Source of the DNA: Myxococcota bacterium
GTDB taxonomy: Bacteria > Myxococcota > B64-G9
DNA: 64,000 nt
Direction of reading: 5' to 3'
NCBI GenBank assembly: GCA_022710975.1
Contig: JAKLGA010000005.1
Span: forward strand, 310,001 to 374,000
Shown: positions 1-64,000 of the stretch, piece by piece
Layout of the letters: the number at the start of each line of letters is the position of its first letter
How positions within the stretch are numbered: position 1 is the stretch's first letter
The notes under the pieces: generated by a model
What the model was told of the DNA's origin: nothing
Database searches by the model: none
The model's input: the letters and a program-made list of their open reading frames with translations, nothing else
Program-made: the position numbers and the translations under genes

Positions 1-195
1 CAGCCGCCCCCGCAGCCGCTCGGTGAACACCTCGGGGAACACGAGCTGGACCCGGGCGCGCCCCGCCGTCCAGCGCAGCTCCATGGTGCGATCGAAACGG
101 CGGACCTCGCGCGGCTGGCCGGACGCGAGCGCGGGCCACAGCAGGGCCACCAGGAGCCCTGCCAAGCCCAGCCTGCCTGTCCAGTGTGCAGCCAT
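1..195 (-). CDS. Secreted protein of unknown function (N-terminal fragment)
   Basis: Only the first 65 codons are inside the window; the gene runs off the left edge. It starts with ATG at 195. The N-terminus is a typical signal peptide: a short charged start (His4, Arg8), a hydrophobic core of Leu/Ala/Val, and a likely cleavage site after Ala-Leu-Ala-Ser-Gly. The mature part begins with a basic, strand-like stretch (Arg/Phe/Thr alternating), compatible with an outer-membrane or periplasmic protein, but too little is visible to name a family. It lies 32 nt downstream of the Omp85-like gene on the same strand, so the two are probably co-transcribed and may act together in the cell envelope. That functional link is inference only. 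Confidence 0.6.
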   Translation of the reverse strand, partial: MAAHWTGRLGLAGLLVALLWPALASGQPREVRRFDRTMELRWTAGRARVQLVFPEVFTERLRGRL

Positions 196-227
196 CGCGC
201 CGATCGTGCTCCCGCGGCCCGCGCCGC

Positions 228-1811
228 CTAGAACGCCACGTCCATGATGTAGCCCAGGGACAGGGTGAACAGCCCGATGGGCGTGTCGAACTTGAGGCCC
301 AGGTCGAAGGACACCGGCCGCTTGGTCCGCCCCGTCCACTCGTCCTTGGTGGCCAGGAAGGAGGCCTTGGTCACGTAGGAGAAGTTCAACGCTGCGTAGA
401 AGTAGCCGCGGTAGAAGTAGGCCCCGTCGGACCAGAGCGGCACGTCGTACTCCGCCTCCAGCGAGGCCAGCAGGTCGCCGTAGTCCACCACCTCCGAGAA
501 GTTCACCTCCAGGTTGCGCGGCAGGGAGCCCTTGTCGATCAGGAACAGCGCGTGATCGCCCACGAAGAAGCGGGAGAAGAACGGGCTGCCGGTCTCGCCC
601 ACGTCCTGGATCAACCCGCCCAGCACGGACAGGCGCAGCACGTGATCGAGCCACAGGGTGATGGAGTGCGAGTAGAACAGCGTGTACTTGGAGTACTCGT
701 AGTCGCTGCCGAAGATCTTGCTGCCCAGCTCGATGCTGACCAGCAGGTGCATGCCCTGGGTCGGCATGAAGTAGTCGTCGCGGGTGTCCCGCTCGAAGGC
801 CAGGGTCAGCGACGACAGGGTGCTCTGGCCGTTGCGCACGTAGCCCTGGAAGGGGTAGTTGCCGCAGGGCACGCCCTCCACCGAGGGCGCGTGCAGATCG
901 GCCTCGATGTGCTCGGTGTGCAGCGCCAGCGACAGGCGGTGGGAGCTGTCGAGCTTGATGCCCATGCTGACGATGCCGCCCGCGCGCAGGTAGGGCAGGT
1001 CCAGGGGGCGGTCGAACGGGCAGTGCCCGGGCTGCTCCCCGAGCGGGTCCGGGATGGCCTCCACCAGCGCCCGCTCGCGGCCATGGGTGAACAGGGCCTG
1101 CACGCCGGCCTGGAAGCGGCTGGCCATGATCGCGGGCCAGTACACCCCCAGGCGCGCGGCCTGCTGCCACTCGGAGGCCACGAACGAGCCGGACAGCGAC
1201 AGCCCCAGCCCCAGGAAGTTGATGTCGGACACCCCCAGGCCGCCCCAGAACTCGTTCGTCTTCGAGTAGCCCAGGAACAGGTCGTCGATGATGATGCTGT
1301 TGCGCTCCTCCACCTCGATGAGCACCTTGACCCGACCGCGCTCCGAGCCCCGCTCGAGCCGCATCTGCACGTCGCGGAAGTAGCCCAGGGCCAGGAGGCG
1401 GATGCGGCTGAGCTGGACCACCTCCTCGTCGAGGGCATCACCGACCCGGAACTGCAGGTGGGACAGGATCAGCTCCGGGCTGGTCTTGGGGTTGCCGACC
1501 ACACGCACCGACTCGATCACGTAGCTGGGCTTGAAGGGATCGGCGTCCGGGTCGTCCCCGGCGTCCTCGCCTGCGCCCTCCTCGGTCCCGTCCGCGTCGG
1601 CCGCGGGCGGCGGGTCCGCGGGGGCGCCCTCCCCGGCCGGCGCAGGCGCCGGCTCCTCCGCCTGGTCCTGCCCTGGCTCCTGCGGCGCCGCGGGGGGGTC
1701 CCCGGCCCGGGCTGGGCCGCCCATGCAGGCCGCCGAGGCGAGGAGCAGGATGCCCGCCCATCCCGGCCCGGAGCGCGGCCTGCGCCTCTCCACACGGGGT
1801 TGGCTCACCAT
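228..1811 (-). CDS. Omp85/BamA-TamA-like outer-membrane protein with one POTRA domain
   Basis: The 527-residue product has an N-terminal signal peptide, an Ala/Pro/Glu/Asp-rich linker (about residues 37-92), one POTRA-like domain (about 95-170, with the IESVRVVGNPKT strand and the helix ending LGYFRDVQMRLE), and a C-terminal beta-barrel that ends in a strand closing with aromatic Phe (GYIMDVAF). This layout is that of the bacterial surface antigen (D15/Omp85) family, which inserts or transports proteins across the outer membrane. BamA proper has five POTRA domains and about 800 residues, so this is a short paralogue rather than BamA itself. The promoter in front suggests a leaderless mRNA starting at the ATG at 1811. 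The partial secreted protein follows on the same strand and could be a partner (inference). Confidence 0.75.
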   Translation of the reverse strand: MVSQPRVERRRPRSGPGWAGILLLASAACMGGPARAGDPPAAPQEPGQDQAEEPAPAPAGEGAPADPPPAADADGTEEGAGEDAGDDPDADPFKPSYVIESVRVVGNPKTSPELILSHLQFRVGDALDEEVVQLSRIRLLALGYFRDVQMRLERGSERGRVKVLIEVEERNSIIIDDLFLGYSKTNEFWGGLGVSDINFLGLGLSLSGSFVASEWQQAARLGVYWPAIMASRFQAGVQALFTHGRERALVEAIPDPLGEQPGHCPFDRPLDLPYLRAGGIVSMGIKLDSSHRLSLALHTEHIEADLHAPSVEGVPCGNYPFQGYVRNGQSTLSSLTLAFERDTRDDYFMPTQGMHLLVSIELGSKIFGSDYEYSKYTLFYSHSITLWLDHVLRLSVLGGLIQDVGETGSPFFSRFFVGDHALFLIDKGSLPRNLEVNFSEVVDYGDLLASLEAEYDVPLWSDGAYFYRGYFYAALNFSYVTKASFLATKDEWTGRTKRPVSFDLGLKFDTPIGLFTLSLGYIMDVAF

Positions 1812-1817
1812 GCTGGT

Positions 1818-1847
1818 GTTCTAGCACCTGCCCCACGCCACGCGCAA
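1818..1847 (-). promoter_or_regulatory. Sigma-70-like promoter, leaderless start of the Omp85-like gene
   Basis: On the minus strand TTGCGC (1842-1847) and TAGAAC (1818-1823) are separated by 18 nt. The -10 box ends 6 nt before the ATG at 1811, so transcription should begin at or within a base of the start codon, leaving no room for a Shine-Dalgarno sequence. Confidence 0.5.
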
Positions 1848-1867
1848 GTCCGCGCCGAAGCTCGGGT

Positions 1868-1897
1868 TTGACAAGCCTCGCCCCGGGCCGCTACAGT
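1868..1897 (+). promoter_or_regulatory. Sigma-70-like promoter for the 1939 gene
   Basis: TTGACA (1868-1873) and TACAGT (1892-1897) are separated by 18 nt on the plus strand. The start would be near 1904, giving a leader of about 35 nt before the GTG at 1939. It is divergent from the Omp85-like promoter, so both are packed in a 127-nt intergenic region. Confidence 0.6.
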
Positions 1898-1938
1898 GCA
1901 ACCGGCCAAGGAAAACGCGTGAACCCGGGAGCCAGGCC

Positions 1939-2940
1939 GTGGTGGACGTGGAGTACCTCCAGGGACTGCACGTGGTCGACAGCGCCCTTTGGCTGGACGC
2001 GCCGCGGCGGGCCGACCTGTGCTTCCTGTCCCACGCCCACCCGGGCAGGCCGCCCGGGCGCGCGCGCAAGGTGCTGACCTCCGAGATCACCGCCAGGTTG
2101 CTCGGGCGGGCGCTCGATCCGGCCACCACGCTGCTGTGCCCCTTCCAGCGCCGCTTCACCTTCGGCAACCTCGATCTGTGGCTGCACCCGGCCGGGCAGC
2201 TGCCCGGCTCGGCCCAGCTCGAGGCCGTGCGCGAGGGCGAGCGCCTGGTGTACGCCGGGCCCGCGCGCCTGTCCCCGGGCGGCCTGGTCGAGCCCGGGCG
2301 AATCCTGGCCTGCGACCGGCTGCTGCTGCCGGCCGAGCTGGGCGCCGCCCACCACCGCTTCCCGCCCCGCGCCGAGGTGGGGGAGGAGCTGGTGGCCTGG
2401 GCGCGCGCGGAGCTCGGCCGTGGCCGCAGGCCGAGCCTGTTCGCGCCGGAGCTGGGCGTGGCCCAGGAGATCGGCGCGGTGCTGGCCCGGGCGGGGCTCC
2501 AGCTCCGCGGCCACCGCCGGGTGCGGGCGGCCTTCCGCGCCCTGGCCGAGGCGGCCGCGCTCGAGCTGCCCGGCGTGGCCTCCCCGGGCGGGCGGGGCGG
2601 GCCGGACGAGGTCTGGCTGCTGCCGCTGCCGGCCCGCGCCCCGGTCTCCGCGCCCAACCTGCCCAACGAGGCGACGGCCATCGCGGGCGAGCCCGCGGCC
2701 GAACCCGGGGCGGCCAGGCGCTGGGGGGTCGAGCGGGCCTTCGCCTGGACCTGCCGGGCGGATCGCGAGGAGCTTTTACGCTACGCAGCGGGCTCGGGCG
2801 CCCGCTCGGTGGTCCTGTTCCACGGGGCCGCGGAGGAGCTGGCCGCGGCCATGCGCGCGCAGGGCCTGCCGGCCAGCGCGCTGGCCACCCCGAGCCAGCT
2901 CCCGCTCTTCCCGGAGGCCGCGCCGGACGCGGCCAGCTGA
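1939..2940 (+). CDS. Degenerate metallo-beta-lactamase/exonuclease-like protein
   Basis: The 333-residue product starts at GTG 1939, 35 nt after a good promoter. The N-terminal half resembles the SNM1/CPSF-type metallo-beta-lactamase fold (the family of ligase-associated exonucleases and mRNA 3'-end processing factors): a strand with Leu-Asp-Ala-Pro-Arg-Arg-Ala-Asp leads into FLSHAHPGR, where active relatives have HxHxDH. The Asp and last His of that motif are replaced by Gly and Arg, and the later conserved Gly-Asp is not evident (the matching stretch reads YAGPARLSP). No Zn-binding set is therefore visible, and catalytic activity is doubtful. The C-terminal third is Ala/Gly/Pro-rich with no recognised domain. 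The glycosyltransferase gene follows after 62 nt on the same strand. Family membership is moderately sure; loss of activity is inferred from the motifs. Confidence 0.55.
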   Translation: MVDVEYLQGLHVVDSALWLDAPRRADLCFLSHAHPGRPPGRARKVLTSEITARLLGRALDPATTLLCPFQRRFTFGNLDLWLHPAGQLPGSAQLEAVREGERLVYAGPARLSPGGLVEPGRILACDRLLLPAELGAAHHRFPPRAEVGEELVAWARAELGRGRRPSLFAPELGVAQEIGAVLARAGLQLRGHRRVRAAFRALAEAAALELPGVASPGGRGGPDEVWLLPLPARAPVSAPNLPNEATAIAGEPAAEPGAARRWGVERAFAWTCRADREELLRYAAGSGARSVVLFHGAAEELAAAMRAQGLPASALATPSQLPLFPEAAPDAAS

Positions 2941-3002
2941 CCGATGCAGGCGGACCCGCGAGGCTACGTACAATAGAGGACGACGAGGCGGGAAGAGGGA
3001 GC

Positions 3003-4775
3003 ATGGAGCCGACCAAGCCCAAGGCGTTGTACGCCTCCTTCGACCACATCCCGGGCCCCACGGGCACGGCCTGCTGGTCGGTCGAGGTGATCCGCGCCCT
3101 CTCCCGCCGCTGCGACCTCGACGGGCTGACGCTCAAGAACGAGGATCTCTCGCACATCGAGCGGTTCCACAAGGCGCGCCTGCTGCGCGTGCCGCTCGGC
3201 GGCGGACCCTTCCGCGAGCGCATCAAGACCTTCCGCCGCGCGCTGCACAGGCAACTCGGCAGCGAGGACTACCGCCTGGTCCACTTCACCTCGATCTGGG
3301 AAGGCATGGAGCTGTGCAGCCAGAAGAAGTCCCACAGCTACAAGCTGGTGTACGAGATCCACCGCCTGCCCTCGATCGACTTCCGCCTGAGCAACCCGGA
3401 GGACGCCCAGGAGATCGAGACCTCGCTGTCGCTCAAGCAGCAGGAGGAGCGCTGCTTCGCCCTGGCCGACCAGCTCATCGCCGGCTCGGAGCTGGTGGCC
3501 AAGCACCTCGAGCGCCGGGGCGTGTCCGCCTCCAAGATCAGCGTGGTCACCCCGGCGGTGAACCTGGCCCCCTTCGAGCGCGTGGGCCCGCCGAGCGGCG
3601 GGATCGGCACCATCCTGTACCTGGGCAGCATCAAGCCCTGGCAGGGGGTCGAGCTGCTGCTCCACGCCCTGGCCGGCCTGCCACGCCACATCCGCACGCG
3701 CCTGATGGTGGTGGCGCCGCGCGAGCAACCCTGGGACAAGGAGCTGCGGGAGCTGGTGCAGCGGCTGGGCCTGACCCGGTCCGTCGAGTTCCTCGACCCG
3801 GTGCCCTTCGAGGATCTGCCGGCCCTGGTCTCCCAGGCCTCCATCTGCGTGGCCCCGCTCAGCAACCACGAGCGCAACCGCATCGTCGCGCCCGTGCCCC
3901 ACAAGGTGCTGGTGTACATGGCCGCGCGCCGGCCGGTGGTGGCGCCCCAGCAGCCCGCCTTCCGCGATCTCGTCGAGCACGGCGTCCACGGCCTGCTCTA
4001 CCCGCCCAACGACGTGGCCGGGCTGGCCGAGGCGCTCATGCAGCTCCTGCTCGACCGCGAGCTCGGCGTCCGCCTGGGCAACCAGGCCCGCGCCCACCTG
4101 GAGGAGCACTTCGGCCTGGAGCGCTCCCTGGCGCGCCTGGTGGAGGTCTGGGAGCGGCTGGCCGGCCCCTTGCCGGAGCTCGAGACGGCCCCCGCCCGGG
4201 TGGCCGACACGGACGAGCAGCCGCTCGAGGCCCCGCCGGACACCCGCAAGGTGCTGGCTGGTGAGGCGTCGCCCTCCGCGGCCGCCGACAAGTTCGGGGC
4301 TGACACGGCCCCCGTGCCCCTGCGGCCCGCCCAGGCAGAACCGCCGCCGGACACGCACCCCGACCGCTCCCTGCCCGCGGCGTCCCCCGCGGAGGCGGAT
4401 CTGCCCGAGGAGCTGAGCTTCAGCGCGGTGGAGGCGGCTCCGCCCGGCCTGCCCGGCGAGGAGACGGACGCGGACCGCTGGCAGGTGCTGGACATGTCCC
4501 AGGTCCAGCTCGCCCCTCCCCGCCGCAAGGCGCCGGCGCCCGAGGATGGCCAGCCGCCCACCGATCCCGCCCGCCCGCGCTACCTGCTGGGCGGCCCCCC
4601 CTACCCGGTCGAGGCCGACGGGGAGACGCCGGGCAGCGAGACCCAGCGCGCCCCCACCCAGCGTGGCGGCGTTCCCCGCGGCCAGGGCAGCGGCCCGGCG
4701 CCCGCGGTCTCGGCGGCGCCCGCGGGCCAGAACCCGTCCCAGGCGCCCGCCGGCAAGGGCCCCAAGCCTGCCTGA
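3003..4775 (+). CDS. GT4-family glycosyltransferase with disordered C-terminal tail
   Basis: The 590-residue product starts at ATG 3003, preceded by a GAGGGAGC ribosome-binding site and a TACAAT -10-like hexamer (2969-2974). Residues 1 to about 405 form a two-domain GT-B glycosyltransferase of the GT4 (Glycos_transf_1) family: an N-terminal acceptor domain, then ILYLGSIKPWQGVELLLHAL and the donor-site region with VPHKVLVYMAARRPVVAPQ and the E-H-G-V-H-G-L-L-Y-P-P-N loop that binds the nucleotide-sugar. From about residue 410 the sequence becomes Pro/Ala/Glu/Gly-rich and looks disordered, an unusual 180-residue extension. It probably transfers a sugar to a cell-surface glycan, but donor and acceptor cannot be told. 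The open frame continues far upstream of 3003 because of high GC; only the part from 3003 looks like protein. Confidence 0.8.
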   Translation: MEPTKPKALYASFDHIPGPTGTACWSVEVIRALSRRCDLDGLTLKNEDLSHIERFHKARLLRVPLGGGPFRERIKTFRRALHRQLGSEDYRLVHFTSIWEGMELCSQKKSHSYKLVYEIHRLPSIDFRLSNPEDAQEIETSLSLKQQEERCFALADQLIAGSELVAKHLERRGVSASKISVVTPAVNLAPFERVGPPSGGIGTILYLGSIKPWQGVELLLHALAGLPRHIRTRLMVVAPREQPWDKELRELVQRLGLTRSVEFLDPVPFEDLPALVSQASICVAPLSNHERNRIVAPVPHKVLVYMAARRPVVAPQQPAFRDLVEHGVHGLLYPPNDVAGLAEALMQLLLDRELGVRLGNQARAHLEEHFGLERSLARLVEVWERLAGPLPELETAPARVADTDEQPLEAPPDTRKVLAGEASPSAAADKFGADTAPVPLRPAQAEPPPDTHPDRSLPAASPAEADLPEELSFSAVEAAPPGLPGEETDADRWQVLDMSQVQLAPPRRKAPAPEDGQPPTDPARPRYLLGGPPYPVEADGETPGSETQRAPTQRGGVPRGQGSGPAPAVSAAPAGQNPSQAPAGKGPKPA

Positions 4776-4825
4776 GCCTGACCCCGCGCCGCGGTGCGGC
4801 CTGTGGCAGGAATCTCTTCGAGCTC

Positions 4826-5374
4826 CTATCCGGCCCGTGGGAAGAGCTCGTCCTCCACTTCCAGCAGCCGGGCGCGCGCGAGCTCCAGCAGCGCGGGTGG
4901 CGCCAGACCCTCGGCGGACAGCAGCCCCACCCGGGTCCGGCTGGCCTCGGGCGCGATCGAGGGGTCCTCGACGAGCCCCGCCAGCTCGGCCGGCGTCAGC
5001 GCGCCCAGCGCCTCCCGGTCCGCGCTGCCCTCGAGCAGCAGGCGCGCGGAGGGCACGGCGGCGGCCAGCGCCCGAACCAGCACGCCGGCGTCCGGGCCGG
5101 CGCACCACTGCGCGCGGAGGGCCGCGCGCTCCTCGTCCTGGAGCCCGGCGCCGGCCAGCATGTCCTCGGCCACCGCGCCGCGCCGGGCCGGGTTGGCCGC
5201 GGTGAAGTCCGCGTCCAGCTCGGACAGCAGGCCGAGCAGGCCCCAGCGGTCCGGCTCCCCGCCCAGGCGTCCGGCCAGCGCCTCCATGATGGCCTCGACG
5301 GCCAGCGCCCGCCGGCGCACGGAGGCCGTGCGCACGTGGCGCCGGAGCAGCAGCCAGGCCTCGAAGCGGGTCAC
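4826..5374 (-). CDS. HD-superfamily protein lacking its metal-binding residues
   Basis: The 182-residue product starts at GTG 5374, overlapping the stop of the upstream kinase gene by 4 nt (GTGA). The first 90 residues match the layout of single-domain HDIG-type phosphohydrolases: a Leu-Ala-Val-Glu-Ala-Ile-Met helix, then LAGRLGGEPDRWGLLGLL. Active members have a His before LAVEA, His-Asp after GLL, and later His residues. Here these read Arg, Ser-Glu (LLSELDAD), Arg-Gly and Ala-Gln. Every expected ligand is substituted, so hydrolysis of phosphoesters is unlikely. The fold may be retained for protein binding, as in HDOD regulators. It is the last gene of an operon with two histidine kinases, which suggests a signalling partner or inhibitor role (inference). 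The C-terminal half is a helical Ala/Leu-rich region without a recognised domain. Confidence 0.55.
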   Translation of the reverse strand: MTRFEAWLLLRRHVRTASVRRRALAVEAIMEALAGRLGGEPDRWGLLGLLSELDADFTAANPARRGAVAEDMLAGAGLQDEERAALRAQWCAGPDAGVLVRALAAAVPSARLLLEGSADREALGALTPAELAGLVEDPSIAPEASRTRVGLLSAEGLAPPALLELARARLLEVEDELFPRAG

Positions 5375-6705
5375 GCGCCGGCCTCCGGGGTCGGACCGCC
5401 CAGCGGCAGCTCGAGCACCAGCTCCCCCTCGCCGCCGCTCGCGCGCAGCTCGAGCCCGCCGCCGTGGAGCTGGGCCACGCGCCGCGCCAACCCCAGCCCC
5501 ATGTGGATCCCGGGCGCGGCGCTCGCCTGCCGCCCGAAGTCCGTGAACAGGTCGGCCACCTGCTCGGGCGCGGGCGGAGGCGCGCCGAGGCGCACGCGCA
5601 GCTGGACCCGCGCCGGGCCGAGCGCCTCGACCTCGATCACCTCCCCCCCCACCTCCAGCATGGCCGCCAGGCTGCGCACCAGGCGGGGGACGTCGGCGAC
5701 GATCTCCTCGAGCCCCGCCGGCGCGCGGAGCGACAGCGGCCTACGCCGGAAGGCCGGCCCGAGCTCCTGCACGGCGGCCACCAGGCTGTCCAGGCGGACC
5801 GGCACCGGGTGGAGCAGGACCCGGCCGGCCTCGAGCTGGGAGGTCCACAGGATGTCGTTGATGAGCAGCAGCAGCCGCTCGCCCTCGTCACGGATGATCG
5901 TCAGGGCCTCACGCGCGCGCTCCCCCAGGCCCGGCCCGCGCAGCAGCAGGTCCGAGTAGCCCAGGATCGAGTTCAGCGGCGTGCGCAGCTCGTGGCTGAC
6001 GTTGCGCAGGAAGTGCGCCCGCAGCCGCTCGGCCTGCTCGACCTTCTCGGCGTAGCACGCGAGCCGCCCCAGCTCCTCCTCCAGCCGGGCGGCCAGGCGG
6101 TTGAAGGCGGCGGCGAGCTTGCCGGTCTCGTGGGGTGAATGGACCGGCAGCCGGCCGATGCGCGGCTCGTGCCCGTCGCGGGCCAGCTCGTCCAGGCGCT
6201 GCACCAGCCCGAGGGCCTCCGCGCGCAGGCTGCGGCCGGACAGGATCCCGACCCCGAGGGCGAACACCAGCGCGAGCAGCGAGACCAGCGCGCCGTCGCC
6301 GCCGAGCATGCTGCCCGCGCCCGGCGCCAGGGCCGTGGCCTGCCGGCCGTCGATCCACACCACGGCGGCGACGCCGGCGGCCGCGGAGGCCAGGAAGAGC
6401 ATGGCCGCGCGGCTGCGCAGGCCGAGGCGCAGGTGCCCGGGCACGCGCTCGAGGCCCGGCCGGGGTCGCCGCAGCCCGAGCAGCCAGCTCCCCAGCAGGA
6501 ACGCCCCGCCGCCCCCCAGGCACAGCCAGAACACCCAGGCGGCCGTGGCCGCGGCCTGGGCTCCGGTCAGCTCCTGGCCCTGCAGGGCGACCCGCGCCAG
6601 GCGCCCGACCTGGATGGCCGAGGCCGCGAGGCAGCCGAGCAGCAGGAGCCCGGGGGCCGCCACCAGCGCCGGCAGGCTGCCGCGCTCTGCGCCCGGGCGG
6701 CTCAT
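5371..6705 (-). CDS. Membrane histidine kinase-like protein with degenerate ATP-binding domain
   Basis: The 444-residue product starts at ATG 6705, inside the ATGA overlap with the upstream kinase. It has two hydrophobic helix pairs in the N-terminal 190 residues, a HAMP-like linker (ending FNRLAARLEEEL) and a normal dimerisation/phosphoacceptor motif (FLRNVSHELRTPLNSILGYS). The C-terminal HATPase_c domain is abnormal. Where kinases have the N box (N-x3-N-A-x-K) this protein has RSLAAMLEVGGEV, and the G1 motif (D-x-G-x-G) is replaced by RLGAPPPAPEQ. Only the G2-like GLGLARRVAQLHGG is kept. ATP binding is therefore doubtful while the phosphoacceptor His remains. It could act as a phosphotransfer partner or dimerisation partner of the intact kinase encoded just upstream. 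No response regulator is adjacent. Confidence 0.75.
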   Translation of the reverse strand: MSRPGAERGSLPALVAAPGLLLLGCLAASAIQVGRLARVALQGQELTGAQAAATAAWVFWLCLGGGGAFLLGSWLLGLRRPRPGLERVPGHLRLGLRSRAAMLFLASAAAGVAAVVWIDGRQATALAPGAGSMLGGDGALVSLLALVFALGVGILSGRSLRAEALGLVQRLDELARDGHEPRIGRLPVHSPHETGKLAAAFNRLAARLEEELGRLACYAEKVEQAERLRAHFLRNVSHELRTPLNSILGYSDLLLRGPGLGERAREALTIIRDEGERLLLLINDILWTSQLEAGRVLLHPVPVRLDSLVAAVQELGPAFRRRPLSLRAPAGLEEIVADVPRLVRSLAAMLEVGGEVIEVEALGPARVQLRVRLGAPPPAPEQVADLFTDFGRQASAAPGIHMGLGLARRVAQLHGGGLELRASGGEGELVLELPLGGPTPEAGA

Positions 6706-8393
6706 GCTCCGGCCTCCCGCGCGCGCTGGGCGGGCAGCCGGAACCAGAACTCGGCCCCGCCCCCCTCCCGGTTGGTCGCCCCGATCGAGCCGCCGTGCAG
6801 CTCGACGATCCGCCGCGCGATGGCGAGCCCGAGCCCCGAGCCGCGCCGCTCCGGATCGGTCAGGCCGGAGTGGAGCTGCTCGAACTCCCCGAACAGCCGC
6901 GCCAGCCCGTCCGCTGGCAGGCCGGGTCCGCGGTCGCCCACCCGCACCTCGACGCCGCCCTCGTCCAGCGACCGCAGGCTGACGTCCACGCGCGCGCCGC
7001 GCGAGTACTTGAGCGCGTTGCCCAGCAGGTTGATGAGCACCTGGCGCAGCCGCGTCTCGTCCGCCTGGAGGGGGGGCAGCGCGGGCGGCAGCTCGGCCAC
7101 CAGCTCGGCCTCGTAGCTGCGGGCCAGGCCGGTGACGGCCACCAGGGCCTCGCGCACCACCCTGGCCGGATCCACCGCGCTCAGGGCGAGAGCCATCTGG
7201 CCGCTGTCGAGCCGCGTCTGATCGACCAGCTCGTCCACCAGCCCCAGCAGGTGGTGGGCGGCGCGCACCACCGCGTGCACATCCTCTCGCTGCCCCTCGA
7301 GCAGCGCCTCGCCGGGAGCGGAGGACTCCAGCAGCAGCTCGCCGAAGCCCAGGATCGAGTGCAGCGGCGTGCGCAGATCGTGGCTGACCGCGAGCAGCAG
7401 ATCGGCCTGGCGCGCCTCGGCCTGGCGCGCCTCGGCCGCCCGCTCGCCCAGCACCCGGTGCAGGGCCTCCACCCGGCCGGCCAGCCGGTTGGTCGCCGCG
7501 CCCAGCTCCCCGATCTCGTCCAGGGAGCGCACCGGCAGACGCCGGGCGGGCTCCGCCCCCGGCGCGTCGGCCATCGCGCCCAGGCCGCTGGCCAGCACCC
7601 CCAGCTCCCGGCGCAGCGTGCCCATGGCCAGCGCGGCCAGGCCGCCCACCAGGACGACGAACAGCGGCCCACCCACCGCCAGGGCCAGGGCGCCGGAGAC
7701 GACCTCGGGCTGGAGGGCGGCCTCGGGCCCCACCTCCAGCGCCAGCCGGCGCAGGTGATCGAAGGCGGCCACGCCGGCCAGGCACCAGGCCACCGCCGCG
7801 GTGGCCGCCGCGGCCAGCACCCAGCGCTTGCGGAGATCCGGCTCCCAGGGGCGCGTGACCTCCGCGCCGCCCGCGGCCAGCAGCAGCGGCTCGAGCACCC
7901 AGCGGCCGACCAGGAAGGCCAGCAGCGCGTAGGTCAGCGCGAAGGCCAGGGACAGGATGTAGATCTCGACCACCAGCGCGGTCGGCGTCGGCAGCGCGGC
8001 CGAGCGCAGCACGGCGATGAGGGAAGCCGCCGCGCTCAGCAGCAGCAGGATCAGGATGAAGGAGTGGTAGGGGTAGCGCACCAGCCGTGCGCGCAGGCGC
8101 GCGGCCCGGGCGTCCGGCAGCCGCCCGGCCACCAGATCATCCCAGCCGCGGAGCGTCGGCCCGAGAAACAGGGCGTTGAAGGCCCAGACCACCAGGAGCA
8201 GGGTCGCCGCCACCAGGGAGTACCCGCGCACCCGCGCCGCCAGGTCCGCGGGCATCCGCACCGCGGCCGGGACCAGGGCGGCCCACAGGCCGACCAGCCC
8301 ACCCACCAGCAGGGCGTGGGCGAGCTGGAGCTGCCACAGGCGGGCCAGCGGCCGGATCGGCCGCGGCCCCCTCTTGTCCGCCGTCCCCCGCAT
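6702..8393 (-). CDS. Membrane sensor histidine kinase
   Basis: The 563-residue product starts at ATG 8393 and is the first gene of a three-gene operon. The N-terminal 270 residues hold about six hydrophobic segments, followed by a HAMP-like region (VRSLDEIGELGAATNRLAGR) and a short coiled coil. The kinase core is complete: H box (AVSHDLRTPLHSILGFGELL), N box (LRQVLINLLGNALKYS), G1 (VGDRGPGLP), F box (LFGEFEQL) and G2 (GSGLGLAIARRIVELHGG). It should autophosphorylate on the H-box His and pass the phosphate to a response regulator encoded elsewhere. No periplasmic sensor domain is obvious, so the signal may be sensed within the membrane. It is coupled by an ATGA overlap to the degenerate kinase, suggesting the two form a heteromer (inference). 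Confidence 0.85.
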   Translation of the reverse strand: MRGTADKRGPRPIRPLARLWQLQLAHALLVGGLVGLWAALVPAAVRMPADLAARVRGYSLVAATLLLVVWAFNALFLGPTLRGWDDLVAGRLPDARAARLRARLVRYPYHSFILILLLLSAAASLIAVLRSAALPTPTALVVEIYILSLAFALTYALLAFLVGRWVLEPLLLAAGGAEVTRPWEPDLRKRWVLAAAATAAVAWCLAGVAAFDHLRRLALEVGPEAALQPEVVSGALALAVGGPLFVVLVGGLAALAMGTLRRELGVLASGLGAMADAPGAEPARRLPVRSLDEIGELGAATNRLAGRVEALHRVLGERAAEARQAEARQADLLLAVSHDLRTPLHSILGFGELLLESSAPGEALLEGQREDVHAVVRAAHHLLGLVDELVDQTRLDSGQMALALSAVDPARVVREALVAVTGLARSYEAELVAELPPALPPLQADETRLRQVLINLLGNALKYSRGARVDVSLRSLDEGGVEVRVGDRGPGLPADGLARLFGEFEQLHSGLTDPERRGSGLGLAIARRIVELHGGSIGATNREGGGAEFWFRLPAQRAREAGA

Positions 8394-8399
8394 GCCTGC

Positions 8400-8428
8400 A
8401 GGGTATCGCCGCGCGAGGCGCGGCACAA
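8400..8428 (-). promoter_or_regulatory. Sigma-70-like promoter, leaderless start of the histidine kinase operon
   Basis: Minus-strand TTGTGC (8423-8428) and TACCCT (8400-8405) are 17 nt apart. The -10 box ends 6 nt before the ATG at 8393, the same geometry as at 1818, 39298 and 46113. Confidence 0.5.
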
Positions 8429-8455
8429 GGACCCGTCCCTGAGGGGCTCGAGGTT

Positions 8456-8752
8456 CTAGTCCAGGCGGGCGCAGTCGACCGCGGTCCAATCGGGCAGGGA
8501 GTTCTGCATCCCCACGAAGCGGCCATCCAGCAGCGTGAAGCACTCCGAGGAGCCCTGGCACTGGGAGCAGGCGGCCAGGCAGTCGTTCAGCTCCTCGTCC
8601 AGCGTGCCCTGGCACACCGTGCGACAGTCGTAGCAGGTGTCGTCCCAGAGGCCGCTCAGGTCGAGGTCGAAGCCGCAGCCCGCCTGGGTCAACCCGGCGA
8701 GCAGCGCCAGCACCAGGACGAGCGAACCAGCGGTGAAGCTCGAACTGCGCAT
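8456..8752 (-). CDS. Small Cys-rich lipoprotein
   Basis: The 98-residue product starts at ATG 8752, preceded by an AGGTGG ribosome-binding site. A longer in-frame start at 8887 is rejected because it would put about 45 charged residues before the signal peptide. The N-terminus is a lipoprotein-type signal (Arg2, then a Leu/Val/Ala core ending LTQAGC). The mature chain is short, acidic and holds many Cys (for example CYDCRTVCQ and CSQCQGSSEC), which implies disulphides outside the cytoplasm. No family is recognised. It lies downstream of the M1-peptidase gene on the same strand with a 172-nt gap that contains a hairpin, so it probably has its own promoter. Confidence 0.65.
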   Translation of the reverse strand: MRSSSFTAGSLVLVLALLAGLTQAGCGFDLDLSGLWDDTCYDCRTVCQGTLDEELNDCLAACSQCQGSSECFTLLDGRFVGMQNSLPDWTAVDCARLD

Positions 8753-8879
8753 TCCACCTACCTCGACGGGGATCGAAGCAACGCACATGCCGCTCCGGGG
8801 GAGCCACCGCAACCCCCCGTGACGACGTGGAGATCGAGGAGCGCCGCCCAGGGGCAGCCCCCGCGTGCCGGGGCCGTCT

Positions 8880-8897
8880 CCTGACACGGATGTCAGG
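8880..8897 (-). terminator. Perfect 7-bp hairpin after the M1-peptidase gene
   Basis: The arms CCTGACA and TGTCAGG enclose a 4-nt loop, 28 nt beyond the peptidase stop codon. There is no T-run, so intrinsic termination is uncertain; it may stabilise the mRNA end or assist Rho. Confidence 0.3.
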
Positions 8898-8924
8898 GGC
8901 CCGCACCGATCCGCAGGCCGGGCT

Positions 8925-10676
8925 TCAGGGCAGGGGGAGGGAGAAGGAGTGGGTGGCGGACACGAGCTGGAAGGTGTCCTGGGAGGACCGCCCCGCCTGC
9001 TCGGCCCGGAGCACGAGCGGCGCCCGGAAGTACTGGACCGGCGCCGCGGCCCACCCCCGGCGCTGCTCGAGCTGGATCTGCAGCTCGGCGCCGAGCGCCT
9101 GGTGCTGCTCGGCGAGCTCGAGCAGGCCGAGCCCCTGCAACCACTGGGAGTGGAACCAGCCCAGGTCGCTGCCCGCCAGGCCGTCCACCAGGGCGGTGAA
9201 GTCCTCGGAGGCGAAGGGCGTGTCCCGGTGCAGCTCCCGGAGCGTGCGCAGGCCCCCGGCCACGGCCTGCGGGCCGGCCACGTCCTCCAGCATGCGCAGC
9301 ACCCAGGCGCCCTTGACGTAGGTGATCCTGGGATCCACGGCCACGCCCGGCGCGGGCACCAGGGGCTGCTCGGGCTGGCCCAGGCGGTACAGGCCGAGCA
9401 GCGGCTCCGCCTCCCACAGCCACAGCCAGTCGGCCACCTCGGCGCCGTGCCGCTCGCCCGCGGCGGCCAGGGCCGCGAAGTCCGCGGTGCCCTCGACGAG
9501 CCACAGGTCGCGCGCCTGGGCCGCCATGCTGCCCGACCACCACTGGTGGCAGAGCTCGTGGGCCAGGTAGAAGTCGCGGCGCGGGAAGGAGCCCGAGCCG
9601 TCGTCGTCCCAGGTGTAGTTCGGCACCAGGATCATGCCCGCGGCCGAGAGCCCGCTGGAGAAGCGCTCGTCCACCCCCACCAGGCGGATGGTGCTGACGA
9701 AAGGCTCGGCGAACATCGCGGTCAGGCTCTGGCACAGCGCCGCGACCACCGGCCCGTAGCTGGCGGGCGCGATCGGGTAGCCGTCGATGCTGGTGCCCGG
9801 GATGGCGTACAGCTCGAGGGACACCGGGCCGCAGGCGGCCTCGACCCGCTCGTAGGCGGCGAGGGCGAGCGGCACCCCGCCGCGGCGGGAGCGCTGGAGG
9901 GTCCAGGTCTCGGTGCGGGTGCCGTCGGGGTTGTCGACCGCCGCCCCGCGGGTGCCGGCCATGACCAGGGTGCGATCGGCCGGGAAGGTCACCCGGAAGG
10001 TCCAGCCCGTCCCGTAGGTGGTGCCCAGCGGCTCGGGGAAGTAAGCGTAGCCGTAGGTGAAGTAGGTCGAGGCCGGGCCCAGGAGGTTCGCCAGCACCCG
10101 CCCGCCGCCCTCCTCGAAGGCGTCCAGGTAGTGCTCGATCTCGCCGTCGTGCCACAGCACCTCGAGGGTCCAGGGCTGGCCCGCGGGCACCGGGCTGGCC
10201 GGGGTCACGGTCAGCACGCCGTCGGCGTAGGTGAAGGTGGCGGCGGGGTCCGCGGCGTGGACCGCGTCCACGGCCTGGGCGTCGAGGGCCAGCGCGAGGC
10301 TGGAGAGCTCGGTGCCCACCGCGCCGAGGGAGAGCACGGCCCGGCCCGACAGGTTGCGCTCGGCCGGCCGCAGGGTGAGCTCGACCTCGGCGGCGGTCAG
10401 CGCCGGCGCGGGCCACACGTCGCGGGGCTGTCGGTCGGCGGCGGAACCGGCGCGGTCCCGGGCATGGTCGAGGCAGAAGGCGCGGGGCCCCTCGCGGCCC
10501 CAGGCCGGCCCGCCGAACAGGGCCTGCTGGCCCGGGTCCGGGGCCGGGAGGTCGAGGCGCAGCAGGCGGTGGCCGGGATCGACGATCACCTCGAGCCCGC
10601 CGCTCCCGGCCCCGTCGCCGCAGGCGGCCGCTCCGATCGCCAGCACCGAGATCACCAGGCGCGCAATGCTTCTCAT
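8925..10676 (-). CDS. M1-family (gluzincin) metallopeptidase, putative lipoprotein
   Basis: The 583-residue product starts at ATG 10676 with a signal peptide ending in AAACGDG, probably a lipoprotein anchor. The N-terminal half is a beta-rich aminopeptidase-N-like domain. The zinc motif HELCHQWW is at about residue 373, and the third ligand Glu lies in WLVEGTADF about 20 residues later, the H-E-x2-H-x18-E pattern of M1 peptidases. The canonical GAMEN exopeptidase loop is not visible; the region about 25 residues upstream of the zinc motif reads MILVPNYTWDDD. Specificity may therefore differ from classical aminopeptidases. The gene starts only 8 nt after the stop of the signal-peptidase-like/GNAT gene, so it may be co-transcribed with the peptide cassette, although its high GC content matches the host genome rather than the cassette. 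Confidence 0.75.
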   Translation of the reverse strand: MRSIARLVISVLAIGAAACGDGAGSGGLEVIVDPGHRLLRLDLPAPDPGQQALFGGPAWGREGPRAFCLDHARDRAGSAADRQPRDVWPAPALTAAEVELTLRPAERNLSGRAVLSLGAVGTELSSLALALDAQAVDAVHAADPAATFTYADGVLTVTPASPVPAGQPWTLEVLWHDGEIEHYLDAFEEGGGRVLANLLGPASTYFTYGYAYFPEPLGTTYGTGWTFRVTFPADRTLVMAGTRGAAVDNPDGTRTETWTLQRSRRGGVPLALAAYERVEAACGPVSLELYAIPGTSIDGYPIAPASYGPVVAALCQSLTAMFAEPFVSTIRLVGVDERFSSGLSAAGMILVPNYTWDDDGSGSFPRRDFYLAHELCHQWWSGSMAAQARDLWLVEGTADFAALAAAGERHGAEVADWLWLWEAEPLLGLYRLGQPEQPLVPAPGVAVDPRITYVKGAWVLRMLEDVAGPQAVAGGLRTLRELHRDTPFASEDFTALVDGLAGSDLGWFHSQWLQGLGLLELAEQHQALGAELQIQLEQRRGWAAAPVQYFRAPLVLRAEQAGRSSQDTFQLVSATHSFSLPLP

Positions 10677-10684
10677 GCCTCACC

Positions 10685-11689
10685 CTAACCCTTCAGGCGC
10701 TTGACCAGCCAGTGGTCCGCCTCCCGCAGCCCCGCCGGCCGCTCCCACGGGGCCGACTCGAAGAAGCCCCGGGAGCGGAACAGGCCCAGGGAGCGCTCAT
10801 CAACTTCCGGGACCAAGGCTACCACTCCGGTCCACTGGTCCTCGCTGGCGACCGCAACTGCGCGTTCTAGAAGGCTACGTCCCAATCCCATGCCGCGCCA
10901 ACCGCGCTTGACGTGTAGCGAATGAACGAGCCCAAGCGTTCCCGCGCTGACGAGGATCATGCGACCGAGATCAGGGAACCGCTTGCCACCGATCAGGATC
11001 ATCCGGAGGAGCTCATCTTTTGCGGATTGTTCAATGCTCTCGATTCCGAACGGATTGAACTGGCCACTGACTGACAGAGCTTCCGCCAGCACGCGCGCCT
11101 GGTTGCGGACGACGTCCAGAACCGGATCACCGAGCACGAGCCGTCCAATGCTCTGGCCAAACCCACGGAAGGATCCCATCGAGAAAACATCAACCTCGAA
11201 CCTGCGCGTCAAGTACTCAGACCGGATCAGCACCCGCTTTCCTCGGAACGCCAACCCCGACCAGATGCTCGCAAGATCGCGGGACGAAGGGACCTCCAAC
11301 TGAATGGTCCATCCCTCTCTTTCGACCGCAATGACTCGTCCAAGGACTGCAGGAAGAGGGATGGGGCCGTCGATGGTCGTGGCACTGTCGCCCCGGCCGA
11401 AGAGTTGACCATCAACGACTCGTACTACCCGATGTGCAACTATCCGGTCACCTACGGAATACAGTGCAATCATTCCGCGCTTCAGCTCTGTTGGCTTGGA
11501 ATCCACGATCAGGCGATCGCCTGGAAGAATCCATGGGCTCATACAACGGCCGATCATGATGCAACGTTGGAGGCCCTTTTCGCACGGCACTCCACCGAGC
11601 AGCAGAACGCCGGTTGTCTTACTCCCAACGGAAATGAAATCACTCCGCGCAGACAAGACCTTTTGCCTCCGCGCATCTCCCTCACTCAC
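10685..11689 (-). CDS. Signal-peptidase-like (S24/S26) domain fused to a GNAT acetyltransferase
   Basis: I place the start at GTG 11689, overlapping the radical SAM stop by 8 nt (334 residues); an in-frame ATG at 11737 lies deeper in the upstream gene. Residues about 35-125 resemble S26 signal peptidases: KGLQRCIMIGRCMSPWILPGD matches the G-x-S-M-x-P-x(3)-GD motif, but the nucleophile position is Cys49 instead of Ser. A His-Arg-Val-Val motif at 86-89 matches the His of archaeal/ER-type enzymes. The C-terminal 80 residues are a GNAT domain, with the acetyl-CoA loop in RGWRGMGLGRSLLERA. Such S26-like proteins are known companions of HPrK-like kinases and PqqD in RiPP clusters. The likely job is leader cleavage and/or N-acetylation of the peptide encoded at 13503-13682 (inference). 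The gene is low in GC, like its two upstream neighbours. Confidence 0.65.
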   Translation of the reverse strand: MSEGDARRQKVLSARSDFISVGSKTTGVLLLGGVPCEKGLQRCIMIGRCMSPWILPGDRLIVDSKPTELKRGMIALYSVGDRIVAHRVVRVVDGQLFGRGDSATTIDGPIPLPAVLGRVIAVEREGWTIQLEVPSSRDLASIWSGLAFRGKRVLIRSEYLTRRFEVDVFSMGSFRGFGQSIGRLVLGDPVLDVVRNQARVLAEALSVSGQFNPFGIESIEQSAKDELLRMILIGGKRFPDLGRMILVSAGTLGLVHSLHVKRGWRGMGLGRSLLERAVAVASEDQWTGVVALVPEVDERSLGLFRSRGFFESAPWERPAGLREADHWLVKRLKG

Positions 11690-12695
11690 AGCATGGCTCA
11701 ACGCTACGCGTGTGCTCGAAAAGCATGACCCTGGCAACGATTTCCTTCTTCAGCGCCATGTCAACTCCTAACCGATCCGCAACCTTACGACAAATCTCCT
11801 GGTCCTTCAGCCAGCCAAGGCAAAAGCCACACTTCGTTTCCTGATCGGGACGCCTGCTGATGCCCACACGGCGAAGAAACCCCAGTGGGCCAAACACGAA
11901 CAATCCAGCCAACAGAAAACTCCGCCGATAGCGATCAATCAACCTGTCGATGGGCTCTTCCCTGACTGTCCCCACATCCAGCCAGGTTCCTTTCGCCTGG
12001 AACATCAAAGTCGAGCAGCAAGCCATGAAACGGCCATCAGGAAGCACTAGGGGGAGGAGAACGGTACCACAATCCCGCATGGTAGATGGCCCCCGCTGAT
12101 GATCTGCAGGCAAGCCGCGTCCTGTGCCTATCGTCTCGAGATTCTCCCACCCTGGTCGAACTCGGACACTGCTCAGATCTGGGTGGCTAGAGACTCGCGC
12201 CCACTTCTTCCTGGCGAACCTGCCCGTACCCTTGAGACTCACCTCCATGCCAAGTTGGACTGCCTCCCTGAGTAGCCTAATGGCTTCCTGATCAGAAAGT
12301 GCTGGCCGGTGATACTCGTCAAGGCTGAGGGAGAAAATCCTCAAGCCCAGTCGAAATGCTGTGCCGAGCAACTTCCTGGCCTTCTGCCAATCTCGCGACC
12401 ACAGTCCATTCGTCACGATGGCGGCAATTCGGCCATGCGCATCAATACGCGATAAGACATCGAGCAAGCGCTTGGGCTCAAGGAACGGCTCGCCCCCAGT
12501 AAGACTTACAAGGCTCACTTCATCCGGAAGATGTGCCAAAACAGAATGCACCACTTCTGGTTCGTAGGCATCTCTTTGGCGTATCCTACGCGGGAGAAAG
12601 CAGTGCAGGCAATGAGCGTCGCATTTCCAACTTAGCGCCAAGGAAAGGACACGACAACGTAGAATTGGGATCTCAGCTATCACGTGATCAGCCAT
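11682..12695 (-). CDS. Radical SAM protein with SPASM-like C-terminus (peptide maturase candidate)
   Basis: The 337-residue product starts at ATG 12695, overlapping the kinase-like gene by 8 nt. Near the N-terminus Cys25-x3-Cys29-x2-Cys32 (in SWKCDAHCLHC) is the radical SAM cluster motif, followed by the SAM-binding SLTGGEPFLEP motif and the VTNGLWS strand. The C-terminal region carries further Cys in SPASM-like spacing (DCGTVLLPLVLPDGR then ACCS, and KCGFCLGW then EIC, ending EPCC), which could hold an auxiliary iron-sulphur cluster. SPASM-type enzymes typically modify ribosomal peptides by forming thioether or C-C bonds or epimerising residues. The protein is too short to carry its own peptide-recognition domain; the PqqD protein at 20755 could supply it. 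Substrate assignment to the 59-residue peptide is inferred from operon position. Confidence 0.7.
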   Translation of the reverse strand: MADHVIAEIPILRCRVLSLALSWKCDAHCLHCFLPRRIRQRDAYEPEVVHSVLAHLPDEVSLVSLTGGEPFLEPKRLLDVLSRIDAHGRIAAIVTNGLWSRDWQKARKLLGTAFRLGLRIFSLSLDEYHRPALSDQEAIRLLREAVQLGMEVSLKGTGRFARKKWARVSSHPDLSSVRVRPGWENLETIGTGRGLPADHQRGPSTMRDCGTVLLPLVLPDGRFMACCSTLMFQAKGTWLDVGTVREEPIDRLIDRYRRSFLLAGLFVFGPLGFLRRVGISRRPDQETKCGFCLGWLKDQEICRKVADRLGVDMALKKEIVARVMLFEHTRSVEPCCE

Positions 12696-13458
12696 GTCCG
12701 ACTTCCTCGACCAACTTGGTTACATCGTCAAGCCTGCGGAACTGGAGCCTGAAAACCCGCCCAAGACCGATCCAATGTAGAATTGTCGCGAGAGCAACAG
12801 ATCTCTGGCTGGCAAAAACCTCAGGCAACACGGTTTGGAGTGCAAGTGCACCAACTGCAGCATCTAAGGACATTCTATCAATCCTGGCGAACCCACCCTT
12901 CTCAAGGACGAATAGACCTCCCAGGCGACCTCCATTCTGATTACCAGTCCGACCGGCATTATCGAACTGAGGCACGCTGAAGACTTCAACAGATTGTCTT
13001 ATACTTCTGACAGCAATGCGATCGTCATTCACACGCGCAAGCCCACTGGCATTCCTCAAAATGGTAGATTTTCCAGCGCCCGAAGGACCCACAAAAACAT
13101 ATGCCAGTCCATCTTTAAGCCCACAAGACGCGTGCAGCAATAGCCCACGCCTCGCGATTAGCGCCCACACGATCCCGTATCCGATTCCATCGACTAGGGA
13201 CCTCTCGCTCTCCTCATCAATTCCAACCACGACTCGATGCAATCCCCAACCGAGCAACAACGGCTCTGGGGAAATGGACTTCCGAGGACGATCCTCTGAA
13301 ACTCTATTATTGCTCACCAGATCAATGTGCATATACGCGCGTTGAACGCCAACTGTCCGAAAGCCACTCAGAAGCCTTACCAGCGCGCGGGAGGGCCTCG
13401 CCTCGGATTCAACCAGAAAGCAGAGGCCTCCAGCGGTGAAGTAGATGCGATGCCGCAT
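12688..13458 (-). CDS. HPr-kinase-like (HprK-related) P-loop protein
   Basis: The 256-residue product starts at ATG 13458, 44 nt after the small peptide gene. It has the C-terminal HprK fold: a LLLHAS strand, Walker A GPSGAGKST at residues 124-132, and a conserved NDD at 144-146 that in HprK lies near the active site. The N-terminal 100 residues do not match the HprK/P regulatory domain, so this is an HprK-related kinase rather than the carbon-regulation enzyme. Relatives in lasso-peptide and other RiPP clusters phosphorylate Ser residues of the precursor peptide. The neighbouring peptide contains several Ser and Thr that could be targets (inference). It is co-directional and overlaps the radical SAM gene by 8 nt. 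GC is about 52 % in the lines counted, far below flanking genes. Confidence 0.65.
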   Translation of the reverse strand: MRHRIYFTAGGLCFLVESEARPSRALVRLLSGFRTVGVQRAYMHIDLVSNNRVSEDRPRKSISPEPLLLGWGLHRVVVGIDEESERSLVDGIGYGIVWALIARRGLLLHASCGLKDGLAYVFVGPSGAGKSTILRNASGLARVNDDRIAVRSIRQSVEVFSVPQFDNAGRTGNQNGGRLGGLFVLEKGGFARIDRMSLDAAVGALALQTVLPEVFASQRSVALATILHWIGLGRVFRLQFRRLDDVTKLVEEVGHG

Positions 13459-13502
13459 AACAAGAGCACAGAGGAGCGATTCAGTAGCGGGCTAAAGGCG
13501 GA

Positions 13503-13682
13503 CTAGTTGTTCGTACGGCGCGGCCCATCGCGAAATGGTCCGTACCCATCGCCCACCACACCTCCCGAAACGGGGACTTCGCTAGCACCACTGATGGTGT
13601 TCAGCAGAAACTTTACCAGTTTCGATGTGACAGAAGGCTTCAAATAGGTCTTCCGGTTCCTAGGCTGCTGAATTTTTGTCAT
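13503..13682 (-). CDS. 59-residue candidate RiPP precursor peptide
   Basis: The ORF starts at ATG 13682 with a strong GGAGGA ribosome-binding site in the 18-nt gap after the FG-GAP gene, and ends at TAG 13503. The N-terminal part is basic (Arg8, Arg10, Lys11) and carries Tyr13-x2-Pro16-x-Val18, resembling the Y-x2-P-x-L leader motif that PqqD-type RRE domains recognise in lasso and related precursors. A Leu/Val/Lys helix follows (residues 19-30). The C-terminal part is a Gly/Ser-rich candidate core: Ser-Gly-Ala-Ser at 31-34, Gly-Gly at 40-41, then GDGYGPFRDGP and a basic end RRTNN. It has no Cys. It is followed by HprK-like, radical SAM and S26-like/GNAT genes, the expected surroundings of a precursor. 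Function as a precursor is inferred from motif and context. Confidence 0.65.
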   Translation of the reverse strand: MTKIQQPRNRKTYLKPSVTSKLVKFLLNTISGASEVPVSGGVVGDGYGPFRDGPRRTNN

Positions 13683-13700
13683 GGGATTCCTCCAAACAAA

Positions 13701-16700
13701 TCAGTAGCGAACTACCAGTTGGCCGCTACTATTGGCGCCTACTGCCAGGTCAGGCAGTGAATCACCGTTGTAGTCACCGACCGAAAGGTCCACACCAAAA
13801 TAAGATCCGTTGGCCCCGGAAAGCACACTGCTCGGCAAGCTATCAAAGAAAGGCGAACCACCAGCGGCTGTTCGATTATTCATAAACAGGAAGGCGCGAT
13901 GCCCGCCGGAGGAATTACATCCCACCTGCAGATCGGGCCAACCATCCATGTTGAGGTCCGCGGCATCGAAAGCGATACCAAACCAGATATTTTCTCCCCA
14001 GGATAGGCGTCTTGCGAAAACAGGGTTGATTGCTACGGCTGGATCACCCGCCACCACATGACCCGGTAGCAGGTAGACTTGGTTAGCGTAGGCGCTTGAT
14101 ACAACTAGATCCAGAATCCCGTCACCAGTGACGTCCATTCCTCCGATGGCAAACTGTCCAAATCCGCCATTGTCGATGACCGCACCGTAGGTGATCAGGT
14201 CCACACGGTGGCTCGCGTTGCCCGGGCTCACGTCGCCCACGATGCTACTGATGTTTGCGCCGTCAAAGGTGTAGGTCTCATTCACACGCGAGGCGCTGAT
14301 GGCAACGTCGTCGAATCCGTCTCCATCCATGTCACCCAGGCTCGTGTTGCCGTAGCGGGATCCCAGACGGTCATCGGCATCGATGCCGAGGAACTTGATC
14401 TCGGCCTCGGCCGCTGGCACGAACCGGACACCGGACTCGAGGCCGGTCCGCACGTTGGTGTCGTCGAACCAGTAGTAAAGCGTGGGATGGGCAGGGTCCA
14501 CGGCTGAACGCGGCCGGCCATAGAAGATGTAGCCACGGCCATTCAGGTCGAGCCGGTTGGCTGAGACGAACAGGTCACCATATCCGTCCCCATTGACGTC
14601 ACCCATGGCGGCGTAGCTGAGCCCGAACCGGCCAGTGGTCGCTGTGTTTCCGCGAATCTCCAAGTCTGGTCCCGTCGGCGGGTTGGCAGCAAGGTCGGCG
14701 CGGCCGAAGTAGATCGATAGCCTGCCACGGTAAGACTGGAAACCATTTCCCCCGATGGCGAAGTCGTCCACTCCATCACCATCGATGTCGCCGATCTTCT
14801 GCACGAAGAACGCGAACGATTCACCAGCGGTCCCATGAAGCAGCGGGATGGGAGTGGCCGGAAGGTTCCATGTGCTCAGATCAGTCGCACCGAGGAATAG
14901 CCAGGCCGCACCGTAGTTGGTGCTGTAGGTGGCGGCGCCGACCACGAGATCGTCGCGCCCATCGCCATTGACGTCGCCGACGTTCCGCAGAGTGTAACCA
15001 AAGTTGACTGTTGCAGGGCCCGTGTAGGCCACTTCGTTCCAGTTGTTCCCCACCAGCACGTCCCCGTGGATCGGGCTCTGGTTGCCCACCTCGTCCACGG
15101 CGCGGACCGCCACGTGGTAGTCGTTCAGCGGCGGGAGCACCAGGTTCGCGCCCACACTCGCCCCGCTGTACACCTGGTACACCGGATTCGGCCAGGTGGT
15201 GCCGGTGTAGAACCAGCGCGCCTCGTCGTTGATGGCCGCGCGCGACCAGCGCACGTTGTAGGCCGCCGGCGTGCCCGTGGCGCCGTCGTCCCCCACCGCC
15301 GCCCAGCCCACCACCACGTCCGCGTGGCGGCTGGCGGCCGGATCCGCCCCCAGCGCGGCCGTGGCCGCCAGCATGGCCGGGGCCTGCACGTCCGCCGTGA
15401 CCGACAGGTCGAGGGTCGCCTCGTTGCCCGCGTAGTCCCGCACCCGCGCCACCAGCGCGTGCACCTGGTCGTGCGCGAGCTGGGTGTTCGCGTACACCAC
15501 GTTCTCCGGGCTCCCGTACACCAGGCTCGGCCCCTGGATGGGCGTGCCGCCCCGCTCCAGGGTCAGGGTGGCCTCGAACCCGTTCGCGATCTGGTCGTCG
15601 GTCACCGTGAGCTCGAAGTCCATGTCGCAGCCGCCGCCGGCCACCTTGTCGCGCACGTAGCTCGCCGGCGCCGGGGTGTTGGGATCGTCCAGGTGCAGGT
15701 TGCCGCTGCTCGCCACGCAGAACACGTCGGCCGCGCCCGGGCGCACCCGGGTCAGGGTCGGCAGCACCATGTCGACCAGCTCGACCGTCACCAGGTCCGT
15801 GGTGATGTGCCCGGCCTGGTCGTCGATCTCGGCCGTGAGCTCCACGTTGGCCGCGCCCTGGGCGAGCGTGACCCCGCTCCAGGTGGCGCAGCCCGCGCCG
15901 TCGGGCGCGACACCCGCGCCGAAGGGCGTCCCGCCCACGAGCAGCCGCAGGCGGCAGCCCGGGCAGGTCAGGTTGGTGCAGGCCGCGCTGCAGGCCGTCA
16001 GGTTCTGCTGCAGCCCGTTGCCGGCGTTGCCGTCGAGGTCGTCCGCGGCGTTCCACAGCTCCGTGCTGCTCAGCCCCTGGAAGCTGAGGTCGCAGCCGGC
16101 GATGGTCACCGACACGTTCAGGATGGTGTCGCTGGCCGGGTTGCCGGCCGGGTCGCGGGTGGTCACGGTGAGCGTCTGCCCGGCCCCCGGGGAGAGGTTG
16201 CAGTTGAAGGAGGTGGTGCCGCTGCCGTCCACCGGCACCTGGCAGCGCTGGCCGCCCACGCTGGAGACGACCGTGATGGTCTGGCTCGCGTCCGTGCCGC
16301 TGGTGGCGCACACGAAGGGGACCTGCTGCTGGACGAAGCTCGCGTCGTCCAGCGGCTGGGAGCAGGCGATGGTCGGCGCCAGGGTGTCCACCAGGACCGG
16401 CCGGCTCGCCTGCACGGCCGGGTTGCCGCAGGCGTCGCTCACGTCCGCGCTGAGGGTGGTGTTGCCCTGCCCCAGGCTCTCCACCCGGCTGGCCACGCCG
16501 CCCGAGACCGTGGCCGTGGCCCCGGCCATGGGCCCGAAGGTGACCACCTGGCCGTCCTCGGCGTCGGTGGACACGGCCAGGCTGAGCTCGAGGTCGTCGG
16601 TGGCCGGATCCAGGACGTCGTCGGCCTTGACCAGGGTGCTCTTGCTCGGGCTGGTCAGCAGCAGGCCGGGCGCGGTGGTGTCGACCGACAGCAGCACCCA

Positions 16701-19700
16701 CGCCTCGGGGTCGTCGATGATCGGCGCAGCGGCCCGGATGTTCGGGTTGTCGAGCGCGTCGCTCAGCACCACGGTGAGGTCGTAGTCGCCCTCGGCCAGG
16801 CTGACCGAGAAGGTGGCCAGCCCGCCGCTGACCGTGGTGGTGCCCAGCGAGCTGCCGGGCGGCCAGTTGCGGTACAGGGTGGCGGTGCGGTCCTGGACCC
16901 CGGTGCCCTGGTCGGACACCACGGCCTGGAGCTGCAGCCCGCCCTCGGCCTGGTTCAGGCAGCCGTCGGCGTTCGCGTCCGAGAGGACCGTCAGCGTGTC
17001 CACCGTGGGCGGCAGGCTGTCCACGACCAAGGCCACCCCATTCGAGAACGTGCCCTGCCCCGGCAGGTCGGCCGGGGCGGCGAAGGCATACAGGGTGATG
17101 TCTCCCTCGGGGATGTCCACGCAGGAGAGGATGGTGGTCCCGTCCGCCGTGGCCACCGTGCCCTGCCACAGCGAGCGGCCGAACCCCGCCGCGGTGCAGC
17201 GATCCGGCGAGCCCGGGACGGGCAGGGGGCAGGGGCCCTCGCACACGCACAGCTCCAGGAGGTCCCCCGCCACCACCCCGTGGGTCAGGATATCGACCTG
17301 GGTCTGCAGCCCGTCCGGCGGGCACATGTCCGAGAAGATGTTCAGGTTGCCGGCGACAGGTCGGGTGATGATCACCTCGGGCGCGGACAGGTTGATGAAC
17401 ACGTCCGACAGATCCGAGTCCGGCGGGTTCACCGGGTCGCTGATGGTGGCCAGGATGGACACGTTGGCCTGGATCGGACCGGCAGGCATCAAGGTCACCG
17501 CCGGGAAGACATAGATGTTGGTCTGGCCCGCGGCCAGGGTGTGCGTGTCGGCGACGATCCCATCCACCTGCAGCTCCACCACGTCGCCCACCTGGGCGTT
17601 GGTGAACTGGCAGCGCACGTTGTACTGGAACCCGGACGCGGCCGACACGTCCGAGGCTGCGCCCAGGATGGAGCCGTTGCTCGGGCTGGTGATGACCACC
17701 AGCGGCGCCTGCCGATCGACCAGGATGTTCCGCGCCGGAGACTCGGCGCAGTGGCCCGCGCAGTCGCAGGCCTCGGCCGTGACCGCGTGGGCGCGATCGG
17801 CCAGGGTGACGACCGGTCGAGCGACGCCGCCCGAGAAGGTCGGGCTGTCGATCAGCTCCTCGACGTCATTGACGGCCACAGGTCGTCCGTCCTGGACGTC
17901 TGCGGTGACCTCGAGCTGCATCTGGAAGCCGGCCCTGACCGGATCGAAGTCCACCGCGGCGGCGCCCACGCTCAGGTCCGCGGCCGGGTCGGTGATGGCC
18001 ACCGTGGGTGTGGTGAGATCCACGATCACCCGCACCGGCAGCGAGGTGCCCACCGTGCCGAGCTGGCCCGGCGCGCTGGCCCAGAGCTGGTAGTCGCCCT
18101 CCCCGCCGAGGTCCACGGTCAGCGCGCAGCTCCCGTCCACCTGCAATTGCGCGACCTGCCCATCCGCCGCGGTGCACTCGGGCACCGGCTGCGGGTCGTA
18201 CGCCCGCACGCACACCAGGCAGTCGCCGGTGGCGTTCGCGGTCTGGGCGGCCAGCTGGTAGCTCGCGAGCTCGCCGCAGGTGTTGTCCGCGGGCGCGGTG
18301 ATCACCACGCTGGGCGCGTTGGGCTCCCCGACGAACAGCAGCAGCTCCTCGAGGCTGGTGTCGCAGGAGTTGGTCGCCTCGACCTCCAGGCTCACCTGCC
18401 CGTTGGGGAGCTGGACCCCGGCGAAGGTGGCCACGCTGCCGGCCCAGGTGGGGCTGGTGTAGCTCACGCTGACCGCGCCCTGCACCACCCGCAGCTCGAG
18501 GCTGCCCAGCCCGGCGACGAAGTCCAGCACCTCCACCTGCACGTCGTAGGCGGCGCCGTCCGGGACCTCCACGGGCTCCGGCAGGGAGCCGTCGGGATCG
18601 AGGAAGGTGATCACCGGCCCGCCCGCGCAGGGGAAGGCGGTCACGGTGATGGCGTCCGTGGCCGGGTTGCCGTGCGCGTCGGTGAGGGACGCCGTCAGCA
18701 GCGTGTCCCCGCTGAAGAGGGTCACCGGGAGGGTGAAGCTGCCGTCCGCCGCGACCGTGCCGGTGAAGGCCTGGGTGTTGACCCCGTCGCTGGCGGTCAC
18801 GGTCACGAGCTGGCCGACCGCGTCGGTCGAGCCGCCCGAGACCTGGATGTCCAGGTGCCCGAACACCGCCCGGTCCGGCGGATCGAGGATCTCCACCGTG
18901 GGCGCCAGGGTGTCCACGGTCACGGTGACCATGGGCGAGACCTGCTGGGTCTGGAGCTGGCACCACAGGCCCTTGTCCTCGCCGTCCAGGAGCGTCACCT
19001 CACCGCTCCAGCCGTTGGCCTGGACCGGCAGCCCCGCCAGGGTGTCCTGGCCGCCGATGTGCAGATCGAAGGTGAAGCCGTCGGGCACGTTGGCCGTGAC
19101 CACATGGACGGTGGTCTGCAGGCCGTCCGCGGGGTCGGCGTTCTGGTCGTCGGCCAGGAGCAGCACCGCGCCGTCGGCGGGCGCCACGATCTGGCAGGTG
19201 AGCTGCTCGGTGAGCACCGGGACCTGGTGCACCGCGCTCATGCCCTCGTCCTCGCAGGTGCTGCGGGCCTTGACCTGGACGGCGTAGGTGCGCGACTGCA
19301 GCAGGTCGAGGTACTGGAACTCGAACGCGCCGCCGGGCTGGAACAGGGCCGGCTGCAGGGGCGCGCCGTCCTCCTCCACCACCACGCCGTCGAGCTCGAG
19401 CCACAGGCCGTCGGGCGAGGTCACGCCTTGCGAGGTGCCGCGGACCGCGATCTGGATGCCCATGGCGGCCGGGTCGCGATCGCTGGTGTCCGTCAGGGTG
19501 ACGCCCTCGGCGGGGGCCTCGAGCGCGACCGCCACGCTGGTGGCGCACACCCGGTACACGTTCGTCAGCGAGCGGCCCTCGGGGCCACCCGGGGCCGCCA
19601 CCGTGGCGAACGCCGCGTGGGTGCCGTCCGCGAGCGTCACCACGAACTCGGCCCGCCCGCCCGCGAGCACGCCCTGGGACAGCTCGCCGCCCACGTCCAG

Positions 19701-20621
19701 CGTCACCGCGGCGCCGTCCGGGCAGGCGAAGGCGCCGTCCGCGTCGGTCTCCACCTCCGCGCGGATCTGCAGCCCCTCGGCGACGGGGTCCTGATCGTCC
19801 GCGGCGCGCAGCACGCTGCCGTCCGGCGGCAGCAGGCGCACGGCGCAGCCGCCCGTGTCCACGATCACCGAGATCTCCGCGCCCACCGGGTTGCCGTCGG
19901 GATCGGCCACCTCGGCCCGCAGCAGGTTGAGGCCCTCGCCGAGCTCCACCGCGGTGAAGCTGGCGCTGGCCTGGCGGAGCGCCGTCTCCAGGGGCAGCGC
20001 CGCGCCGACCACCAGCGACAGCAGGGCGCCGTCGTCGATGCCCTTGCAGGTGAGCACCACGTCGTGCTGGAAGCCGGGCGCGCCCGAGGCGTCCTCGGCC
20101 GCGACCAGCGTGGCGCCGTCCTGGGGCACGTCGAACCGGCAGGCCGGCAGGCCGAGCTGGACCAGCACGTCCTTGCAGCCCTCGACTGGGTCCACCAGAC
20201 GCGCGGAGCAGGAGCCCTCGCCCTCGGCCAGCCAGGTCACCTCGACCCCGCCGGAGGCGCACACCCGGTTGCTGCCCTCGAGGAAGGTCTGCATGCCGAG
20301 ATCGACGTGCCCGTCGCCCGTGGCCGCGTCGTCCAGGACCACCCGGCCCTCGACCTGCTCGCCGGGGACCTGGCTGTTGGTGTACAGCAGCCGCGTCCCG
20401 TCGGGGATGCAGTGCGTCCGCAGGCGCACGTCCACCTGGATGCCCAGCTCGTTGGCGTCCTGGTCGTGGAACTCGGTGAGCGCCCCGCCGGTCGGGCTCA
20501 GGAAGGTGATGGCCGGCTCGCAGTCGCAGGTGGGTGCCGCGGAGTCATCGCAGGCCGGCGCCCACATCACCAGCCCCAGGAGCCACAGATTTCCCACCAT
20601 CAAGCGCGCGAGCGAACGCAT
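13701..20621 (-). CDS. Giant secreted repeat protein with C-terminal FG-GAP propeller
   Basis: The 2306-residue product starts at ATG 20621 with a GGGGAGGTAG ribosome-binding site. The N-terminus is a lipoprotein-type signal ending in APACDDS. Residues about 30-1850 form many Ig/Big-like beta-sandwich repeats, each with a V-x-I-x-x-P-x-D-G start and DDQDPVAEGLQIRAEV-like segments, often with a Cys pair. The last 440 residues carry seven FG-GAP/VCBS calcium-loop motifs (such as DVNGDGRDDLVVGA, DIDGDGVDDFAIGG, DMDGDGFDDVAISA), enough for a seven-bladed propeller. It is probably surface-exposed and adhesive. The DNA composition changes near 15,050: the Ig-like part is about 75 % GC, the propeller part about 50-60 %, matching the peptide cassette downstream. 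The peptide gene starts 18 nt after its stop, so the giant protein and the cassette share a transcript. Confidence 0.85.
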   Translation of the reverse strand: MRSLARLMVGNLWLLGLVMWAPACDDSAAPTCDCEPAITFLSPTGGALTEFHDQDANELGIQVDVRLRTHCIPDGTRLLYTNSQVPGEQVEGRVVLDDAATGDGHVDLGMQTFLEGSNRVCASGGVEVTWLAEGEGSCSARLVDPVEGCKDVLVQLGLPACRFDVPQDGATLVAAEDASGAPGFQHDVVLTCKGIDDGALLSLVVGAALPLETALRQASASFTAVELGEGLNLLRAEVADPDGNPVGAEISVIVDTGGCAVRLLPPDGSVLRAADDQDPVAEGLQIRAEVETDADGAFACPDGAAVTLDVGGELSQGVLAGGRAEFVVTLADGTHAAFATVAAPGGPEGRSLTNVYRVCATSVAVALEAPAEGVTLTDTSDRDPAAMGIQIAVRGTSQGVTSPDGLWLELDGVVVEEDGAPLQPALFQPGGAFEFQYLDLLQSRTYAVQVKARSTCEDEGMSAVHQVPVLTEQLTCQIVAPADGAVLLLADDQNADPADGLQTTVHVVTANVPDGFTFDLHIGGQDTLAGLPVQANGWSGEVTLLDGEDKGLWCQLQTQQVSPMVTVTVDTLAPTVEILDPPDRAVFGHLDIQVSGGSTDAVGQLVTVTASDGVNTQAFTGTVAADGSFTLPVTLFSGDTLLTASLTDAHGNPATDAITVTAFPCAGGPVITFLDPDGSLPEPVEVPDGAAYDVQVEVLDFVAGLGSLELRVVQGAVSVSYTSPTWAGSVATFAGVQLPNGQVSLEVEATNSCDTSLEELLLFVGEPNAPSVVITAPADNTCGELASYQLAAQTANATGDCLVCVRAYDPQPVPECTAADGQVAQLQVDGSCALTVDLGGEGDYQLWASAPGQLGTVGTSLPVRVIVDLTTPTVAITDPAADLSVGAAAVDFDPVRAGFQMQLEVTADVQDGRPVAVNDVEELIDSPTFSGGVARPVVTLADRAHAVTAEACDCAGHCAESPARNILVDRQAPLVVITSPSNGSILGAASDVSAASGFQYNVRCQFTNAQVGDVVELQVDGIVADTHTLAAGQTNIYVFPAVTLMPAGPIQANVSILATISDPVNPPDSDLSDVFINLSAPEVIITRPVAGNLNIFSDMCPPDGLQTQVDILTHGVVAGDLLELCVCEGPCPLPVPGSPDRCTAAGFGRSLWQGTVATADGTTILSCVDIPEGDITLYAFAAPADLPGQGTFSNGVALVVDSLPPTVDTLTVLSDANADGCLNQAEGGLQLQAVVSDQGTGVQDRTATLYRNWPPGSSLGTTTVSGGLATFSVSLAEGDYDLTVVLSDALDNPNIRAAAPIIDDPEAWVLLSVDTTAPGLLLTSPSKSTLVKADDVLDPATDDLELSLAVSTDAEDGQVVTFGPMAGATATVSGGVASRVESLGQGNTTLSADVSDACGNPAVQASRPVLVDTLAPTIACSQPLDDASFVQQQVPFVCATSGTDASQTITVVSSVGGQRCQVPVDGSGTTSFNCNLSPGAGQTLTVTTRDPAGNPASDTILNVSVTIAGCDLSFQGLSSTELWNAADDLDGNAGNGLQQNLTACSAACTNLTCPGCRLRLLVGGTPFGAGVAPDGAGCATWSGVTLAQGAANVELTAEIDDQAGHITTDLVTVELVDMVLPTLTRVRPGAADVFCVASSGNLHLDDPNTPAPASYVRDKVAGGGCDMDFELTVTDDQIANGFEATLTLERGGTPIQGPSLVYGSPENVVYANTQLAHDQVHALVARVRDYAGNEATLDLSVTADVQAPAMLAATAALGADPAASRHADVVVGWAAVGDDGATGTPAAYNVRWSRAAINDEARWFYTGTTWPNPVYQVYSGASVGANLVLPPLNDYHVAVRAVDEVGNQSPIHGDVLVGNNWNEVAYTGPATVNFGYTLRNVGDVNGDGRDDLVVGAATYSTNYGAAWLFLGATDLSTWNLPATPIPLLHGTAGESFAFFVQKIGDIDGDGVDDFAIGGNGFQSYRGRLSIYFGRADLAANPPTGPDLEIRGNTATTGRFGLSYAAMGDVNGDGYGDLFVSANRLDLNGRGYIFYGRPRSAVDPAHPTLYYWFDDTNVRTGLESGVRFVPAAEAEIKFLGIDADDRLGSRYGNTSLGDMDGDGFDDVAISASRVNETYTFDGANISSIVGDVSPGNASHRVDLITYGAVIDNGGFGQFAIGGMDVTGDGILDLVVSSAYANQVYLLPGHVVAGDPAVAINPVFARRLSWGENIWFGIAFDAADLNMDGWPDLQVGCNSSGGHRAFLFMNNRTAAGGSPFFDSLPSSVLSGANGSYFGVDLSVGDYNGDSLPDLAVGANSSGQLVVRY

Positions 20622-20683
20622 GAGCTACCTCCCCGGACGTGCACCGGCCCGGCCGCGGGCGGCCGGATCCGGCGGGATGGCAC

Positions 20684-20713
20684 ATACTAGCGCTGGGACA
20701 GGCGGCGGATCAA
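20684..20713 (-). promoter_or_regulatory. Sigma-70-like promoter for the FG-GAP gene and peptide cassette
   Basis: Minus-strand TTGATC (20708-20713) and TAGTAT (20684-20689) are separated by 18 nt, 62 nt before the ATG at 20621. It should drive the giant gene and, through short gaps, the peptide, HprK-like, radical SAM and S26-like/GNAT genes. Confidence 0.55.
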
Positions 20714-20720
20714 TGGGCAT

Positions 20721-20741
20721 CCCCGGAGCAGCCCTCCGGGG
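20721..20741 (-). terminator. Hairpin after the pqqD-like gene
   Basis: Perfect 8-bp arms CCCCGGAG and CTCCGGGG enclose a 5-nt loop, 13 nt beyond the pqqD-like stop codon and just upstream of the next promoter. There is no T-run; it may still separate the two transcription units. Confidence 0.4.
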
Positions 20742-20754
20742 GTGGACAGCGGCT

Positions 20755-21240
20755 TCAGTTCGTCTCGACCAGGCCCTTCTTGGCGAGACACTCCACGAAC
20801 CACAGGGTGTCGGACTCGGCCCGGGAGCCCTCGACCTCGAACTCCGCGGCCAGGGTGGAGGCCACGTCGCGGATGGTGCGCTTCCCGTCCAGCAGCTGCC
20901 AGATGCGGGTGCCCACCTCGTTGAGCGAGTGCATCATGCTGTCGGCCGGGGTGACGATCACCGCCTCGCCCTCGATCATGCGCCAGGCCACGTCCTTGCG
21001 CAGGTTGATCCGGCTGTCGAGCTTGTACGCCAGCCGCACCGGGGCCTTGGCGGGCTTCGCCGGCTTGCCGGCGGCCTTGCCCGCCCCCTTGCCGGCGGGC
21101 TTGCCTGGCCTGGCCGGCCTGGCAGCCTTGGCCGGGGCCTTGGCCGGGGCCTTGGCCGGAGCCTTGGCGGTCTTGGGGGCAGGCTTGTTCGACTTGGCGC
21201 CGGCCTTGCTCGCGGGGACGGTCTTCTTCTTGGTCGCCAT
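20755..21240 (-). CDS. PqqD-family protein (RRE-like) with Lys/Ala/Pro-rich tail
   Basis: The 161-residue product starts at ATG 21240, preceded by GAGGA. Residues 2-67 are a histone-H1-like run of Lys, Ala and Pro with K-A-P-A repeats. Residues 68-161 form a PqqD winged-helix domain (typical length about 90): three beta strands (VAWRMIEGEAVIV), then ADSMMHSLNEVGTRIWQLLDG and the TIRDVASTL helix. PqqD domains are the RRE modules that bind leader peptides and present them to radical SAM or cyclase enzymes. It sits one gene upstream of a peptide with a suitable leader motif and a radical SAM protein without its own RRE, so it may serve them. Against this, it has its own promoter and host-like GC. 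The basic tail could bind DNA, RNA or acidic protein and is unusual for the family. Confidence 0.75.
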   Translation of the reverse strand: MATKKKTVPASKAGAKSNKPAPKTAKAPAKAPAKAPAKAARPARPGKPAGKGAGKAAGKPAKPAKAPVRLAYKLDSRINLRKDVAWRMIEGEAVIVTPADSMMHSLNEVGTRIWQLLDGKRTIRDVASTLAAEFEVEGSRAESDTLWFVECLAKKGLVETN

Positions 21241-21281
21241 GGTTTTTCCTCGTGTGGACGCGCTGCGCAAAAAACGCCGCT

Positions 21282-21311
21282 AGGATAGAGGCATCCGGTG
21301 GGAGGTGTCAA
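21282..21311 (-). promoter_or_regulatory. Sigma-70-like promoter of the pqqD-like gene, overlapping the glcF stop
   Basis: Minus-strand TTGACA (21306-21311) and TATCCT (21282-21287) are separated by 18 nt. The TGA stop of glcF lies inside the -35 box. The leader would be about 35 nt and contains GTTTTTTG and the GAGGAAAAACC ribosome-binding site. Confidence 0.65.
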
Positions 21312-22582
21312 CTCCAGCGCCGCAGCGCCTCGGCCGTGGTGAGCACCTCCATCTCGCTCCCCGCCCGGGCCAGCAGGTCCTGGAGCTGCAACCAGCAACC
21401 CGAGCACTCGGTGACCACGTAGCGCGCGCCGGTCTCGATCAGCCGGCGGGCCTTGTCCTGCCCGAGGGCCTCGCTGAGCTCCGGGTGGTGCAGGGCGAAC
21501 GTCCCGCCCTGGCCGCAGCAGCGGCAGGGGTGGGAGGGCTCGACGAAGCGCAGGCCGGGGAGCCAGGTCAGCAGGAAGCGCGGGGCGTCCTTCTCGCCGA
21601 AGCCCCGCGACAGGTGGCAGGGATCGTGGTAGGTGAGCGCCGGCAGGTCGGCGGAGGCCCCCCGGCCCGGCCCCTCGCCGCGCACCCCGCCCAGGCCGGT
21701 GACCACCACGGAGAAGGGCTTCACGCGCGCGGCCAGCGCCCGCGCCCGCTCCGCCCGGGCGGGATCCCCGGCCAGCAGCCCGGGCAGGTGGTGGGCCAGC
21801 ATCGAGGCGCAGGAGGCGCACGGGCTGGTCACCAGGTCGGGCCCGGGTTCGCCCGCGGGCCAGAGCGCCTCGAGGTTGCGCGCGGCCAGCGCCCGGGCGC
21901 CCTCGACCGCCCCGGAGGAGAAGGCCGGCAACCCGCAGCAGCCCTGGCCGGCCGGGGCCTCCACCCGGGCCCCCGCGGCGGCCAGCACCTCCAGGGCGGC
22001 CTGGGCGGCCTCGGGCCGCAGGTAGTTGTTCACGCAGCCGACGAACAGGGCCACCCGCGGGCCCTGCCCCGCGGCCTGGGCGGCCTGCGGCCGCTCGAGG
22101 AAGAAGGGCCGGGCGAGCGCGGGCAGCCGCCGCCGGGCGCCGCCGGGCAGCCGGGCGAAGCGCAGGTGGAGGCCGCTCTCCCCGGGCACCCGGGCGGCCC
22201 ACACCCAGCGGGTCAGCCGCGCCAGCCCGAGCAGGCGCGCCAGCCCGCGCCGGCCGGGCAGCAGCCGGCCGAGCACCAGCCGCTCCAGCCGCCCGAGCCG
22301 ACCGCGCTCCGCGAGCCCGGCCCGGGCCGCGCGCACCACCCGGGGGACGTCCACCTGGTTCGGGCAGCTGTTGGTGCAGCGCCCGCACAGCAGGCAGGCG
22401 GTCAGCAGGTGGCGGTAGAGCCCTTCGTCCCCCAGCACCCCCTCCTCGCGCGCGGCCACCAGGGCCAGCTTCCCGCGCGCCGAGCCGGCCTCGCGCCGCA
22501 TCACCTCGTACACCGGGCACACGCCCATGCACGTGCCGCAGCGTATACAGCGTCGAAGCTCGTCGAGGACGGTGGGATCCAT
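21308..22582 (-). CDS. glcF: Glycolate/lactate oxidase iron-sulphur subunit
   Basis: The 424-residue product starts at ATG 22582. Two ferredoxin-type [4Fe-4S] motifs lie at the N-terminus (CIRCGTCMGVCP and CLLCGRCTNSCP). They are followed by two CCG domains: GCVNNYLR with GQGCCGLPA, and DPCHLSRGF with HPCRCCGQGG, then TECSGCWLQLQ. This is the GlcF/LutA-type architecture, which takes electrons from the flavin subunit GlcD during oxidation of glycolate or lactate. The flavin gene is the next upstream on the same strand, 179 nt away. Together with etfAB further upstream, it fits a pathway feeding electrons from a 2-hydroxyacid to the quinone pool. The exact substrate cannot be read from sequence. 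Confidence 0.85.
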   Translation of the reverse strand: MDPTVLDELRRCIRCGTCMGVCPVYEVMRREAGSARGKLALVAAREEGVLGDEGLYRHLLTACLLCGRCTNSCPNQVDVPRVVRAARAGLAERGRLGRLERLVLGRLLPGRRGLARLLGLARLTRWVWAARVPGESGLHLRFARLPGGARRRLPALARPFFLERPQAAQAAGQGPRVALFVGCVNNYLRPEAAQAALEVLAAAGARVEAPAGQGCCGLPAFSSGAVEGARALAARNLEALWPAGEPGPDLVTSPCASCASMLAHHLPGLLAGDPARAERARALAARVKPFSVVVTGLGGVRGEGPGRGASADLPALTYHDPCHLSRGFGEKDAPRFLLTWLPGLRFVEPSHPCRCCGQGGTFALHHPELSEALGQDKARRLIETGARYVVTECSGCWLQLQDLLARAGSEMEVLTTAEALRRWS

Positions 22583-22761
22583 GGGCTACACGATCCAGAA
22601 ATTTCTATGAGGGTGTGTTGGCCGGGGGTGGCCATGGGCCTCCGGCACACCAGACTTCAAGGCTGGACCGGCTGGAGTGCCCGGGCTGAACACAGGGCCG
22701 CACGCCGGTGGGTGAATCGAGCCATCCACTCGCGGCGGCCACGCCGGTGAGGGATTGGGCT
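22583..22761. other. Structured intergenic region between glcD and glcF
   Basis: This 179-nt gap is unusually long for the operon and rich in inverted repeats. On the plus strand GGTGTG ... CACACC (from about 22613) encloses an inner stem CCGGGGG/CCTCCGG. A second stem pairs GTGGGTG with CATCCAC (about 22708-22729) inside GGCCGC/GCGGCC. Near-direct repeats containing ACGCCGGTG occur at about 22702 and 22742. A 10-bp palindrome AGAAATTTCT lies about 24 nt before the glcF ATG and could be an operator. No ORF or promoter is convincing. Confidence 0.4.
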
Positions 22762-24177
22762 TCACCTCGGAGGGACCTCGGCTTGGTCCTGCACGGGGAA
22801 GATCTTGCCCGGGTTCAGGATGTCGAGCGGGTCCAGGGCGGCCTTGACCGCGCGCATGGCCGCCATGGCCCGGGGGCCCAGCTCCAGCCCCAGGAAGGGC
22901 TGCTTGGCCGTGCCGATGCCGTGCTCGCCGCTGATGCTGCCGCCCAGCGCCACCGCCAGCTCGAAGGTGGCCCGCACCGCCTGGCCGGCCCGCGCCATCT
23001 CCCCGGCGTCCTCCGGGTGCACCAGGATGTTCACGTGGATGTTCCCGTCCCCGAGGTGGCCGAAGCAGGCGCAGGCCACGCGGGCCTCCGTCGCGATGCG
23101 GTGCACGCCGGCCACAGCCTCGGGCAGGCGGACGATCGGTACCACGATGTCCTCGTTGAGCTTGTGGGGCGCGATGCGCGCGAGCGACGGGCCGAGCGCC
23201 CGCCGGGCGCGCCACAGCCGCTCGGCCTCCGCCTCCGAGGCGGCCAGCTCCACGCGGCTGGCGCCCGCGGCCGCCATGACCGCGCGCACCGCCCCGGCCT
23301 GGCGCTCCACCTCGGGCGCGGAGCCGTCCACCTCCAGCACCAGGACCGCGGCCACCCCGGGCGGCAGCCCCAGGGGCTCCACGGCCTCCACCGCCCCCAG
23401 GGAGGCGTGATCCAGGAACTCGATGGCCGCGGGCACGATCCCGGCCCGCAGGGTGGCGCCCACGGCCGCGGCGGCCCCCTCCAGCGTCTCGAAGCAGGCC
23501 AGCAGCGTGCCGCGGGCCGCGGGCGCGGGCAGCAGCCGCAGGGTGGCCTCGGTGATCACCCCCAGCGTACCCTCGGAGCCCACCAGCAGCGATAGCATGT
23601 CGTACCCGGCCACGGACTTCAGCGTGCGCGCCCCGAAGCGGGCGATCTCCCCGTCGGCCAGGACCGCCTCGAGCGCCAGCACGTACTGGCGGGTGACCCC
23701 GTACTTGACCGCCCGGGGGCCGCCGGCGTTCTCGGCCAGGTTGCCGCCGAGGGTGCAGGCCTCCAGGCTCTGGGGATCGACCGGGTAGAAGAGCCCCTGG
23801 TCCTCGACCGCCTCCTGGAAGTGCTTGAGGACCACGCCGGGCTGGACCACGGCCTGCAGGTTGTCGAGATCGATGCGCAGGATGCGGTTCAGGCGCTGGG
23901 TGCTGAGCACCCACCCGCCCCGGATGGCCCGCGCCCCGCCGGTCATGCCGGTGCCCGCCCCGCGCGCCACGAGCGGCGTGCGCGTGCGCGCGGCCAGCCC
24001 GACCACGGCCGCCACCTGGGCGGTGTCCTCCGGCAGCAGCACGGCCTCGGGCGGGCAGCGCGGCGCGCCGGGCGTGGCGTCGTAGGAGTAGGTCAGGAGC
24101 TGGGCCGGATCGAGGAGCACGTTCGCCGCGCCCAGGATCCGCTGCAGCTCGCCTCGCACGCCTCGCTCGAGCGTCAC
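22762..24177 (-). CDS. glcD: FAD-linked 2-hydroxyacid oxidase (glycolate/D-lactate dehydrogenase)
   Basis: The 471-residue product starts at GTG 24177, chosen because a GGAGGT ribosome-binding site lies 6 nt upstream. The N-terminal FAD-binding (PCMH) domain has ARGAGTGMTGGA, TLGGNLAENAGGPRAVKYG and GSEGTLGVITEATLRLLP. The C-terminal FAD-oxidase domain has FGHLGDGNIHVNI and the GGSISGEHGIGTAKQ motif with conserved Glu/His. This is the GlcD/Dld-II family of about 470 residues, which oxidises glycolate or D-lactate and passes electrons to an Fe-S protein (GlcF) or to ETF. A terminator separates it from etfA, so expression may partly depend on read-through or on its own promoter. Confidence 0.85.
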   Translation of the reverse strand: MTLERGVRGELQRILGAANVLLDPAQLLTYSYDATPGAPRCPPEAVLLPEDTAQVAAVVGLAARTRTPLVARGAGTGMTGGARAIRGGWVLSTQRLNRILRIDLDNLQAVVQPGVVLKHFQEAVEDQGLFYPVDPQSLEACTLGGNLAENAGGPRAVKYGVTRQYVLALEAVLADGEIARFGARTLKSVAGYDMLSLLVGSEGTLGVITEATLRLLPAPAARGTLLACFETLEGAAAAVGATLRAGIVPAAIEFLDHASLGAVEAVEPLGLPPGVAAVLVLEVDGSAPEVERQAGAVRAVMAAAGASRVELAASEAEAERLWRARRALGPSLARIAPHKLNEDIVVPIVRLPEAVAGVHRIATEARVACACFGHLGDGNIHVNILVHPEDAGEMARAGQAVRATFELAVALGGSISGEHGIGTAKQPFLGLELGPRAMAAMRAVKAALDPLDILNPGKIFPVQDQAEVPPR

Positions 24178-24237
24178 GCCGCACCTCCGCGCGCCATCCT
24201 GCACCAGACCCCCGCCCGAGCACAACACCCACCCACG

Positions 24238-24273
24238 AAAAAGCCCCGCCCCCTCGTGGAGGGAGCGGGGCCG
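24238..24273 (-). terminator. Rho-independent terminator after etfA
   Basis: On the minus strand a strong GC stem (GCCCCGCTCCCTC pairing with GAGGGGGCGGGGC, small loop ACG-like) is followed at once by TTTTT. It lies about 35 nt beyond the etfA stop and ends the tal-etfB-etfA transcript. Confidence 0.75.
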
Positions 24274-24305
24274 GGAGAACACGGGTGCGCGCCCGGGGCG
24301 GGCGG

Positions 24306-25268
24306 TCAGCCCTTGGCCTTCTTGATCTCCTCGATCATCTCGGGCACGGCCTTGAACAGATCGCCCACCAGGCCGTAGTCGGCCACCCCGAAGATGGGGG
24401 CCTCCTCGTCCTTGTTGACCGCCACGATGACCTTGGAGCCCTTCATGCCGGCCAGGTGCTGGATGGCGCCCGACATGCCGAGCGCGAAGTACAGATCCGG
24501 GGCCACCACCTTGCCGGTCTGGCCCACCTGCAGGTCGTTGGGCACCCAGCCCGCGTCCACGGCCGCGCGGGTGGCGCCCACCGCGCCGTGCAGCAGGTCG
24601 GCGAGCTGCTCGATCACCTTGAAGTCGCCCTTCGTGCCGCGGCCGCCGGAGACGATCACGCTCGCCTCGGTCAGCTCGGGCCGCGAGGACTTGATCTCCT
24701 CGAACTTGACGAAGCGCTTGCGCAGCTTGGCCAGATCCACGTTCACCGCCACGGCGGACTTCTCGCCGCCCGCGGCGCCCTTCTCGGCCGGGGCGAACTC
24801 GGTGGCGCGCACGCTGACCACCTTGATCGGGCTGGTGATCTCGGCCGCCACGATGGCGTTCCCGGCCCAGACCGGCCGCAGGAAGTGGCCCTGGTCGTCG
24901 GTGCCCACGATGTCGGAGCACATGCCGGCGCCGAGCTTGGCCGCGACCCGCGGCAGCATGTCCTTGGTCATGGAGGAGGAGGTGGCGCCCACCACGCTGG
25001 CCCCGATCGCCTTGGCCACCTCCGCCACCACGATGGCGTAGCTCTCGGCCAGGTAGCTCTGGAGCGCCGGGTGCTCGGCCACGTGCACCTTGGCGGCGCC
25101 GTAGCACATGGCCTCCTCGGCCGCCTTGCCCGCGCCCGGCCCCATCACCAGGATGTGGACCTGGCCGCCCTGCTTGGCCGCGTACTGCTTGGCGAAGGTG
25201 AACGCCGCGCGGCACACCTTCTTGATCGTCCCGTCCTTGTGCTCCGCCAGAATGAGAACGTTGCCCAT
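24306..25268 (-). CDS. etfA: Electron transfer flavoprotein alpha subunit
   Basis: The 320-residue product starts at ATG 25268, with GAGGAGACGAAC as ribosome-binding site. The C-terminal FAD-binding domain is canonical: SGGRGTKG, then the ADLLHGAVGATRAAVDAGW helix, GQTGKVVAPDLYFALGMSGA, and AVNKDEEAPIFGVADYGLVGD. With EtfB it forms a soluble heterodimer that carries electrons from flavin dehydrogenases to the membrane quinone pool. It lies 32 nt downstream of etfB and upstream of glcD-glcF, suggesting the partner is the GlcD-type dehydrogenase (inference from gene order). Length is usual for the family. Confidence 0.93.
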   Translation of the reverse strand: MGNVLILAEHKDGTIKKVCRAAFTFAKQYAAKQGGQVHILVMGPGAGKAAEEAMCYGAAKVHVAEHPALQSYLAESYAIVVAEVAKAIGASVVGATSSSMTKDMLPRVAAKLGAGMCSDIVGTDDQGHFLRPVWAGNAIVAAEITSPIKVVSVRATEFAPAEKGAAGGEKSAVAVNVDLAKLRKRFVKFEEIKSSRPELTEASVIVSGGRGTKGDFKVIEQLADLLHGAVGATRAAVDAGWVPNDLQVGQTGKVVAPDLYFALGMSGAIQHLAGMKGSKVIVAVNKDEEAPIFGVADYGLVGDLFKAVPEMIEEIKKAKG

Positions 25269-25300
25269 GTTCGTCTCCTCGCGCGCCCGCTCGCAGCGGC

Positions 25301-26053
25301 TCAGATCACCTTGGCCTCGTCCCGGAGCTTGGCGACCAGCGTGGGGACGTCCGGGACCTTGATGCCGGCCTTGCGCTCCGGCGGCGCCTGGAACTTGTGC
25401 CACTTGACCTTCGGCTGGGCGTCGAGGCCCATGGCCTTGAGCTCCATCTCTTTCAAGGGCTTCTTCTTGGCCTTCATGATGCCGGGCAGCGAGGCGTAGC
25501 GCGGCTCGTTGAGGCGGAGATCCGCGGTGATCACCGCGGGCAGATCCACCTCGACGTGATCGAAGCCGCCGTCGACCTCGCGGGTCACGCTGGCCTTCGC
25601 GCGGTCGGCCGAGAGCTCGACCTTGGAGGCGAAGCAGGCCTGCGGCCAGCCCAGCATCTCGGCCAGCATCTGGCCCACCTGGTTGTTGTCGCCGTCGACC
25701 GCCTGCTTGCCCATGAGCACCAGCTCGGGCTTCTCCTCGTCGACGATCTTCTTCAGCACCGAGGCCACCGTCCAGGGATCGGTGAAGCCCTCGGACACCA
25801 CCAGGATGCCCCGATCGGCGCCCATGGCCAGCCCCGAGCGGATCTCCTTGGAGGCGTCCTTGGGCCCGACGGAGACGACCACGATCTCCGCGGCGCCCTT
25901 CTCCTTGATGCGGATGGCCTCCTCGATGGCGATCTCGTCGAAGGGGTTCACCTTGTAGGAGATGCCCTCGGTGGCGATGCCGGAGCCGTCCGGCTTCACC
26001 TTGATCTTCATGTCGGGGTCGGTGACCTGCTTGGCGGTGACCAGGATCTTCAC
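25301..26053 (-). CDS. etfB: Electron transfer flavoprotein beta subunit
   Basis: The 250-residue product starts at GTG 26053, just after a GAGGAGGGAG ribosome-binding site. It begins MKILVTAKQVTDPD and keeps the AMP-binding loop region (MGKQAVDGDNNQVGQMLAEML) and the C-terminal LRLNEPRYASLPGIMKAKKKP recognition stretch found in EtfB. It pairs with EtfA encoded 32 nt downstream. The upstream transaldolase-like gene ends 19 nt before its start, so the three genes form one transcript from the promoter at 26748. Confidence 0.93.
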   Translation of the reverse strand: MKILVTAKQVTDPDMKIKVKPDGSGIATEGISYKVNPFDEIAIEEAIRIKEKGAAEIVVVSVGPKDASKEIRSGLAMGADRGILVVSEGFTDPWTVASVLKKIVDEEKPELVLMGKQAVDGDNNQVGQMLAEMLGWPQACFASKVELSADRAKASVTREVDGGFDHVEVDLPAVITADLRLNEPRYASLPGIMKAKKKPLKEMELKAMGLDAQPKVKWHKFQAPPERKAGIKVPDVPTLVAKLRDEAKVI

Positions 26054-26072
26054 GATCTCCCTCCTCGGTAGG

Positions 26073-26720
26073 TTAGCCCTTGGGGATCTTCTTCGAGTCT
26101 TCGAGGAACTTGCGGATGCCGCTGTCGGTCAGGGGATGCTGGACCAGGCCCCGCAGGATCTTCAACGGCACGGTGCAGATGTGGGCGCCCAGCATGGCGG
26201 CCTGGTGCACGTGGATCGTGTGGCGGATCGAGGCCACGATGATCTCGGTCGGGTAGCCGTAGTTGTCCAGCATCTCCTTGAGATCGGCCACCATGTCCAT
26301 CCCGGGCGTGCCCACGTCGTCCAGCCGGCCCACGAAGGGGCTGACGAAGGTGGCGCCGGCCTTGGCGGCCAGCAGCCCCTGCAGGGGCTGGAAGACGAGG
26401 GTCACGTTGGTCTTGATGCCGGCCTGCGTGCAGGCCTTGGTGGCCTTCAGCCCCTCGAGGGTCATGGGGATCTTGACCGTCACCTGGGGGGCGATGGCCG
26501 CCAGCTCCCGCGCCTCCGCGAGCATGCCGGCCGCGTCCTCGCTGACCGTCTCGGCCGAGACCGGCCCGGGCACGAGGCCGCAGATCTCCTCGATGACCTT
26601 GCGGAACGGCCGGCCCGTCTTGGCCACCAGGCTGGGGTTGGTGGTCACGCCGTCCACCAATCCCATGGCCACGCCTTCTCTGATTTCGGACACGTCAGCG
26701 GTGTCGAGGAAGAACTTCAT
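26073..26720 (-). CDS. tal: Small transaldolase/fructose-6-phosphate aldolase family protein
   Basis: The 215-residue product starts at ATG 26720 with GGGAGGCAGCC as ribosome-binding site. It is a single TIM-barrel of the TalC/FSA (MipB) type: [10 protein letters not shown] start, [13 protein letters not shown], the Schiff-base Lys in [10 protein letters not shown], and [18 protein letters not shown] Glu (VSAETVS) stands where E. coli FSA has Gln59, which favours transaldolase over aldolase activity. The role would be in the non-oxidative pentose phosphate pathway. It is the first gene of the etfBA transcript; the metabolic reason for the pairing is not obvious. Confidence 0.8.
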
Positions 26721-26747
26721 GGCTGCCTCCCGCGCGATTCGGGCCCC

Positions 26748-26778
26748 ATTCTATGGCCGCACCTGCGAGGGCTGTCAA
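26748..26778 (-). promoter_or_regulatory. Sigma-70-like promoter of the tal-etfBA operon
   Basis: Minus-strand TTGACA (26773-26778) and TAGAAT (26748-26753) are separated by 19 nt, 27 nt before the ATG at 26720. The spacing is slightly long but both hexamers are close to consensus. Confidence 0.55.
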
Positions 26779-26817
26779 GGGATTTGACTGGCATGTCAGT
26801 TTCCTTGAAATTCCGTT

Positions 26818-27360
26818 CTACGATATAGGGTTATGTGTTTCCTGGCCCGGCGCCGATGCCTCCTCCAGCGGGTGCACCCAGCCGCCCTCCCCGGGCGGGA
26901 GCGCGGCCAGGAGCTCGGCCAGGGTCCGACCCAGCACGGGATGACGCAGTGCGGGGTCGAGCTCGACCAGCGGCGCCAGCACGAAGCGCCGCTCGTGCAG
27001 GCGCGGGTGGGGCAGGACCAGCCCGGGCGTGTCGAGCACGCACGCGCCGTGCAGCAGCAGGTCGAGATCGACCACCCGCGGCCCCCAGCGCGGCTCCCCC
27101 GCCGCGCGCCGCCGGCCCAGGCCGCGCTCGAGCTCGAGCAGCGCGGCCAGCAGCTCGACCGGCGCGAGCGCCGTGTCCAGCCCGACCGCCAGGTTGATGA
27201 AGGCCGGCTGCTCGGCGAGCCCCCAGGGCTCGGTCTCGTACAGCCGCGAGCGGCGCAGCGCGCGGACCCCCGGCAGGCGCCCCAGGCCCTCCACCGCCGC
27301 CAGGCAGGTGGCCTCGCGCGCCCCCAGGTTCGAGCCGATCGAGACGTAGGCGCGGTCCAA
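26818..27360 (-). CDS. folK: HPPK, 2-amino-4-hydroxy-6-hydroxymethyldihydropteridine pyrophosphokinase
   Basis: The 180-residue product has AYVSIGSNLGARE at the N-terminus, YETEPWGLAEQPAFINLAVGLDT, RWGPRVVDLDLLLHG (the Asp pair that binds Mg-ATP) and LPHPRLHERRFVLAPL, all signatures of FolK. It transfers pyrophosphate from ATP to the pterin in folate synthesis. Length is usual. I use TTG 27360 as the start: there is no ATG or GTG before the conserved first strand, and the TTG lies 11 nt after the aminotransferase stop. It is the last gene of the dap operon; the mature C-terminus carries a short Gly/Glu-rich extension. Confidence 0.88.
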   Translation of the reverse strand: MDRAYVSIGSNLGAREATCLAAVEGLGRLPGVRALRRSRLYETEPWGLAEQPAFINLAVGLDTALAPVELLAALLELERGLGRRRAAGEPRWGPRVVDLDLLLHGACVLDTPGLVLPHPRLHERRFVLAPLVELDPALRHPVLGRTLAELLAALPPGEGGWVHPLEEASAPGQETHNPIS

Positions 27361-27371
27361 GGGCCGCCGCC

Positions 27372-28538
27372 TCAGCCCGCGCCCAGCTTCTTCAGGCGCG
27401 CCACGGCCTCGGCGATGCGGGCGGTCGGCTGCGTCAGCGAGAAGCGCACGAACCCACGCCCGGAGGCGCCGAAGCCCGAGCCCGGGGTGACCAGCACGCC
27501 CACGCGCTCCAGCAGCTCGGTGGCGAAGGCCCGGTCGTCGCCGCCCGGCACGGGCATCCACACGTAGAAGGTGGCCCTGGGCACCGGGGGCTGGTAGCCC
27601 GCGGCGCGCAGCCCCTCGACCAGCGAGTCCCGGCGGCGGCGGTACTCGGCGCAGATGCCCTCCAGCGGGCCCGGCCACAGGGACAGGGCCTTCACGCCCG
27701 CGGCCTGCACGGCGGTGAACACGCCCGAGTCCAGGTTGGACTTGAGGTCGGAGAAGGGCTTGATCAGGTCGCTGCGGCCCACGGCCCAGCCCACGCGCCA
27801 GCCGCACATGTTGTAGGTCTTCGACAGCGAGTGGAACTCGACCGCCACCTCCCGGCCGCCGGGCACGTCGAACACCGAGGGGGAGCGGTAGCCGTCGAAG
27901 GCGATCTCCGAGTAGGCGTTGTCCGACAGCAGCACCAGGTCGTGCCGCTGGGCGAAGGCCACCGCCCGCGTCAGGAAGTCGAGATCGGCCACGGCGCCGG
28001 TGGGGTTGTTGGGGTAGTTCAGCCACAGCCCCTTGGCGCGCCCGAGCACCTCCGCGGGCACGGCCTCGAGATCGGGCAGGAAGCCGTTCTGGGGCAGGAG
28101 CGGCATCTGGTAGGGCACGGCGCCCAGCAGCCGCGCCCCGATGGCGTACACCGGGTAGCCCGGCTCGGGGCACAGGATCGCGTCGCCCGGATCGAGCAGC
28201 GCCAGCGGCAGGTGGGCGATGCCCTCCTTGGTGCCGATGAGCGCCAGCACCTCCCGGTCGGGATCGAAGCGCGCCCCGAAGCGCCGCAGCATGAAGTCCG
28301 CCGCGGCCTGGCGGAAGACCTTGGCCCCGGCGTAGGCCGGGTAGCGGTGGTTCAGGGGATCGGCCAGGGCGGCCTGGCCGGCGGCCACGATCTCGGGCGG
28401 GGTGGGCAGGTCCGGATCGCCGATGGTGAAGGTGATGACGTCCACGCCCTTGGCCAGGGCGGCCTGCTTCTTCCGATCCAGATCGGCGAACAAGTAGGGT
28501 GCCAGCTCCGACATGCGCCTGGCCAGTCGCACTGCCAT
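27372..28538 (-). CDS. dapL: Class I/II aminotransferase, probable LL-diaminopimelate aminotransferase
   Basis: The 388-residue product starts at ATG 28538, preceded by AGGAGGAGG. It is a fold-type I PLP enzyme: TFTIGDPDLPTPPEIV, HRYPAYAGAKVFRQAAADF, LNYPNNPTGAVA, SDNAYSEIAFDG, and the PLP-Lys in HSLSKTYNMCGWRVGW. The YNMCGWR context and the location directly after dapA and dapB support the LL-DAP aminotransferase (DapL) subgroup, which converts tetrahydrodipicolinate to LL-diaminopimelate in one step. That would bypass the DapD/DapC/DapE route. The exact subgroup is an inference from context; other aspartate- or alanine-type aminotransferases of this family look similar. Confidence 0.75.
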   Translation of the reverse strand: MAVRLARRMSELAPYLFADLDRKKQAALAKGVDVITFTIGDPDLPTPPEIVAAGQAALADPLNHRYPAYAGAKVFRQAAADFMLRRFGARFDPDREVLALIGTKEGIAHLPLALLDPGDAILCPEPGYPVYAIGARLLGAVPYQMPLLPQNGFLPDLEAVPAEVLGRAKGLWLNYPNNPTGAVADLDFLTRAVAFAQRHDLVLLSDNAYSEIAFDGYRSPSVFDVPGGREVAVEFHSLSKTYNMCGWRVGWAVGRSDLIKPFSDLKSNLDSGVFTAVQAAGVKALSLWPGPLEGICAEYRRRRDSLVEGLRAAGYQPPVPRATFYVWMPVPGGDDRAFATELLERVGVLVTPGSGFGASGRGFVRFSLTQPTARIAEAVARLKKLGAG

Positions 28539-28564
28539 GGTGGACCTCCTCCTGGTTCCCCCGC

Positions 28565-29335
28565 TCAGCCCTCCCGGCGGACGACCGGGTTCTCCAACCG
28601 ACCCACGCCCTCGATGCGCACCTCGACCGAATCGCCGGGCGAGAGCGGCCCCACCCCGGCCGGGGTGCCCATGGCCACCACGTCGCCCGGCAGGAGCGTC
28701 ATCACCCGGGAGATGAAGGCCAGCGCCTCGGGCACGGGGAAGATCGCCTGCCCCATGTCCCCCCGCTGGCGGAGCGCCCCGTTCACCCAGCACTCGAGGG
28801 TCAGCTCCTCCGGGATGGCCTCGGTCTCGATCCACGGCCCCATGGGGGCGAAGCTGTCGAAACCCTTGGCGCGCGCGAAGACGCCGTCCTGGCGCTGCAG
28901 GGCGCGGGCGGTCACGTCGTTGAAGCAGCTGTAGCCGAGCACCGCGGCCCGCGCGGCCTCCGGGCTCGCGTCGCACAGCCGCCGGCCCAGCACCACCGCC
29001 AGCTCGGCCTCGTGCTCGATGTTGCCCGGCACCGCCGGCAGGCGGATGGGCTCGCCCGGGCCGATCAGCGCGGAGGGGGCCTTGAGGAAGATCTTCGGCT
29101 CCGCGGGCAGGGGCTTGGCCATCTCGCTGGCGTGGTCGCGGAAGTTGGTGCCCAGCGCCACCACCTTGCTGGGCGAGGCCGGGCAGAGCAGGCGCACCTC
29201 GCTCCGGGCGTGCAGCCGCGGGGTGGCGGCGTAGCCGGCGAACAGATCGCCCTCCAGCTCCACGAGCTGCTCGCCCTCGAGGATGCCCCAGCGCGGCGGG
29301 CCGCCGGCCAGGGGGCAGAAGCGCGCGAACCTCAT
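28565..29335 (-). CDS. Fumarylacetoacetate hydrolase family protein
   Basis: The 256-residue product starts at ATG 29335, overlapping the dapB stop (ATGA). Residues 1-55 form the small N-terminal domain and 60-256 the FAH fold: VALGTNFRDHASEM, FLKAPSALIGPGEPI, the metal-binding Glu residues in NIEHEAELAVVLGRR, GYSCFNDVTARALQRQDG and KGFDSFAPMGPW, ending TPAGVGPLSPGDSVEV. Members hydrolyse or decarboxylate acylpyruvates, oxaloacetate or related keto-acids. Location inside the dap operon suggests a role in handling a keto-acid such as oxaloacetate or a pyruvate-derived side product, but this is speculation. Activity type cannot be told from sequence. Confidence 0.85.
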   Translation of the reverse strand: MRFARFCPLAGGPPRWGILEGEQLVELEGDLFAGYAATPRLHARSEVRLLCPASPSKVVALGTNFRDHASEMAKPLPAEPKIFLKAPSALIGPGEPIRLPAVPGNIEHEAELAVVLGRRLCDASPEAARAAVLGYSCFNDVTARALQRQDGVFARAKGFDSFAPMGPWIETEAIPEELTLECWVNGALRQRGDMGQAIFPVPEALAFISRVMTLLPGDVVAMGTPAGVGPLSPGDSVEVRIEGVGRLENPVVRREG

Positions 29336-30132
29336 GGTCCACCTCCGGCGGCTCCCCCGCCCGGACCGAACACGTCCCCCATGCCGTAGAAGCCGGGCCG
29401 GGCCCGGACGATGAAGCGCAGCGCGTCCAGGGCCCCGCGACAGAAGTGCTCCCGGTTGAGCGCGCGGTGGGTGAGCACGAGCTGCTCGCCGGGCCCCAGG
29501 AACATGATCTGGTGCTCGCCCACCACGTCGCCGCCGCGGATGGACGCCAGCCCCACCTCGCCGGCCTGGCGGGCGCCCTGCCGGTTCGCCCGGGTCGGGC
29601 CGCGGCCCGAGGCCGCCTCCAGCGCCTCCGCCAGCCGGAGCGCGGTGCCCGAGGGGGCGTCGGCCTTGCCGCGGTGGTGGAGCTCGAGGATCTCCGCGTC
29701 GAACTCCGGGCCGAGCAGGGCGGCGGCCTGGCGCGCGAGATCGGTCAGCAGGAACACCCCGCGGCTCATGTTGGCGCTCTGCAGCACGGCCACCCGGGCG
29801 CCCAGCGCGCGGAGCGCCTCCATCTGGGCGGCGTCGAAGCCCGTGGTGCCGGTCACCACCGGCCGCCCCAGCCGCGCCGCCAGCTCGGCGTGCTCGAGGA
29901 CCGAGGCCGGCGGGCCGAAGTCGAGCAGCGCGTCCGAGGCCTCCAGCGCGGCGCGCGGCTCGTCGCCGAGCCTCACCCCGCCGCCGAGGTCCAGCCCCAG
30001 GTCGGGGTGACCCGGCCGCTCGAGGGCCGCGCCCAGCGCCAGATCGTCCGCGCGCTGGAGGAAGCCGGCCAGGAGCTGGCCCATCCGGCCGCGGGCCCCG
30101 GACAGGCACACCCGCGCGGCGCGGGGGCTCAC
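29332..30132 (-). CDS. dapB: 4-hydroxy-tetrahydrodipicolinate reductase
   Basis: The 266-residue product starts at GTG 30132, overlapping the dapA stop (GTGA). It has the Rossmann motif VCLSGARGRMGQLL, the VVTGTTGFDAAQMEAL segment, and the substrate-binding ELHHRGKADAPSGTALRL motif that identifies DapB. The family also has the ASIRGGDVVGEHQIMF and THRALNREHF stretches seen here. It reduces the DapA product to tetrahydrodipicolinate, which the adjacent DapL-type aminotransferase would use. The C-terminus has an extra Gly-rich tail. Confidence 0.93.
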   Translation of the reverse strand: MSPRAARVCLSGARGRMGQLLAGFLQRADDLALGAALERPGHPDLGLDLGGGVRLGDEPRAALEASDALLDFGPPASVLEHAELAARLGRPVVTGTTGFDAAQMEALRALGARVAVLQSANMSRGVFLLTDLARQAAALLGPEFDAEILELHHRGKADAPSGTALRLAEALEAASGRGPTRANRQGARQAGEVGLASIRGGDVVGEHQIMFLGPGEQLVLTHRALNREHFCRGALDALRFIVRARPGFYGMGDVFGPGGGAAGGGP

Positions 30133-31025
30133 GGCCTGGCCTCCAGGAGCCCGGCCGCCGCGAGCGCCCGGGCGAGCTCGGGCCGCAGGGGCGTGGACAG
30201 CGGGGTCAGCGGCAGGCGGATCTCCTCGCCGCACAGGCCGAGGGCGGCCATGGCCGCCTTGACCGGGATGGGGTTGGTCTCCAGGAACAGCGCCTTCATC
30301 AGCGGCGCCAGGCGGAAGTGCAGGTCGCGGGCGCCCCGCAGGTCGCCCGCCAGGAAGCGCCGGTGGAGGTCGACGAGCAGCGCCGGGGCCGGGTTGGAGA
30401 CCACCGAGATCACCCCGTGGCCGCCGAGGGCCAGGAAGGGCAGGAAGGTGAAGTCGTCGCCGGAGAGCAGCGTGAGCCCGTCGCCCACCGCGGCCAGGAT
30501 GCGCGTGTCCAGCCACAGATCGCCGGAGGCCTCCTTGAGGGCCACCACGCGCTCCAGGCCCGCCAGCTCGGCGGCGGTCTCGGGCGACAGGCTGACGCCG
30601 GTGCGGGAGGGCACGTTGTAGGCCACCAGGTCGAGCCCCGCGGCGGCCACCGCGCGGAAGTGCTCGACCAGCCCGCGCGGGGTGGGCTTCACGTAGTAGG
30701 GGGTCACCACCAGGGCCGCGTCGACGCCCAGCTCGCGGGCGCGGGCGGTCATGTCCACCGTGGCCGGGGTGTTGTTCGAGCCCGTGCCGGCCACCACCGG
30801 CACCCGCCCGCCGACCTCGGACACCACCGCGCGGATGGCCTGCAGCCGCTCCTCGAGGGTCATGGCCGCGGCCTCGCCCGTGGAGCCGCACACCACCAGG
30901 CCGTGCACGCCGGCGTCGAGCTGGCGCCGCGCCATGGCCCGGAGCGCCGGCTCGTCCAGCCGGCCCGCGCGGAACGGGGTGACCAGCGCGGTCAGCACGC
31001 CCGTGAGCTTCCTCTTCGCGGTCAC
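30129..31025 (-). CDS. dapA: 4-hydroxy-tetrahydrodipicolinate synthase
   Basis: The 298-residue product starts at GTG 31025 with GGGAGGTGA as ribosome-binding site, 4 nt after the lipoprotein gene. It is a DapA-type TIM barrel: ALVTPFRAGRLDE, VCGSTGEAAAMTLEER, catalytic Tyr in AYNVPSRTG, the Schiff-base Lys in VVALKEASGDL, and LLSGDDFTFLPFLALGGHGVISV. It condenses pyruvate with aspartate semialdehyde, the first step of lysine and meso-DAP synthesis. With dapB and dapL downstream it forms the DAP branch in one operon. Confidence 0.93.
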   Translation of the reverse strand: MTAKRKLTGVLTALVTPFRAGRLDEPALRAMARRQLDAGVHGLVVCGSTGEAAAMTLEERLQAIRAVVSEVGGRVPVVAGTGSNNTPATVDMTARARELGVDAALVVTPYYVKPTPRGLVEHFRAVAAAGLDLVAYNVPSRTGVSLSPETAAELAGLERVVALKEASGDLWLDTRILAAVGDGLTLLSGDDFTFLPFLALGGHGVISVVSNPAPALLVDLHRRFLAGDLRGARDLHFRLAPLMKALFLETNPIPVKAAMAALGLCGEEIRLPLTPLSTPLRPELARALAAAGLLEARP

Positions 31026-31028
31026 GTC

Positions 31029-31229
31029 TCACCTCCCGGAGGTCGCGTCCCCGCCGTCCTCACCGCCCGCGGGGGCGCTCGCGGCCGGCTCGGGCCCGGG
31101 CGGGCGCGGCGGGGCCTTGATGCCGCAGGCCGCGCAGGCGAGCAGGCCGAGCAGGCAGAGCCCCAGCCGGCGCCACGGGCCCCGGCAGCGGAGGCGCGCG
31201 GCGCGGCGGGTGTCGGGCGTCTCGCGCAT
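31029..31229 (-). CDS. Small LptM (YifL)-like lipoprotein
   Basis: The 66-residue product starts at ATG 31229. After a basic start it has a Leu/Ala core ending ACAACGIKAPPRPP. The CGxKxPxxxP motif just after the lipid-modified Cys is the signature of LptM/YifL lipoproteins, which assist folding of the LPS transporter LptD. The rest is a short disordered Ala/Glu/Gly tail. In E. coli yifL also lies next to a DAP-pathway gene (dapF), so the location beside dapA matches. No strong ribosome-binding site is visible; translation may be coupled to the upstream gene, which ends 9 nt before. Confidence 0.6.
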   Translation of the reverse strand: MRETPDTRRAARLRCRGPWRRLGLCLLGLLACAACGIKAPPRPPGPEPAASAPAGGEDGGDATSGR

Positions 31230-31238
31230 CGCGGACGG

Positions 31239-33191
31239 TCAGAAGAACAGCACCAGCCGGCCCAGCACGCGGTGGGCGATCTCGGCGTCCGTGTCGTGGT
31301 CGGCCTCCAGCTCGCCGCCGGGCAGCTCGTCGTCGCCCAGATCGGACATGCCGGAGAAGGGGATCAGCAGGCCGTAGGACAGCCCGGCGTGGAAGTTGTC
31401 GGTCGAGAAGTAGAACAGATCGACGTCGAACTCCAGGCCCAGCGGGCTGGCCTTGCCGCGCGTCGACTCGTTCTCCAGGGCCGAGGAGTAGATCACCGAC
31501 AGCTTGCCGCCGATGCCCTCGGTGATGTTGTACTGCACCGTGGGCTTGATGTAGATGGCGTCGGTGACCGTGCCGATGATCTGGCGCCACAGGATGAGAT
31601 CGACGTTGTAGCCCGGGTGGAAGCGGAAGTTGTTGATGTCGTCATCGCCCAGGCGGTGATCGAACTGCTTCTCCTCGAAGGGGTGCACGCCGAAGCCGGG
31701 CGACTTGTCGCCCGAGGCGAAGCCCAGCTCGAGGCCGATGGTCAGGGCGTCGTCCAGGAACTTGTAGTCCGCCTGGAGCACGCCGCCGTACTGGAGCAGG
31801 CTGACCTTCTCGCCCGCCACGCCGAGGATCAGGTTGCCGTCCACGTCCAGGTTGGTGCCCAGGGTGTCGTAGCCGATCTTGCCGATGACCATGCAGAACT
31901 CGAGCTCGATGCGCAGCTTGCCCATCATCAGCCGCGCCCACACGTCGGGGATGTAGGCCTCCATGTTGCGCACGGTGTAGCGATCGACCGTCAGGTTGGC
32001 GCCATCCCAGACGTCGCCATAGGTGTTGTACCAGGAGGCGTCGTAGGACTGGTTGCGGAAGGCGAAGTAGGCGCCGTAGTTCAGGCTCCAGTCGTCCTGC
32101 AGCAGGATCTCCCTGATGTCCTCGGGCTTGTCGCGCTTGGCGATGGCGATGATCCAGGAGGTCACGTCGTCGAGCTGCTCGACGTCGAAGTCCTGCCCGC
32201 CGATCTCGTTGAGCGAGGCGAGGTAGGGGCCCTCGGCGGTGAAGTCCACCATGGGGATGATGTAGTGGCCGAACACCTTGGTCACGAACATGATCCGGTC
32301 CACCGTGGAGGCGTAGTTGCACTCGAGGCACATGCCCGTGGGGGCGAAGGGATCGTTGCGGGTGACGAACGGGCCGTTGTCCACGTGGGACGGGCCGCCG
32401 TCGTTGGCCAGCATGCCCAGGCCCCACTGCGAGCCCATGCGCCCGAAGCGCAGCATGCCCAGCGGGGTCATCACCTCGCCCCAGGCGCGCTTGACCATGA
32501 TGCTGTCGCGGGTCGAGTTCCAGCCCGCGATGGGCGGGTTCTGGGACTGGCTGAAGGCCACCATCGGGTAGTAGGTGTTGGACGGGTAGCCGTCGGGCGT
32601 GGAGCCCAGCACCAGGTTGTCGAGCATGTCGATCTGGGCCATCACCCGCACGTCCTCGGAGATGTTCAGGGTGGGCTCGAGCCGGAAGCGCATGTTGGCC
32701 CCGGCCAGGGTGTCCTTCTTGCCCGTGGCCGAGCGCGGGAACTGGGGGTAGGCCGCGCCGCGCTCGAGGTCGGAGCGCGGATCGAGGCCGAGGTCGAGCC
32801 CGTCCATCAGATCGCCGCGCACCCGCAGGTAGCCGTGCAGGTCGAGCAGGTTGAGCGGCGGCTTGACCGCCCCGAGCTGATCGCCCGACACCTCGTTGAA
32901 CCCGGGCGGCGGCGGCGGTAGGGCTTCCCCGCCCTCGGTCGGAGGCAGATCGCCATCGGTGACGGGCGGCAACGGCGGCAGGCCCTTGTCGTCGGCCGGC
33001 TTGGCGTCGGCCGGCTTGGCGTCGGCCGGCTTGGCGTCGGCCGGCTTGGCGTCCGCCGGCTTCTCGTCCGCCGGCTTGGCTTCCCCTGAGCCATCGCCCG
33101 AGGAATCGTCGGAGGGCTGCGCCCACGCGGCGCCCGGGGTCGAGCAGAGGGCCAGACCCATCACCAGCCAGCAGGTCCACAAGCAGCGCAT
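31239..33191 (-). CDS. Outer-membrane beta-barrel protein with KPADA-repeat linker
   Basis: The 650-residue product starts at ATG 33191; a longer start at 33266 would precede the signal peptide with 25 charged residues. After the signal peptide (cleavage likely after AWA) comes an acidic linker with five to six A-K-P-A-D repeats and a Pro-rich stretch (about residues 25-100). From about 115 the chain alternates aromatic and polar residues in amphipathic strands, with frequent Asp-rich loops, and ends GRLVLFF, the terminal aromatic of an outer-membrane barrel. The overall shape resembles a family of about 600-residue proteins known from myxobacteria (possibly TIGR04551, from memory). Transport or structural function is unknown. 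It is the promoter-proximal gene before the LptM-like and dap genes. Confidence 0.7.
   Translation of the reverse strand: MRCLWTCWLVMGLALCSTPGAAWAQPSDDSSGDGSGEAKPADEKPADAKPADAKPADAKPADAKPADDKGLPPLPPVTDGDLPPTEGGEALPPPPPGFNEVSGDQLGAVKPPLNLLDLHGYLRVRGDLMDGLDLGLDPRSDLERGAAYPQFPRSATGKKDTLAGANMRFRLEPTLNISEDVRVMAQIDMLDNLVLGSTPDGYPSNTYYPMVAFSQSQNPPIAGWNSTRDSIMVKRAWGEVMTPLGMLRFGRMGSQWGLGMLANDGGPSHVDNGPFVTRNDPFAPTGMCLECNYASTVDRIMFVTKVFGHYIIPMVDFTAEGPYLASLNEIGGQDFDVEQLDDVTSWIIAIAKRDKPEDIREILLQDDWSLNYGAYFAFRNQSYDASWYNTYGDVWDGANLTVDRYTVRNMEAYIPDVWARLMMGKLRIELEFCMVIGKIGYDTLGTNLDVDGNLILGVAGEKVSLLQYGGVLQADYKFLDDALTIGLELGFASGDKSPGFGVHPFEEKQFDHRLGDDDINNFRFHPGYNVDLILWRQIIGTVTDAIYIKPTVQYNITEGIGGKLSVIYSSALENESTRGKASPLGLEFDVDLFYFSTDNFHAGLSYGLLIPFSGMSDLGDDELPGGELEADHDTDAEIAHRVLGRLVLFF
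32991..33080. repeat. Six-unit 15-bp tandem repeat in the barrel gene
   Basis: The 15-nt unit GTCGGCCGGCTTGGC occurs four times without change (32991-33050) and twice more with one to three substitutions (33051-33080). It encodes the A-K-P-A-D linker of the barrel protein on the minus strand. Unit number could vary between strains by slippage without changing frame. Confidence 0.85.
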
Positions 33192-33333
33192 CGCGCCTCC
33201 TAGAAGACGGGCGTCGAGGGTCCTCACCGGGGCCTGGAGGGGCCGCCGGGCTCGCGCGCAAGTCATTGATCGACCAGCGAACAGGGCGCTTCTACCACGG
33301 GGCCTTTCAGGGTGTCAAGCCGCGGGCCTCGCC

Positions 33334-33363
33334 TTGACCCCCTCGCGCGGTGCATGCTAGACC
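33334..33363 (+). promoter_or_regulatory. Possible promoter for the MopE-like gene
   Basis: TTGACC (33334-33339) is followed after 18 nt by TAGACC (33358-33363). The -10 match is weak. It would give a leader of about 45 nt with a short ORF starting at 33365. Confidence 0.3.
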
Positions 33364-33364
33364 C

Positions 33365-33409
33365 ATGAAGTTGGGCGCCCCCGGGCGCAACCTCTCCTCC
33401 AGGCGGTGA
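33365..33409 (+). other. Possible 14-codon leader ORF
   Basis: ATG at 33365, directly after the putative -10 box, opens a 14-residue frame that ends in TGA at 33407-33409, 4 nt before the ATG of the MopE-like gene. It has no ribosome-binding site and would be read only from a leaderless transcript. It could couple translation to the long gene or be chance. Confidence 0.2.
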
Positions 33410-33413
33410 AGTC

Positions 33414-36400
33414 ATGCAGCGCACGCGAGGCGTCGAACGGACGGTCGCAGGGCTCCTATTCCTCGCCCTCGGCCTGTGCTCGGGCTGTGGGGAGGAAGGC
33501 CGGACCGGGATCTGGCTCCGGGTGAGCAGCCCGGAGATCCTGCTCGACAAGATCGCCCTGGAGGTGTTCGACGCGGAGAGCGCGGAGCCGACCGCGGCGG
33601 CCGAGCAGGAGATCTTCCTGCCGGCGCCGGAGAACGCGGACCTGTGGGTGCTGCTGTTCGCCGGGGAGGTGTACGCGACCCGCGCCATCCGCGTGCAGGG
33701 CACCGGGTTCCGCGCCGAGCGCGAGGTGGCCCACGGCCAGCTGCCGCGCCTGGAGTTCGAGCGCGGCGCGATCATCGACGCGGTGCCGGTCCTGGTGCTG
33801 ACCCACGACGGCTCCGACGACGACCAGGACGGCTTCTACGTGCCCGACGACTGCGACGACCAGGACCCGGCCATCAACCCGGAGGCCACCGAGTTCTGCG
33901 ACGACCTGGACAACGACTGCGACGGCACGCGGGACGAGGACTGCCCCTGCTCCCCCGGCCTGGAGCGCGAGTGCTGGCCGCAGTGGGCCGCGGAGCCCGT
34001 GCCCGGCTCGCCGTGCGTCAAGGGCCTCCAGCGCTGCGAGCCCCAGGGCTGGGGGGCGTGCGCCGGCATGCTGCTGCCCGTGCCCGAGCGGTGCCCGGGC
34101 GACGCCGTGGACTGCTACCTGTGCCTGGACACCGAGGACAACGACTGCGACGGCTTCTTCGACGCCAAGGACACCGGCTGTGGCGGCTGCGTGGTCGGTT
34201 CCTGGAACCGCTGCTACACCGGCGAGCCGCCCACCACCGAGAACGTGGGCGTGTGCCACGCCGGGCAGATGCGCTGCGAGGACGGCAGCTACGGCCCGTG
34301 CGAGGACGAGGTCACGCCCTCGGACGAGGTGTGCGACGGCCGCGACAACGACTGCGACGGCGAGAACGACGACCCGCCGGTGACCACCGGGCCGTGCACG
34401 CTCTTCCAGGGGGTGTGCTCGGGCGCCCAGCAGCGCTGCGTGGGCGGGCTGCCGGTCGACTGCACCCCGGAGGACTACGAGCAGCACGCCCGCGCCAGGC
34501 TGTGCCTGGGCCAGGCCGGCGATCCGGCCTGCTGCACGGACGACCAGCTCGACTGCTACGACCTGGAGGAGACCGGGGCGCTGTGCGACGGTCAGGACAA
34601 CGACTGCAACGGCGTGCCCGACGACGCGGTGGATGGCCAGTGCGAGTGCAGCGTGGGCTCGACCCAGCCGTGCCCCGCCACGCCCACCGGCGATCCCGAC
34701 CAGGGCGACTGCCAGGCCGGGCTGTGGGTGTGCGTGGACGGCCAGTTCCAGATGGACGCCGACTGCATCCCGCCCGCGGTCGAGCTGTGCGACGCGCAGG
34801 ACAACGACTGCGACGGCGTCTCGGACATGAGCCTGGAGGCCGGGGCGGACTGCCTGGCCGCCCTGGAGGCCGCGGGCAAGACCGTGAGCTACCACGCCGT
34901 CCTGTCCGGCTGCTCCCAGGGGGTGTGCCGCTTCACCTGCCTGCAGGGCTACTGGGACCTGCAGCAGGATCGCAGCGTGGCGCCAGCCGGCCTGGCCACG
35001 GCCGACGGCTGCGAGTACGCCTGCACGCTATCCACCCCGCTGGTCGAACGCTGCGACACGCTGGACAACGACTGCGACGGGCTGACGGACGGCGACGACG
35101 CGGCCGAGGCCCTCGGCACGCTGTGCCCGGACCGCGCCCACGCCACGGTCACCGCCTGCGCCGCCTCGGCCTGCGACTACGCCTGCGCCGTGCCCTACGA
35201 GGACTGCAACACCGACCTCCACGATCCCGTCCCGCTGGACTTGGCGAACGAGACCTCGGACGGCTGCGAGATCAACCTGTCCGCGGACATGGCGCACTGC
35301 GGCGCCTGCGGCCACGCCTGCACCACGGCCCACGCCGAGGTCCTGTGCGAGAACTTCGTGTGCGTGATCCAGACCTGCGTGGGGACCTGGGGCGACTGCA
35401 ACGACGACCCCGAGGACGCCTGCGAGACGCCGCTGAACACGCTCGAGGACTGCGTGGCGTGCGACCAGATCTGCGCCCTGGACCACGCCACCGAAAGTTG
35501 CGCCACCGGGCTGGAGTGCCGCATCAGCGAGTGCGACGGCGGCTGGGGCAACTGCAACGGCCTGCACCCGGACGGCTGCGAGACCGACACGACCATCACC
35601 CTGGCCCACTGCGGGAGCTGCGACCACGCCTGCCTGAACGACCACGGCAGCACCCAGTGCCTGGCCTCCGCCTGCGCGCCCTCCTGCGACACCGACTACG
35701 GCGACTGCAACGGGCAGACCGACGACGGCTGCGAGGCCGACCTGTGGCAGCTCACCTCCTGCGGGACCGTGTGCGCGAACCGGGTCAACTGCAGCCAGCA
35801 GGTGCAGAACGCCAGCGGGACCCTGTGCGCCAGCGGCACCTGCGACTACGGCGCCTGCCTGACCGGCTTCGGCAGCTGCGACGGCCAGCGCCCCAACGGC
35901 TGCGAGACCAGCCTGTGGCAGGCCGGGGCCTGCGGCACCACCTGCCAGAACCTGCTCAACTGCAACACCCAGGTGGTGCACGCCACCGGCATCAGCTGCG
36001 CGAGCGGCGCCTGCGACTTCAACCAGTGCGAAGTGGGCTGGGGGAGCTGCGACGGGGACGACACCGACGGCTGCGAGGAGAACCTGTGGCAGACGACCCT
36101 GTGCGGCAACGCCTGCGCCGGGCGGCTCAACTGCAACTCCACGGTCGTCAACGCCACCGGCATCAACTGCGCGGGCGGCCTGTGCGACTTCGGCGCCTGC
36201 AACAGCGGCTGGGGGAGCTGCGACGGGGACGACACCGACGGCTGCGAGGAGAACATCTGGCAGCAGACCTCCTGCGGCACCACCTGCGCCACCCGGGTGA
36301 ACTGCACCAACACCGTGCAGCACTCGCCCAACCCCGCCTGCGTGAACGGCCTGTGCGACTTCACCTCCTGCGACGCCGGCTACATGAGCTGCGACGCCAA

Positions 36401-37970
36401 CGACACCAACGGCTGCGAGGAGTTCATCTGGGACGTGGCCGAGTGCGGCCTGGCCTGCGCCGGGCGGGTCAACTGCAACACCCAGGTGCTGAACGCCACC
36501 GGCAAAACCTGCGCCAGCGGCGCCTGCGACTACAGCGCCTGCAGCACGTCCCAGTACGCCGACTGCGACGTGAACCGCACCAACGGCTGCGAGCGGGACA
36601 AGTGGCAGGTGGCCAACTGCGGCACGACCTGCGCCGCCGGGGCCAACTGCACCACGAGCGTGCAGCACGCCACCGGGATCACCTGCGCCAGCGGCGCCTG
36701 CGACTACACCTCCTGCAACTCGGGCTGGGGCAACTGTGACACGAACCGCACCAACGGCTGCGAGGAGGGCATCTGGGAGACCGCCGACTGCGGCACCACC
36801 TGCCTGAACCGGGTCAACTGCACGGCGCAGGTGCTGCACTCGCCCGACCCCAGCTGCGCGAGCGGCCTGTGCGACTTCACCACGTGCGACGCAGGCTACC
36901 GGAGCTGCGACGGGGACGACACCGACGGCTGCGAGGAGGGCATCTGGGAGACCGCCGACTGCGGCACGACCTGCGGCAACCGCGTCGACTGCAACAGCCA
37001 GGTGCTGAACGCCACCGGCAAGACCTGCGACCAGGGCGCGTGCGACTACGGCGCCTGCAGCTCGAGCCGCTACGGCGACTGCGACGGCGACCGCACGGAC
37101 GGCTGCGAGGCGGATCTCTACACCCTGACCTCCTGCGGCACGAACTGCGGCAACCGGGTCAACTGCAGCGCGACCGTGCTGAACGCCACCGGGGTGAGCT
37201 GCGCCTCGGGCACCTGCGACTACGAGTCCTGCAACGCGGGCTACGGGGACTGCGACCTGAACCGGGCCAACGGCTGCGAGGTGGACCTCAACGCCCCGGC
37301 CACCTGCGGCCTGACCTGCGCCGGGCGGGTCAACTGCACCACGAGCGTGCAGCACGCCAGCGGCATCACCTGCACCACGGGCGTGTGCGGCTACACCACC
37401 TGCAACCCCGGCTACGGCAACTGCGACGGGGACGCGACCGACGGCTGCGAGGAGGACATCTGGGATCCGGCCAATTGCGGGACCACGTGCACCACCGTGG
37501 ACTGCAGCGCTACCGTCGACAACGCCACCGGCCTGACCTGCGCCAGCGGCACCTGCGGCTACACCGCCTGCGTGGCCGGTTTCGACGATTGCGACGGGGA
37601 TCCGACCGACGGCTGCGAGGTGGATCTGGACGCCATCACCACCTGCGGCACCACCTGCCTGAATTTCCGCAACTGCACCACGTACACCGCCAACGCAAAC
37701 GGCAGGTTCTGCAACGCGGGCACCTGCGACTACACGACCTGCATGGCGAACTACGACGACTGCAACCCCAACCGCGCCGACGGCTGCGAGCGGAGCCTGG
37801 CCCTGGCCACCTCGTGCGGCAGCTGCACCAACAACTGCACCGATGACTCCTACGACAAGGCCTGCGTGGACGACGGCGGCTACCGCTGCGGCTGCACCAA
37901 CGACGCCCACTGCAACCCCGGCGACACGGCCCACGACATCTGCAACACGGGCCAGAACTACTGCCAGTGA
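33414..37970 (+). CDS. Cys-rich repeat lipoprotein with MopE-type metal-binding motifs
   Basis: The 1518-residue product starts at ATG 33414. A lipoprotein signal (LALGLCSGCGEEG) is followed by a domain of about 100 residues with no Cys. Next come six D-N-D-C-D-G motifs (for example CDDLDNDCDGTRDEDC and CDGRDNDCDGEND), the Cu-binding MopE pattern known from Methylococcus and myxobacterial surface proteins. Residues about 770-1470 form roughly a dozen repeats of about 53 residues with the scheme GCE-x-x-W-x(4)-CGTTC-x-NRVNC-x(5)-ATG-x-x-CASG-x-CDY-x-x-C, each with seven to eight Cys. The chain is Asn/Asp/Cys-rich and must be disulphide-bonded outside the cytoplasm. Metal binding is probable for the MopE motifs; the repeat function is unknown. 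Confidence 0.8.
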   Translation: MQRTRGVERTVAGLLFLALGLCSGCGEEGRTGIWLRVSSPEILLDKIALEVFDAESAEPTAAAEQEIFLPAPENADLWVLLFAGEVYATRAIRVQGTGFRAEREVAHGQLPRLEFERGAIIDAVPVLVLTHDGSDDDQDGFYVPDDCDDQDPAINPEATEFCDDLDNDCDGTRDEDCPCSPGLERECWPQWAAEPVPGSPCVKGLQRCEPQGWGACAGMLLPVPERCPGDAVDCYLCLDTEDNDCDGFFDAKDTGCGGCVVGSWNRCYTGEPPTTENVGVCHAGQMRCEDGSYGPCEDEVTPSDEVCDGRDNDCDGENDDPPVTTGPCTLFQGVCSGAQQRCVGGLPVDCTPEDYEQHARARLCLGQAGDPACCTDDQLDCYDLEETGALCDGQDNDCNGVPDDAVDGQCECSVGSTQPCPATPTGDPDQGDCQAGLWVCVDGQFQMDADCIPPAVELCDAQDNDCDGVSDMSLEAGADCLAALEAAGKTVSYHAVLSGCSQGVCRFTCLQGYWDLQQDRSVAPAGLATADGCEYACTLSTPLVERCDTLDNDCDGLTDGDDAAEALGTLCPDRAHATVTACAASACDYACAVPYEDCNTDLHDPVPLDLANETSDGCEINLSADMAHCGACGHACTTAHAEVLCENFVCVIQTCVGTWGDCNDDPEDACETPLNTLEDCVACDQICALDHATESCATGLECRISECDGGWGNCNGLHPDGCETDTTITLAHCGSCDHACLNDHGSTQCLASACAPSCDTDYGDCNGQTDDGCEADLWQLTSCGTVCANRVNCSQQVQNASGTLCASGTCDYGACLTGFGSCDGQRPNGCETSLWQAGACGTTCQNLLNCNTQVVHATGISCASGACDFNQCEVGWGSCDGDDTDGCEENLWQTTLCGNACAGRLNCNSTVVNATGINCAGGLCDFGACNSGWGSCDGDDTDGCEENIWQQTSCGTTCATRVNCTNTVQHSPNPACVNGLCDFTSCDAGYMSCDANDTNGCEEFIWDVAECGLACAGRVNCNTQVLNATGKTCASGACDYSACSTSQYADCDVNRTNGCERDKWQVANCGTTCAAGANCTTSVQHATGITCASGACDYTSCNSGWGNCDTNRTNGCEEGIWETADCGTTCLNRVNCTAQVLHSPDPSCASGLCDFTTCDAGYRSCDGDDTDGCEEGIWETADCGTTCGNRVDCNSQVLNATGKTCDQGACDYGACSSSRYGDCDGDRTDGCEADLYTLTSCGTNCGNRVNCSATVLNATGVSCASGTCDYESCNAGYGDCDLNRANGCEVDLNAPATCGLTCAGRVNCTTSVQHASGITCTTGVCGYTTCNPGYGNCDGDATDGCEEDIWDPANCGTTCTTVDCSATVDNATGLTCASGTCGYTACVAGFDDCDGDPTDGCEVDLDAITTCGTTCLNFRNCTTYTANANGRFCNAGTCDYTTCMANYDDCNPNRADGCERSLALATSCGSCTNNCTDDSYDKACVDDGGYRCGCTNDAHCNPGDTAHDICNTGQNYCQ
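35720..37800 (+). repeat. About a dozen ~160-bp repeats within the Cys-rich lipoprotein gene
   Basis: The stretch encodes successive 50-55-residue Cys repeats. Blocks such as GACGGCTGCGAGG and TGCGGCACCACCTGC recur at steady spacing, and some adjacent units are nearly identical at DNA level (for example around 36,040 and 36,210, and 36,770 and 36,945). This pattern favours recent duplication by unequal crossing-over. Confidence 0.75.
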
Positions 37971-37992
37971 GGGGGCGGACCGGGGACCGGCC

Positions 37993-39291
37993 TCAGGACT
38001 TGCCGCGCCTGCGGACGACCGCCCGGCCGTCCTCGGCCCAGGCCGGCTCGCCCGGCGGCAGGTCCGGCGGGATCACCTGGAAGGAGTCGCCCGGTGGGGT
38101 CACCAGCACCGCGCCGTTCGGCACGGCCCGGCCGGCCTGCACCACGATGGCCCCGCCGGCGAACACCCCGTGCCCGAAGCAGGCGCCCAGGAAGTTGGTG
38201 CCGGTCGACCGCAGCCGGCCCTCGTGCATCACCTGGATCTCGCCCTTGACCTTCATGTCGATCACCTGGGCGCCCGAGGTCATGGCCGCGCGCCGGCCGA
38301 ACAGGCTGCACTGCACCCCGCGGATGCTGAGGTCGGACTCCGGGTAGCCGGCGCACAGGGTCATGCTGGAGTTCTTCGACATGAAGCAGCCCGGGCCGAC
38401 CACGGAGAAGATCACGTTGGCCCGGTCCTCGATGGTGGTGCCCGCGCCGACGAGCGAGCCGCGGATCAGCGTGTAGGCGCCCACCCGCACGTGGTCGCCG
38501 AGCTGCACCGCCTCGAGCTGGGCGGTGGGGTGGATGTCGCAGCCCTTGCCGATCACGTTCAGCCGCGAGAGCGCCCCCCACTTGACCAGGGCCGGCTCGG
38601 CCCGCCCGCTCCGGCCCACCTCCCACAGCCCGTCCAGCGCCCCTCGCAGCAGCCGGGCCGCGGCCCACAGCTTGTGGTCCAGCAGGGTCTCCACCCAGCG
38701 CACCTGGATGGAGAGCTGGTTGGCCCACAGCACGTGCACCCAGTGCCCGACGTGCATCAGGATGCTCGAGGTGATGGGGTGGCGGTAGGTGGCCGCGCCG
38801 GTGATGTTGGGCGGGGTGGGCACCTCCAGGACCTTCTCCTTGAAGCGCACCCGCGTGGGCCGCGCGGCGGCCAGCGCGCCCTCCAGCTCCGCGGGGCCCG
38901 CGGGGGAGGCCGCCAGCTCCAGCACCGCCAGGCGGTAGAGCACCAGCTCCTCACCCTCGGCCTGCCCCTCGGCGAGCTCCTGGAGCGCCCGGGTGCGCGC
39001 CACGAGCAGCGAGCCCGCGGGCAGCCCGGCCCGCAGCGAGCCCGGGCTCCGCCGGGCCTGCTCGAGCAGGCTGTCGAGCACCCGCCGGGTGAACAGCACG
39101 TCGTCCCAGGTGACCAGGTGACGGCCCGGCGGCAGCTCGCGCGCCTCCGCCACCCGCACCACCTCGAGCCCGGCCCGCGTCAGCACCGCGGCCTGGAGGT
39201 CGCCCAGCCGGTGGTTCCCGATCATGCTGTCCGCGACGGAATCGCCGAAGGGCTGGATGCGGCGGCCGGAGGCCAGGATGTATGCGCGCAT
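37993..39291 (-). CDS. Left-handed beta-helix (hexapeptide) transferase-like protein with nucleotidyltransferase-like N-terminus
   Basis: The 432-residue product starts at ATG 39291, exactly where transcription from the promoter at 39298 should begin. Residues 1-60 (RAYILASGRRIQPFGDS, then LGDLQAAVLTRAGLEVVRV) vaguely resemble sugar-nucleotidyltransferases but lack the G-x-G-T-R signature. Residues about 245-345 contain hexapeptide-type turns (IGKGCDIHPTAQLEAVQLGD, VRVGAYTLIRGSLVGAGTTI) typical of a left-handed beta-helix. The middle region (150-240) is helical with NITGAATYRHPITSSILMHVGHWVHVLW. It may transfer an acyl group or be a structural sugar-nucleotide relative. No substrate can be assigned. 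Confidence 0.6.
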   Translation of the reverse strand: MRAYILASGRRIQPFGDSVADSMIGNHRLGDLQAAVLTRAGLEVVRVAEARELPPGRHLVTWDDVLFTRRVLDSLLEQARRSPGSLRAGLPAGSLLVARTRALQELAEGQAEGEELVLYRLAVLELAASPAGPAELEGALAAARPTRVRFKEKVLEVPTPPNITGAATYRHPITSSILMHVGHWVHVLWANQLSIQVRWVETLLDHKLWAAARLLRGALDGLWEVGRSGRAEPALVKWGALSRLNVIGKGCDIHPTAQLEAVQLGDHVRVGAYTLIRGSLVGAGTTIEDRANVIFSVVGPGCFMSKNSSMTLCAGYPESDLSIRGVQCSLFGRRAAMTSGAQVIDMKVKGEIQVMHEGRLRSTGTNFLGACFGHGVFAGGAIVVQAGRAVPNGAVLVTPPGDSFQVIPPDLPPGEPAWAEDGRAVVRRRGKS

Positions 39292-39297
39292 GGGCCC

Positions 39298-39327
39298 AAG
39301 GTAGGCGGCGGGTGCGCGGGCTGTCAA
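39298..39327 (-). promoter_or_regulatory. Sigma-70-like promoter, leaderless start of the beta-helix gene
   Basis: Minus-strand TTGACA (39322-39327) and TACCTT (39298-39303) are separated by 18 nt. The -10 box ends 6 nt before the ATG at 39291, so the transcript should start at the start codon. Confidence 0.6.
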
Positions 39328-39335
39328 GGCGCGCC

Positions 39336-39364
39336 TTGCGGCCCGGCCCCGGGGCGACTATCAT
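39336..39364 (+). promoter_or_regulatory. Sigma-70-like promoter, near-leaderless start of the TPR gene
   Basis: TTGCGG (39336-39341) and TATCAT (39359-39364) are 17 nt apart. The ATG at 39376 lies 11 nt beyond the -10 box, leaving about 4-5 nt of leader and no ribosome-binding site. Confidence 0.5.
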
Positions 39365-39375
39365 CCCGAGCCGAC

Positions 39376-39897
39376 ATGCGCGCCACCCCTCCAGAAACTC
39401 GAAGAGCGCCTGGTGCCGCGAAGCCTGCGGCGCTCGCCCTGCTGCTCGCCCTCGGCCTGCTGCAGCCCTCGGCCCGGGCCGGCGCCCCCTGGCTGCCGGC
39501 CGTGAGCCTGCCGCCCGCCCCCCGGGTGGCGCCGCCCCCGCCCCGGGTCCCGGACGCGGACGCCCGGCGGCGCTTCGAGGCCGCCTTCGGCGAGGGCGGA
39601 CGGCTGCTCGCGCTCGGCCAGTACGAGGCGGCCCGGCCGCTGCTGGAGGCCGCGGTGGCCGCCTGGCCGGAGCACGCCGAGGCCCGCCTGGCCCACGCCC
39701 GGGCGCTGCTCATGCTGGGCTACCTGGGCTGGCAGCAGGACCTCGTGGTGCGCGCCCGCCAGGACGCGGCCCAGGCGCTGTGGCTCGCGCCGGAGCGGCC
39801 CGGCGCGCGCGAGCTCCTGGAGCTTGCGGATCACCTGCTGGGCAGGATGAAGCGGCTGGCCGCCCCTGCCCGGCCCTCACCCAGGCCCGGGCGCTAA
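39376..39897 (+). CDS. Small secreted TPR-like protein
   Basis: The 173-residue product starts at ATG 39376; the frame is open much further upstream only through high GC. A signal peptide (Leu/Ala core, ending PSARAG) is followed by a Pro-rich stretch. Then come two to three helix-turn-helix units with TPR character: LALGQYEAARPLLEAAVAAWPEHAEARLAHARAL and DAAQALWLAPERPGARELLELAD. Such repeats mediate protein-protein contacts. The methyltransferase gene begins 21 nt downstream on the same strand, so they are probably one operon. No specific function is recognised. Confidence 0.65.
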   Translation: MRATPPETRRAPGAAKPAALALLLALGLLQPSARAGAPWLPAVSLPPAPRVAPPPPRVPDADARRRFEAAFGEGGRLLALGQYEAARPLLEAAVAAWPEHAEARLAHARALLMLGYLGWQQDLVVRARQDAAQALWLAPERPGARELLELADHLLGRMKRLAAPARPSPRPGR

Positions 39898-39918
39898 CCA
39901 GGCCCGCGGAGGAGAGGC

Positions 39919-40728
39919 ATGGACAGCCGGAAGCTGGCCCAGTGCTACGACAGCGACGTGGGCCCGGGCTGGGACGATCGCTTCCTGCCGATGCTGCTGG
40001 AGGCCTTCCCGGACGAGCTGCCGGCCAAGGCCAACCTGCTGGAGCTCGCCTGCGCCACCGGCCGGCTGACCGAGGAGCTCCTGGAGCGCCTGCCGGCCCA
40101 GGGCCGGGTGATCGCCATCGAGGACGGGCGCGAGCTGATGGAGCTGGCCAAGCAGCGCGTGGCAGACGTGGGCGGCCGGCGGGTGTTCTTCAAGAAGGAG
40201 GCCCCGGAGAAGATCACCTTCGCCGACGCGACCTTCGACGGCGTGCTGGCCGCTGGCCTGCCGCCGATCTACGATCTGCGCAAGGTCCTGGCCGAGTCCG
40301 CGCGGCTGCTGAAGCCCGGCGGCTTCCTGCTGCTGGGGGTGCCGCTGCAGGGCTCGTTCCAGGAGCTGTTCGACGCGCTGCGCGAGGTGGCCGAGAAGGA
40401 GGACCTGATCCCGGTCCAGGACGGGTTGGACCGCATCCAGCAGCGCCTGCCCGAGCGGGCCACGGCCAACCGCTGGCTGCAGGAGGCCGGCCTGGTCGAG
40501 CCCCGCACCCGCACCCAGCCCGCGAGCCTGGCCTTCCCCGGCGCGCTGGCCCTGCTGCAGTCGCCGCTGGTGCGCGCCTTCTGCCTGGAGGGCTGCCTGG
40601 CCCTCATCCCCGACCGCAGCTGGCGCGAGGGGGTGCTGGCCGGCATGGTCAAGGCGCTCGACACCTACTTCCCCGCCGGCCTCGAGCTCAGCCTGAACCT
40701 CGGGCGCCTGGAGGCCACCAAGGCCTGA
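39919..40728 (+). CDS. Class I SAM-dependent methyltransferase
   Basis: The 269-residue product starts at ATG 39919 with GGAGGAGAGGC as ribosome-binding site. The Rossmann fold motifs are visible: motif I LLELACATGRLTEELL, motif II VIAIEDGRELMELAKQRV, the acidic/post-I region FADATFDGVLAAGLPP, and the LKPGGFLLLGVPL strand typical of UbiE/Methyltransf_11 proteins. The C-terminal part (about 150-269) is helical and not recognised. The first motif has Ala-Cys-Ala in place of the common Gly-x-Gly, seen in some active relatives. The substrate is unknown. It is followed by a terminator-like hairpin shared with the convergent gene. Confidence 0.75.
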   Translation: MDSRKLAQCYDSDVGPGWDDRFLPMLLEAFPDELPAKANLLELACATGRLTEELLERLPAQGRVIAIEDGRELMELAKQRVADVGGRRVFFKKEAPEKITFADATFDGVLAAGLPPIYDLRKVLAESARLLKPGGFLLLGVPLQGSFQELFDALREVAEKEDLIPVQDGLDRIQQRLPERATANRWLQEAGLVEPRTRTQPASLAFPGALALLQSPLVRAFCLEGCLALIPDRSWREGVLAGMVKALDTYFPAGLELSLNLGRLEATKA

Positions 40729-40764
40729 GCCCGCCCCGCCCGCGCCCCCGGCCACGCCGCGAGA

Positions 40765-40803
40765 AACGAAGAAGGGCCCCGCCGGCAGCGCCGACGGGGC
40801 CCT
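40765..40803 (-). terminator. Terminator-like hairpin between convergent genes
   Basis: GGGCCCCG (40774-40781) pairs with CGGGGCCC (40795-40802). On the minus strand the stem is followed by the T-rich CTTCTTCGTTTC, so it probably ends transcription of the Cys-rich gene at 40826-44353. It could also act on the methyltransferase transcript. Confidence 0.55.
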
Positions 40804-40825
40804 CGGGGTCAGGCAGGCTCCTGGC

Positions 40826-43800
40826 TTACAGGAAGCAGAAGCCGTATTCGAGATCGCAGGTCAGGCCGGTCGGGCACACGGTCCCGCCGTCGCAGGCGAT
40901 CAGGCACAGGCCCTCGGCCAGGGGCACGCCGCCCATGTACAGCTGGGCGCAGACGCCGCCAGCGGCGCAGTCCTGGGCGGCGATGTCGCACCACTCAGAG
41001 CAGTTGCCGTTGGTGAAGCCCCAGGCGTCCGGGAAGCAGAAGGGATCGGCGCCGGCGTTGGAGGCGCAGTCCGAGGGGACCGTGCAGGCCGCGGCCAGGA
41101 TGCCCGCGCCCGGGGTGCAGGAGGCCGTGCCGGCGCACGCGGTATCGTCCGCGCAATCGATGTAGTTGTCCATGTCGTTGTCGGCCATGTCGTCGCACGC
41201 GCTCTCGGGCAGCAGCTCGTTGATGTTCAGGTTGAACGCGCCGGTCTGGCCGGGCCAGGAGTCCACCACGATGGTGTACTCCGCGCCCGCCACGGTCGGA
41301 GCGCCGGTGACGGACAGGTACGAGTTGGCCTCGTCGTCGTTGCAGCCGAGCAGGGTGCCGGCGGCGTCGTACACGCCCAGCACGGTGTCATCCACCGGGC
41401 TCGAGTTCAGGGTGTCGAACATGTAGGAGCCGGTGGTCGGGGCGGTCCACAGGAAGCACACCTCCGGGCCCGACGGCGGGTTGCCGGCGAAGCAGGGCAG
41501 GTCGGAGACCGCCGGGGCGCCCGTGAGGTCGCCGGTGGTGGCCGGGGTGCCGACCGCGCTGGCGATGTCGGTGCAGTTCAGGATGCAGCGGGCGGTATCG
41601 CCGAGGTCCTCGCAGCCGTTCGGGCAGGTGGTGGGGACCCACTCCTCGCCGGTCTGGCCGCAGGTCTCGAGGGTCACGCCGTCCGCGTTGCACTGGGTCG
41701 CGCCCGGCTCGCAGATGGTGGTGCAGTTGGGGGGATCCAGGGTGTCGTCGCAGCCGATGATGCAGGTGTAGGTGTCGCCCCACAGGCCGGAGGCGTTGCA
41801 GATCTGGAGGGTCATGGCGTCCATGCAGCGCAGCTCGTCCGGGGTGCACTCGGGCTGCTGGATGTTCAGCACGTAGGTGCCGGTGCCGGTGCTGTAGGCG
41901 TCGATCACCAGGGTGTAGACCGCGCCGGCGGTCACCGCGTAGCTGGTCATGGACTGCAGGCCGTCGCCGCTGTCGTCGTCGCAGGCGACCTGGGCGCCGG
42001 TCGCGTCGAGCACCATGATCACCGTGTCGTAGCTCGAGGTGTTGGTGTTGAACAGGTAGGTGCCGTCGGCCGGCGCCGTCCAGGTGAAGCACACGTCCGC
42101 GCCGCTGTTACCCTGGCAGACCGGGGTGAAGGTGTTGGCCATGCCGGTGTTCGAGCCGGTGGCCACGGCCGCGCCCACGTTGCTGGCGATGTCGGTGCAG
42201 CTCACGGTCACGCAGGCGCCCGCGATGCACAGGTCGCCGGTGGCGGCGCAGTCCGTGCCGTCCACCCAGTCCAGGCAGCCGTTGCCGCCCAGGCTGCAGG
42301 TCTGGATCACGCTGCCGGCGCACTGGGTCGCGCCCTCGGTGTCGCAGTTGTTCACGCAGGTCACGCAGGCGCCGTTCAGGCACAGCTCGCCGGCGGCCGC
42401 GCAGTCCTCGTTCAGCGTCCACACGCCGCAGCCGCCCGCGTCGGCGACGCAGGCGAACACGGAGTCGCCCTGGCACACGTTCGGGTCGCCCACGGTGCAC
42501 TCGCCGATGCAGCAGGCCGCGCCGCTGCCCAGGCTCACGTCGTCCACCAGGAAGGAGATGCCCGCGCCCTGCACGTTGGACACGAACGCCAGGTCATGGG
42601 CCGCGCCGTCGGCGTAGGCCGACAGATCGATCTGCACCAGGGTCCAGGCCGCGTAGCTGTCCACGTCCGCCTCGGTGGTGTGGAACACCTGGGTGCCGTC
42701 CACGGTCACGTCCAGGTAGCCCGCGGTGCCCGAGCCGTCCGCGAAGGACCACAGGAAGAAGAACAGGGTGGCCGGCTGGCCGGCCGGGATGGTCACGCTC
42801 TGGCTCAGGGAGCCGTCCTCGACGCCGCTCTCCACGCCGCCGAACCAGGCCCACACGTTGCCGGCGTGCGGCGGGAAGCTGTTGTTGCAGGTGTCGAGAT
42901 CGCACAGCGGGGTGCCGAACTGGGTCGAGGCCTCGGTCCAGGCGCCGGAGCCCGCGCCGGCCTCGAAGCCGCCGTCGGTCACCAGCTCGGTGCAGCTGCC
43001 GCCGCCCACGCACTGGCCGTTCGCGTCGCAGGTCTCGGGCGCGGTGCACTCGCCGCAGGAGCCGCCGCAGCCGTCATCGCCGCACTCCAGGCCGGTGCAG
43101 TTCGGGACGCACTCGCACTGGCCGGCGTTGCAGGTCTCGGGCGCGGTGCACTCGCCGCAGGAGCCGCCGCAGCCGTCGTCGCCGCACTCCAGGCCGGTGC
43201 AGTTCGGGACGCACTCGCACTGCCCGGCGTTGCAGGTCTCGGGCGCGGTGCAGGCGCCGCAGGAGGCGCCGCACACGGGATCCGGGCCGCACTCGAGGCC
43301 GGTGCAGTCCGGGGTGCAGTCCTCGCACTGGCCGGTGGCCAGGATGCACACCTCGGGGGCGGTGCAGGCGCCGCAGGAGCCGCCGCAGCCGTCGTCGCCG
43401 CACTCCAGGCCGGTGCAGACCGGGGTGCAGATGGGCTGGCAGATGCCGTCCACGTCGCACTGCTCGTTCACGCCGCAGTCGCCGCAGGAGGCGCCGCACA
43501 CGGGATCCACGCCGCACTCGCGCGCGGTGCAGTCCGGGGCGCAGTCCTCGCACAGGCCGCTCGCCAGGATGCACACCTCGGGGGCGGTGCAGTCGCCGCA
43601 CGAGCCGCCGCAGCCGTCGTCGCCGCACTCCAGGCCGGTGCAATCCGGGACGCAGACCGGCTCGCAGACGCCGTCCACGTTGCACTGCTCATCCACGCCG
43701 CAGTCGCCGCAGCTGCCGGTGCAGCCGTCGCTGCCGCACTCCCTGCCCGTGCAGTCCGGGGTGCAGGTGACCACGCAGGCCGCGTCGGCGCCGGTGACCT

Positions 43801-44353
43801 GGCAGGCCTCGTTGGCCTCGCAGGTGTCGGTCACCACCCAGTCGTTGCAGCCGTCCACCCCGAGCTGGCAGGTCTCGACCGTGTTGCCCGTGCACTGGGT
43901 CGCGTTGACCGTGTCGCAGGCGTCCGTGCAGGTGTCCGCGCAGGCCGCCGTGCCGGTCGCGTCCTCGCAGATCTGGCCGTTGGTGGCGCAGTCGGTGGTG
44001 TCGTCCCAGGCCAGGCAGCCCAGGTTGTCCGCGGTGCAGGTCTGCACGATGGCGCCGTTGCACTGCGTGTCACCCGCGGTGGCGCAGGCGTTCTCGCAGC
44101 GGCACAGGCCCGCCTCGCAGGTCTGCGAGCCGGCGCAGGTCTCGTAGGTCGTCCACACCGCGCAGCCATCCGCGTCCTCTGCGCAGCGCTCGGTGCCGGT
44201 GCTGTCCGTGTTGCACTGCACCGCGCCCAGGGTCACGCAGGCGTTCGCCACCGCCTCGCAGTCCGGGCCGCTCTCGCCGTCGTCGCAGCCCAGGCCGGTG
44301 AACGCCACCGCCAGGGCCAACAGGACCGTGCCCAACAGGTACGTGCTTCGCAT
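40826..44353 (-). CDS. Cys-rich multi-repeat surface lipoprotein with pre-peptidase-like domains
   Basis: The 1175-residue product starts at ATG 44353, after GGAGGAAGG. The lipoprotein signal ends TGLGCDDG. Residues 35-200 form Cys modules with a C-x(3)-A-x-QC-x-G-x(5)-C layout. Residues about 205-450 hold at least seven copies of a unit containing CTGLECGDDGCGGSCG and CTAPE-x-C. A jellyroll-like domain follows (about 455-600, with TELVTDGGFEAG and SFLVDDVSL). Then come further Cys modules and two PPC-like domains (ADVCFTWTAPADGTYLF and PEVCFLWTAPTTGSYMF). It ends with a MopE-like C-D-D-M-A-D-N-D-M-D motif and a Cys-rich tail. It is probably a large exposed stalk stabilised by disulphides. 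Ligand unknown; no homologue could be named. Confidence 0.75.
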   Translation of the reverse strand: MRSTYLLGTVLLALAVAFTGLGCDDGESGPDCEAVANACVTLGAVQCNTDSTGTERCAEDADGCAVWTTYETCAGSQTCEAGLCRCENACATAGDTQCNGAIVQTCTADNLGCLAWDDTTDCATNGQICEDATGTAACADTCTDACDTVNATQCTGNTVETCQLGVDGCNDWVVTDTCEANEACQVTGADAACVVTCTPDCTGRECGSDGCTGSCGDCGVDEQCNVDGVCEPVCVPDCTGLECGDDGCGGSCGDCTAPEVCILASGLCEDCAPDCTARECGVDPVCGASCGDCGVNEQCDVDGICQPICTPVCTGLECGDDGCGGSCGACTAPEVCILATGQCEDCTPDCTGLECGPDPVCGASCGACTAPETCNAGQCECVPNCTGLECGDDGCGGSCGECTAPETCNAGQCECVPNCTGLECGDDGCGGSCGECTAPETCDANGQCVGGGSCTELVTDGGFEAGAGSGAWTEASTQFGTPLCDLDTCNNSFPPHAGNVWAWFGGVESGVEDGSLSQSVTIPAGQPATLFFFLWSFADGSGTAGYLDVTVDGTQVFHTTEADVDSYAAWTLVQIDLSAYADGAAHDLAFVSNVQGAGISFLVDDVSLGSGAACCIGECTVGDPNVCQGDSVFACVADAGGCGVWTLNEDCAAAGELCLNGACVTCVNNCDTEGATQCAGSVIQTCSLGGNGCLDWVDGTDCAATGDLCIAGACVTVSCTDIASNVGAAVATGSNTGMANTFTPVCQGNSGADVCFTWTAPADGTYLFNTNTSSYDTVIMVLDATGAQVACDDDSGDGLQSMTSYAVTAGAVYTLVIDAYSTGTGTYVLNIQQPECTPDELRCMDAMTLQICNASGLWGDTYTCIIGCDDTLDPPNCTTICEPGATQCNADGVTLETCGQTGEEWVPTTCPNGCEDLGDTARCILNCTDIASAVGTPATTGDLTGAPAVSDLPCFAGNPPSGPEVCFLWTAPTTGSYMFDTLNSSPVDDTVLGVYDAAGTLLGCNDDEANSYLSVTGAPTVAGAEYTIVVDSWPGQTGAFNLNINELLPESACDDMADNDMDNYIDCADDTACAGTASCTPGAGILAAACTVPSDCASNAGADPFCFPDAWGFTNGNCSEWCDIAAQDCAAGGVCAQLYMGGVPLAEGLCLIACDGGTVCPTGLTCDLEYGFCFL
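43030..43720 (-). repeat. Near-identical ~100-bp repeats in the Cys-rich lipoprotein gene
   Basis: On the plus strand the block GAGCCGCCGCAGCCGTC and the neighbouring GCCGCACTCCAGGCCGGTGC recur at least five times between 43,055 and 43,650. They encode the Gly/Cys-rich repeat. Two units (about 43,050 and 43,155) are almost identical over 100 nt, implying recent duplication. Confidence 0.75.
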
Positions 44354-44481
44354 GCCTTCCTCCAACGTCAATTAAGGTTGCCGAACACCCTCCGGAGACG
44401 GTCCACAGGGCCGTCGACCGGAAACCAGGAACCAAGGCTCAAAGACCCACCGGATGAAGCTCAAGGCTGGAAAGCGGGCGT

Positions 44482-44510
44482 ATACTACACGCCTCGACAT
44501 ACACACACAA
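44482..44510 (-). promoter_or_regulatory. Sigma-70-like promoter for the 40826-44353 gene
   Basis: Minus-strand TTGTGT (44505-44510) and TAGTAT (44482-44487) are separated by 17 nt, 128 nt before the ATG at 44353. The long leader contains a T-rich start just upstream (7 T at 44512-44518), possibly the 3' end of the activator transcript. Confidence 0.5.
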
Positions 44511-44540
44511 CAAAAAAATGACCCGCCCTAACCCCTGGAA

Positions 44541-46106
<1,566 letters not shown>

Positions 46107-46112
46107 GGGGCC

Positions 46113-46142
46113 CCCTTAGCACGACCGAAAGGCCCACCGCAA
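46113..46142 (-). promoter_or_regulatory. Sigma-70-like promoter, leaderless start of the sigma-54 activator
   Basis: Minus-strand TTGCGG (46137-46142) and TAAGGG (46113-46118) are 18 nt apart. The -10 box ends 6 nt before the ATG at 46106. Confidence 0.45.
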
Positions 46143-46176
46143 GCGGCGAGAAACGGTTGACCGGGGCGGAGGCTTC

Positions 46177-47268
46177 ATGCAAGCTACCGCCGGGATGACC
46201 GCCGTACGCCTCCAGCTCGTGCTGCTCGCAGCGTTCGCCGCGACCTCCTGCGGGGACAAGCTCGAGACGCACCTGACCAAGTTCGGGGATCCGGCCGCCC
46301 AGCAGGCCGCGCCCCTGCCGCCGCCGCCGGACGCCTACGCCCTGGGGGAGTCGCCCGAGGTGGCCGCGCGGGTGGTGGGCATGCCCTACCGGGAGGTGGC
46401 CGCGCGCCTGGGCGCCCACCGCCTCCAGTCGAAGATCGAGTACACCTTTCAGCGGGGCAACGCCCAGGTCGCGCTCCAGGAGACCGCCCTGCTCGTGCAG
46501 GCCGCCGACGGCGGGTTCCGCCTCAAGGTGGAGAACCAGGCCAGCCAGGGCTACGAGCTGCTGTTCACCGGGGGCCAGCTCTTCGTCCGCCAGCGCTACG
46601 GCAAGTTCCACCCCCGCGATCTGCTCGAGGCCCAGCACCTGCGCTGGCGCGACGAGGCCACCCGCGGCTACGCGGCGCTGGTGCGCCTGTTCCGCGGGCG
46701 GCTGTTCCTGTCCAAGCAGGGGCTCGCCCGGCACCACGGCCGGGACGCCATGCGCTACGGCATCGCGCTCGGGCCCGGGCCGGCCAACCTGCCGGGCGCG
46801 CCCGCCGCGCCGCAGCCGCCGGCCGGGGTGAGCAGGTACGTGTTCCCGATCGAGCCCACCCCCAGCGAGGAGGATGGCTGGCGGGACCGGGCCGAGCCGC
46901 AGGAGGCCCTGGGCAGCCTGCTGGTGGACACCGACACGGGTGTGCTGCTCGAGGTGAGCTTCCGCGGCCGGCTGGCCTGGCAGAGCCCGGCCGGCGAGGC
47001 GCTGGAGCTGCGGGTGTCGGCGGCCATCACGGCCGACGGGTTCGGCAACCCGCCCAGCCTGCCGGGCCCGGCCGAGGGGGAGCTCACGCCCGTCCCCGAC
47101 CGGCTGGTGGTGGACACCAAGCCGCTCGACTTCTTCTACGGCAAGGGCTACACCTCCACCCTCGGCCTGCCCGCCGGCGTGGCGCGCCGCTCCGAGGACG
47201 AGAAGAAGGCCGAGGCCGAGGCTGCCCCCCAGCCCCCGCTCGAAGGAGGCGTCCCATCGAACCCCTGA
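46177..47268 (+). CDS. Lipoprotein of unknown function
   Basis: The 363-residue product starts at ATG 46177, with GGAGG 4 nt upstream; a second ATG at 46195 is also possible. A lipoprotein signal ends FAATSCGDK. The mature chain is globular with mixed strands and helices, for example RLQSKIEYTFQRGNAQVALQE and LLVDTDTGVLLEVSFRGRLA, which suggest a LolA/LppX-like or beta-barrel-like sheet, but no family is clear. The C-terminus is Lys/Glu/Pro-rich. It is the first gene of a plus-strand operon with rsfS and comF; its stop overlaps the rsfS reading frame by up to 13 nt. Confidence 0.65.
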   Translation: MQATAGMTAVRLQLVLLAAFAATSCGDKLETHLTKFGDPAAQQAAPLPPPPDAYALGESPEVAARVVGMPYREVAARLGAHRLQSKIEYTFQRGNAQVALQETALLVQAADGGFRLKVENQASQGYELLFTGGQLFVRQRYGKFHPRDLLEAQHLRWRDEATRGYAALVRLFRGRLFLSKQGLARHHGRDAMRYGIALGPGPANLPGAPAAPQPPAGVSRYVFPIEPTPSEEDGWRDRAEPQEALGSLLVDTDTGVLLEVSFRGRLAWQSPAGEALELRVSAAITADGFGNPPSLPGPAEGELTPVPDRLVVDTKPLDFFYGKGYTSTLGLPAGVARRSEDEKKAEAEAAPQPPLEGGVPSNP

Positions 47269-47606
47269 AGCTCGCCGAGAGCCTGGCCGCGCTGGGCGCG
47301 GAGAAGAAGGCTCGCCGCCCGCGCCTGCTGCACGTGGGCCCGCTGACCTCCTACACCGACTACCTGCTGCTGCTGTCGGCCACCAGCGACCGCCACGCGC
47401 GGGCGCTGGCCGACTTCCTGGCGAGCGAGATCAAGAGGACCGCCAGGGTCCGCGCGCTGGGCGTCGAGGGCGTCGAGGGCGGGCAGTGGATCCTGCTCGA
47501 CTTCGGCGACGTGGTGGTCCACGTGATGCAGGAGACGACCCGCAAGTACTACGATCTCGACGGCCTGTGGGTGGACGCCGAGGAAGTCGCGCTCGCCGAT
47601 TCATGA
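47256..47606 (+). CDS. rsfS: Ribosomal silencing factor RsfS, with a non-canonical start codon
   Basis: The frame has the full RsfS core: LTSYTDYLLLLSATSDRHARALADFL, GQWILLDFGDVVVHVMQ and TRKYYDLDGLWVDAEEV. RsfS binds L14 on the large ribosomal subunit and blocks 70S formation when nutrients are short. The family also has a first helix, here PLKLAESLAALGAEKKARR, which lies upstream of the only in-frame GTG (47334). No ATG, GTG or TTG exists before that helix. ATC at 47256 lies 6 nt after GGAGG (47245-47249). CTG at 47265 forms a CTGA overlap with the upstream stop, the same geometry as the ATGA and GTGA overlaps of neighbouring operons. I give 47256 as the outer limit (116 residues); the true start is one of these two, or the protein is shorter than normal. 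Confidence 0.8.
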   Translation: MEPLKLAESLAALGAEKKARRPRLLHVGPLTSYTDYLLLLSATSDRHARALADFLASEIKRTARVRALGVEGVEGGQWILLDFGDVVVHVMQETTRKYYDLDGLWVDAEEVALADS

Positions 47607-48355
47607 GCCCCGCCCCGCCCCGCGCCCGGCTCCTCGGGCTGCTCTGCGCACCGCTCGACGCCTGCCAGGGCCTGCTCGATCTGCTGCTGCCCCCGGCCTG
47701 CGGCGTGTGCCAGGCGCTGCTCGACGAGCGCCGCGAGGTGCTGTGCCCCAACTGCGCGGCCGAGCTCGAGCCCTTGGGCGGCGCGCTGTGCGGGCGCTGC
47801 GGGCTGCCGGGCGCGGACCCCTGCCCGGCCTGCCGGGGCGAGCCCGGGCCGCTCTCCAGGCTGCGCTCCGGCTGGGCCTACGAGGGGGCGCTGCAGCAGG
47901 CCATCCTGCGCATGAAGCTCGGCCGGCGCATCGAGCTGGCCGAGGACCTCGGGGCGCGGCTGGCCGCGCGGGCTCTCCCCGGCTGGGAGTGGCAGGAGCT
48001 CGAGCTGCTCGCGCCCATCCCGCTCCACCCCCGGCGGCTCCACGCCCGCGGCTTCAACCAGGCCGCGGTGATCGCCCGGGCGCTGGCCCGCGCCCACGGC
48101 CTGCCGCTCAGCCTCGATCACCTGGTGCGTACCCGGGCCACCCCGGAGCAGGCCCGGGCCCAGGATCGCGCGGCGCGGCTCGCGAACGTGCGCGGCGCCT
48201 TCGCGGTGAGGGCGGGCCACCCCTTCGCGGGCAGGTGCGTCTGCCTGGTGGACGACGTGGTCACCACCGGCGCCACCCTGCACGCCGCGGCCGAGGCGCT
48301 GCTCGCGGCCGGGGCGCGGGAGGTGCGCGGGCTGAGCGTGGCCCGCACCCTGTGA
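47603..48355 (+). CDS. comF: ComF-family amidophosphoribosyltransferase-like protein
   Basis: The 250-residue product starts at ATG 47603 and overlaps the rsfS stop (ATGA). Two zinc-ribbon-like Cys pairs lie near the N-terminus (CGVCQALL ... CPNC and CGRCG ... CPAC). Then come the ComF sequence GWAYEGALQQAILRMKLGRR, PIPLHPRRLHARGFNQAAVIARAL and the PRPP-binding VCLVDDVVTTGATLHAAAEAL. ComF/GntX proteins are needed for DNA uptake in some bacteria. The reaction is not established; the phosphoribosyltransferase fold is clear. Its pairing with rsfS is seen only as operon structure. Confidence 0.85.
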   Translation: MSPAPPRARLLGLLCAPLDACQGLLDLLLPPACGVCQALLDERREVLCPNCAAELEPLGGALCGRCGLPGADPCPACRGEPGPLSRLRSGWAYEGALQQAILRMKLGRRIELAEDLGARLAARALPGWEWQELELLAPIPLHPRRLHARGFNQAAVIARALARAHGLPLSLDHLVRTRATPEQARAQDRAARLANVRGAFAVRAGHPFAGRCVCLVDDVVTTGATLHAAAEALLAAGAREVRGLSVARTL

Positions 48356-48422
48356 GGCGATCCGGGGCCACCGCCGCAGAATTCCCCTTTCGGATCAAGC
48401 CGGAAAATGGGCGCACGCAGAC

Positions 48423-48452
48423 TTGACGCGGGTTCGCCGTCCTCTCTAATAT
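48423..48452 (+). promoter_or_regulatory. Sigma-70-like promoter for the Cys-rich lipoprotein pair
   Basis: TTGACG (48423-48428) and TAATAT (48447-48452) are separated by 18 nt. The start would be near 48459, giving a leader of about 90 nt before the ATG at 48552. Confidence 0.65.
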
Positions 48453-48551
48453 CTGGGAGCGGTGCTCCAACCTCCACGGTCGGCAGCCTGCGCCACCCCG
48501 AGCCAGGATGGGCGGGGCCGCAGGCCTCCGCGAAACGGGAAGGTGATGGCG

Positions 48552-49982
48552 ATGAGAAGCAACTGGATGATCGGTCTGGCGCTGGTGGGCGCGCTGCTGT
48601 TCCTCGGCGCGGGCTGCGACGGCGGCACCACGACCGGGGACGGCGGCGACGGCAACACGAACACCGACGGCGACGGCGACGGCGGCCAGTGCCCCACCCT
48701 GTGCTCGGTCGACGGCGACTGCTGCGAGGAGCATGGGTGCGTGGACGGCTTCTGCCTGCCGGTCGGCGCCTGCCCGACGGGCTGCAACAAGGAGTGCGAC
48801 AAGGCCGCGGGCCAGGTCTGCGACCAGGGCACCAAGAGGTGCATCCAGGGCGCGCCGCCGCTGAACTGCCAGACGGACTGCAACTGCTTCACCGACGAGG
48901 TGTGCGACCAGGGCGCCTGCGTGGCGGCCTGCCAGGGCGACGAGGACTGCGCCGAGGGCCTGGAGTGCCGCGACAGCCTGTGCCGGCCCGCGGCCTGCGC
49001 GACCCGCGAGGAGTGCGTGGGCGGCGCGGGCTGCATGGTGTGCAAGAACCAGGAGTGCGTGTCCGAGCCGGCCGTGTGCGCGGGCGACGCCGACTGCTGC
49101 GTGGGGCGGCGCTGCAACTTCGGCACCTGCGTGCCGGTCGAGACCGGCTGCCTGGCCGACAACGACTGCACCGAGGTGGACTTCCCGCGCTGCGTGGACG
49201 GGAGCTGCGTGCAGGAGTGCGTCAACGACATCGACTGCCTCCAGGGCCAGGCGTGCGTCAACACGCACTGCGAGTCGGTCGGCTGCTCGCCGGAATCCTG
49301 CGCCGTGGGTGAGTGGTGCGACACGGGCGACGGGATCTGCAAGCCGGGCTGCGACTCCAACAGCGATTGCATCACCCCGAACACCTGCAACTACCAGACC
49401 CACGCCTGCGGCCAGACCGACTGCTGCGGCAACGCCTGCCAGGCGCCCGCCTACTGCGACACCCTGAGCTGCGCCTGCGCCGAGCCCTGCGTGCGGGGCG
49501 ACTGCGTGTTCGGCTCCTGCACCCTGTACCCCAACACCACCTGCGACGCGGCCTCCAACAAGTGCGTGGCCTGCCCGGCCAACTTCACCTGCAACGCGGC
49601 CACGGGCCAGTGCGTGTGCACGGACGCGGCCTGCCCGGCCGGCTCGACCTGCAACGAGGTCACCGGCATGTGCGAGGCCGAGCAGGGCAACTGCGTGCCG
49701 GCCTGCGTGGCGCCCGAGGTGTGCGGGGTCAACGACGTGTGCGCCGTCCCGGGTGGCGGCGGGGACGGCGACCCGTGCTTCGCCGACGCCGAGTGCGACG
49801 CGACCCAGGGCTTCCTGTGCGACGGCTCCCTGTTCTGCATCGGCTGCATGCTGATGGACGAGACCTTCGTGCCCGAGTTCGTGTGCCGGGAGGAGTGCTC
49901 GCTGCTGATGGGCACCTGCTCGAACGGGGCCTACTCCTGCAACTACCGCCACCTGGGCCTGAAGGGGCTGTGCGTGCCCTGA
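48552..49982 (+). CDS. Cys-rich lipoprotein (paralogue pair, first member)
   Basis: The 476-residue product uses ATG 48552; ATG 48546 two codons earlier is closer to the AAGG ribosome-binding site and less likely. The lipoprotein signal ends LFLGAGCDGG, followed by a Gly/Asp/Thr linker. The rest is modules of 15-40 residues with the scheme C-x(3)-DC-x(4)-C-x(4)-C (for example CSVDGDCCEEHGC, CQGDEDCAEGLEC, CLADNDCTEVDF). This resembles Dickkopf-like or EGF-like disulphide modules of myxobacterial surface proteins. Around residue 420 a Gly-rich hinge (PGGGGDGD) leads to a last globular part. The paralogous gene at 50012 follows after 29 nt. Function unknown. Confidence 0.75.
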   Translation: MRSNWMIGLALVGALLFLGAGCDGGTTTGDGGDGNTNTDGDGDGGQCPTLCSVDGDCCEEHGCVDGFCLPVGACPTGCNKECDKAAGQVCDQGTKRCIQGAPPLNCQTDCNCFTDEVCDQGACVAACQGDEDCAEGLECRDSLCRPAACATREECVGGAGCMVCKNQECVSEPAVCAGDADCCVGRRCNFGTCVPVETGCLADNDCTEVDFPRCVDGSCVQECVNDIDCLQGQACVNTHCESVGCSPESCAVGEWCDTGDGICKPGCDSNSDCITPNTCNYQTHACGQTDCCGNACQAPAYCDTLSCACAEPCVRGDCVFGSCTLYPNTTCDAASNKCVACPANFTCNAATGQCVCTDAACPAGSTCNEVTGMCEAEQGNCVPACVAPEVCGVNDVCAVPGGGGDGDPCFADAECDATQGFLCDGSLFCIGCMLMDETFVPEFVCREECSLLMGTCSNGAYSCNYRHLGLKGLCVP

Positions 49983-50011
49983 GCCGCCCGCGCCACACCT
50001 GGGAGGGCCCG

Positions 50012-51601
50012 ATGAAGCCGCTGCGATCCGTGCTGCCGCTCGCCCTGCTCGCCGCGCTCGCCTGCCTGCCGCTCGGCGCCTGCTCCGGAGGCGGCGGGGA
50101 GGGCGACGGGGGGCTCGACGCGCTGGACGGCGACGGGGACAACGACCCGGGTCCGCCGCCCTGCACCACCATCAACGACTGCCCGGTGCGCACGGTGTGC
50201 ATGGGCGGGCTGTGCCAGCCGGGCACCGCCTGCCTCGGCGACGGGGACTGCCCCGGCGGCAGCGTGTGCCTGCTGATGAAGGAGGTGTGCGTCCCGGAGA
50301 ACCCGTGCGCCACCGACGCGGACTGCACCTCGCAGGCCCTGCCGCACTGCCTGACCGCCAGCGGCCTGTGCGTGCGCTGCCTGGAGGCCGTCCACTGCGG
50401 CGATCCGGCCGCGGTGTTCTGCAACGACCAGTACGAGTGCGAGGCGGTCGGGCCGGACTGCTCCACGGACGCCGACTGCGCGGGCGATCCGGACGGCAAG
50501 CTCCACTGCGACCCGGCCCAGGGCAAGTGCGTCGTGTGTGCGAACGACACCCACTGCAACGGGCAGCACTGCACCCCGGACACCAGGGTGTGCGTCGAGT
50601 GCCTGAGCTCCGCCCACTGCGGGGTGAACCCCTTCCGCCAGTGCCTGCTGCCCGACAGCGTGTGCGTCGAGTGCCTGACGGACCAGGACTGCACGGGCGG
50701 CGAGCGCTGCAACCAGTCCAGCCACAACTGCACCGCGCTGGTGTGCGCCACCGACCAGGACTGCGCGGCCTCCCCCGACGGCATGTACTGCCTGCCGGCC
50801 ACGGGCGACTGCGTGCAGTGCAAGGATCACACCCACTGCGGGGCGCTGCAGTGGTGCCGGACGAACACCTGCCAGAGCGGCTGCCAGACCGACCAGGAGT
50901 GCGAGGACAAGGTGGCCAACACCAACCGCTGCACGGTCGCCACCGGGGCGTGCTACTGGGCCGAGTGCACGCTCGACGCGGACTGCGCCGGCAACCAGGA
51001 CGGCAGGACCCGCTGCAAGACCACGAGCGTGCCGAACAACCCGCCCCAGTACTCCTGCGTGCAGTGCACCGACGACGCGCACTGCTCCGAGAACCTGGTG
51101 TGCGACGACACCAGCGGCCAGTTCGTGTGCGAACCCCAGCCCTGCTACCAGTACGCGGACCCGGACGCGCCCTGCGAGCAGATCGACCCCTGCTACCGCT
51201 GCGACATGCACGACGGCCAGTGCAAGCCGCTCGGCACGGTCGACATGGCCTACGATCCCGCCGACCACTGCACCTACGACCCGGGCGATCCCGACGCGCG
51301 CGGCGGCTGCTGCCAGGGCTACTACTGCACCACGACCGAGGCCTGCGAGCGCAACCTGAACTGCCAGAGCGACCTCGACTGCGCGATCGACGCCTACTGC
51401 AACGACACCACGTACCAGTGCGAGGTGGCCTCCTGCTGCGTGCCCGCCTGCACCGGCGGCCAGCTGTGCGTGGGCGTGCGGCCGGACTGCTCCTGCCAGT
51501 CGAGCTGCCACGCGGCCGGCGACAGCTGCGACCCGTTCTCGCCCAACTGCTGCGAGGGCCTGCGCTGCTCCATGTTCTGGCCGATGTGCACCGCTGGGTA
51601 G
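50012..51601 (+). CDS. Cys-rich lipoprotein (paralogue pair, second member)
   Basis: The 529-residue product starts at ATG 50012 with GGGAGGG upstream. It has a clear lipobox (LGAC followed by SGGGG), an acidic linker, and repeated modules such as CTTINDCPVRTVC, CLGDGDCPGGSVC, CATDADCTSQ and CSTDADCAGDPDG, the same C-x(4)-DC scheme as the gene before it. The terminal part (SCHAAGDSCDPFSPNCCEG) resembles a knottin-like module. The chain has no hydrophobic segment after the signal. It is presumably an outer-membrane-attached surface protein. Function unknown. Confidence 0.75.
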   Translation: MKPLRSVLPLALLAALACLPLGACSGGGGEGDGGLDALDGDGDNDPGPPPCTTINDCPVRTVCMGGLCQPGTACLGDGDCPGGSVCLLMKEVCVPENPCATDADCTSQALPHCLTASGLCVRCLEAVHCGDPAAVFCNDQYECEAVGPDCSTDADCAGDPDGKLHCDPAQGKCVVCANDTHCNGQHCTPDTRVCVECLSSAHCGVNPFRQCLLPDSVCVECLTDQDCTGGERCNQSSHNCTALVCATDQDCAASPDGMYCLPATGDCVQCKDHTHCGALQWCRTNTCQSGCQTDQECEDKVANTNRCTVATGACYWAECTLDADCAGNQDGRTRCKTTSVPNNPPQYSCVQCTDDAHCSENLVCDDTSGQFVCEPQPCYQYADPDAPCEQIDPCYRCDMHDGQCKPLGTVDMAYDPADHCTYDPGDPDARGGCCQGYYCTTTEACERNLNCQSDLDCAIDAYCNDTTYQCEVASCCVPACTGGQLCVGVRPDCSCQSSCHAAGDSCDPFSPNCCEGLRCSMFWPMCTAG

Positions 51602-51644
51602 CCCTGTCCTCAGCGTGTACGACAATCGGGGTCCTGTCGGCTCG

Positions 51645-51685
51645 CCCCCCATCCATGCTCACTCGGCGCTCCGCGTGGATGGGGG
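51645..51685. repeat. Large palindromic hairpin, REP-like
   Basis: CCCCCCATCCATG (51645-51657) and CGTGGATGGGGG (51674-51685) pair almost perfectly around a 16-nt loop, 44 nt beyond the Cys-rich lipoprotein stop codon. There is no T-run. The shape is like a REP/BIME unit or an attenuator-type terminator. Confidence 0.5.
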
Positions 51686-51752
51686 CCCCCTCGCCGCCAC
51701 CCCTCTGCAATGCAGAGTCCGGCAACACTCCCTCGATGAATCCTTGCCCTCA

Positions 51753-51773
51753 CGCCGGCCCGCAGGGCCGGCG
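51753..51773. repeat. Second perfect palindrome in the same intergenic region
   Basis: CGCCGGCCC and GGGCCGGCG enclose a 3-nt GCA loop. Together with the hairpin at 51645 it fills much of the 223-nt gap before rqcH. It could be part of one repetitive element. Confidence 0.5.
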
Positions 51774-51824
51774 CCAATCCCTCCTCTCCTTGACACGCGC
51801 GGGGGCGCGGGGTCCCATGCGGCT

Positions 51825-53249
51825 GTGAGCCTCTCCATCCAGGAGCTCCGGGACGTGGTGGCCGAGCTCGCGGCGGTGCTGCCCGGGTCCCGCCTGGACA
51901 AGCTGCACGCGGTGCGGCCCGAGGTGCTGCAGCTCGTGCTCCAGCGCCGGGTGCTGATCCTGTCGCTCGAGCCCGGGGCGCTGCGCCTGCACCTGGTCGA
52001 GGAGCGCGCGCCCGGCCCGCCGAGCCCGCCGGCCTGGGTGATGAAGGCCCGGGCCGAGCTCCTCAACCTGCCGCTCGCCTCGCTCGAGCTCCTGGGCGAC
52101 GACCGCGTGGTGCGGCTCGCCTTCGAGGGCCGGCGCGGCCGCCGGGCGCTGGTGGCCGAGCTGTTCGGCCGGAGCGGCCGGCTGCTCCTGCTCGACGGCG
52201 AGGAGCGCGTGCTGTACCCGCTGCTCGGGGCCGGCCAGCGCGGGCAGCCCTACGCCCCGCCCGCGCGCGCCGCGCGGCCCGGCCCGCCGAGCCGCTTCCC
52301 GGCGCCCGAGCCCGGCGCGCTCGCCGTCAACCGGGCCGTGGAGGCCCACTACCGGGAGCTCCTGGCCGCGAGCGAGCTCGCCCGCGCCCGGCGGGAAGCC
52401 GCCCGGCCGCTGGCGGCGCGACGGGAGCGGGCCCGGCGCCGCGTCGGGGCCATCGAGGCCGATCTCGCGCGCATCGCCGGGGCCGACGGGCTCTCGCGCC
52501 AGGCCGAGGCCCTCAAGCACGGGCTGCAGCTCGTCCCGCGCGGCGCGGCGCGGGCGAGCCTGCCCGATCCCTTCGACCCCCAGGGCCCGCCGGTGGAGAT
52601 CGCGCTGGACCCGGCCGTGGAGCCCGTGGTCCACATGCAGCGGCTCTTCTCCCGCGCCCGGCGGCTGCGCCAGGCCCGCCCGAAGGTCGAGGCGCGCCTG
52701 CGAGAGGCCCGGGCCGAGCTCGAGTCTTGCGAGCGGGCCCTGCAGGCCATCGAGGCGGCCGCGGACGCCGGGGCGCTCGGCGCGCTCGCCCTGCCCGGGG
52801 CCGGCGCCGCGGCGCGGCCCTCACCCGCGCCGCGCGCGCGCGGGCCGGCCCGGCGACAGCCCTTCAAGCGCTACCTGTCCGCCGCGGGGCGGGAGATCCT
52901 GGTGGGCCGCTCCGGCCGCGACAACCACGCCCTCTCGTTCCAGGTGGCCCGCGGCAGCGACCTGTGGCTGCACACCCGGGACGCGGCCGGCGCCCACGTG
53001 GTCGTGCGCCTGGCGCGGGACGAGGAGCTGGACGAGGCCAGCCTGCTGGACGCGGCCACGCTGGCGGTGCATCACAGCCCGCTCCGGGACGCGGCCAAGG
53101 CCGAGGTCACCTACACCCTGGCCAAGCACGTCCACCCCATCAAGGGCGCCCCGCCCGGGCTGGTGTCCGTGGCCCGCGGCAAGACCCTCCTGGTGCGCAT
53201 GGACCCGGCCCGCCTGGCCCGCCTGGAGCGCACCCGTCCAGAGACATAA
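51825..53249 (+). CDS. rqcH: NFACT-family protein, probable RqcH (ribosome quality control)
   Basis: The 474-residue product uses GTG 51825, which sits just before the conserved N-terminal helix (SLSIQELRDVVAELAAVLPG). NFACT-N covers about 1-200 and contains GDDRVVRLAF, matching the catalytic Asp-Arg of RqcH. A coiled coil (about 180-330) with RARREAARPLAARRERARRR follows. NFACT-R is at the C-terminus with DLWLHTRDAAGAHVVVRL and HHSPLRDAAKAEVTYTLAKHV. RqcH adds Ala tails to nascent chains on stalled 50S subunits. Length is about 80 residues shorter than the Bacillus protein, mainly in the coiled coil. It is preceded by the palindromic region and followed by a promoter for ftsK. Confidence 0.78.
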   Translation: MSLSIQELRDVVAELAAVLPGSRLDKLHAVRPEVLQLVLQRRVLILSLEPGALRLHLVEERAPGPPSPPAWVMKARAELLNLPLASLELLGDDRVVRLAFEGRRGRRALVAELFGRSGRLLLLDGEERVLYPLLGAGQRGQPYAPPARAARPGPPSRFPAPEPGALAVNRAVEAHYRELLAASELARARREAARPLAARRERARRRVGAIEADLARIAGADGLSRQAEALKHGLQLVPRGAARASLPDPFDPQGPPVEIALDPAVEPVVHMQRLFSRARRLRQARPKVEARLREARAELESCERALQAIEAAADAGALGALALPGAGAAARPSPAPRARGPARRQPFKRYLSAAGREILVGRSGRDNHALSFQVARGSDLWLHTRDAAGAHVVVRLARDEELDEASLLDAATLAVHHSPLRDAAKAEVTYTLAKHVHPIKGAPPGLVSVARGKTLLVRMDPARLARLERTRPET

Positions 53250-53336
53250 CGGCTCGTAGAATATTGGTTTTCGTGGGCCTGGCACCCCCCGCGAGGGCGA
53301 CCTCCGTCCCCGATGTGGGATAATGTGGTCATTTTT

Positions 53337-53365
53337 TTGACAGGTTTGAAATAGCCATTTACCAT
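53337..53365 (+). promoter_or_regulatory. Sigma-70 promoter for ftsK
   Basis: TTGACA (53337-53342) and TACCAT (53360-53365) are separated by 17 nt, in an unusually AT-rich stretch. The predicted start near 53372 gives a leader of about 58 nt before the ATG at 53430. Confidence 0.7.
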
Positions 53366-53429
53366 TGGGCGCATACAGGAAGGATCCCAAGTGAATTCTC
53401 GAGGGATCCAAGGCGCGAGGAAGGAAACC

Positions 53430-56318
53430 ATGGCCCACAACAGGCGCATCGCTCCGAAGAAGGTCGAGAAGAAGGCCGAGGGCAAGGCGGTCGGTGGCGA
53501 CAGGCGGCACGAGGTGGCGGGTGTCATCTTCTCCCTGGCCGCCGGCATCGTCCTGCTGTCGCTCGCCTCCTACGACCCGGCCGATCCCATCTTCCAGGGC
53601 GCGGGCCAGAAGGCCCACAACCTGGTGGGGCTGGTGGGCGCCTACCTGGCCGACGGGCTGCTGTTCTGCCTGGGCGTCGGCGCCTTCCTGATCGTGGGGG
53701 CGCTGGCCTACGTGGCCGGGGCGGCCTTCACCCGCGGCGGCCTGGCCTTCCGCGCCCGCAAGGTGGTCGGCTACACCTCCCTGGTGATCTGCGCCGCGGC
53801 GCTGGCCCACATCCTGCTCGAGGGGCGGCCCGTGCTGGGGCACGCCCCGGGCGGGCTGCTGGGCGAGGTGGCGGGCGGGTTGTGCGTCTCGCTGCTGGCC
53901 GGCGCCGGCTCCGTCGTGGTGCTGAGCGCGGGCGCGCTGCTCGCCCTCATCTCCGCCACCGGCCTCAGCCTGACCCGGACCGGGCGGTGGCTGGGCCGGG
54001 GCCTGGCCTTGGCCGGCCGGGCCGCGGGCAGGGCGCTGTGCTTCAGCGGGCGCCACGCCGGGCGGGCGCTGGCCGCGGCCGGGCTGGCCATGGGCCGCTG
54101 GCTGCGCGAGCAGACCCGGGAGTTCATCCGCGCGCTGCGCGAGCGGCCCGAGCCGGCGTTGGCCCACGCCTCCCCGGAGGCCGGGCCGGTGTCCGCGCCG
54201 CAGTTCTCCGAGCCGATCCTCGAGGCCGCGATCGTGCCGGCCCGCGCCGGGCGGAGCCGCATGCGCGGCCTGCTGGCGCCGCCGATGAGCGACCCGCCCC
54301 CGCTCGGCCGCCGCGAGCCGGCGGTGGTCACCTCGGAGCCGCCGCCCGCGTCCGAGCCCACCTTCGAGCCGGACGAGCCCGGACCGGTCCAGGCCTCCCC
54401 CGAGCCCCGGGCCGAGCCGGCGCCCCTGCCCGCGCCGCCGGCCGCGACCCGCGAGGCGGCCCGGCGCATGCCCGAGATCGTCATCCCGCGCCCGGACGAC
54501 GGCCGGGAGGAGGCCGCGGCGGTGCGCGAGGCCCGCGAGGAGCCGAAGCCCCCGCCCTCCCCGGACTACCGCAACTTCCAGCTCCCCTCGATCGACTTCC
54601 TGCAGGTCGGGGTCCAGGAGGAGACGGTCATCGACGAGGCCCAGCTGCACGAGTACGCCCGGCGGCTGGAGGCCAAGCTCAAGGACTACGGCATCGACGG
54701 CTGCGTGACCAAGATCATGCCGGGCCCCGTGGTGACCATGTACGAGTACGCCCCGGGCCCGGGCATCAAGGTGTCCAAGATCTCCAGCCTGAGCCAGGAT
54801 CTCGCGCTGGCGCTCGAGGCCTTCAGCGTGCGCATCATCGCCCCCATCCCTGGGCGCGCCGTGGTGGGCATCGAGGTGTCCAACAAGACCCGCAAGACGG
54901 TCTACGCGCGCGAGATCGTCGAGCACCCGGCCTTCGTCAAGAGCAAGTCCAAGCTCACCCTGGTGCTGGGCAAGAACATCGAGGGCGCCCCCTTCGTGAC
55001 CGATCTGAACAAGATGCCCCACCTGCTGGTGGCCGGCGCCACCGGCACCGGCAAGAGCGTGGCGCTCAACACCATGATCGCTTCCATCCTGTACAAGGCC
55101 ACGCCCGAGGACGTGCGCTTCATCATGGTGGATCCCAAGGTGCTCGAGCTGTCGCTGTACGAGGGCATCCCCCACCTGTTGCTGCCGGTGGTCACCGACC
55201 CGCGCAAGGCCCAGGCCGCCCTGCAGTGGGCGGTCAACGAGATGGAGCGCCGCATCCGCGTCCTGCACGCGGCCGGGGTGCGCAACCTGGACGCCTACAA
55301 CGCCAAGGTGGAGAAGCTGAAGGCGGGCCAGGCCGCGGCGGAGGCAGAGGCCGCGGTCCAGGCGGACGAAGGGGACGAAGGGGACGGGCCGGAGGCCTCC
55401 GCGGAGGCCGTGCAGGAGCAGGCCGTGCCGCCCGAGGCCGCCCTGCCCGAGACTGCTCCGGCCGAGGCCGCCCCGGCCGAGGCCGCCCCGGCCGAGGCCG
55501 CCCCGGCCCCGCTGGGCATGGCCGCGCCCGGCGTGCCGCGCTCCAAGAAGATCCTGGTCATCGACCGCACCGCCGCCCACCCGGAGGACGAGCTGCAGGT
55601 CATCGAGGTGAAGCCCGGCCAGGAAGACGGCGCCCCGGCCGAGGGCCCGCGCTGGGACAAGCTGCCCCACGTGGTGATCGTGATCGACGAGCTGGCCGAC
55701 CTGATGATGACCGCCAGCCGCGAGGTGGAGACCAACATCGCCCGCATCGCCCAGAAGGCCCGCGCGGCCGGCATCCACCTGATCGTGGCCACCCAGCGCC
55801 CGTCGGTGAACGTGATCACCGGCCTCATCAAGGCCAACCTGCCCGCGCGCATCTCCTTCCGGGTGGCCTCCAAGGTGGACGCGCGCACCATCCTGGACGC
55901 GAACGGCTCCGAGTCGCTGCTGGGCAACGGCGACATGCTGTTCCACCCGCCCACCACCTCCGAGCTGATCCGGGTGCACGGCGCGCTGATCACCGAGGAC
56001 GAGATCGAGAAGCTGGTGACGCACCTGCGCAAGCAGGGCGAGCCCGTCTACGACGAGAGCATCCTGGCCTCGGCCGAGGAGGGCGAGGAGGGCGAGGGCG
56101 CCGCCGAGGAGGAGGACCACGACGAGATGTACGACCTGGCCGTCCAGATCGTGTCCGAGCTGGGCCAGGCCTCCACCTCCATGGTCCAGCGCAAGCTGCG
56201 CATCGGCTACAACCGCGCCGCCCGCCTGATCGAGCGCATGGAGCGCGAGGGCATCGTCGGCCCGGCCGACGGCGCCCGCCCGCGCGAGGTCCTCATCCAC
56301 AACCCGATGCCGACCTGA
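53430..56318 (+). CDS. ftsK: FtsK/SpoIIIE DNA translocase with a long insert in the motor domain
   Basis: The 962-residue product starts at ATG 53430, after AGGAAGG. The N-terminal 200 residues hold four to five hydrophobic segments, followed by a Pro-rich linker. The motor has Walker A GATGTGKSVALNTM (about residue 536), VRFIMVDPKVLELSLYEGIPHLL and Walker B HVVIVIDELADLMM (about residue 748), ATQRPSVNVITGLIKANLP and the SESLLGNGDMLFHPP loop. The C-terminal gamma winged-helix domain (YDLAVQIVSELGQASTSMVQRKLRIGYNRAARLIERM) reads KOPS. Between NAKVEKLK and the Walker B strand lies about 110 residues of Ala/Glu/Pro-rich sequence with P-A-E-A-A repeats, where typical FtsK has only a few residues. 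It moves chromosome ends to the septum during division. Confidence 0.93.
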   Translation: MAHNRRIAPKKVEKKAEGKAVGGDRRHEVAGVIFSLAAGIVLLSLASYDPADPIFQGAGQKAHNLVGLVGAYLADGLLFCLGVGAFLIVGALAYVAGAAFTRGGLAFRARKVVGYTSLVICAAALAHILLEGRPVLGHAPGGLLGEVAGGLCVSLLAGAGSVVVLSAGALLALISATGLSLTRTGRWLGRGLALAGRAAGRALCFSGRHAGRALAAAGLAMGRWLREQTREFIRALRERPEPALAHASPEAGPVSAPQFSEPILEAAIVPARAGRSRMRGLLAPPMSDPPPLGRREPAVVTSEPPPASEPTFEPDEPGPVQASPEPRAEPAPLPAPPAATREAARRMPEIVIPRPDDGREEAAAVREAREEPKPPPSPDYRNFQLPSIDFLQVGVQEETVIDEAQLHEYARRLEAKLKDYGIDGCVTKIMPGPVVTMYEYAPGPGIKVSKISSLSQDLALALEAFSVRIIAPIPGRAVVGIEVSNKTRKTVYAREIVEHPAFVKSKSKLTLVLGKNIEGAPFVTDLNKMPHLLVAGATGTGKSVALNTMIASILYKATPEDVRFIMVDPKVLELSLYEGIPHLLLPVVTDPRKAQAALQWAVNEMERRIRVLHAAGVRNLDAYNAKVEKLKAGQAAAEAEAAVQADEGDEGDGPEASAEAVQEQAVPPEAALPETAPAEAAPAEAAPAEAAPAPLGMAAPGVPRSKKILVIDRTAAHPEDELQVIEVKPGQEDGAPAEGPRWDKLPHVVIVIDELADLMMTASREVETNIARIAQKARAAGIHLIVATQRPSVNVITGLIKANLPARISFRVASKVDARTILDANGSESLLGNGDMLFHPPTTSELIRVHGALITEDEIEKLVTHLRKQGEPVYDESILASAEEGEEGEGAAEEEDHDEMYDLAVQIVSELGQASTSMVQRKLRIGYNRAARLIERMEREGIVGPADGARPREVLIHNPMPT

Positions 56319-56477
56319 GCCCCGGCCCACCCGCCGTGACCGGTCCGTGACCCGGCCGTGACACGCCGCGCCCCGTGATTCCGGGGGCTTGCTCCATTCT
56401 CCGGGCGTCCTTGCCACCATCAGCCGGCCGCGGGTTACACCCCTCGGAACCGGGGCGGGAGAAAAGCGAGCGGTGCC

Positions 56478-57512
56478 TTGACGCACGAGGAACACGCAGG
56501 CCTCCGGCCCGGGCCGGTGCGGCGCTGGCGGCCCGCCCCCTGGCTGGCGCTGGCGCTCCTGGCCGCGACCCCGGCGGCCCGGGCCGAGGAGGCCGTGGCC
56601 GCCGAGCCGGCCGCGCAGTCCGAGGACCGGGCCATGTGGCGGGGCTCGTTCCTGAGCTACCGCAACTCGGTCAGCCTGAACTCCTTCGATCGGGGCGCCG
56701 AGCTGACCTACGACCCGAGCTACCTGATGGGCCTCGAGCTGGGTCCCCGCCTGTGGTTCGGCGACGCGCTGTACGTGCGCGCCAGCCTGGCCATGCAGGT
56801 GGAGCTCACCACGGCGGACGACACCACCTACCAGCACGAGCTGGTGCTCGGCGATCTGGCCGTGGTGGCCGGCCTGTCGAAGATCCTCACCCTCCCCCTG
56901 GTCGGGGTGGACGTCAGCTTCGACCTGGTGCTGACCACCCCCACCAGCAAGCTGTCCCAGGCCCGCAGCCTGCGGGTGGGCTTCGGCCCCGGGCTGCGCC
57001 TGTCGCGCTCCTTCGACCTGCTGGCGGGCCTCGAGGTCGGCTACACGCTGCGCTTCAACGGCAACCTGCACCGCTACACCACCTCCACCTCCGAGACGGC
57101 CAGCATCGTCGGCTGCACGGCCACCGACGGCTCCTGCGACCCCTTCCGCAACTCGGGGCTGCGCAACAGCCAGCTCCGGGTGGTGAACAGCCTGGACCTC
57201 AGCCTGGCCTTCCTGTCCTGGCTGCGCCTGGAGCTGGCCTACGGGCTGGTGCTCGACTGGACCTACCCGTTCGACGACGATGGGGGCAGCCGGCAGCAGC
57301 GCCACGGCTCGCAGTTCGACGCCGCGCTCGCCTTCCAGGCCCTGCCGTCCCTGGGCGTCGCGCTCGGCCTCAGCACCGTCAGCCCCCAGCTCGCGCCCGA
57401 CGCGTCCTACTACAACCCGTTCTACAACCGCTACTCGCTGGTCTACCTGGACCTGCGCCTGGACTTCGGTGGGCTCGTCGAGCAGCTCACCCGAGAAGAC
57501 GGAGAGGACTGA
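56478..57512 (+). CDS. Outer-membrane beta-barrel protein, partner of the downstream metzincin
   Basis: The 344-residue product starts at TTG 56478; the next in-frame ATG lies after the signal peptide, so TTG is the best start. After a basic stretch (RRWRPAPW) a signal peptide ends AARAEE. The mature part is made of amphipathic strands with aromatic ends (WRGSFLSYRNSVSLNSF, LWFGDALYVRASLAMQVEL), ending NRYSLVYLDLRLDFG before a short acidic tail. This suits a 10- to 14-stranded barrel. One nucleotide separates its stop from the next ATG, so it is co-translated with the protease and probably exports, anchors or senses it (inference). Confidence 0.6.
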   Translation: MTHEEHAGLRPGPVRRWRPAPWLALALLAATPAARAEEAVAAEPAAQSEDRAMWRGSFLSYRNSVSLNSFDRGAELTYDPSYLMGLELGPRLWFGDALYVRASLAMQVELTTADDTTYQHELVLGDLAVVAGLSKILTLPLVGVDVSFDLVLTTPTSKLSQARSLRVGFGPGLRLSRSFDLLAGLEVGYTLRFNGNLHRYTTSTSETASIVGCTATDGSCDPFRNSGLRNSQLRVVNSLDLSLAFLSWLRLELAYGLVLDWTYPFDDDGGSRQQRHGSQFDAALAFQALPSLGVALGLSTVSPQLAPDASYYNPFYNRYSLVYLDLRLDFGGLVEQLTREDGED

Positions 57513-57513
57513 C

Positions 57514-60500
57514 ATGAAGCCACACTGCCTGCGCTGGACGCTCGCCGCCGCCCTGCTCCTGCCGGCCTGCGCCGAGCAGCTCCCGCCCGTGAACCGGGTC
57601 CAGCCGTACGCCCTGGAGAAGCGCTACTTCGTGGGCGAGGACCTGCAGGACGCGGCCGACAACCCCGAGTTCTGGACCCAGGGCACGCTCATCGACGTCG
57701 GCTACGGCGCGGCCCAGGACGGCCTGTTCACCTCCACCTACGCCCAGCCCATGGCGCGCATCCGCTGGGAGATCACCGAGAACCTGCTGCTCGGCCGCCT
57801 GGCCTACGAGCGCATCCAGGACTCCGACGGCAAGGGGGCCGGCCGGGCCACCAACGACGGGGTGATCGTGGTGGCCTTCCCCGTCGAGAGCCACTTCGAC
57901 ATCGTGCGCGCCTACAACCCCACCACCGGCGAGCAGCTCAACGTGCTCGAGGAGAACAGCTCCGACCGGCCGTGGTACGAGCGCGAGTACATGCGGGTGG
58001 ACTGGTCGCGCAACATGAACACCGACTCCTACGACTTCGACACGCTGTCGATGCTGGGCGTCTACGGCGGGGTGACCTACGAGTCGCTGGACTACGACGT
58101 GACCGACCCCGGGGATCCCGACGCCCCCGTGCTGGATCTGGAGAACGGCTACTTCGACGTGACCAACAAGGCCTTCGCCACGCCGCAGCTGGTCGATCTG
58201 GCCTACCTGGGCTGGGGCATCGACAGCTTCCCGGCCTGCTTCCTGGAGGCGGACTTCACCGGCGGCTCGGCGCCGGCGGGCAGCTGCAACCCGGTGGAGC
58301 TGACCATCCGCCAGTCGTTCCGCCGCGTGGACGAGGGCGACTTCGAGCCGATCCACTGGGACGGGCAGCGCTTCCAGTCCTTCGGCGGCTTCACCACCGA
58401 CCGCTACGGCTTCGCCCGCAACTACGGCATGGCCGACGCCCTGTGGTACCGCTTCCTGAACCACCACCGCATCTGGGAGCGCTCGCACTACTACCAGGAT
58501 CCCGAGGCCATGACCGGCCCCGTGGCCTGCAACACGCCCGAGACCACCGGCTTCGGCGACGACCCCAACCGCGACGAGGACGCCGACGGCACCGCGGACG
58601 AGTGCGCCGCGGCCGGGGCGGGCTCGCGCTGCGACATCTTCCGCCAGCGCTGCACCCTGCCCTACGCCCAGCGCGAGGTCCGCGCGCTGGCCTGGTACTA
58701 CTCCGATGGCTCCGACCCCTTCTACTTCGAGCCCACCCGCGAGGCCGCCCACCAGTGGGACGTGGCCCTGCGCCAGGCCGTGGTCACCGCCCGCTACGTG
58801 GAGTGCCAGCGCACGGGCGGCCAGGGCTGCGCCGGGAGCTACCCGGTGCCGACCGGCCAGCAGGTGGAGAACGAGGACGCCCTCAACCTGGCACGCGAGG
58901 TGGACGACTGCCGCGCCCGCCTGTCCGCCTCCGCCGAGGACTGCCAGGCGCTGGCCGACAGCCTGGGCTCGGCCCGCGGCTACAGCCCGGCGGTGGTGGC
59001 GCTGGCGAAGATGCCCGAGATGGTGGTGCTGTGCCACAGCCCGGTGGAGGCCGCGGATCCCGAGGTCTGCGGCGGCCCGGCGGACCGCCTGCCCCCGGGC
59101 CTGACGGCGGCCGAGTGCGCGGAGGCCCGCGAGGGGGGCGACGAGCTCACCCAGCAGCTCTGCGCCCAGGCCCGCCACGCGCGGCGCGGCGATCTGCGCT
59201 ACCACCAGATCAACGTGATCCCCGAGCCGCAGACCCCCTCGCCCTGGGGCATCATGGTGGACTCCATCGACCCCGTCAGCGGCATGAGCGTGGCGGCCAG
59301 CATCAACGTGTGGTCCTACATCAACGACCTCATCAGCCAGCTCACCCTGGACCAGATCCGCTACCTCAAGGGCGAGCTGCGCTCGGTCGACGTGACCGAG
59401 GGCCGGTTCATCGAGGACTGGGCCCAGGCGGCCCAGTCCGCCGGCAGCCACGGCGTGCTGCCCAAGCTCAGCCGCGCGGAGCTCAACCAGCTCGTGGCCG
59501 AGTTCAGCGGCGGCACGCCCGAGCAGGTCGAGCGCGGCGTGGGCGGCCTGCCGGACCAGGTGCAGCAGGAGGTCCGCAGCGCCAACCACGACATCCGCGC
59601 CGTGCGCGCGACGGTGGACGCCCCCTCGACCCACAAGGCCGTCTACGCCTCCCGGCTCCGGGCCGCCCAGGGCACGGAGTTCGAGGCCGCCCTGATGACG
59701 CCCATGCTCCAGGCGCTGACCGGCACGCTGGGGCTGCCGCTGAGCGACGCGGTGATGAACCTGGCCTCCCCGCTGCGCGGCGCCAACCCCGCCATGCAGC
59801 GCGAGTTCAGGCAGGCCAAGGAGGAGGCGCTGGCCAGGCGCGGCGCCTGCATCCTGCACCCGGACGAGTCCATCGCCCCGGTGTCCCTGCCCGGGCTGGC
59901 GGACGTGCTCGAGGCCAAGTTCGAGCGCTTCAACCCGGCCGATCCCCGGGCGGTCCAGCAGGTGCGGGCCGAGCGCATGCGCCAGTACGTGGCCCGCCGC
60001 ATGCACATGTCCGTCATCGCCCACGAGATGGGCCACTCGGTCGGCCTGCGGCACAACTTCGTGTCCTCGTCCGACGCGCTCGACTACCGCCCGCAGTACT
60101 GGCAGCTGCGCACGCGCAACGGCCAGGTGACCACGCCCTGCCAGGACCTCACCGCCGACGGCGACAGCTGCGTGGGCCCGCGCTACTTCGATCCGGTCAC
60201 CGCCGAGGAGCGCAACAACCTGATCTGGATGTGGATGCACTCCTCCATCATGGAGTACCCGGGCGACATCACCCAGGACATGCTGGGCCTGGGGGTGTAC
60301 GACTTCGCCGCGGTGCGCATGCTGTACGGCGACGCGGCCCCGGTGCACGCCGACCCGAGCTTCAACGCCGGCACCGCCCGCGGCGCCGCCATGCTGGACA
60401 AGATGGACTCCTTCGGCGGCATCCTGGGCATCCAGCCCACCTGGGGCGGCGAGAACTACCACTACTCGGAGATGCAGAACCGCCTGGAGCTCATCCGCGA

Positions 60501-62295
60501 CTGCCAGAACCTCGCCGACCCGACCCTCTTCAGACCGGCCAACTGGGACGAGGACCAGGACGGCGTGTGGAGCCCGCTGCTCGACGGCCTGCTGGTCAAG
60601 GTGGACAACCAGTGGTCCCGCTGCCAGCAGCAGCCGGTGGACTACGTGGACTGGGACCAGCTCGGCATGCCCAGCGTGGCCCAGGCCGGCAGCTCCTACT
60701 TCGGCGGTCCGAGCGTGGACCCGGCCGGCCGCACGCGCGTGCCGTACGGCTTCGCCACCGACCGCTGGGCCGACCTCGGCAACGTCAGCGTCTACCGCCA
60801 CGACAACGGCGCCGATCCCTACGAGATCTTCGACTTCCTCATCTCCCAGCAGGAGGTCAACTACATCTTCGACCGCTTCCGCCGGGGCCGGCAGACCTTC
60901 AGCGTGCGCGGCGCCGCGGCCCGCACGCTCGAGCGCTACAGCGCCAAGGTGCGCGACGGCGCCAAGGGCCTGTCGCTGTTCCGCAACTACTACGAGGGCA
61001 TCGCCTACGACCTGGGCTACGAGTTCAGCTCCCTGTGGCCGACGGCCGCCGGCTGGTACAAGGAGAACATCATCGCCTCCAGCCTGGCCTTCGACCACTT
61101 CGCCCGCACCCTGGACCGGCCCACGCCGGGCGCTCACTTCCGGCGCAACTACAGCGAGCTCCTGTTCTCCGACAACGACTCCTGGGCCACGCCCGGCCCC
61201 ACCCTGGTCAACATCCCGGCCGGGGTGAAGGGCAGGTACGACTCCATCGTGCTGGGCGGCTGGCTGGTGGAGAACCAGCTGGCCGAGGGCCAGGGCGAGT
61301 ACGACTCGGACTACACGGTGAACGCCGGCTCCTACTACGACAAGCTCTACACGGCCATGCTGATGACCGAGTCCGTGGACAACTTCATCTCCGACTCGCG
61401 CATGGACTTCGTCGACCCGCGCTACCGGGCCGTGTCCCTGGCCGATCTCTTCCCGGACGGCTTCCGCCGCTGGCTGGGCAACAACCTGACGGGCGACGAG
61501 CTGCTCAAGGGCTGGCGCGTGCCCGCCCAGGCGGACGGCACCCCGGACGCCGAGTTCGGCACCAAGATGGCCCCCTACCTCGGCTGGATCTCCTGGTGGC
61601 CCTCGACGCCCCAGGTGTGCTTCCCCAACGGCCAGACCACCCTGTGCTCGGACTACACCGCGCCCACGAGCGGAGCGCTCGACCCGCGGGCGCCGGCCGG
61701 CGTGGCCGTGCTCGATCCGCAGGTGGGCTGGGAGCAGCAGAAGTTCCTGATCGCCTGGACCATGCTGTACCTGCCGGAGAACCAGGAGCAGTACTGGCTG
61801 GACCTGCTGCGCATCTGGGAGCTGGGCGCGGACGCCGATCCGGGCGTGGGCAACCGCATCGAGCTGCACGACCCGAACGGCAAGGTGTACGTGGCCAAGA
61901 CCTTCGGCAAGGAGACCCTGCTCGGCAAGCCGGTCCAGCGGGGCGTGGCCGCGCGCGTGCTGGAGTACGCCAACGAGCTGCTGGTCCAGGCCTACGTGGT
62001 GAGCGACGGCCCGGATCTCGACGGCGACGGAGGCCCGGACTGGTACCTGCCCGAGCTCTCGCCGACCACCGGCCAGCCGATGGTCAAGTACGACCCCCGC
62101 ATGCAGTTCGTGAACGAGGAGGGCTACATCGTCGACAGCCGCCCAGGCTGCAACGCGGGCGACAGCAGCCAGTGCGACTGCAGCTCGAACCGCGCCTGCG
62201 TGGATCTAGGCCACTACATGTCGGTGCCGGCCTACCTGCGCGAGGCCCTGTGGGCCTACCAGCTGGGCGATCCGTCGGAGCGCGGCATTTACTAG
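57514..62295 (+). CDS. Large zinc-dependent metalloprotease (metzincin), lipoprotein
   Basis: The 1593-residue product starts at ATG 57514 with a GGAGAGG ribosome-binding site. The lipobox LLLPAC lies at about residue 19. The zinc site HEMGHSVGLRHNF starts at about residue 837 (H-E-x2-H-x5-H), and the Met-turn SSIMEYPGD follows about 75 residues later, the metzincin hallmark. The N-terminal 600 residues have Asp/Cys-rich loops and no recognised domain. The C-terminal half contains long helices and the segment GLSLFRNYYEGIAYDLGYEF. The arrangement resembles uncharacterised zinc-dependent metalloproteases (DUF5117/DUF4953-like, from memory). It is probably outside the cell or on the outer membrane and processes proteins there. 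Target unknown. Confidence 0.7.
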   Translation: MKPHCLRWTLAAALLLPACAEQLPPVNRVQPYALEKRYFVGEDLQDAADNPEFWTQGTLIDVGYGAAQDGLFTSTYAQPMARIRWEITENLLLGRLAYERIQDSDGKGAGRATNDGVIVVAFPVESHFDIVRAYNPTTGEQLNVLEENSSDRPWYEREYMRVDWSRNMNTDSYDFDTLSMLGVYGGVTYESLDYDVTDPGDPDAPVLDLENGYFDVTNKAFATPQLVDLAYLGWGIDSFPACFLEADFTGGSAPAGSCNPVELTIRQSFRRVDEGDFEPIHWDGQRFQSFGGFTTDRYGFARNYGMADALWYRFLNHHRIWERSHYYQDPEAMTGPVACNTPETTGFGDDPNRDEDADGTADECAAAGAGSRCDIFRQRCTLPYAQREVRALAWYYSDGSDPFYFEPTREAAHQWDVALRQAVVTARYVECQRTGGQGCAGSYPVPTGQQVENEDALNLAREVDDCRARLSASAEDCQALADSLGSARGYSPAVVALAKMPEMVVLCHSPVEAADPEVCGGPADRLPPGLTAAECAEAREGGDELTQQLCAQARHARRGDLRYHQINVIPEPQTPSPWGIMVDSIDPVSGMSVAASINVWSYINDLISQLTLDQIRYLKGELRSVDVTEGRFIEDWAQAAQSAGSHGVLPKLSRAELNQLVAEFSGGTPEQVERGVGGLPDQVQQEVRSANHDIRAVRATVDAPSTHKAVYASRLRAAQGTEFEAALMTPMLQALTGTLGLPLSDAVMNLASPLRGANPAMQREFRQAKEEALARRGACILHPDESIAPVSLPGLADVLEAKFERFNPADPRAVQQVRAERMRQYVARRMHMSVIAHEMGHSVGLRHNFVSSSDALDYRPQYWQLRTRNGQVTTPCQDLTADGDSCVGPRYFDPVTAEERNNLIWMWMHSSIMEYPGDITQDMLGLGVYDFAAVRMLYGDAAPVHADPSFNAGTARGAAMLDKMDSFGGILGIQPTWGGENYHYSEMQNRLELIRDCQNLADPTLFRPANWDEDQDGVWSPLLDGLLVKVDNQWSRCQQQPVDYVDWDQLGMPSVAQAGSSYFGGPSVDPAGRTRVPYGFATDRWADLGNVSVYRHDNGADPYEIFDFLISQQEVNYIFDRFRRGRQTFSVRGAAARTLERYSAKVRDGAKGLSLFRNYYEGIAYDLGYEFSSLWPTAAGWYKENIIASSLAFDHFARTLDRPTPGAHFRRNYSELLFSDNDSWATPGPTLVNIPAGVKGRYDSIVLGGWLVENQLAEGQGEYDSDYTVNAGSYYDKLYTAMLMTESVDNFISDSRMDFVDPRYRAVSLADLFPDGFRRWLGNNLTGDELLKGWRVPAQADGTPDAEFGTKMAPYLGWISWWPSTPQVCFPNGQTTLCSDYTAPTSGALDPRAPAGVAVLDPQVGWEQQKFLIAWTMLYLPENQEQYWLDLLRIWELGADADPGVGNRIELHDPNGKVYVAKTFGKETLLGKPVQRGVAARVLEYANELLVQAYVVSDGPDLDGDGGPDWYLPELSPTTGQPMVKYDPRMQFVNEEGYIVDSRPGCNAGDSSQCDCSSNRACVDLGHYMSVPAYLREALWAYQLGDPSERGIY

Positions 62296-62330
62296 CAATT
62301 CGAGCCCGATTGCCAGGGCGAAGAATTGCT
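62294..62330 (+). terminator. Terminator-like hairpin after the metzincin gene
   Basis: AGCAATTC (62294-62301) overlaps the stop codon region and pairs with GAATTGCT (62323-62330); an inner GCCC/GGGC stem lengthens it. It is followed by TGTCCC, only a weak T-run. Confidence 0.5.
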
Positions 62331-62355
62331 TGTCCCGTGGCGCGCAGCGACACGG

Positions 62356-62378
62356 GGCTAGCGCCGCGCGGGCTAGCC
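62356..62378 (-). terminator. Terminator-like hairpin at the end of lolA
   Basis: GGCTAGC (62356-62362) and GCTAGCC (62372-62378) form a perfect 7-bp stem that includes the lolA stop codon. With CCCGTG/CACGGG (62334-62356) and the hairpin at 62294 it separates two convergent genes. Confidence 0.45.
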
Positions 62379-63064
62379 TAGTTGCCGGCGCCCGGCGCCT
62401 CGATCACCTCGACGCCCTTGGGGATCTCGAAGGCGAAGGCCGCGTCCTCGAGGCCCACGTTGGTGGCCATCTTCGAGAAGGTGATGCGGTTCAGGTTGCC
62501 GCCCGGATCCTCGACCAGGGTGCGCAGCACGCGGAAGGTGTCCTTCTCCACGGCGAACCACAGCCTGCGGAAGCGGGCCGCCTTCCTGGGCTTGAGCTCG
62601 AGCACGTACACCTGGCCGCCCTGGAGCTCGGCGCGCTGCGAGAAGGCCACCTCGAACTCCGCCAGCAGGTCGCCCTTGCCCCACAGGAAGGTCACCGCGG
62701 TGCTCAGCTCCGAGCCGGAGAAGGAGCGATCCACCATGACCTGCTCCAGCTCCGGATCGTAGACGTACAGCGCCTTGCCGTCGGCCACGAAGGTCTTGGG
62801 CGCGGGCTCCTTGTAGTCCCAGCGCATCATGCCCGGCTTCTTCACGTACACGAAGCCGCTGGAGGCCTTGCGCCGCCCGAGGGCCACCGAGGTGTACTCC
62901 TGCAGGAACGCGGCCTTGAAGTCGCGGGTGCCCTCGTACACCTGCTGCAGCTTCTCGGCCACCTGCCGGGCGTCGAGCGCCGCCTCGGCCCGGGCCCCGC
63001 CCGGGCACCAGAGCGCGCCGCAGCCGAGCAGCAGCACCAACCAGCCCATGCGCCTCACCAGCAT
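62378..63064 (-). CDS. lolA: Outer-membrane lipoprotein carrier LolA
   Basis: The 228-residue product starts at ATG 63064 with GAGGAGG upstream. A signal peptide ends GGARAEA. The mature protein has the LolA half-barrel: VAEKLQQVYEGTRDFKAAFLQEY, SGFVYVKKPGMMRWDYKEP, ADGKALYVYDPELEQVM and LTLVEDPGGNLNRITF-like final strands. LolA carries lipoproteins from LolCDE across the periplasm to the outer membrane, which fits the many lipoproteins in this window. It lies 55 nt downstream of rimO on the same strand. Confidence 0.85.
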   Translation of the reverse strand: MLVRRMGWLVLLLGCGALWCPGGARAEAALDARQVAEKLQQVYEGTRDFKAAFLQEYTSVALGRRKASSGFVYVKKPGMMRWDYKEPAPKTFVADGKALYVYDPELEQVMVDRSFSGSELSTAVTFLWGKGDLLAEFEVAFSQRAELQGGQVYVLELKPRKAARFRRLWFAVEKDTFRVLRTLVEDPGGNLNRITFSKMATNVGLEDAAFAFEIPKGVEVIEAPGAGN

Positions 63065-63119
63065 CGGACCACCTCCTCGGCCTTCTCCCCTGCAGGGACG
63101 TGCCGTCGGCCTGCGTGAT

Positions 63120-64000
63120 TCAGTCCACCACCTCGCCCTCGAGGTCGTAGGCGTCGGCCGCGGTGATGCGCACCCGGTGGAGCTCGCCGACGATCGCCTC
63201 GCCCCGCACCCTCGTCTCGCCGTCCACCTCGGGCGCCTGGTTCCAGGCCCGCCCCAGGTACGTGCCGTCCTCGCCCACCCCCTCGACCAGCACCTCCAGC
63301 ACCTGGCCCACCAGCCCCTGGTGGTACTGGCGGGCGATGGCCTGCTGGGCGGTCATGAGCCGCTCCCGGCGGCGCTCGGCCAGCCGGGCCGGCACGCGCG
63401 GGCGGAGCCCCGCCGCCCGGGTGCCCTCCTCGGGCGAGAAGGCGAACACCCCCAACCGCTCGAAGCGGGCGGCCTCGACGAACCCCAGCAGGCGCTCGAA
63501 GGCGCGCGCGTCCTCGCCCGGGAAGCCGGTCATCAGCGAGGTGCGCAGCACCAGCCCGGGCACCGCCGCGCGCAGGTGCCGCACGAAGGCGAGCAACCCC
63601 CGCGCGCCGCCCCCGCGGCCCATGCGCCGGAGCACCCGGGCGTCCACGTGCTGCAGGGGCACGTCCAGGTACGGCAGCACGTTCTCGCGCTCCGCCACAA
63701 GCCCGAGCAGGCGCTCGCTCACCTCCCGCGGGTAGAGGTACATGAGCCGGAGCCAGGCGACGCCCGCCACCCCGGACAGGGCCGCGACGAGCTCGTCCAG
63801 CCCGGGCCGGCCGGGCAGATCGCGGCCCCAGGCGGCCAGGTCCTGGGCCACCAGCACGAGCTCCTGCACGCCCAGCCGGGCCAGCCCCTCGGCCTCGGCC
63901 ACCAGGTCCGCCAGGGGCCGGGAGCGCTGGGGGCCGCGGATGGCCGGGATGCAACAGAAGGCGCAGCGCCGGGCGCAGCCGTCCGCCACCTTGAGGTAGG
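63120..64000 (-). CDS. rimO: Ribosomal protein S12 methylthiotransferase (3' part; N-terminus beyond the window)
   Basis: The gene enters from the right edge; the visible 292 codons start YLKVADGCARRCAFC, the radical SAM Cys-x3-Cys-x2-Cys motif. Then come IPAIRGPQRSRP, YLYPREVSERLLGL, YLDVPLQHVDARVLRRMGR and RTSLMTGFPGED, all typical of RimO rather than MiaB. The C-terminal TRAM domain is VGQVLEVLVEGVGEDG ... YDLEGEVVD. RimO adds a methylthio group to Asp88/89 of ribosomal protein S12. The N-terminal UPF0004 domain is not in the window. Confidence 0.88.
   Translation of the reverse strand, partial: YLKVADGCARRCAFCCIPAIRGPQRSRPLADLVAEAEGLARLGVQELVLVAQDLAAWGRDLPGRPGLDELVAALSGVAGVAWLRLMYLYPREVSERLLGLVAERENVLPYLDVPLQHVDARVLRRMGRGGGARGLLAFVRHLRAAVPGLVLRTSLMTGFPGEDARAFERLLGFVEAARFERLGVFAFSPEEGTRAAGLRPRVPARLAERRRERLMTAQQAIARQYHQGLVGQVLEVLVEGVGEDGTYLGRAWNQAPEVDGETRVRGEAIVGELHRVRITAADAYDLEGEVVD

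Follow-up and report, generated by a model that had tools for sequence, protein, structure and literature searches.

A myxobacterial operon that appears to make and modify a small peptide with a kinase, an epimerase-like radical SAM protein and a protease

Introduction

Four genes for a peptide and three different enzymes lie together in uncultured myxobacteria, and the question was what product they make. They form a cassette at 10685-13682 on the minus strand of the window, the 64,000-nucleotide stretch of Myxococcota DNA that was analysed. One gene of 59 codons encodes the peptide; the enzymes are a kinase of the HprK/PEPCK fold, a protein of the radical SAM type and a fusion of S26 and GNAT domains. 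Read from its genes alone, the operon appears to serve the synthesis and modification of a small peptide. We propose, with a probability of about 55%, that the product is a linear RiPP, in which one small peptide undergoes RRE-guided phosphorylation, radical epimerisation and S26 cleavage. Gene content, gene order, conservation, folds and catalytic residues were established, and from the locus we infer which reactions occur and in what order, where the precursor is cut, its export and its role.

Layout of the operon

The original prediction had placed ORFs for a peptide and for HprK-like kinase, radical SAM and S26-GNAT proteins at 10685-13682, and all four were present there, on the minus strand. 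The precursor gene (13503-13682, 59 aa) has an upstream GGAGG ribosome-binding site and was found at the same place in eight genomes. It is followed by the genes for the kinase (12688-13458, 256 aa), the radical SAM protein (11682-12695, 337 aa) and the S26-GNAT protein (10685-11689). The 8-nt gene overlaps that had been claimed were found twice, between kinase and radical SAM genes (12688-12695) and between radical SAM and S26-GNAT genes (11682-11689), the latter given a GTG start. The longest S26-GNAT ORF opens at TTG 11737 (10685-11737), and its true start is likely GTG 11689.

The operon extends beyond these four genes, also on the minus strand. Upstream are the genes for a giant FG-GAP/Ig-repeat lipoprotein (13701-20621, 2306 aa) and a PqqD-type RRE (20755-21240, 161 aa; PF05402, 2.5e-17). 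Downstream is the gene for an M1-family metallopeptidase, a lipoprotein by eye (8925-10676, 583 aa; Peptidase_M1, 1.1e-9). The original prediction had missed these three genes, the RRE gene lying about 7 kb upstream. A small Cys-rich lipoprotein ORF (8456-8887, minus strand; likely start MRSSSF) flanks the unit.

The precursor peptide and its leader

The precursor peptide sequence was MTKIQQPRNRKTYLKPSVTSKLVKFLLNTISGASEVPVSGGVVGDGYGPFRDGPRRTNN. The predicted leader-like Y-x2-P-x-V motif was seen at Y13-x2-P16-x-V18 (Y13 LK P16 S V18), together with S20, the candidate phosphosite S31 and the tail YGPFRDGPRR. In 8/8 peptides the leader followed the pattern Y-x2-P-x-[VIL] and the tail the pattern [YFS]-G-[PAG]-x-[RKQ]-x2-P. 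When the residues of each peptide were shuffled, the two motifs in that order arose at a rate of no more than 1 in 10,000. Two same-genus peptides showed a purifying pattern, with pN 0.16 below pS 0.49. The peptide had no family match among Pfam and NCBIfam profiles. The RiPP prediction had named as its refuting condition enzymes that lack a peptide ORF, or a peptide that is not conserved. It held up in seven other Myxococcota genomes, where a short peptide gene was always directly 5' of the kinase gene and the peptide was conserved. As in RiPPs generally, a short encoded precursor with a conserved leader adjoins modifying enzymes.

The first reading lacked the expected partner of the leader; this was the PqqD/RRE gene, which lies upstream of the FG-GAP gene. 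The RRE gene was on the same contig in 7/8 genomes; in the eighth (G005), it was on a separate contig along with the FG-GAP 5' end. The RRE protein has an N-terminal tail rich in Lys/Ala/Pro. At gene level, an RRE gene in the locus and a YxxP-type leader are what an RRE-dependent RiPP has, with binding predicted. In the proposed pathway, the RRE would bind the Y-x2-P-x-[VIL] leader and present the precursor. However, the RRE gene was also kept in two genomes without the cassette (G003 and G001), so the RRE may have another job. This counted against the pathway reading, as did the absence of a transporter linked to the operon and one kinase without Asp (G189).

Kinase and protease

The AF2 model of the kinase (pLDDT 86.5) was compared using Foldseek, and all 46 matches with E < 1e-3 were PEPCK or HprK/P. 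The kinase residues were H109, the P-loop GPSGAGKST and D146-D147. A kinase-only query over GTDB contigs gave no match. An RRE fused inside the kinase was considered and rejected; the N-terminus of the model was strand-strand-helix. The kinase would phosphorylate a Ser/Thr where the core begins. In the window this would be S31 at Tyr+18, a spacing equal to that of S3 in the LPP family (LppA-K-B-S-D-N, Bacillota), where the phosphorylated S3 lies at Tyr+18 (PMC13381572, 2026). A Ser/Thr 18 residues past the leader Tyr was present in 5/8 peptides, which were all five family members. The three outgroup peptides have it at Tyr+19 instead, and G005 has Thr at the candidate phosphosite, which LppK rejects (PMC13381572). 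Both points argued against phosphorylation at Tyr+18. The Ser/Thr at Tyr+7, kept in 8/8 peptides, is a rival candidate phosphosite.

The last cassette gene joins an S26 protease domain (SipW/SEC11-like; SEC11, 3e-6) to a GNAT domain (Pfam, 1e-5). The SEC11-like catalytic positions Cys65-His102-Asp117 (numbered from 11737) were kept. His and Asp were invariant in the eight members, and the nucleophile was Cys in five and Ser in three. With either nucleophile and the His-Asp pair, the protease would cut off the leader just ahead of the phosphosite, at a predicted N28|T29. Cleavage by LppS requires the RRE (PMC13381572), and this was counted for the pathway reading. N-acetylation had been suggested as a further step. 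Since the GNAT domain was absent in G093 and G094 and degenerate in G004, it was not a conserved step. The GNAT domain would be a lineage-specific extra, as would the arginine methyltransferase that one relative carries as part of its radical SAM enzyme.

The radical SAM protein

YydG was the top profile for the radical SAM protein in the members scanned (1e-21 in the window). EpeE was nearest in the PDB comparison (8ai1-6, 7e-25). The best nine Foldseek matches were all EpeE with TM 0.70, and the next match had 0.52. Against the YydG cut-off of 300 bits, two family members scored 77.6 and 86 bits, and the outgroups scored lower. Although EpeE was the nearest fold, these scores were far below the cut-off, so the protein is, judged by its profile match, an EpeE/YydG homologue and not an equivalog. 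The cysteines C25-x3-C29-x2-C32, C209, C226-C227 and C289-x2-C292 were invariant in 8/8. The C226-C227 pair aligned with the CC pair of EpeE, for which PDB titles mention C223A mutants. The H donor of EpeE is Cys223 (PMC5682303). Cys223 was equated with the second C of the pair by alignment, assuming a 25-residue construct offset. By this alignment, the H-donor Cys and the auxiliary-cluster cysteines of EpeE were kept. No SPASM domain was reported by the Pfam scan. Of the earlier description as radical SAM/SPASM-like, the radical SAM part held and the SPASM part gave way to an EpeE/YydG-like epimerase homologue of no recognised SPASM type.

In the proposed pathway, this EpeE-like enzyme would take a C-alpha hydrogen within the core, probably in or beside the conserved [YF]-G-P-x-R-x2-P tail. 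C227 would then give the hydrogen back, leaving a D-residue. EpeE epimerises Val/Ile residues, yet the peptide cores had no conserved Val/Ile position, which counted against the epimerisation reading. In G007, the radical SAM enzyme carries a fused PRMT6-like domain (7e-29) and the peptide tail is Arg-rich, and this was counted for the pathway. It is somewhat unlikely, though well worth weighing, that the operon makes a RiPP whose tail receives other radical chemistry, such as oxidation or cross-linking of the Tyr/Arg/Pro residues in YGPxRxxPRR. Many different reactions are catalysed by radical SAM enzymes with a similar fold. The conserved part of the peptide is the tail and not aliphatic residues, and the enzyme is well under the equivalog cut-off. 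However, EpeE was nearest by fold and sequence with a clear margin, the H-donor position and auxiliary-cluster pattern were invariant in 8/8, and Pfam reported no SPASM domain; these results argued against such other chemistry.

Comparison with known systems

The set had been put forward as undescribed. This did not stand for the kinase, S26 protease, RRE and YxxP leader, which in combination are already the LPP family (PMC13381572, 2026). That family shares with the operon a discrete RRE, an HprK-like kinase and a YxxPxV leader, and its archaeal-type signal-peptidase leader protease has a probable counterpart in the S26 protein, where a Ser nucleophile is present in three of eight members. 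The LPP Ser at Tyr+18 corresponds to the Ser/Thr in 5/8 peptides here. In contrast, LPP has an NTP-transferase, an MsbA-like transporter, a VLxHQxIxFET motif and a Ser nucleophile. No NTP-transferase or MsbA-like transporter was recognised by inspection among the cassette-flanking ORFs. From the LPP motif YxxPxVLxHQxIxFETxxS, only YxxPx[VIL] and the Tyr+18 Ser/Thr (5/8) were found, the remainder being absent. It is rather improbable that the operon is an LPP-family phosphopeptide pathway with an added radical SAM gene, in which phosphorylation and S26 cleavage are defining and the radical step is secondary. The four hallmarks (leader, RRE, HprK-like kinase and a probable SpI-type protease; PMC13381572) are consistent with it. 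The missing transferase, transporter and VLxHQ/FET part were not, nor was the Cys nucleophile in 5/8. The presence of the radical SAM gene in 8/8 members also spoke against it. No radical SAM enzyme is described for LPP.

Epipeptides (EpeX/EpeE, formerly YydF/YydG) share the EpeE-like fold and the H-donor and auxiliary-cluster cysteines. We know of no RRE, kinase or S26 gene in the epipeptide operon epeXEPAB. No EpeX-like precursor, EpeP or EpeAB was recognised near the cassette, and the peptide had no NCBIfam match. The SynChlorMet cassette (ScmA-F, NCBIfam) also groups short peptides with genes of the PqqD-like, HprK-like and radical SAM types. To our knowledge, its definition includes no S26 protease. 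Its models were below cut-off for ScmC (18.2 against 125 bits), ScmD (36.9 against 100) and ScmF (23.5 against 400). Paeninodin-type phosphorylated lasso peptides have an HprK-like kinase, an RRE and a [Y/W]xxP leader in common with the operon, but their clusters also have a macrolactam cyclase and a B2 protease. Neither an asparagine-synthetase-like cyclase nor a B2 protease was recognised by inspection among the neighbouring ORFs, in agreement with the original prediction. The predicted RiPP-like cassette of HprK-like kinase, radical SAM protein and S26-like protease was borne out as a set of genes, whose products presumably act on one conserved peptide.

Open-access PMC text yielded no LPP-like set in which an EpeE-like enzyme occurs alongside a giant surface lipoprotein, which is weak evidence of novelty. 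As far as found, the operon would combine two RiPP kinds that are already known, the first such joining. If the proposed pathway is true, it unites two RiPP chemistries that were known apart. One is HprK-type phosphorylation with leader removal by a signal peptidase, which was published in 2026 and termed restricted to Bacillota by the authors (PMC13381572); the other is EpeE-type radical epimerisation. Both chemistries would extend to Myxococcota, an EpeE-like system would gain an RRE, the S26 protease family would switch between Ser and Cys nucleophiles, and a RiPP would be tied to a giant surface lipoprotein. S31, N28|T29, C227 and C65 are exact positions at which this can be tested.

The giant lipoprotein

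The FG-GAP protein has a lipobox by eye (WAPAC|DD), and its gene ends 18 nt ahead of the peptide gene. It was immediately 5' of the peptide gene in 8/8 genomes from three families. The M1 gene opens 8 nt past the S26-GNAT stop and adjoins the cassette in 5/8 genomes on the contigs analysed; G005 shows the M1 start only. G003 keeps the RRE and Cys-rich lipoprotein genes and lacks precisely what lies between them elsewhere, the FG-GAP-to-M1 block, indicating that this block behaves as one unit. An envelope-associated role is suggested by the giant lipoprotein and the M1 peptidase that are linked to the cassette. The small ORF could be a partner or tag of the lipoprotein and not a secreted RiPP, with the enzymes modifying the surface protein or attaching the peptide. 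Its constant place behind the FG-GAP gene, the loss of the block as one piece and the operon without a transporter were consistent with this. However, the leader, RRE and protease logic fits stand-alone RiPPs, and the FG-GAP protein would exit by the lipoprotein route while the kinase, radical SAM protein and RRE look cytoplasmic. We consider it very unlikely. A bolder form of the RiPP reading, which is speculative and unlikely, is a Myxococcota class of phosphorylated D-residue peptides, matured by a Cys-nucleophile S26 protease, that serve as ligand, tag or subunit of the giant FG-GAP surface lipoprotein, a cell-surface part and not a free antibiotic. A chance small ORF beside unrelated enzymes, with no peptide pathway, would explain the lack of a Pfam or NCBIfam family but is hardly credible, being contradicted by position and motifs in 8/8, shuffles at or below 1e-4 and pN below pS.

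Distribution and GC content

The full set was present in eight Myxococcota genomes from three families. In a contig scan for distant EpeE-like proteins, a kinase and S26 protein were nearby, besides the G008 and G007 contigs, at L139 only, whose radical SAM protein belongs to a different type. Cassette-like genes in L048-L058 belonged to a different cassette.

Low GC had been taken as a sign of transfer. The low GC was real (0.53 for peptide and kinase, 0.55 for radical SAM), with GC3 of 0.52-0.60 in these three genes, whereas the RRE and M1 genes had 0.96-0.98. The transfer part was weak: the same operon is in the same place in several family genera, and the gene in which the tract begins is shared vertically. 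The peptide-to-S26 genes sit behind the FG-GAP gene in G004, G005, G007 and G008; in G006 and G002, the contig breaks at the cassette position. No clearly closer donor was seen by segment identity among the sampled relatives. Because of this synteny and the lack of a clearly closer donor, recent horizontal gain was rejected as the default, though exchange with a lower-GC relative may have taken place. The low-GC tract (about 10900-14900, with approximate, gradual edges) begins within the FG-GAP 3' end, where GC3 drops in steps from 0.99 to 0.54. It ends within the GNAT part, so its limits are not those of the cassette.

Conservation of the cassette and its peptide

The four predicted ORFs were confirmed on the minus strand of the window (10685-13682) with two 8-nt overlaps, and the peptide carried the Y-x2-P-x-V motif. 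Relatives were sought first in the genome's family and then in 195 genomes of the phylum. The kinase and radical SAM genes were found in unchanged order, with the S26 gene behind, in seven other genomes: G004, G005, G007 and G008 of the same family, and G093, G094 and G189 of two other families (outgroups). Two related contigs from the scan were titled Myxococcales bacterium AS27yjCOA_137 and Deltaproteobacteria bacterium Zod_Metabat.807. A short ORF of 41-56 codons preceded the kinase gene in 7/7 of these genomes. The motif Y-x2-P-x-[VIL] was common to all eight peptides, as was the tail [YFS]-G-[PAG]-x-[RKQ]-x2-P, which took the form [YF]-G-P-x-R-x2-P-R-R within the family. Residue shuffling gave both motifs in order in at most 1 per 10,000 peptides. 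The peptides of the same-genus pair G093/G094 showed pN 0.16 and pS 0.49 (40 codons). The RiPP reading therefore held, since neither enzymes without an adjacent short ORF nor an unconserved peptide was found in these genomes. The low-GC tract of the original prediction was real, but its outline was not that of the cassette: on one side GC3 dropped stepwise within the upstream FG-GAP gene, at its 3' end, and on the other it climbed again within the GNAT domain.

Radical SAM protein

YydG was the best NCBIfam model for the radical SAM protein (1.1e-21), but the score of 77.6 bits was below the model's cut-off (300). YydG was likewise best for the proteins of G004, G093 and G189. The family profile matched EpeE/YydG, the radical SAM epimerase of epipeptides, in the PDB at 7e-25, and the next match was 8e-5. 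With the AF2 model (pLDDT 85), the top nine Foldseek matches were EpeE (TM 0.70), followed by BlsE (0.52). C25, C29, C32, C209, C226, C227, C289 and C292 were invariant in the alignment (8/8), and the C226-C227 pair was aligned with the CC of EpeE. The second Cys of this CC would be C223, if the 344-residue crystal construct has a 25-residue tag. C223A mutants are named in PDB titles of EpeE entries, and Cys223 is the H-atom donor of EpeE (PMC5682303). The fold and cysteines suggested that the enzyme may catalyze epimerisation. In G007 (L046 7078-8991), the radical SAM frame continued into a PRMT6-like arginine methyltransferase domain (7e-29), and the peptide tail was RYGPFRESPRREP; together these pointed to the peptide as the putative substrate.

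Kinase, S26 protease and proposed maturation

The Pfam search gave no HprK match to the kinase. Its model, confident at pLDDT 86.5, matched PEPCK and then HprK/P in Foldseek. H109, the P-loop and D146-D147 were retained in most of the kinases, with Glu replacing Asp in G189. The S26 domain matched SEC11 (3e-6), and His102 and Asp117 were invariant. The nucleophile position (P0003 C65 column) was Cys in the window's genome, G004, G007, G093 and G094, and Ser in G005, G008 and G189. The catalytic residues of LppS, the protease of Linear Polyphosphorylated Peptides (LPP), are S29, H68 and D93 (PMC13381572). N-acetylation, proposed earlier as a step, was not core because GNAT was missing in G093 and G094 and its motif was lost in G004.

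Phosphorylation of LPP peptides occurs at S3, which lies 18 residues downstream of the leader Tyr; these peptides are cut by an SpI-type protease that requires the RRE (PMC13381572). Ser/Thr stood exactly at Tyr+18 in 5/5 family peptides, and a common Ser/Thr column appeared in 1.1% of segment shuffles; in outgroup peptides, Ser/Thr was at Tyr+19. By analogy with LPP, the peptide would be phosphorylated at S31 and cleaved at N28|T29. Ser/Thr was also conserved at Tyr+7, which would be a rival phosphosite to S31. The genomic evidence gave good support for a putative pathway that would operate in the manner of LPP biosynthesis, combined with an EpeE-like enzyme.

The larger operon

A PqqD-domain search covered twelve genomes. 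In the window, G004, G007, G008, G093, G094 and G189, the giant FG-GAP gene (window 13701-20621) had the match (RRE; window 20755-21240) as its immediate upstream neighbour. In G005, a contig break placed the RRE and the FG-GAP 5' end on a separate contig. The RRE gene was kept in G003 and G001 despite no cassette, and its link to the peptide is thus putative. In G003 (L210 5273-6040), the next gene after it was the one for the Cys-rich lipoprotein, which in other genomes comes after M1, and the FG-GAP-to-M1 block was missing as a single piece. The operon middle looked unassembled rather than absent in G006 and G002, because their contigs stopped within the FG-GAP gene and within the S26 or M1 gene. 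The PqqD proteins of the family (window 20755-21240; L210 4901-5518) had N-terminal tails that were long and rich in Lys, Ala and Pro, an unusual feature in an RRE.

The FG-GAP protein (2306 aa) contained Ig-like and FG-GAP repeats and was read as a lipoprotein from a lipobox identified by eye. Its gene directly preceded the peptide gene in 8/8 genomes, and within the family the proteins had 31-56% identity by segment. In four family members, the M1 peptidase gene (window 8925-10676) came after S26, with an opposite-strand ORF between them in G004; it was ahead of the S26 gene in G189. Just its first ~65 codons were on the G005 contig. Two overlapping histidine-kinase-like ORFs (window 5371-8459, minus strand) lay downstream of the Cys-rich lipoprotein gene.

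Related systems

The cassette matched neither LPP nor epipeptides in full, and searches of open-access text found no paper on the combination. A Clostridia contig (L139 8615-12695) combined genes for an RRE, an HprK-like protein, an S26 protein and a radical SAM protein of a different kind. Thus, the set of kinase, S26 and radical SAM was not unique to this family. The L139 cluster also held a short ORF (MKKKYVVPES...) and adjoined an ABC transporter; apart from its radical SAM gene, it resembled LPP clusters. The window's genome also carried another RiPP-like cassette of a different make-up (contig C15, L048 5918-11005), which comprised PqqD, radical SAM, a peptide ending YEPPVIRHVEIAIQEAIMSICKGGTSAGPFGPGCGCRGGGS, HprK-like, S26 and a TonB receptor. 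Its relatives L049, L052, L053, L056 and L058 had ALM[SG]ICKGG and GP-rich cores in common.

Follow-up and report, generated by a model that had tools for sequence, protein, structure and literature searches.

A Cys-type S26B-like domain, fused to GNAT, in an operon that points to an epipeptide-like system in Myxococcota

A 334-residue protein of a Myxococcota bacterium joins an S26-like domain, with cysteine in the nucleophile column, to a GNAT domain, and its gene lies beside genes for a short precursor-like peptide and a homologue of the radical SAM enzyme YydG/EpeE. The gene occupies positions 10685–11689 on the reverse strand of the window, the 64,000-nucleotide stretch of contig JAKLGA010000005.1 that was analysed (GTG start at 11689, stop at 10685). 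The finding is real, and Cys in an S26 domain is better supported than an earlier, sequence-only reading of the stretch could show; that observation was confirmed as a whole, and its interpretation in part. We give slightly better than even weight to the reading that this is an epipeptide-like RiPP operon in which a cytoplasmic Cys-His S26 protease trims an epimerised peptide.

The S26B-like (Sec11/SipW-type) domain covers residues about 38–135 (11285–11578, reverse strand), as assigned from a profile match to SEC11A/C and from alignments A2 and A3. Its motif is GRCMSP...AHRVV: the protein reads GRCMSPWILPGD, with Cys at 49 (codon TGT, 11543–11545, reverse strand), then AHRVVRVV, with His at 86 (codon CAT, 11432–11434, reverse strand), followed by GRGDSATTIDGP, a linker and the GNAT domain (residues about 185–334; 10688–11137, reverse strand). 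In a single-sequence Pfam scan the S26 half matched PF00717 at E 0.053, below threshold, and the GNAT half passed PF00583 (Acetyltransf_1) with 26 bits against a gathering cut-off of 20.7. The ORF, this score and the relatives bear out the fusion noted earlier, and a chance motif is ruled out because five genomes of the window's class have the same fusion in the same operon place. A frameshifted or accidental ORF was likewise rejected as the source of the gene, since homologues keep the same gene order. A first scan of genome contigs with the window protein returned 30 stretches and no relative, tblastn of plasmids gave a single match confined to the GNAT part, and a PHROGs search gave nothing informative. 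In the window protein no membrane anchor of the S26B type was found (hydrophobic 19-mer maximum 1.25, not strongly hydrophobic). Around the active site, none of 11 S26 proteins showed a membrane-like stretch, so the S26 protein is probably cytoplasmic.

A profile of five homologues of the window protein (A2) matched human SEC11C (E 3.4e-6, over positions 44–104) and SEC11A (E 4.1e-6). The printed alignment pairs the Cys49 column with the Ser of SGSMEP and His86 with the His of VHRV, residues that we take to be catalytic in SEC11. The earlier claims of a Cys at the S26 nucleophile position and of a retained Sec11/SipW-type His both hold in this comparison with SEC11A and SEC11C. M50, P52, G57, D58, H86 and R87 are invariant in the A2 alignment. 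Ser51, which the sequence-only reading had named as the competing nucleophile, was rejected because its column is Glu in three relatives (L031, L032 and L033), and Cys49 keeps its place. AlphaFold2 models were weak: the one built from three sequences had a mean pLDDT of 55.5 (about 50–59 around residue 49) and a pTM of 0.38. Foldseek and VIA lists were filled by the GNAT half.

The domain resembles the Sec11/SipW signal peptidases (MEROPS S26B; TIGR02228, sigpep_I_arch) in its GxxMxP..GD segment, in the His base within HRV and in a further GD downstream. It differs from them in having Cys for Ser, no membrane anchor, a GNAT fusion and a RiPP-like operon. TIGR02228 did not match the window protein, and it matched four other proteins (L162, L165, L161 and L040) below its cut-off only. 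One report states that human SC11A has a histidine where E. coli signal peptidase has lysine (PMC12984324). Judged by the letter, membership of S26B fails on one defining residue, the Ser, and we call the protein a Cys-type variant of S26B, which probably works as S26B enzymes do. Of the earlier proposal of an S26 catalytic variant, the Cys in the nucleophile column stands, but the wording 'new catalytic variant' was too strong. The signal peptidase of E. coli reportedly stays active when its Ser is mutated to Cys.

Across 36 collected S26 domains the nucleophile column holds Cys in 12, Ser in 24 and nothing else. The set comprises 42 rows found with a regular expression, less seven that were not S26 (L040_26, L087, L089, L113, L134_32 and two window rows), which leaves 35, plus one row added by hand (L010). 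The expression demanded a downstream His, so that conservation of the His is built into the set; a Ser-type protein that fails the expression (L021) lies outside it. The 12 Cys-type domains, each followed by the His, come from Myxococcota and from genomes sampled around Desulfopila and Aminicenantes.

The DNA pattern GxCMxPx(hydrophobic)xxGD gave 12 matches in 11 of 195 genomes of the phylum, and the reversed control gave 2. Four matches (L147, L151, L152 and L154) were dropped because no S26 sequence follows; each of the remaining eight is an S26 domain with the His. Among 395 genomes from the phylum of the Desulfopila locus L059 there were two matches (control 0), each an S26 domain extended by a GNAT-like part, and among 287 from the phylum of the Aminicenantes locus L067 there were also two (control 0), both S26 and one with GNAT. 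The 289 genomes from the phylum of the Planctomycetota locus L053 gave one match (L167; control 1), which is not His-type and was left out of the Cys-type count. The Cys of L167 belongs to a GWCMYPNLWDGD motif; VKRL comes after it, and HR is absent. The protein looks Lys-based and may be of a Cys-Lys S24-like kind. Thirty-two mixed genomes yielded 0 matches (control 1). A second DNA pattern, which allowed Ser, Cys, Thr, Arg or Trp at the nucleophile codon and fixed a 27-residue step to HR, gave 62 matches in 62 of the 195 phylum genomes (control 0). By eye these were 2 Cys (G000 and G006) and 60 Ser, about 50 of the latter being near-copies within family f13. Taken together, the pattern counts indicate that Cys is rare but recurrent in S26 domains.

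A tree was built from 31 S26 domains after five near-copies from group f13 had been set aside, and on it Cys requires 4 changes of state (bootstrap 4-5). A single clade for all 12 Cys rows, set against 19 other rows, was disfavoured with the nucleophile column masked (p-AU 0.018), and again without five long-branch rows (9 Cys rows against 17; p-AU 0.024). The long-branch Cys rows L143, L153 and L164 are poorly placed. Few branches are well supported, and those with strong support force only one Ser/Cys change. Within the window's class three Cys proteins group together (92/86), beside two Ser proteins (81/59). Several exchanges between Ser and Cys are thus likely on this tree, and repeated exchange suits a nucleophile better than decay.

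The genes around the fusion lie on the reverse strand and are closely packed. The S26-GNAT gene overlaps the upstream radical SAM gene (11682–12695) by 8 nt, which in turn overlaps by 8 nt a gene for an HprK-like P-loop protein and putative kinase (12688–13458; P-loop GPSGAGKST, alignment A6). The gene for the peptide ends 44 nt before the HprK-like gene. This 59-residue peptide, mentioned in the sequence-only reading, is an ORF at 13503–13682, with a Shine-Dalgarno-like GGAGG (13689–13693) ahead of its ATG, a leader with YLKPSVTSK and a C-terminus reading YGPFRDGPRR; homologous peptides occur in nine further loci. Upstream of it lies a giant lipoprotein gene (13701–20621) encoding 2306 residues with Ig-like repeats and C-terminal FG-GAP repeats (Pfam FG-GAP, E 2.9e-28). 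On the other side, an M1-type metallopeptidase lipoprotein of 583 residues (8925–10676; PF01433 above cut-off) starts 8 nt past the S26-GNAT stop. By all signs in the sequence, the genes from the peptide to the M1 peptidase form one operon. The HprK-like protein scored E 0.0012 with TIGR04249 and E 0.0034 with TIGR04355, both far below cut-off, and in the PDB its profile matched nothing but P-loop proteins.

The same order, giant FG-GAP lipoprotein – peptide – HprK-like protein – (radical SAM enzyme) – S26, was found in nine loci from three Myxococcota families: f1 (the window, L031, L032, L033 and L034), f12 (L134, L135 and L156) and f17 (L133). The FG-GAP lipoprotein gene adjoins the peptide in every one of them. 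A tenth peptide (L121) follows a lipoprotein gene at a contig end. The module peptides, 40–59 residues long, share a leader, YxxPxxxSK/E, and a C-terminus of the form (Y/F)GPxRExPRR or YGxFxRPPP, from which single loci depart. The S26 domain has Cys in six of the nine loci (the window, L031, L033, L134, L135 and L156) and Ser in three (L032, L034 and L133); Cys is therefore not essential to the system. A GNAT or GNAT-like stretch is fused to S26 in f1 and f17, and the f12 S26 proteins are without one. An M1 peptidase gene accompanies the module in the window, L031 (cut), L033, L034 and L133 and was not seen beside L134, L135 and L156; the L032 stretch ends too early to judge.

Single loci add variations on this arrangement. 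In L156 (9356–10513, reverse strand) the HprK-like protein and a Cys-type S26 domain are fused in one ORF of 385 residues, which is preceded by a giant FG-GAP gene and by that of a peptide. No radical SAM gene was seen in the roughly 5.3 kb read on the S26 side of this locus, and its genome (G056) has no match to the module radical SAM profile at E 1e-25, so that epimerisation would not be universal in the module. In L033 (7799–9991, forward strand) one ORF, directly ahead of the gene for the Cys-type S26 protein, encodes the radical SAM enzyme and, behind it, a methyltransferase-like stretch. The window also encodes, at 4826–5374 (reverse strand), a 182-residue protein with 47% identity to the product of L033 13138–13626; synteny with L033 thus reaches past the M1 gene.

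A compositional island spans window positions of about 10900–15000, with low GC3 over the cassette and 0.9-0.99 on both sides. GC3 is 0.52-0.67 in the peptide, HprK-like, radical SAM and S26 genes and 0.98 in the M1 gene. The lipoprotein gene has mostly 0.92-0.99, then 0.78 at residues 1800–2100 and 0.59 after 2100; the fall begins inside its FG-GAP end. An exchange may have replaced both the cassette and the final part of the lipoprotein gene. The GC3 contrast is milder in L034, and little or none was found in the other loci.

Scored alone, the window radical SAM enzyme matched best the YydG family epimerase model TIGR04078 (E 1.1e-21), at 77.6 bits against 300 required and hence below cut-off. 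A profile of eight module radical SAM enzymes (A7) matched the YydG structures 8ai6, 8ai1 and 8ai3 (E 2.3e-30, over positions 21–305 of 345), and the match takes in the CC pair and the auxiliary-cluster CxxC. Cysteines 25, 29, 32, 209, 226, 227, 289 and 292 are invariant in all eight enzymes. PADLOC gave only a viperin-like match of the radical SAM core and a marginal P-loop match. When epipeptides are made, according to PMC8326336, EpeE/YydG inverts two residues, Val36 and Ile44, and the H-donor proposed for it is Cys223; we infer that this donor corresponds to one of the CC pair.

The gene context points to an epipeptide-like system. As in yydFGHIJ/epeXEPAB of B. subtilis, a short precursor stands beside a radical SAM enzyme of YydG/EpeE type that has the CC pair and auxiliary cysteines; unlike that operon, the window has an HprK-like protein, S26, an M1 peptidase and a giant FG-GAP lipoprotein instead. 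YydH is described in PMC7026026 as a putative membrane protease thought to process the epipeptide. No YydH-like protease or YydIJ ABC transporter was recognised by eye among the ORFs read beside the cassette, which makes the S26 protein the natural candidate for the processing enzyme. The window peptide had no family match.

Cys-type S26 domains also occur in clusters of another kind. Three of the four from other phyla (L161, L162 and L165) lie in PqqD/HprK/radical SAM clusters. With L155, these PqqD/HprK-like/radical SAM-SPASM clusters share with the window a Cys S26, an HprK-like kinase and a radical SAM enzyme, but their radical SAM enzymes are of other types and they include a PqqD protein; the stretches read of the four showed no gene for an FG-GAP lipoprotein. 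The L165 cluster (1394–9105, forward strand) is RiPP-like, with two radical SAM ORFs, a 63-residue Cys-containing peptide, PqqD, a Cys-type S26-GNAT protein, another radical SAM enzyme and an ABC transporter. In L161 (1819–3828, forward strand) a 669-residue ORF has, by eye, a radical SAM start and an HprK-like kinase end. A more distant comparison is the SynChlorMet cassette (ScmC-ScmF, NCBIfam), whose ScmC was the best RiPP-specific match of the HprK-like protein (E 0.0012, below cut-off). The SynChlorMet radical SAM proteins are of another type than the window's. We know of no S26 among the Scm proteins.

In the favoured reading the 59-residue peptide would be made with its N-terminal leader (YxxPxxxSK/E), and the YydG/EpeE-type enzyme would epimerise at least one of its residues. 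The protein that weak scores assign to the HprK type would act on the same peptide, perhaps as a kinase. The soluble cytoplasmic S26B-like domain would then cut the modified peptide, with a Cys49 thiolate activated by His86 and an acyl-thioester intermediate, and cleavage would release a C-terminal core around YGPFRDGPRR. By eye, each of the ten peptides has an Ala or Gly no more than four residues ahead of the conserved motif; a small residue at this place would suit a signal-peptidase-like preference. The GNAT part would have an accessory role: it may acetylate the product or simply assist in binding it. The operon structure, its conservation, the nucleophile column and the YydG homology are observed; that Cys49 catalyses, which substrate is cut and where, phosphorylation, and a part played by the FG-GAP lipoprotein are inferred. 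A broader form of the proposal is improbable in our estimate, namely that a Cys-His Sec11/SipW fold arose several times from Ser ancestors in RiPP operons, works in the cytoplasm on radical-SAM-modified peptides and uses its thioester also for acyl transfer (ligation or capping).

The S26 domain could instead be non-catalytic, only binding the peptide and presenting it to the radical SAM enzyme and GNAT, with the Cys as a tolerated change; we regard this as possible, though doubtful. SipA of Streptococcus pyogenes is said to lack the catalytic pair. This signal-peptidase-like protein is reported to be needed for pilus polymerisation, and it offers a precedent. Pfam S24/S26 scores below threshold for the proteins studied here also fit, as does the activity of YydG-type epimerases without leader, reported in PMC8326336, which leaves another role for a part that binds the leader. 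A dead domain should, however, vary at the nucleophile column, and Cys or Ser in 36 of 36 S26 domains argues for a working enzyme rather than a decaying site, which weakens the earlier suggestion of an inactive, peptide-binding domain. The f12 proteins (L134, L135 and the HprK-fused L156) keep Cys and His, moreover, and the standalone ones barely exceed the S26 domain.

That the S26 domain cuts and the fused GNAT acetylates the new N-terminus, cleavage and acetylation in one protein as proposed earlier, now appears unlikely. The window GNAT keeps its RGWRGMGLG motif and has a predicted fold like GCN5/PCAF (VIA Z 11.5, rmsd 3.4, 137 aligned), and a GNAT-type extension accompanies 6 of the 12 Cys-type S26 domains, including L159, L160 and L163 outside Myxococcota. 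The position of GNAT is conserved among relatives, but its acetyl-CoA motif is not: intact in the window protein, L034 and L133, it is partly degraded in L032, L033 and L161 and lost in L031 and L162. Pfam GNAT models gave no match in 5 of 7 extended proteins scanned (L031, L032, L033, L161 and L162), and an eighth (L165) scored 20.5 against the cut-off of 20.7. Because the motif is degenerate in several relatives and the domain is absent from one family, f12, whose Cys S26 proteins do without it, cleavage plus capping is unsupported; Ser-type S26-GNAT fusions also occur (L003, L005, L010, L019 and L028). An amine rather than water might also resolve the thioester, ligating the peptide to itself or to the FG-GAP lipoprotein, an outcome that we rate as very improbable. 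Cys nucleophiles favour aminolysis in other peptide ligases, every module locus has the lipoprotein gene as a neighbour, and the low-GC3 stretch of the window spans the C-terminal end of the lipoprotein together with the cassette. Against ligation, no candidate acceptor was identified, the S26 protein seems to stay in the cytoplasm, from which the lipoprotein is exported, and Ser-type members have the same neighbours.

In the open-access literature we found no description of an HprK/PqqD/S26 peptide cluster, of an FG-GAP-linked RiPP or of a Cys-type S26 enzyme. The swap to Cys may define a naturally occurring variant of a familiar protease fold. If true, a recurrent natural Cys nucleophile in the S26 fold would let one test why most of the family uses Ser, and a Cys-type S26 enzyme would give a thiol-trappable RiPP protease. 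The module would show that epipeptide-like chemistry reaches beyond Firmicutes into Myxococcota and there relies on another processing enzyme. It also links a modified peptide with a giant surface lipoprotein of the FG-GAP type, in a concrete, testable system.

Follow-up and report, generated by a model that had tools for sequence, protein, structure and literature searches.

A putative RiPP precursor with a YxxP leader, encoded beside a giant FG-GAP lipoprotein and candidate modification enzymes in Myxococcota

Comparison with described peptide systems

In the epipeptide system of Bacillus subtilis (YydF/EpeX with YydG/EpeE), the radical SAM enzyme EpeE acts on a small peptide and uses C223 as its hydrogen-atom donor (PMC8326336, PMC5682303). 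In kinase-containing lasso peptide clusters, exemplified by paeninodin and by bsf of Bradymonas sediminis, homologs of HprK phosphorylate serine in the lasso precursors (PMC8498205, PMC10368454), and the YxxP motif is an established recognition motif for RiPP recognition elements (RREs) (PMC12710340). An FG-GAP repeat protein encoded at the edge of the bsf cluster was presumed uninvolved by the authors of that study (PMC10368454); homology of that protein to the lipoprotein described below is not established. Myxococcota are known for social and predatory behaviour.

We analyzed a 64,000-nt stretch of a genome from this phylum (assembly GCA_022710975.1, contig JAKLGA010000005.1, positions 310,001 to 374,000), hereafter the window, which contains the following features.

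8925-10676, minus strand: M1 peptidase-family lipoprotein (HExxH), accessory (Pfam Peptidase_M1, E 1e-9; orthologs)
10685-11737, minus strand: S24/S26 signal-peptidase-like domain (GRCMSP...AHRV, Cys/Ser + His) joined in one protein to a GNAT acetyltransferase domain, start uncertain (Pfam, motifs in relatives)
11682-12695, minus strand: EpeE-type (YydG) radical SAM enzyme with CxxxCxxC, C209, C226-C227 and C289xxC292 (TIGR04078, EpeE sequence and model matches)
12688-13458, minus strand: predicted HprK/PEPCK-fold kinase with Walker A GPSGAGKST and conserved H109 and D146 (alignments and model)
13503-13682, minus strand: putative precursor peptide, 59 aa (orthologs and profile)
13683-13700, minus strand: 18-nt gap from the FG-GAP gene to the peptide gene, holding the ribosome-binding site GGAGGA (sequence)
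13701-20621, minus strand: giant lipoprotein, 2306 aa, with a signal peptide with lipobox-like Cys, Big repeats and C-terminal FG-GAP beta-propeller repeats (Pfam)
20755-21240, minus strand: PqqD-like RRE (Pfam PqqD, E 3e-17; syntenic orthologs)

The locus shares with the B. subtilis epipeptide system a radical SAM enzyme of the same fold and Cys set and a small precursor peptide. However, the precursors have no recognisable similarity, and the window cassette adds PqqD, the YxxP leader, the HprK/PEPCK-fold kinase, the S26 peptidase and the giant lipoprotein. A canonical epipeptide of the YydF class was rejected, since neither an M50 protease nor an ABC transporter is found among the operon genes.

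The kinase-containing lasso clusters are similar in their YxxP leader, PqqD-like B1 protein and HprK-homologous kinase, which would favor reading the peptide as a lasso precursor. Nevertheless, this alternative is practically ruled out for this genome, barring an unrecognised cyclase and protease, as the cassette has no B2 protease or macrolactam cyclase: the B2 leader protease family PF13471 has no match at E ≤ 1e-5 anywhere in the genome of the window, and no asparagine-synthetase-like cyclase occurs among the cassette genes. A homolog of the cassette FG-GAP protein is absent from eleven loci, ten of which surround PF13471 matches, in families f13, f15 and f21. In family f13 (loci L263, L267 and L269), genes picked up by an EpeE-like profile occur close to genes of the lasso-type transglutaminase fold (PF13471), and L263 and L267 also carry HprK-like genes.

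Weaker resemblances were found to the SynChlorMet cassette of NCBIfam, with the kinase related to ScmC, PqqD to ScmD and the radical SAM enzyme to ScmF, but all of these matches are far below the curated cut-offs and the window has one radical SAM enzyme of another type rather than SPASM enzymes. A probable RiPP cluster in a Clostridia metagenome-assembled genome (MAG; L119, 9615-13695) has the order PqqD, SPASM-like radical SAM enzyme, YxxP peptide, HprK-like kinase, S26 peptidase and nucleotidyltransferase. Thus, it likewise unites PqqD, a YxxP peptide, an HprK-like kinase and an S26 peptidase in one operon, but differs by its SPASM-like instead of EpeE-type radical SAM enzyme, its nucleotidyltransferase and the lack of an FG-GAP gene. 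In the open-access literature that we searched, the remark on the Bradymonas lasso cluster is the only one to connect FG-GAP, PqqD and HPr kinase. While RiPPs themselves are known, the partnership of a RiPP cassette with an FG-GAP lipoprotein is thus probably undescribed.

The peptide gene

The ORF at 13503-13682 starts with ATG at 13682 and has 59 codons (translation MTKIQQPRNRKTYLKPSVTSKLVKFLLNTISGASEVPVSGGVVGDGYGPFRDGPRRTNN). The initial annotation, made from sequence alone, had proposed a small ORF at these coordinates, preceded by a GGAGGA site and starting 18 nt past the FG-GAP gene; all three statements held. It gave no strand; a plus-strand reading of 13503-13682 was rejected, and the ORF belongs to the minus strand. 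The distance from the FG-GAP stop codon to the peptide ATG is 18 nt (the gaps in relatives are short too), and 5 nt separate the end of GGAGGA from the ATG. With only 59 residues, the gene was overlooked because it is short. No Pfam or NCBIfam model matches the peptide, and its own genome has just one further match, at a weak E of 0.5.

The peptide consists of a leader with the motif Y13-x-x-P16...S20, a variable middle part and the C-terminal sequence GYGPFRDGPRR. The annotated residues Tyr13, Pro16 and Val18, the Tyr and Phe of the C-terminal end (Y47 and F50) and the absence of Cys were all confirmed. The ORF meets the criterion for a RiPP precursor, namely a short conserved ORF beside modification enzymes, and also that for an RRE-recognised one, which combines a YxxP leader with an RRE/PqqD protein in the same cluster.

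Four same-family genomes (G004, G006, G007 and G008) have similar short ORFs, each adjoining an FG-GAP homolog, and a fifth ortholog was found at the same locus position in G005; the five represent five other genera. In the alignment of the six same-family peptides, including that of the window, Y13, P16, S20, P49, R51, P54, R55 and R56 are invariant, the C-terminus has a common GPxRxxPRR-like motif, and an aromatic residue beside GP in the core is mostly conserved. When 15 peptides are aligned, Y13 and P16 remain invariant in all of them, the leader is constant and close to PYxxPxxxSE, and the core is strongly variable, with conservation falling after about residue 26.

A profile built from the five same-family relatives, with the window sequence excluded, ranks the ORF first among all 393 window ORFs of at least 25 aa (E 1e-11; next 0.72). 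With a profile restricted to other families the ORF is again first (E 0.0014), and one from family f8 alone fails to recover it (rank 2, E 0.14). Among orthologs within genus g27 of another family, dN/dS is 0.03-0.30 for pairs with finite dS, indicating purifying selection on these orthologs. The initial annotation had named a search of related genomes as a check; that search returned syntenic orthologs and, in g27, low dN/dS. The obvious objection is that a short ORF without matches to standard family models arose by chance and has no function. This is contradicted by the profile recovery, synteny and dN/dS, which leave almost no room for a chance ORF and establish 13503-13682 as a real conserved gene.

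The PqqD protein, giant lipoprotein, kinase and peptidases

Relatives with sufficient sequence share the gene order of the window: PqqD, giant lipoprotein, peptide, kinase, radical SAM enzyme, S26-type peptidase and M1 peptidase. Intergenic gaps in the window are short or negative, with a maximum of 133 nt. Contig ends truncate the loci of G006 and G005. In G004, the M1 gene is preceded by a methyltransferase-like ORF on the opposite strand.

The PqqD gene, for which the ATG at 21240 was assumed as start, adjoins the FG-GAP gene in loci with upstream sequence. Its product has a long N-terminal tail rich in Lys, Ala and Pro, as does that of G008. The giant lipoprotein matches the FG-GAP (E 3e-28) and bacterial Ig-like Big_13 (E 3e-14) families of Pfam. 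Because the lipobox-like Cys is present in all ten FG-GAP orthologs inspected, the protein is probably anchored at the membrane surface, an inference that rests on sequence alone.

The kinase is predicted by its structural model (pLDDT 88) to have an HprK/PEPCK fold with a Walker A motif: it aligns with PEPCK at Z 15.2 over 243 residues, and Foldseek also matched HprK/P entries. D146 is conserved within the family, if not in every distant member. Activity on the peptide is inferred.

In the product of 10685-11737, the GNAT domain scores above the Pfam cut-off and the S24 domain below it. The S26-type nucleophile position is occupied by Cys in the window and G004 and by Ser in G008 and G005. 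The partner residue in this domain is a conserved His, which replaces Lys. The M1 lipoprotein gene is conserved in the family of the window and in f31.

The radical SAM enzyme

Among NCBIfam models, the radical SAM enzyme is matched best by TIGR04078, which describes the YydG epimerase (E 1e-21), at 77.6 bits versus an equivalog cut-off of 300 bits, which it fails. When PDB sequences were searched with an eight-row alignment, EpeE entries were the only strong matches (E 3e-30). The AlphaFold model (pLDDT 84) aligns with EpeE at Z 25.7 over 299 residues, compared with Z 19.4 for the next, viperin-like family; identity to EpeE in the model alignment is about 17%. Cysteines C25, C29, C32, C209, C226, C227, C289 and C292 are invariant in eight homologs and aligned with the cysteines of EpeE. 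The EpeE C223A entry identifies C223 as the second Cys of the CC pair, which is aligned to C227 here. D210 of EpeE falls in an EpeE insertion of the alignment and has no aligned counterpart in the window enzyme.

Given the score of 77.6 bits against the cut-off of 300 and the missing counterpart of D210, the reaction could differ from that of EpeE. In one such alternative the peptide is still a RiPP precursor, and the enzyme, rather than epimerising it, cross-links it through C-C or C-O bonds or oxidises it. Besides these two points, it is supported by the large divergence from EpeE, and the mostly conserved core aromatic residue beside GP would suit cross-linking. On the other hand, all EpeE cysteines, including the hydrogen donor, are invariant in the eight homologs, and cross-linking SPASM enzymes match less well than EpeE in the model comparison, so that we regard this alternative as improbable. 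Epimerase-like chemistry is the likely reading, inferred from the sequence and model; equivalence to EpeE is not shown.

A single-sequence search of the genome contigs with this protein found nothing. The alignment-based search retrieved two MAG contigs of the same family, the rest being more distant radical SAM proteins.

Distribution of the cassette in Myxococcota

Profiles of nine and then fifteen peptides were run on 195 genomes of Myxococcota. The fifteen-peptide profile has matches in 29 genomes, and in 28 of these the peptide directly follows an FG-GAP ortholog; the weak match in the remaining one, G181, was rejected as a cassette member since no FG-GAP gene adjoins it. A kinase homolog follows in all 28 except G006, where the contig ends. 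Weak matches in G092, G128, G098 and G095 proved on inspection to be cassette members. The C-terminal part of the FG-GAP protein was found in 32 of the 195 genomes (E ≤ 1e-18); the G001 locus stops at a contig edge and was excluded as unreadable. Beyond the 28 profile-found loci, YxxP peptides were located at the expected place in G132 and G104, and none was recognised after the FG-GAP gene of G103. Altogether, a YxxP peptide directly follows the FG-GAP gene in 30 of the 31 loci with a readable 3' flank, and these loci fall into four families (f1, f8, f27 and f31).

The constant parts of the cassette are PqqD, the lipoprotein, the peptide and the kinase. The S26 gene is present in most loci, and the GNAT domain in the window and, by sequence, in f8. 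The radical SAM gene is restricted to f1, one genus of f27, and f31, and was not seen in the f8 loci. Since f8 lacks this gene and its peptide cores contain Cys (e.g. CDPFGDPRPEC), the tailoring appears to vary while the leader is kept. G092 retains the core motif with no radical SAM gene nearby. In G104 (L225, 1988-2161) the peptide gene overlaps the FG-GAP stop codon and encodes a core rich in Cys, with six such residues.

The electron-transfer flavoprotein genes etfB-etfA are located directly upstream of PqqD in f8, f27 and f31. The position of etfBA being kept across families, the cassette locus is likely to be old. Within 20755-26053 of the window, genes for an FAD-linked oxidase and an Fe-S CCG protein intervene between etfBA and PqqD.

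Another explanation is that the peptide is an adapter or targeting peptide, the true enzyme substrate being the FG-GAP lipoprotein or another protein. In its favor, the cassette retains the FG-GAP gene just as constantly as it does the peptide, and the core varies strongly as the leader stays constant. However, a YxxP leader paired with PqqD is what one usually finds for a modified peptide, the substrate of EpeE itself is small, and the C-terminal motif is conserved within the family. We consider the adapter explanation very improbable.

Proposed maturation and role

Our preferred reading, which we hold with moderate confidence, is that the gene encodes the precursor of a RiPP that is epimerised, probably phosphorylated on Ser or Thr, trimmed, and active together with the giant lipoprotein. 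Whereas the conserved gene, its YxxP leader, the conserved cassette and the fold and motif matches are shown, the chemistry and function are inferred, without peptide, modification or expression data. PqqD would bind the YxxP leader and bring the peptide to the enzymes. The EpeE-like enzyme would abstract a C-alpha hydrogen and return one from C227, giving at least one D-residue in the core; lineages without the radical SAM gene would skip this epimerisation. The kinase would phosphorylate the peptide on a Ser or Thr, and leader removal would fall to the S26-type Ser/Cys-His peptidase; the GNAT domain may acetylate the product, and the M1 enzyme is a possible trimmer. Against this reading, no dedicated exporter was found among the cassette genes, and G092 keeps its core motif in the absence of a nearby radical SAM gene.

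The peptide gene is paired with the lipoprotein gene in almost all genomes, so a joint role of the mature peptide and the lipoprotein is most likely, though gene neighbourhood is its only basis. The peptide would act as a ligand, cap or regulator of the lipoprotein propeller and not as a free antibiotic. A bolder reading, offered as no more than a possibility, is a phylum-wide RiPP class whose product is the dedicated partner of a giant, integrin-like lipoprotein (Ig and FG-GAP propeller) at the surface. Such a class would have a constant YxxP leader, a genus-variable core, maturation by the HprK/PEPCK kinase and S26(-GNAT) protein, and D-residues in some lineages; its products would serve in recognition or adhesion at the surface, not as antibiotics.

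The modified-peptide precursor proposed in the initial annotation is supported as by far the best reading, given the YxxP motif and the PqqD, radical SAM, kinase and S26 genes conserved with the peptide. Its epimerisation and phospho-Ser options fit the neighbouring enzymes, and the C-C or C-O links that it also listed are not excluded. Its exclusion of lanthipeptides and sactipeptides for want of Cys, a criterion that neither the window peptide nor its same-family orthologs meet, holds for this family only, the f8 cores being the exception. The core boundary that it placed within residues 30-41 remains unresolved. Finally, it overlooked the FG-GAP gene as a constant partner and the phylum-wide cassette.

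These observations add an apparently undescribed, widely conserved modified-peptide cassette to Myxococcota and provide a defined candidate substrate gene for an EpeE-like radical SAM enzyme. The putative RiPP is tied to a giant surface lipoprotein, and a RiPP role in cell-surface recognition therefore becomes testable. FG-GAP genes beside RiPP clusters, dismissed in at least one published cluster, merit re-examination.

Local sequence composition

Horizontal replacement of a block reaching from the C-terminus of the FG-GAP protein to the S26 gene is conceivable; it is unproven because divergence is the same in the N- and C-parts of the FG-GAP protein. For the same genome pairs, PqqD and M1 have diverged less than the kinase, radical SAM and S26 proteins. 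GC3 falls from about 0.97 to 0.5-0.67 across window positions 10685-15000 (from the FG-GAP C-terminal part to the S26 gene) and is back to 0.98 in the M1 gene. G008 has a similar GC3 dip.
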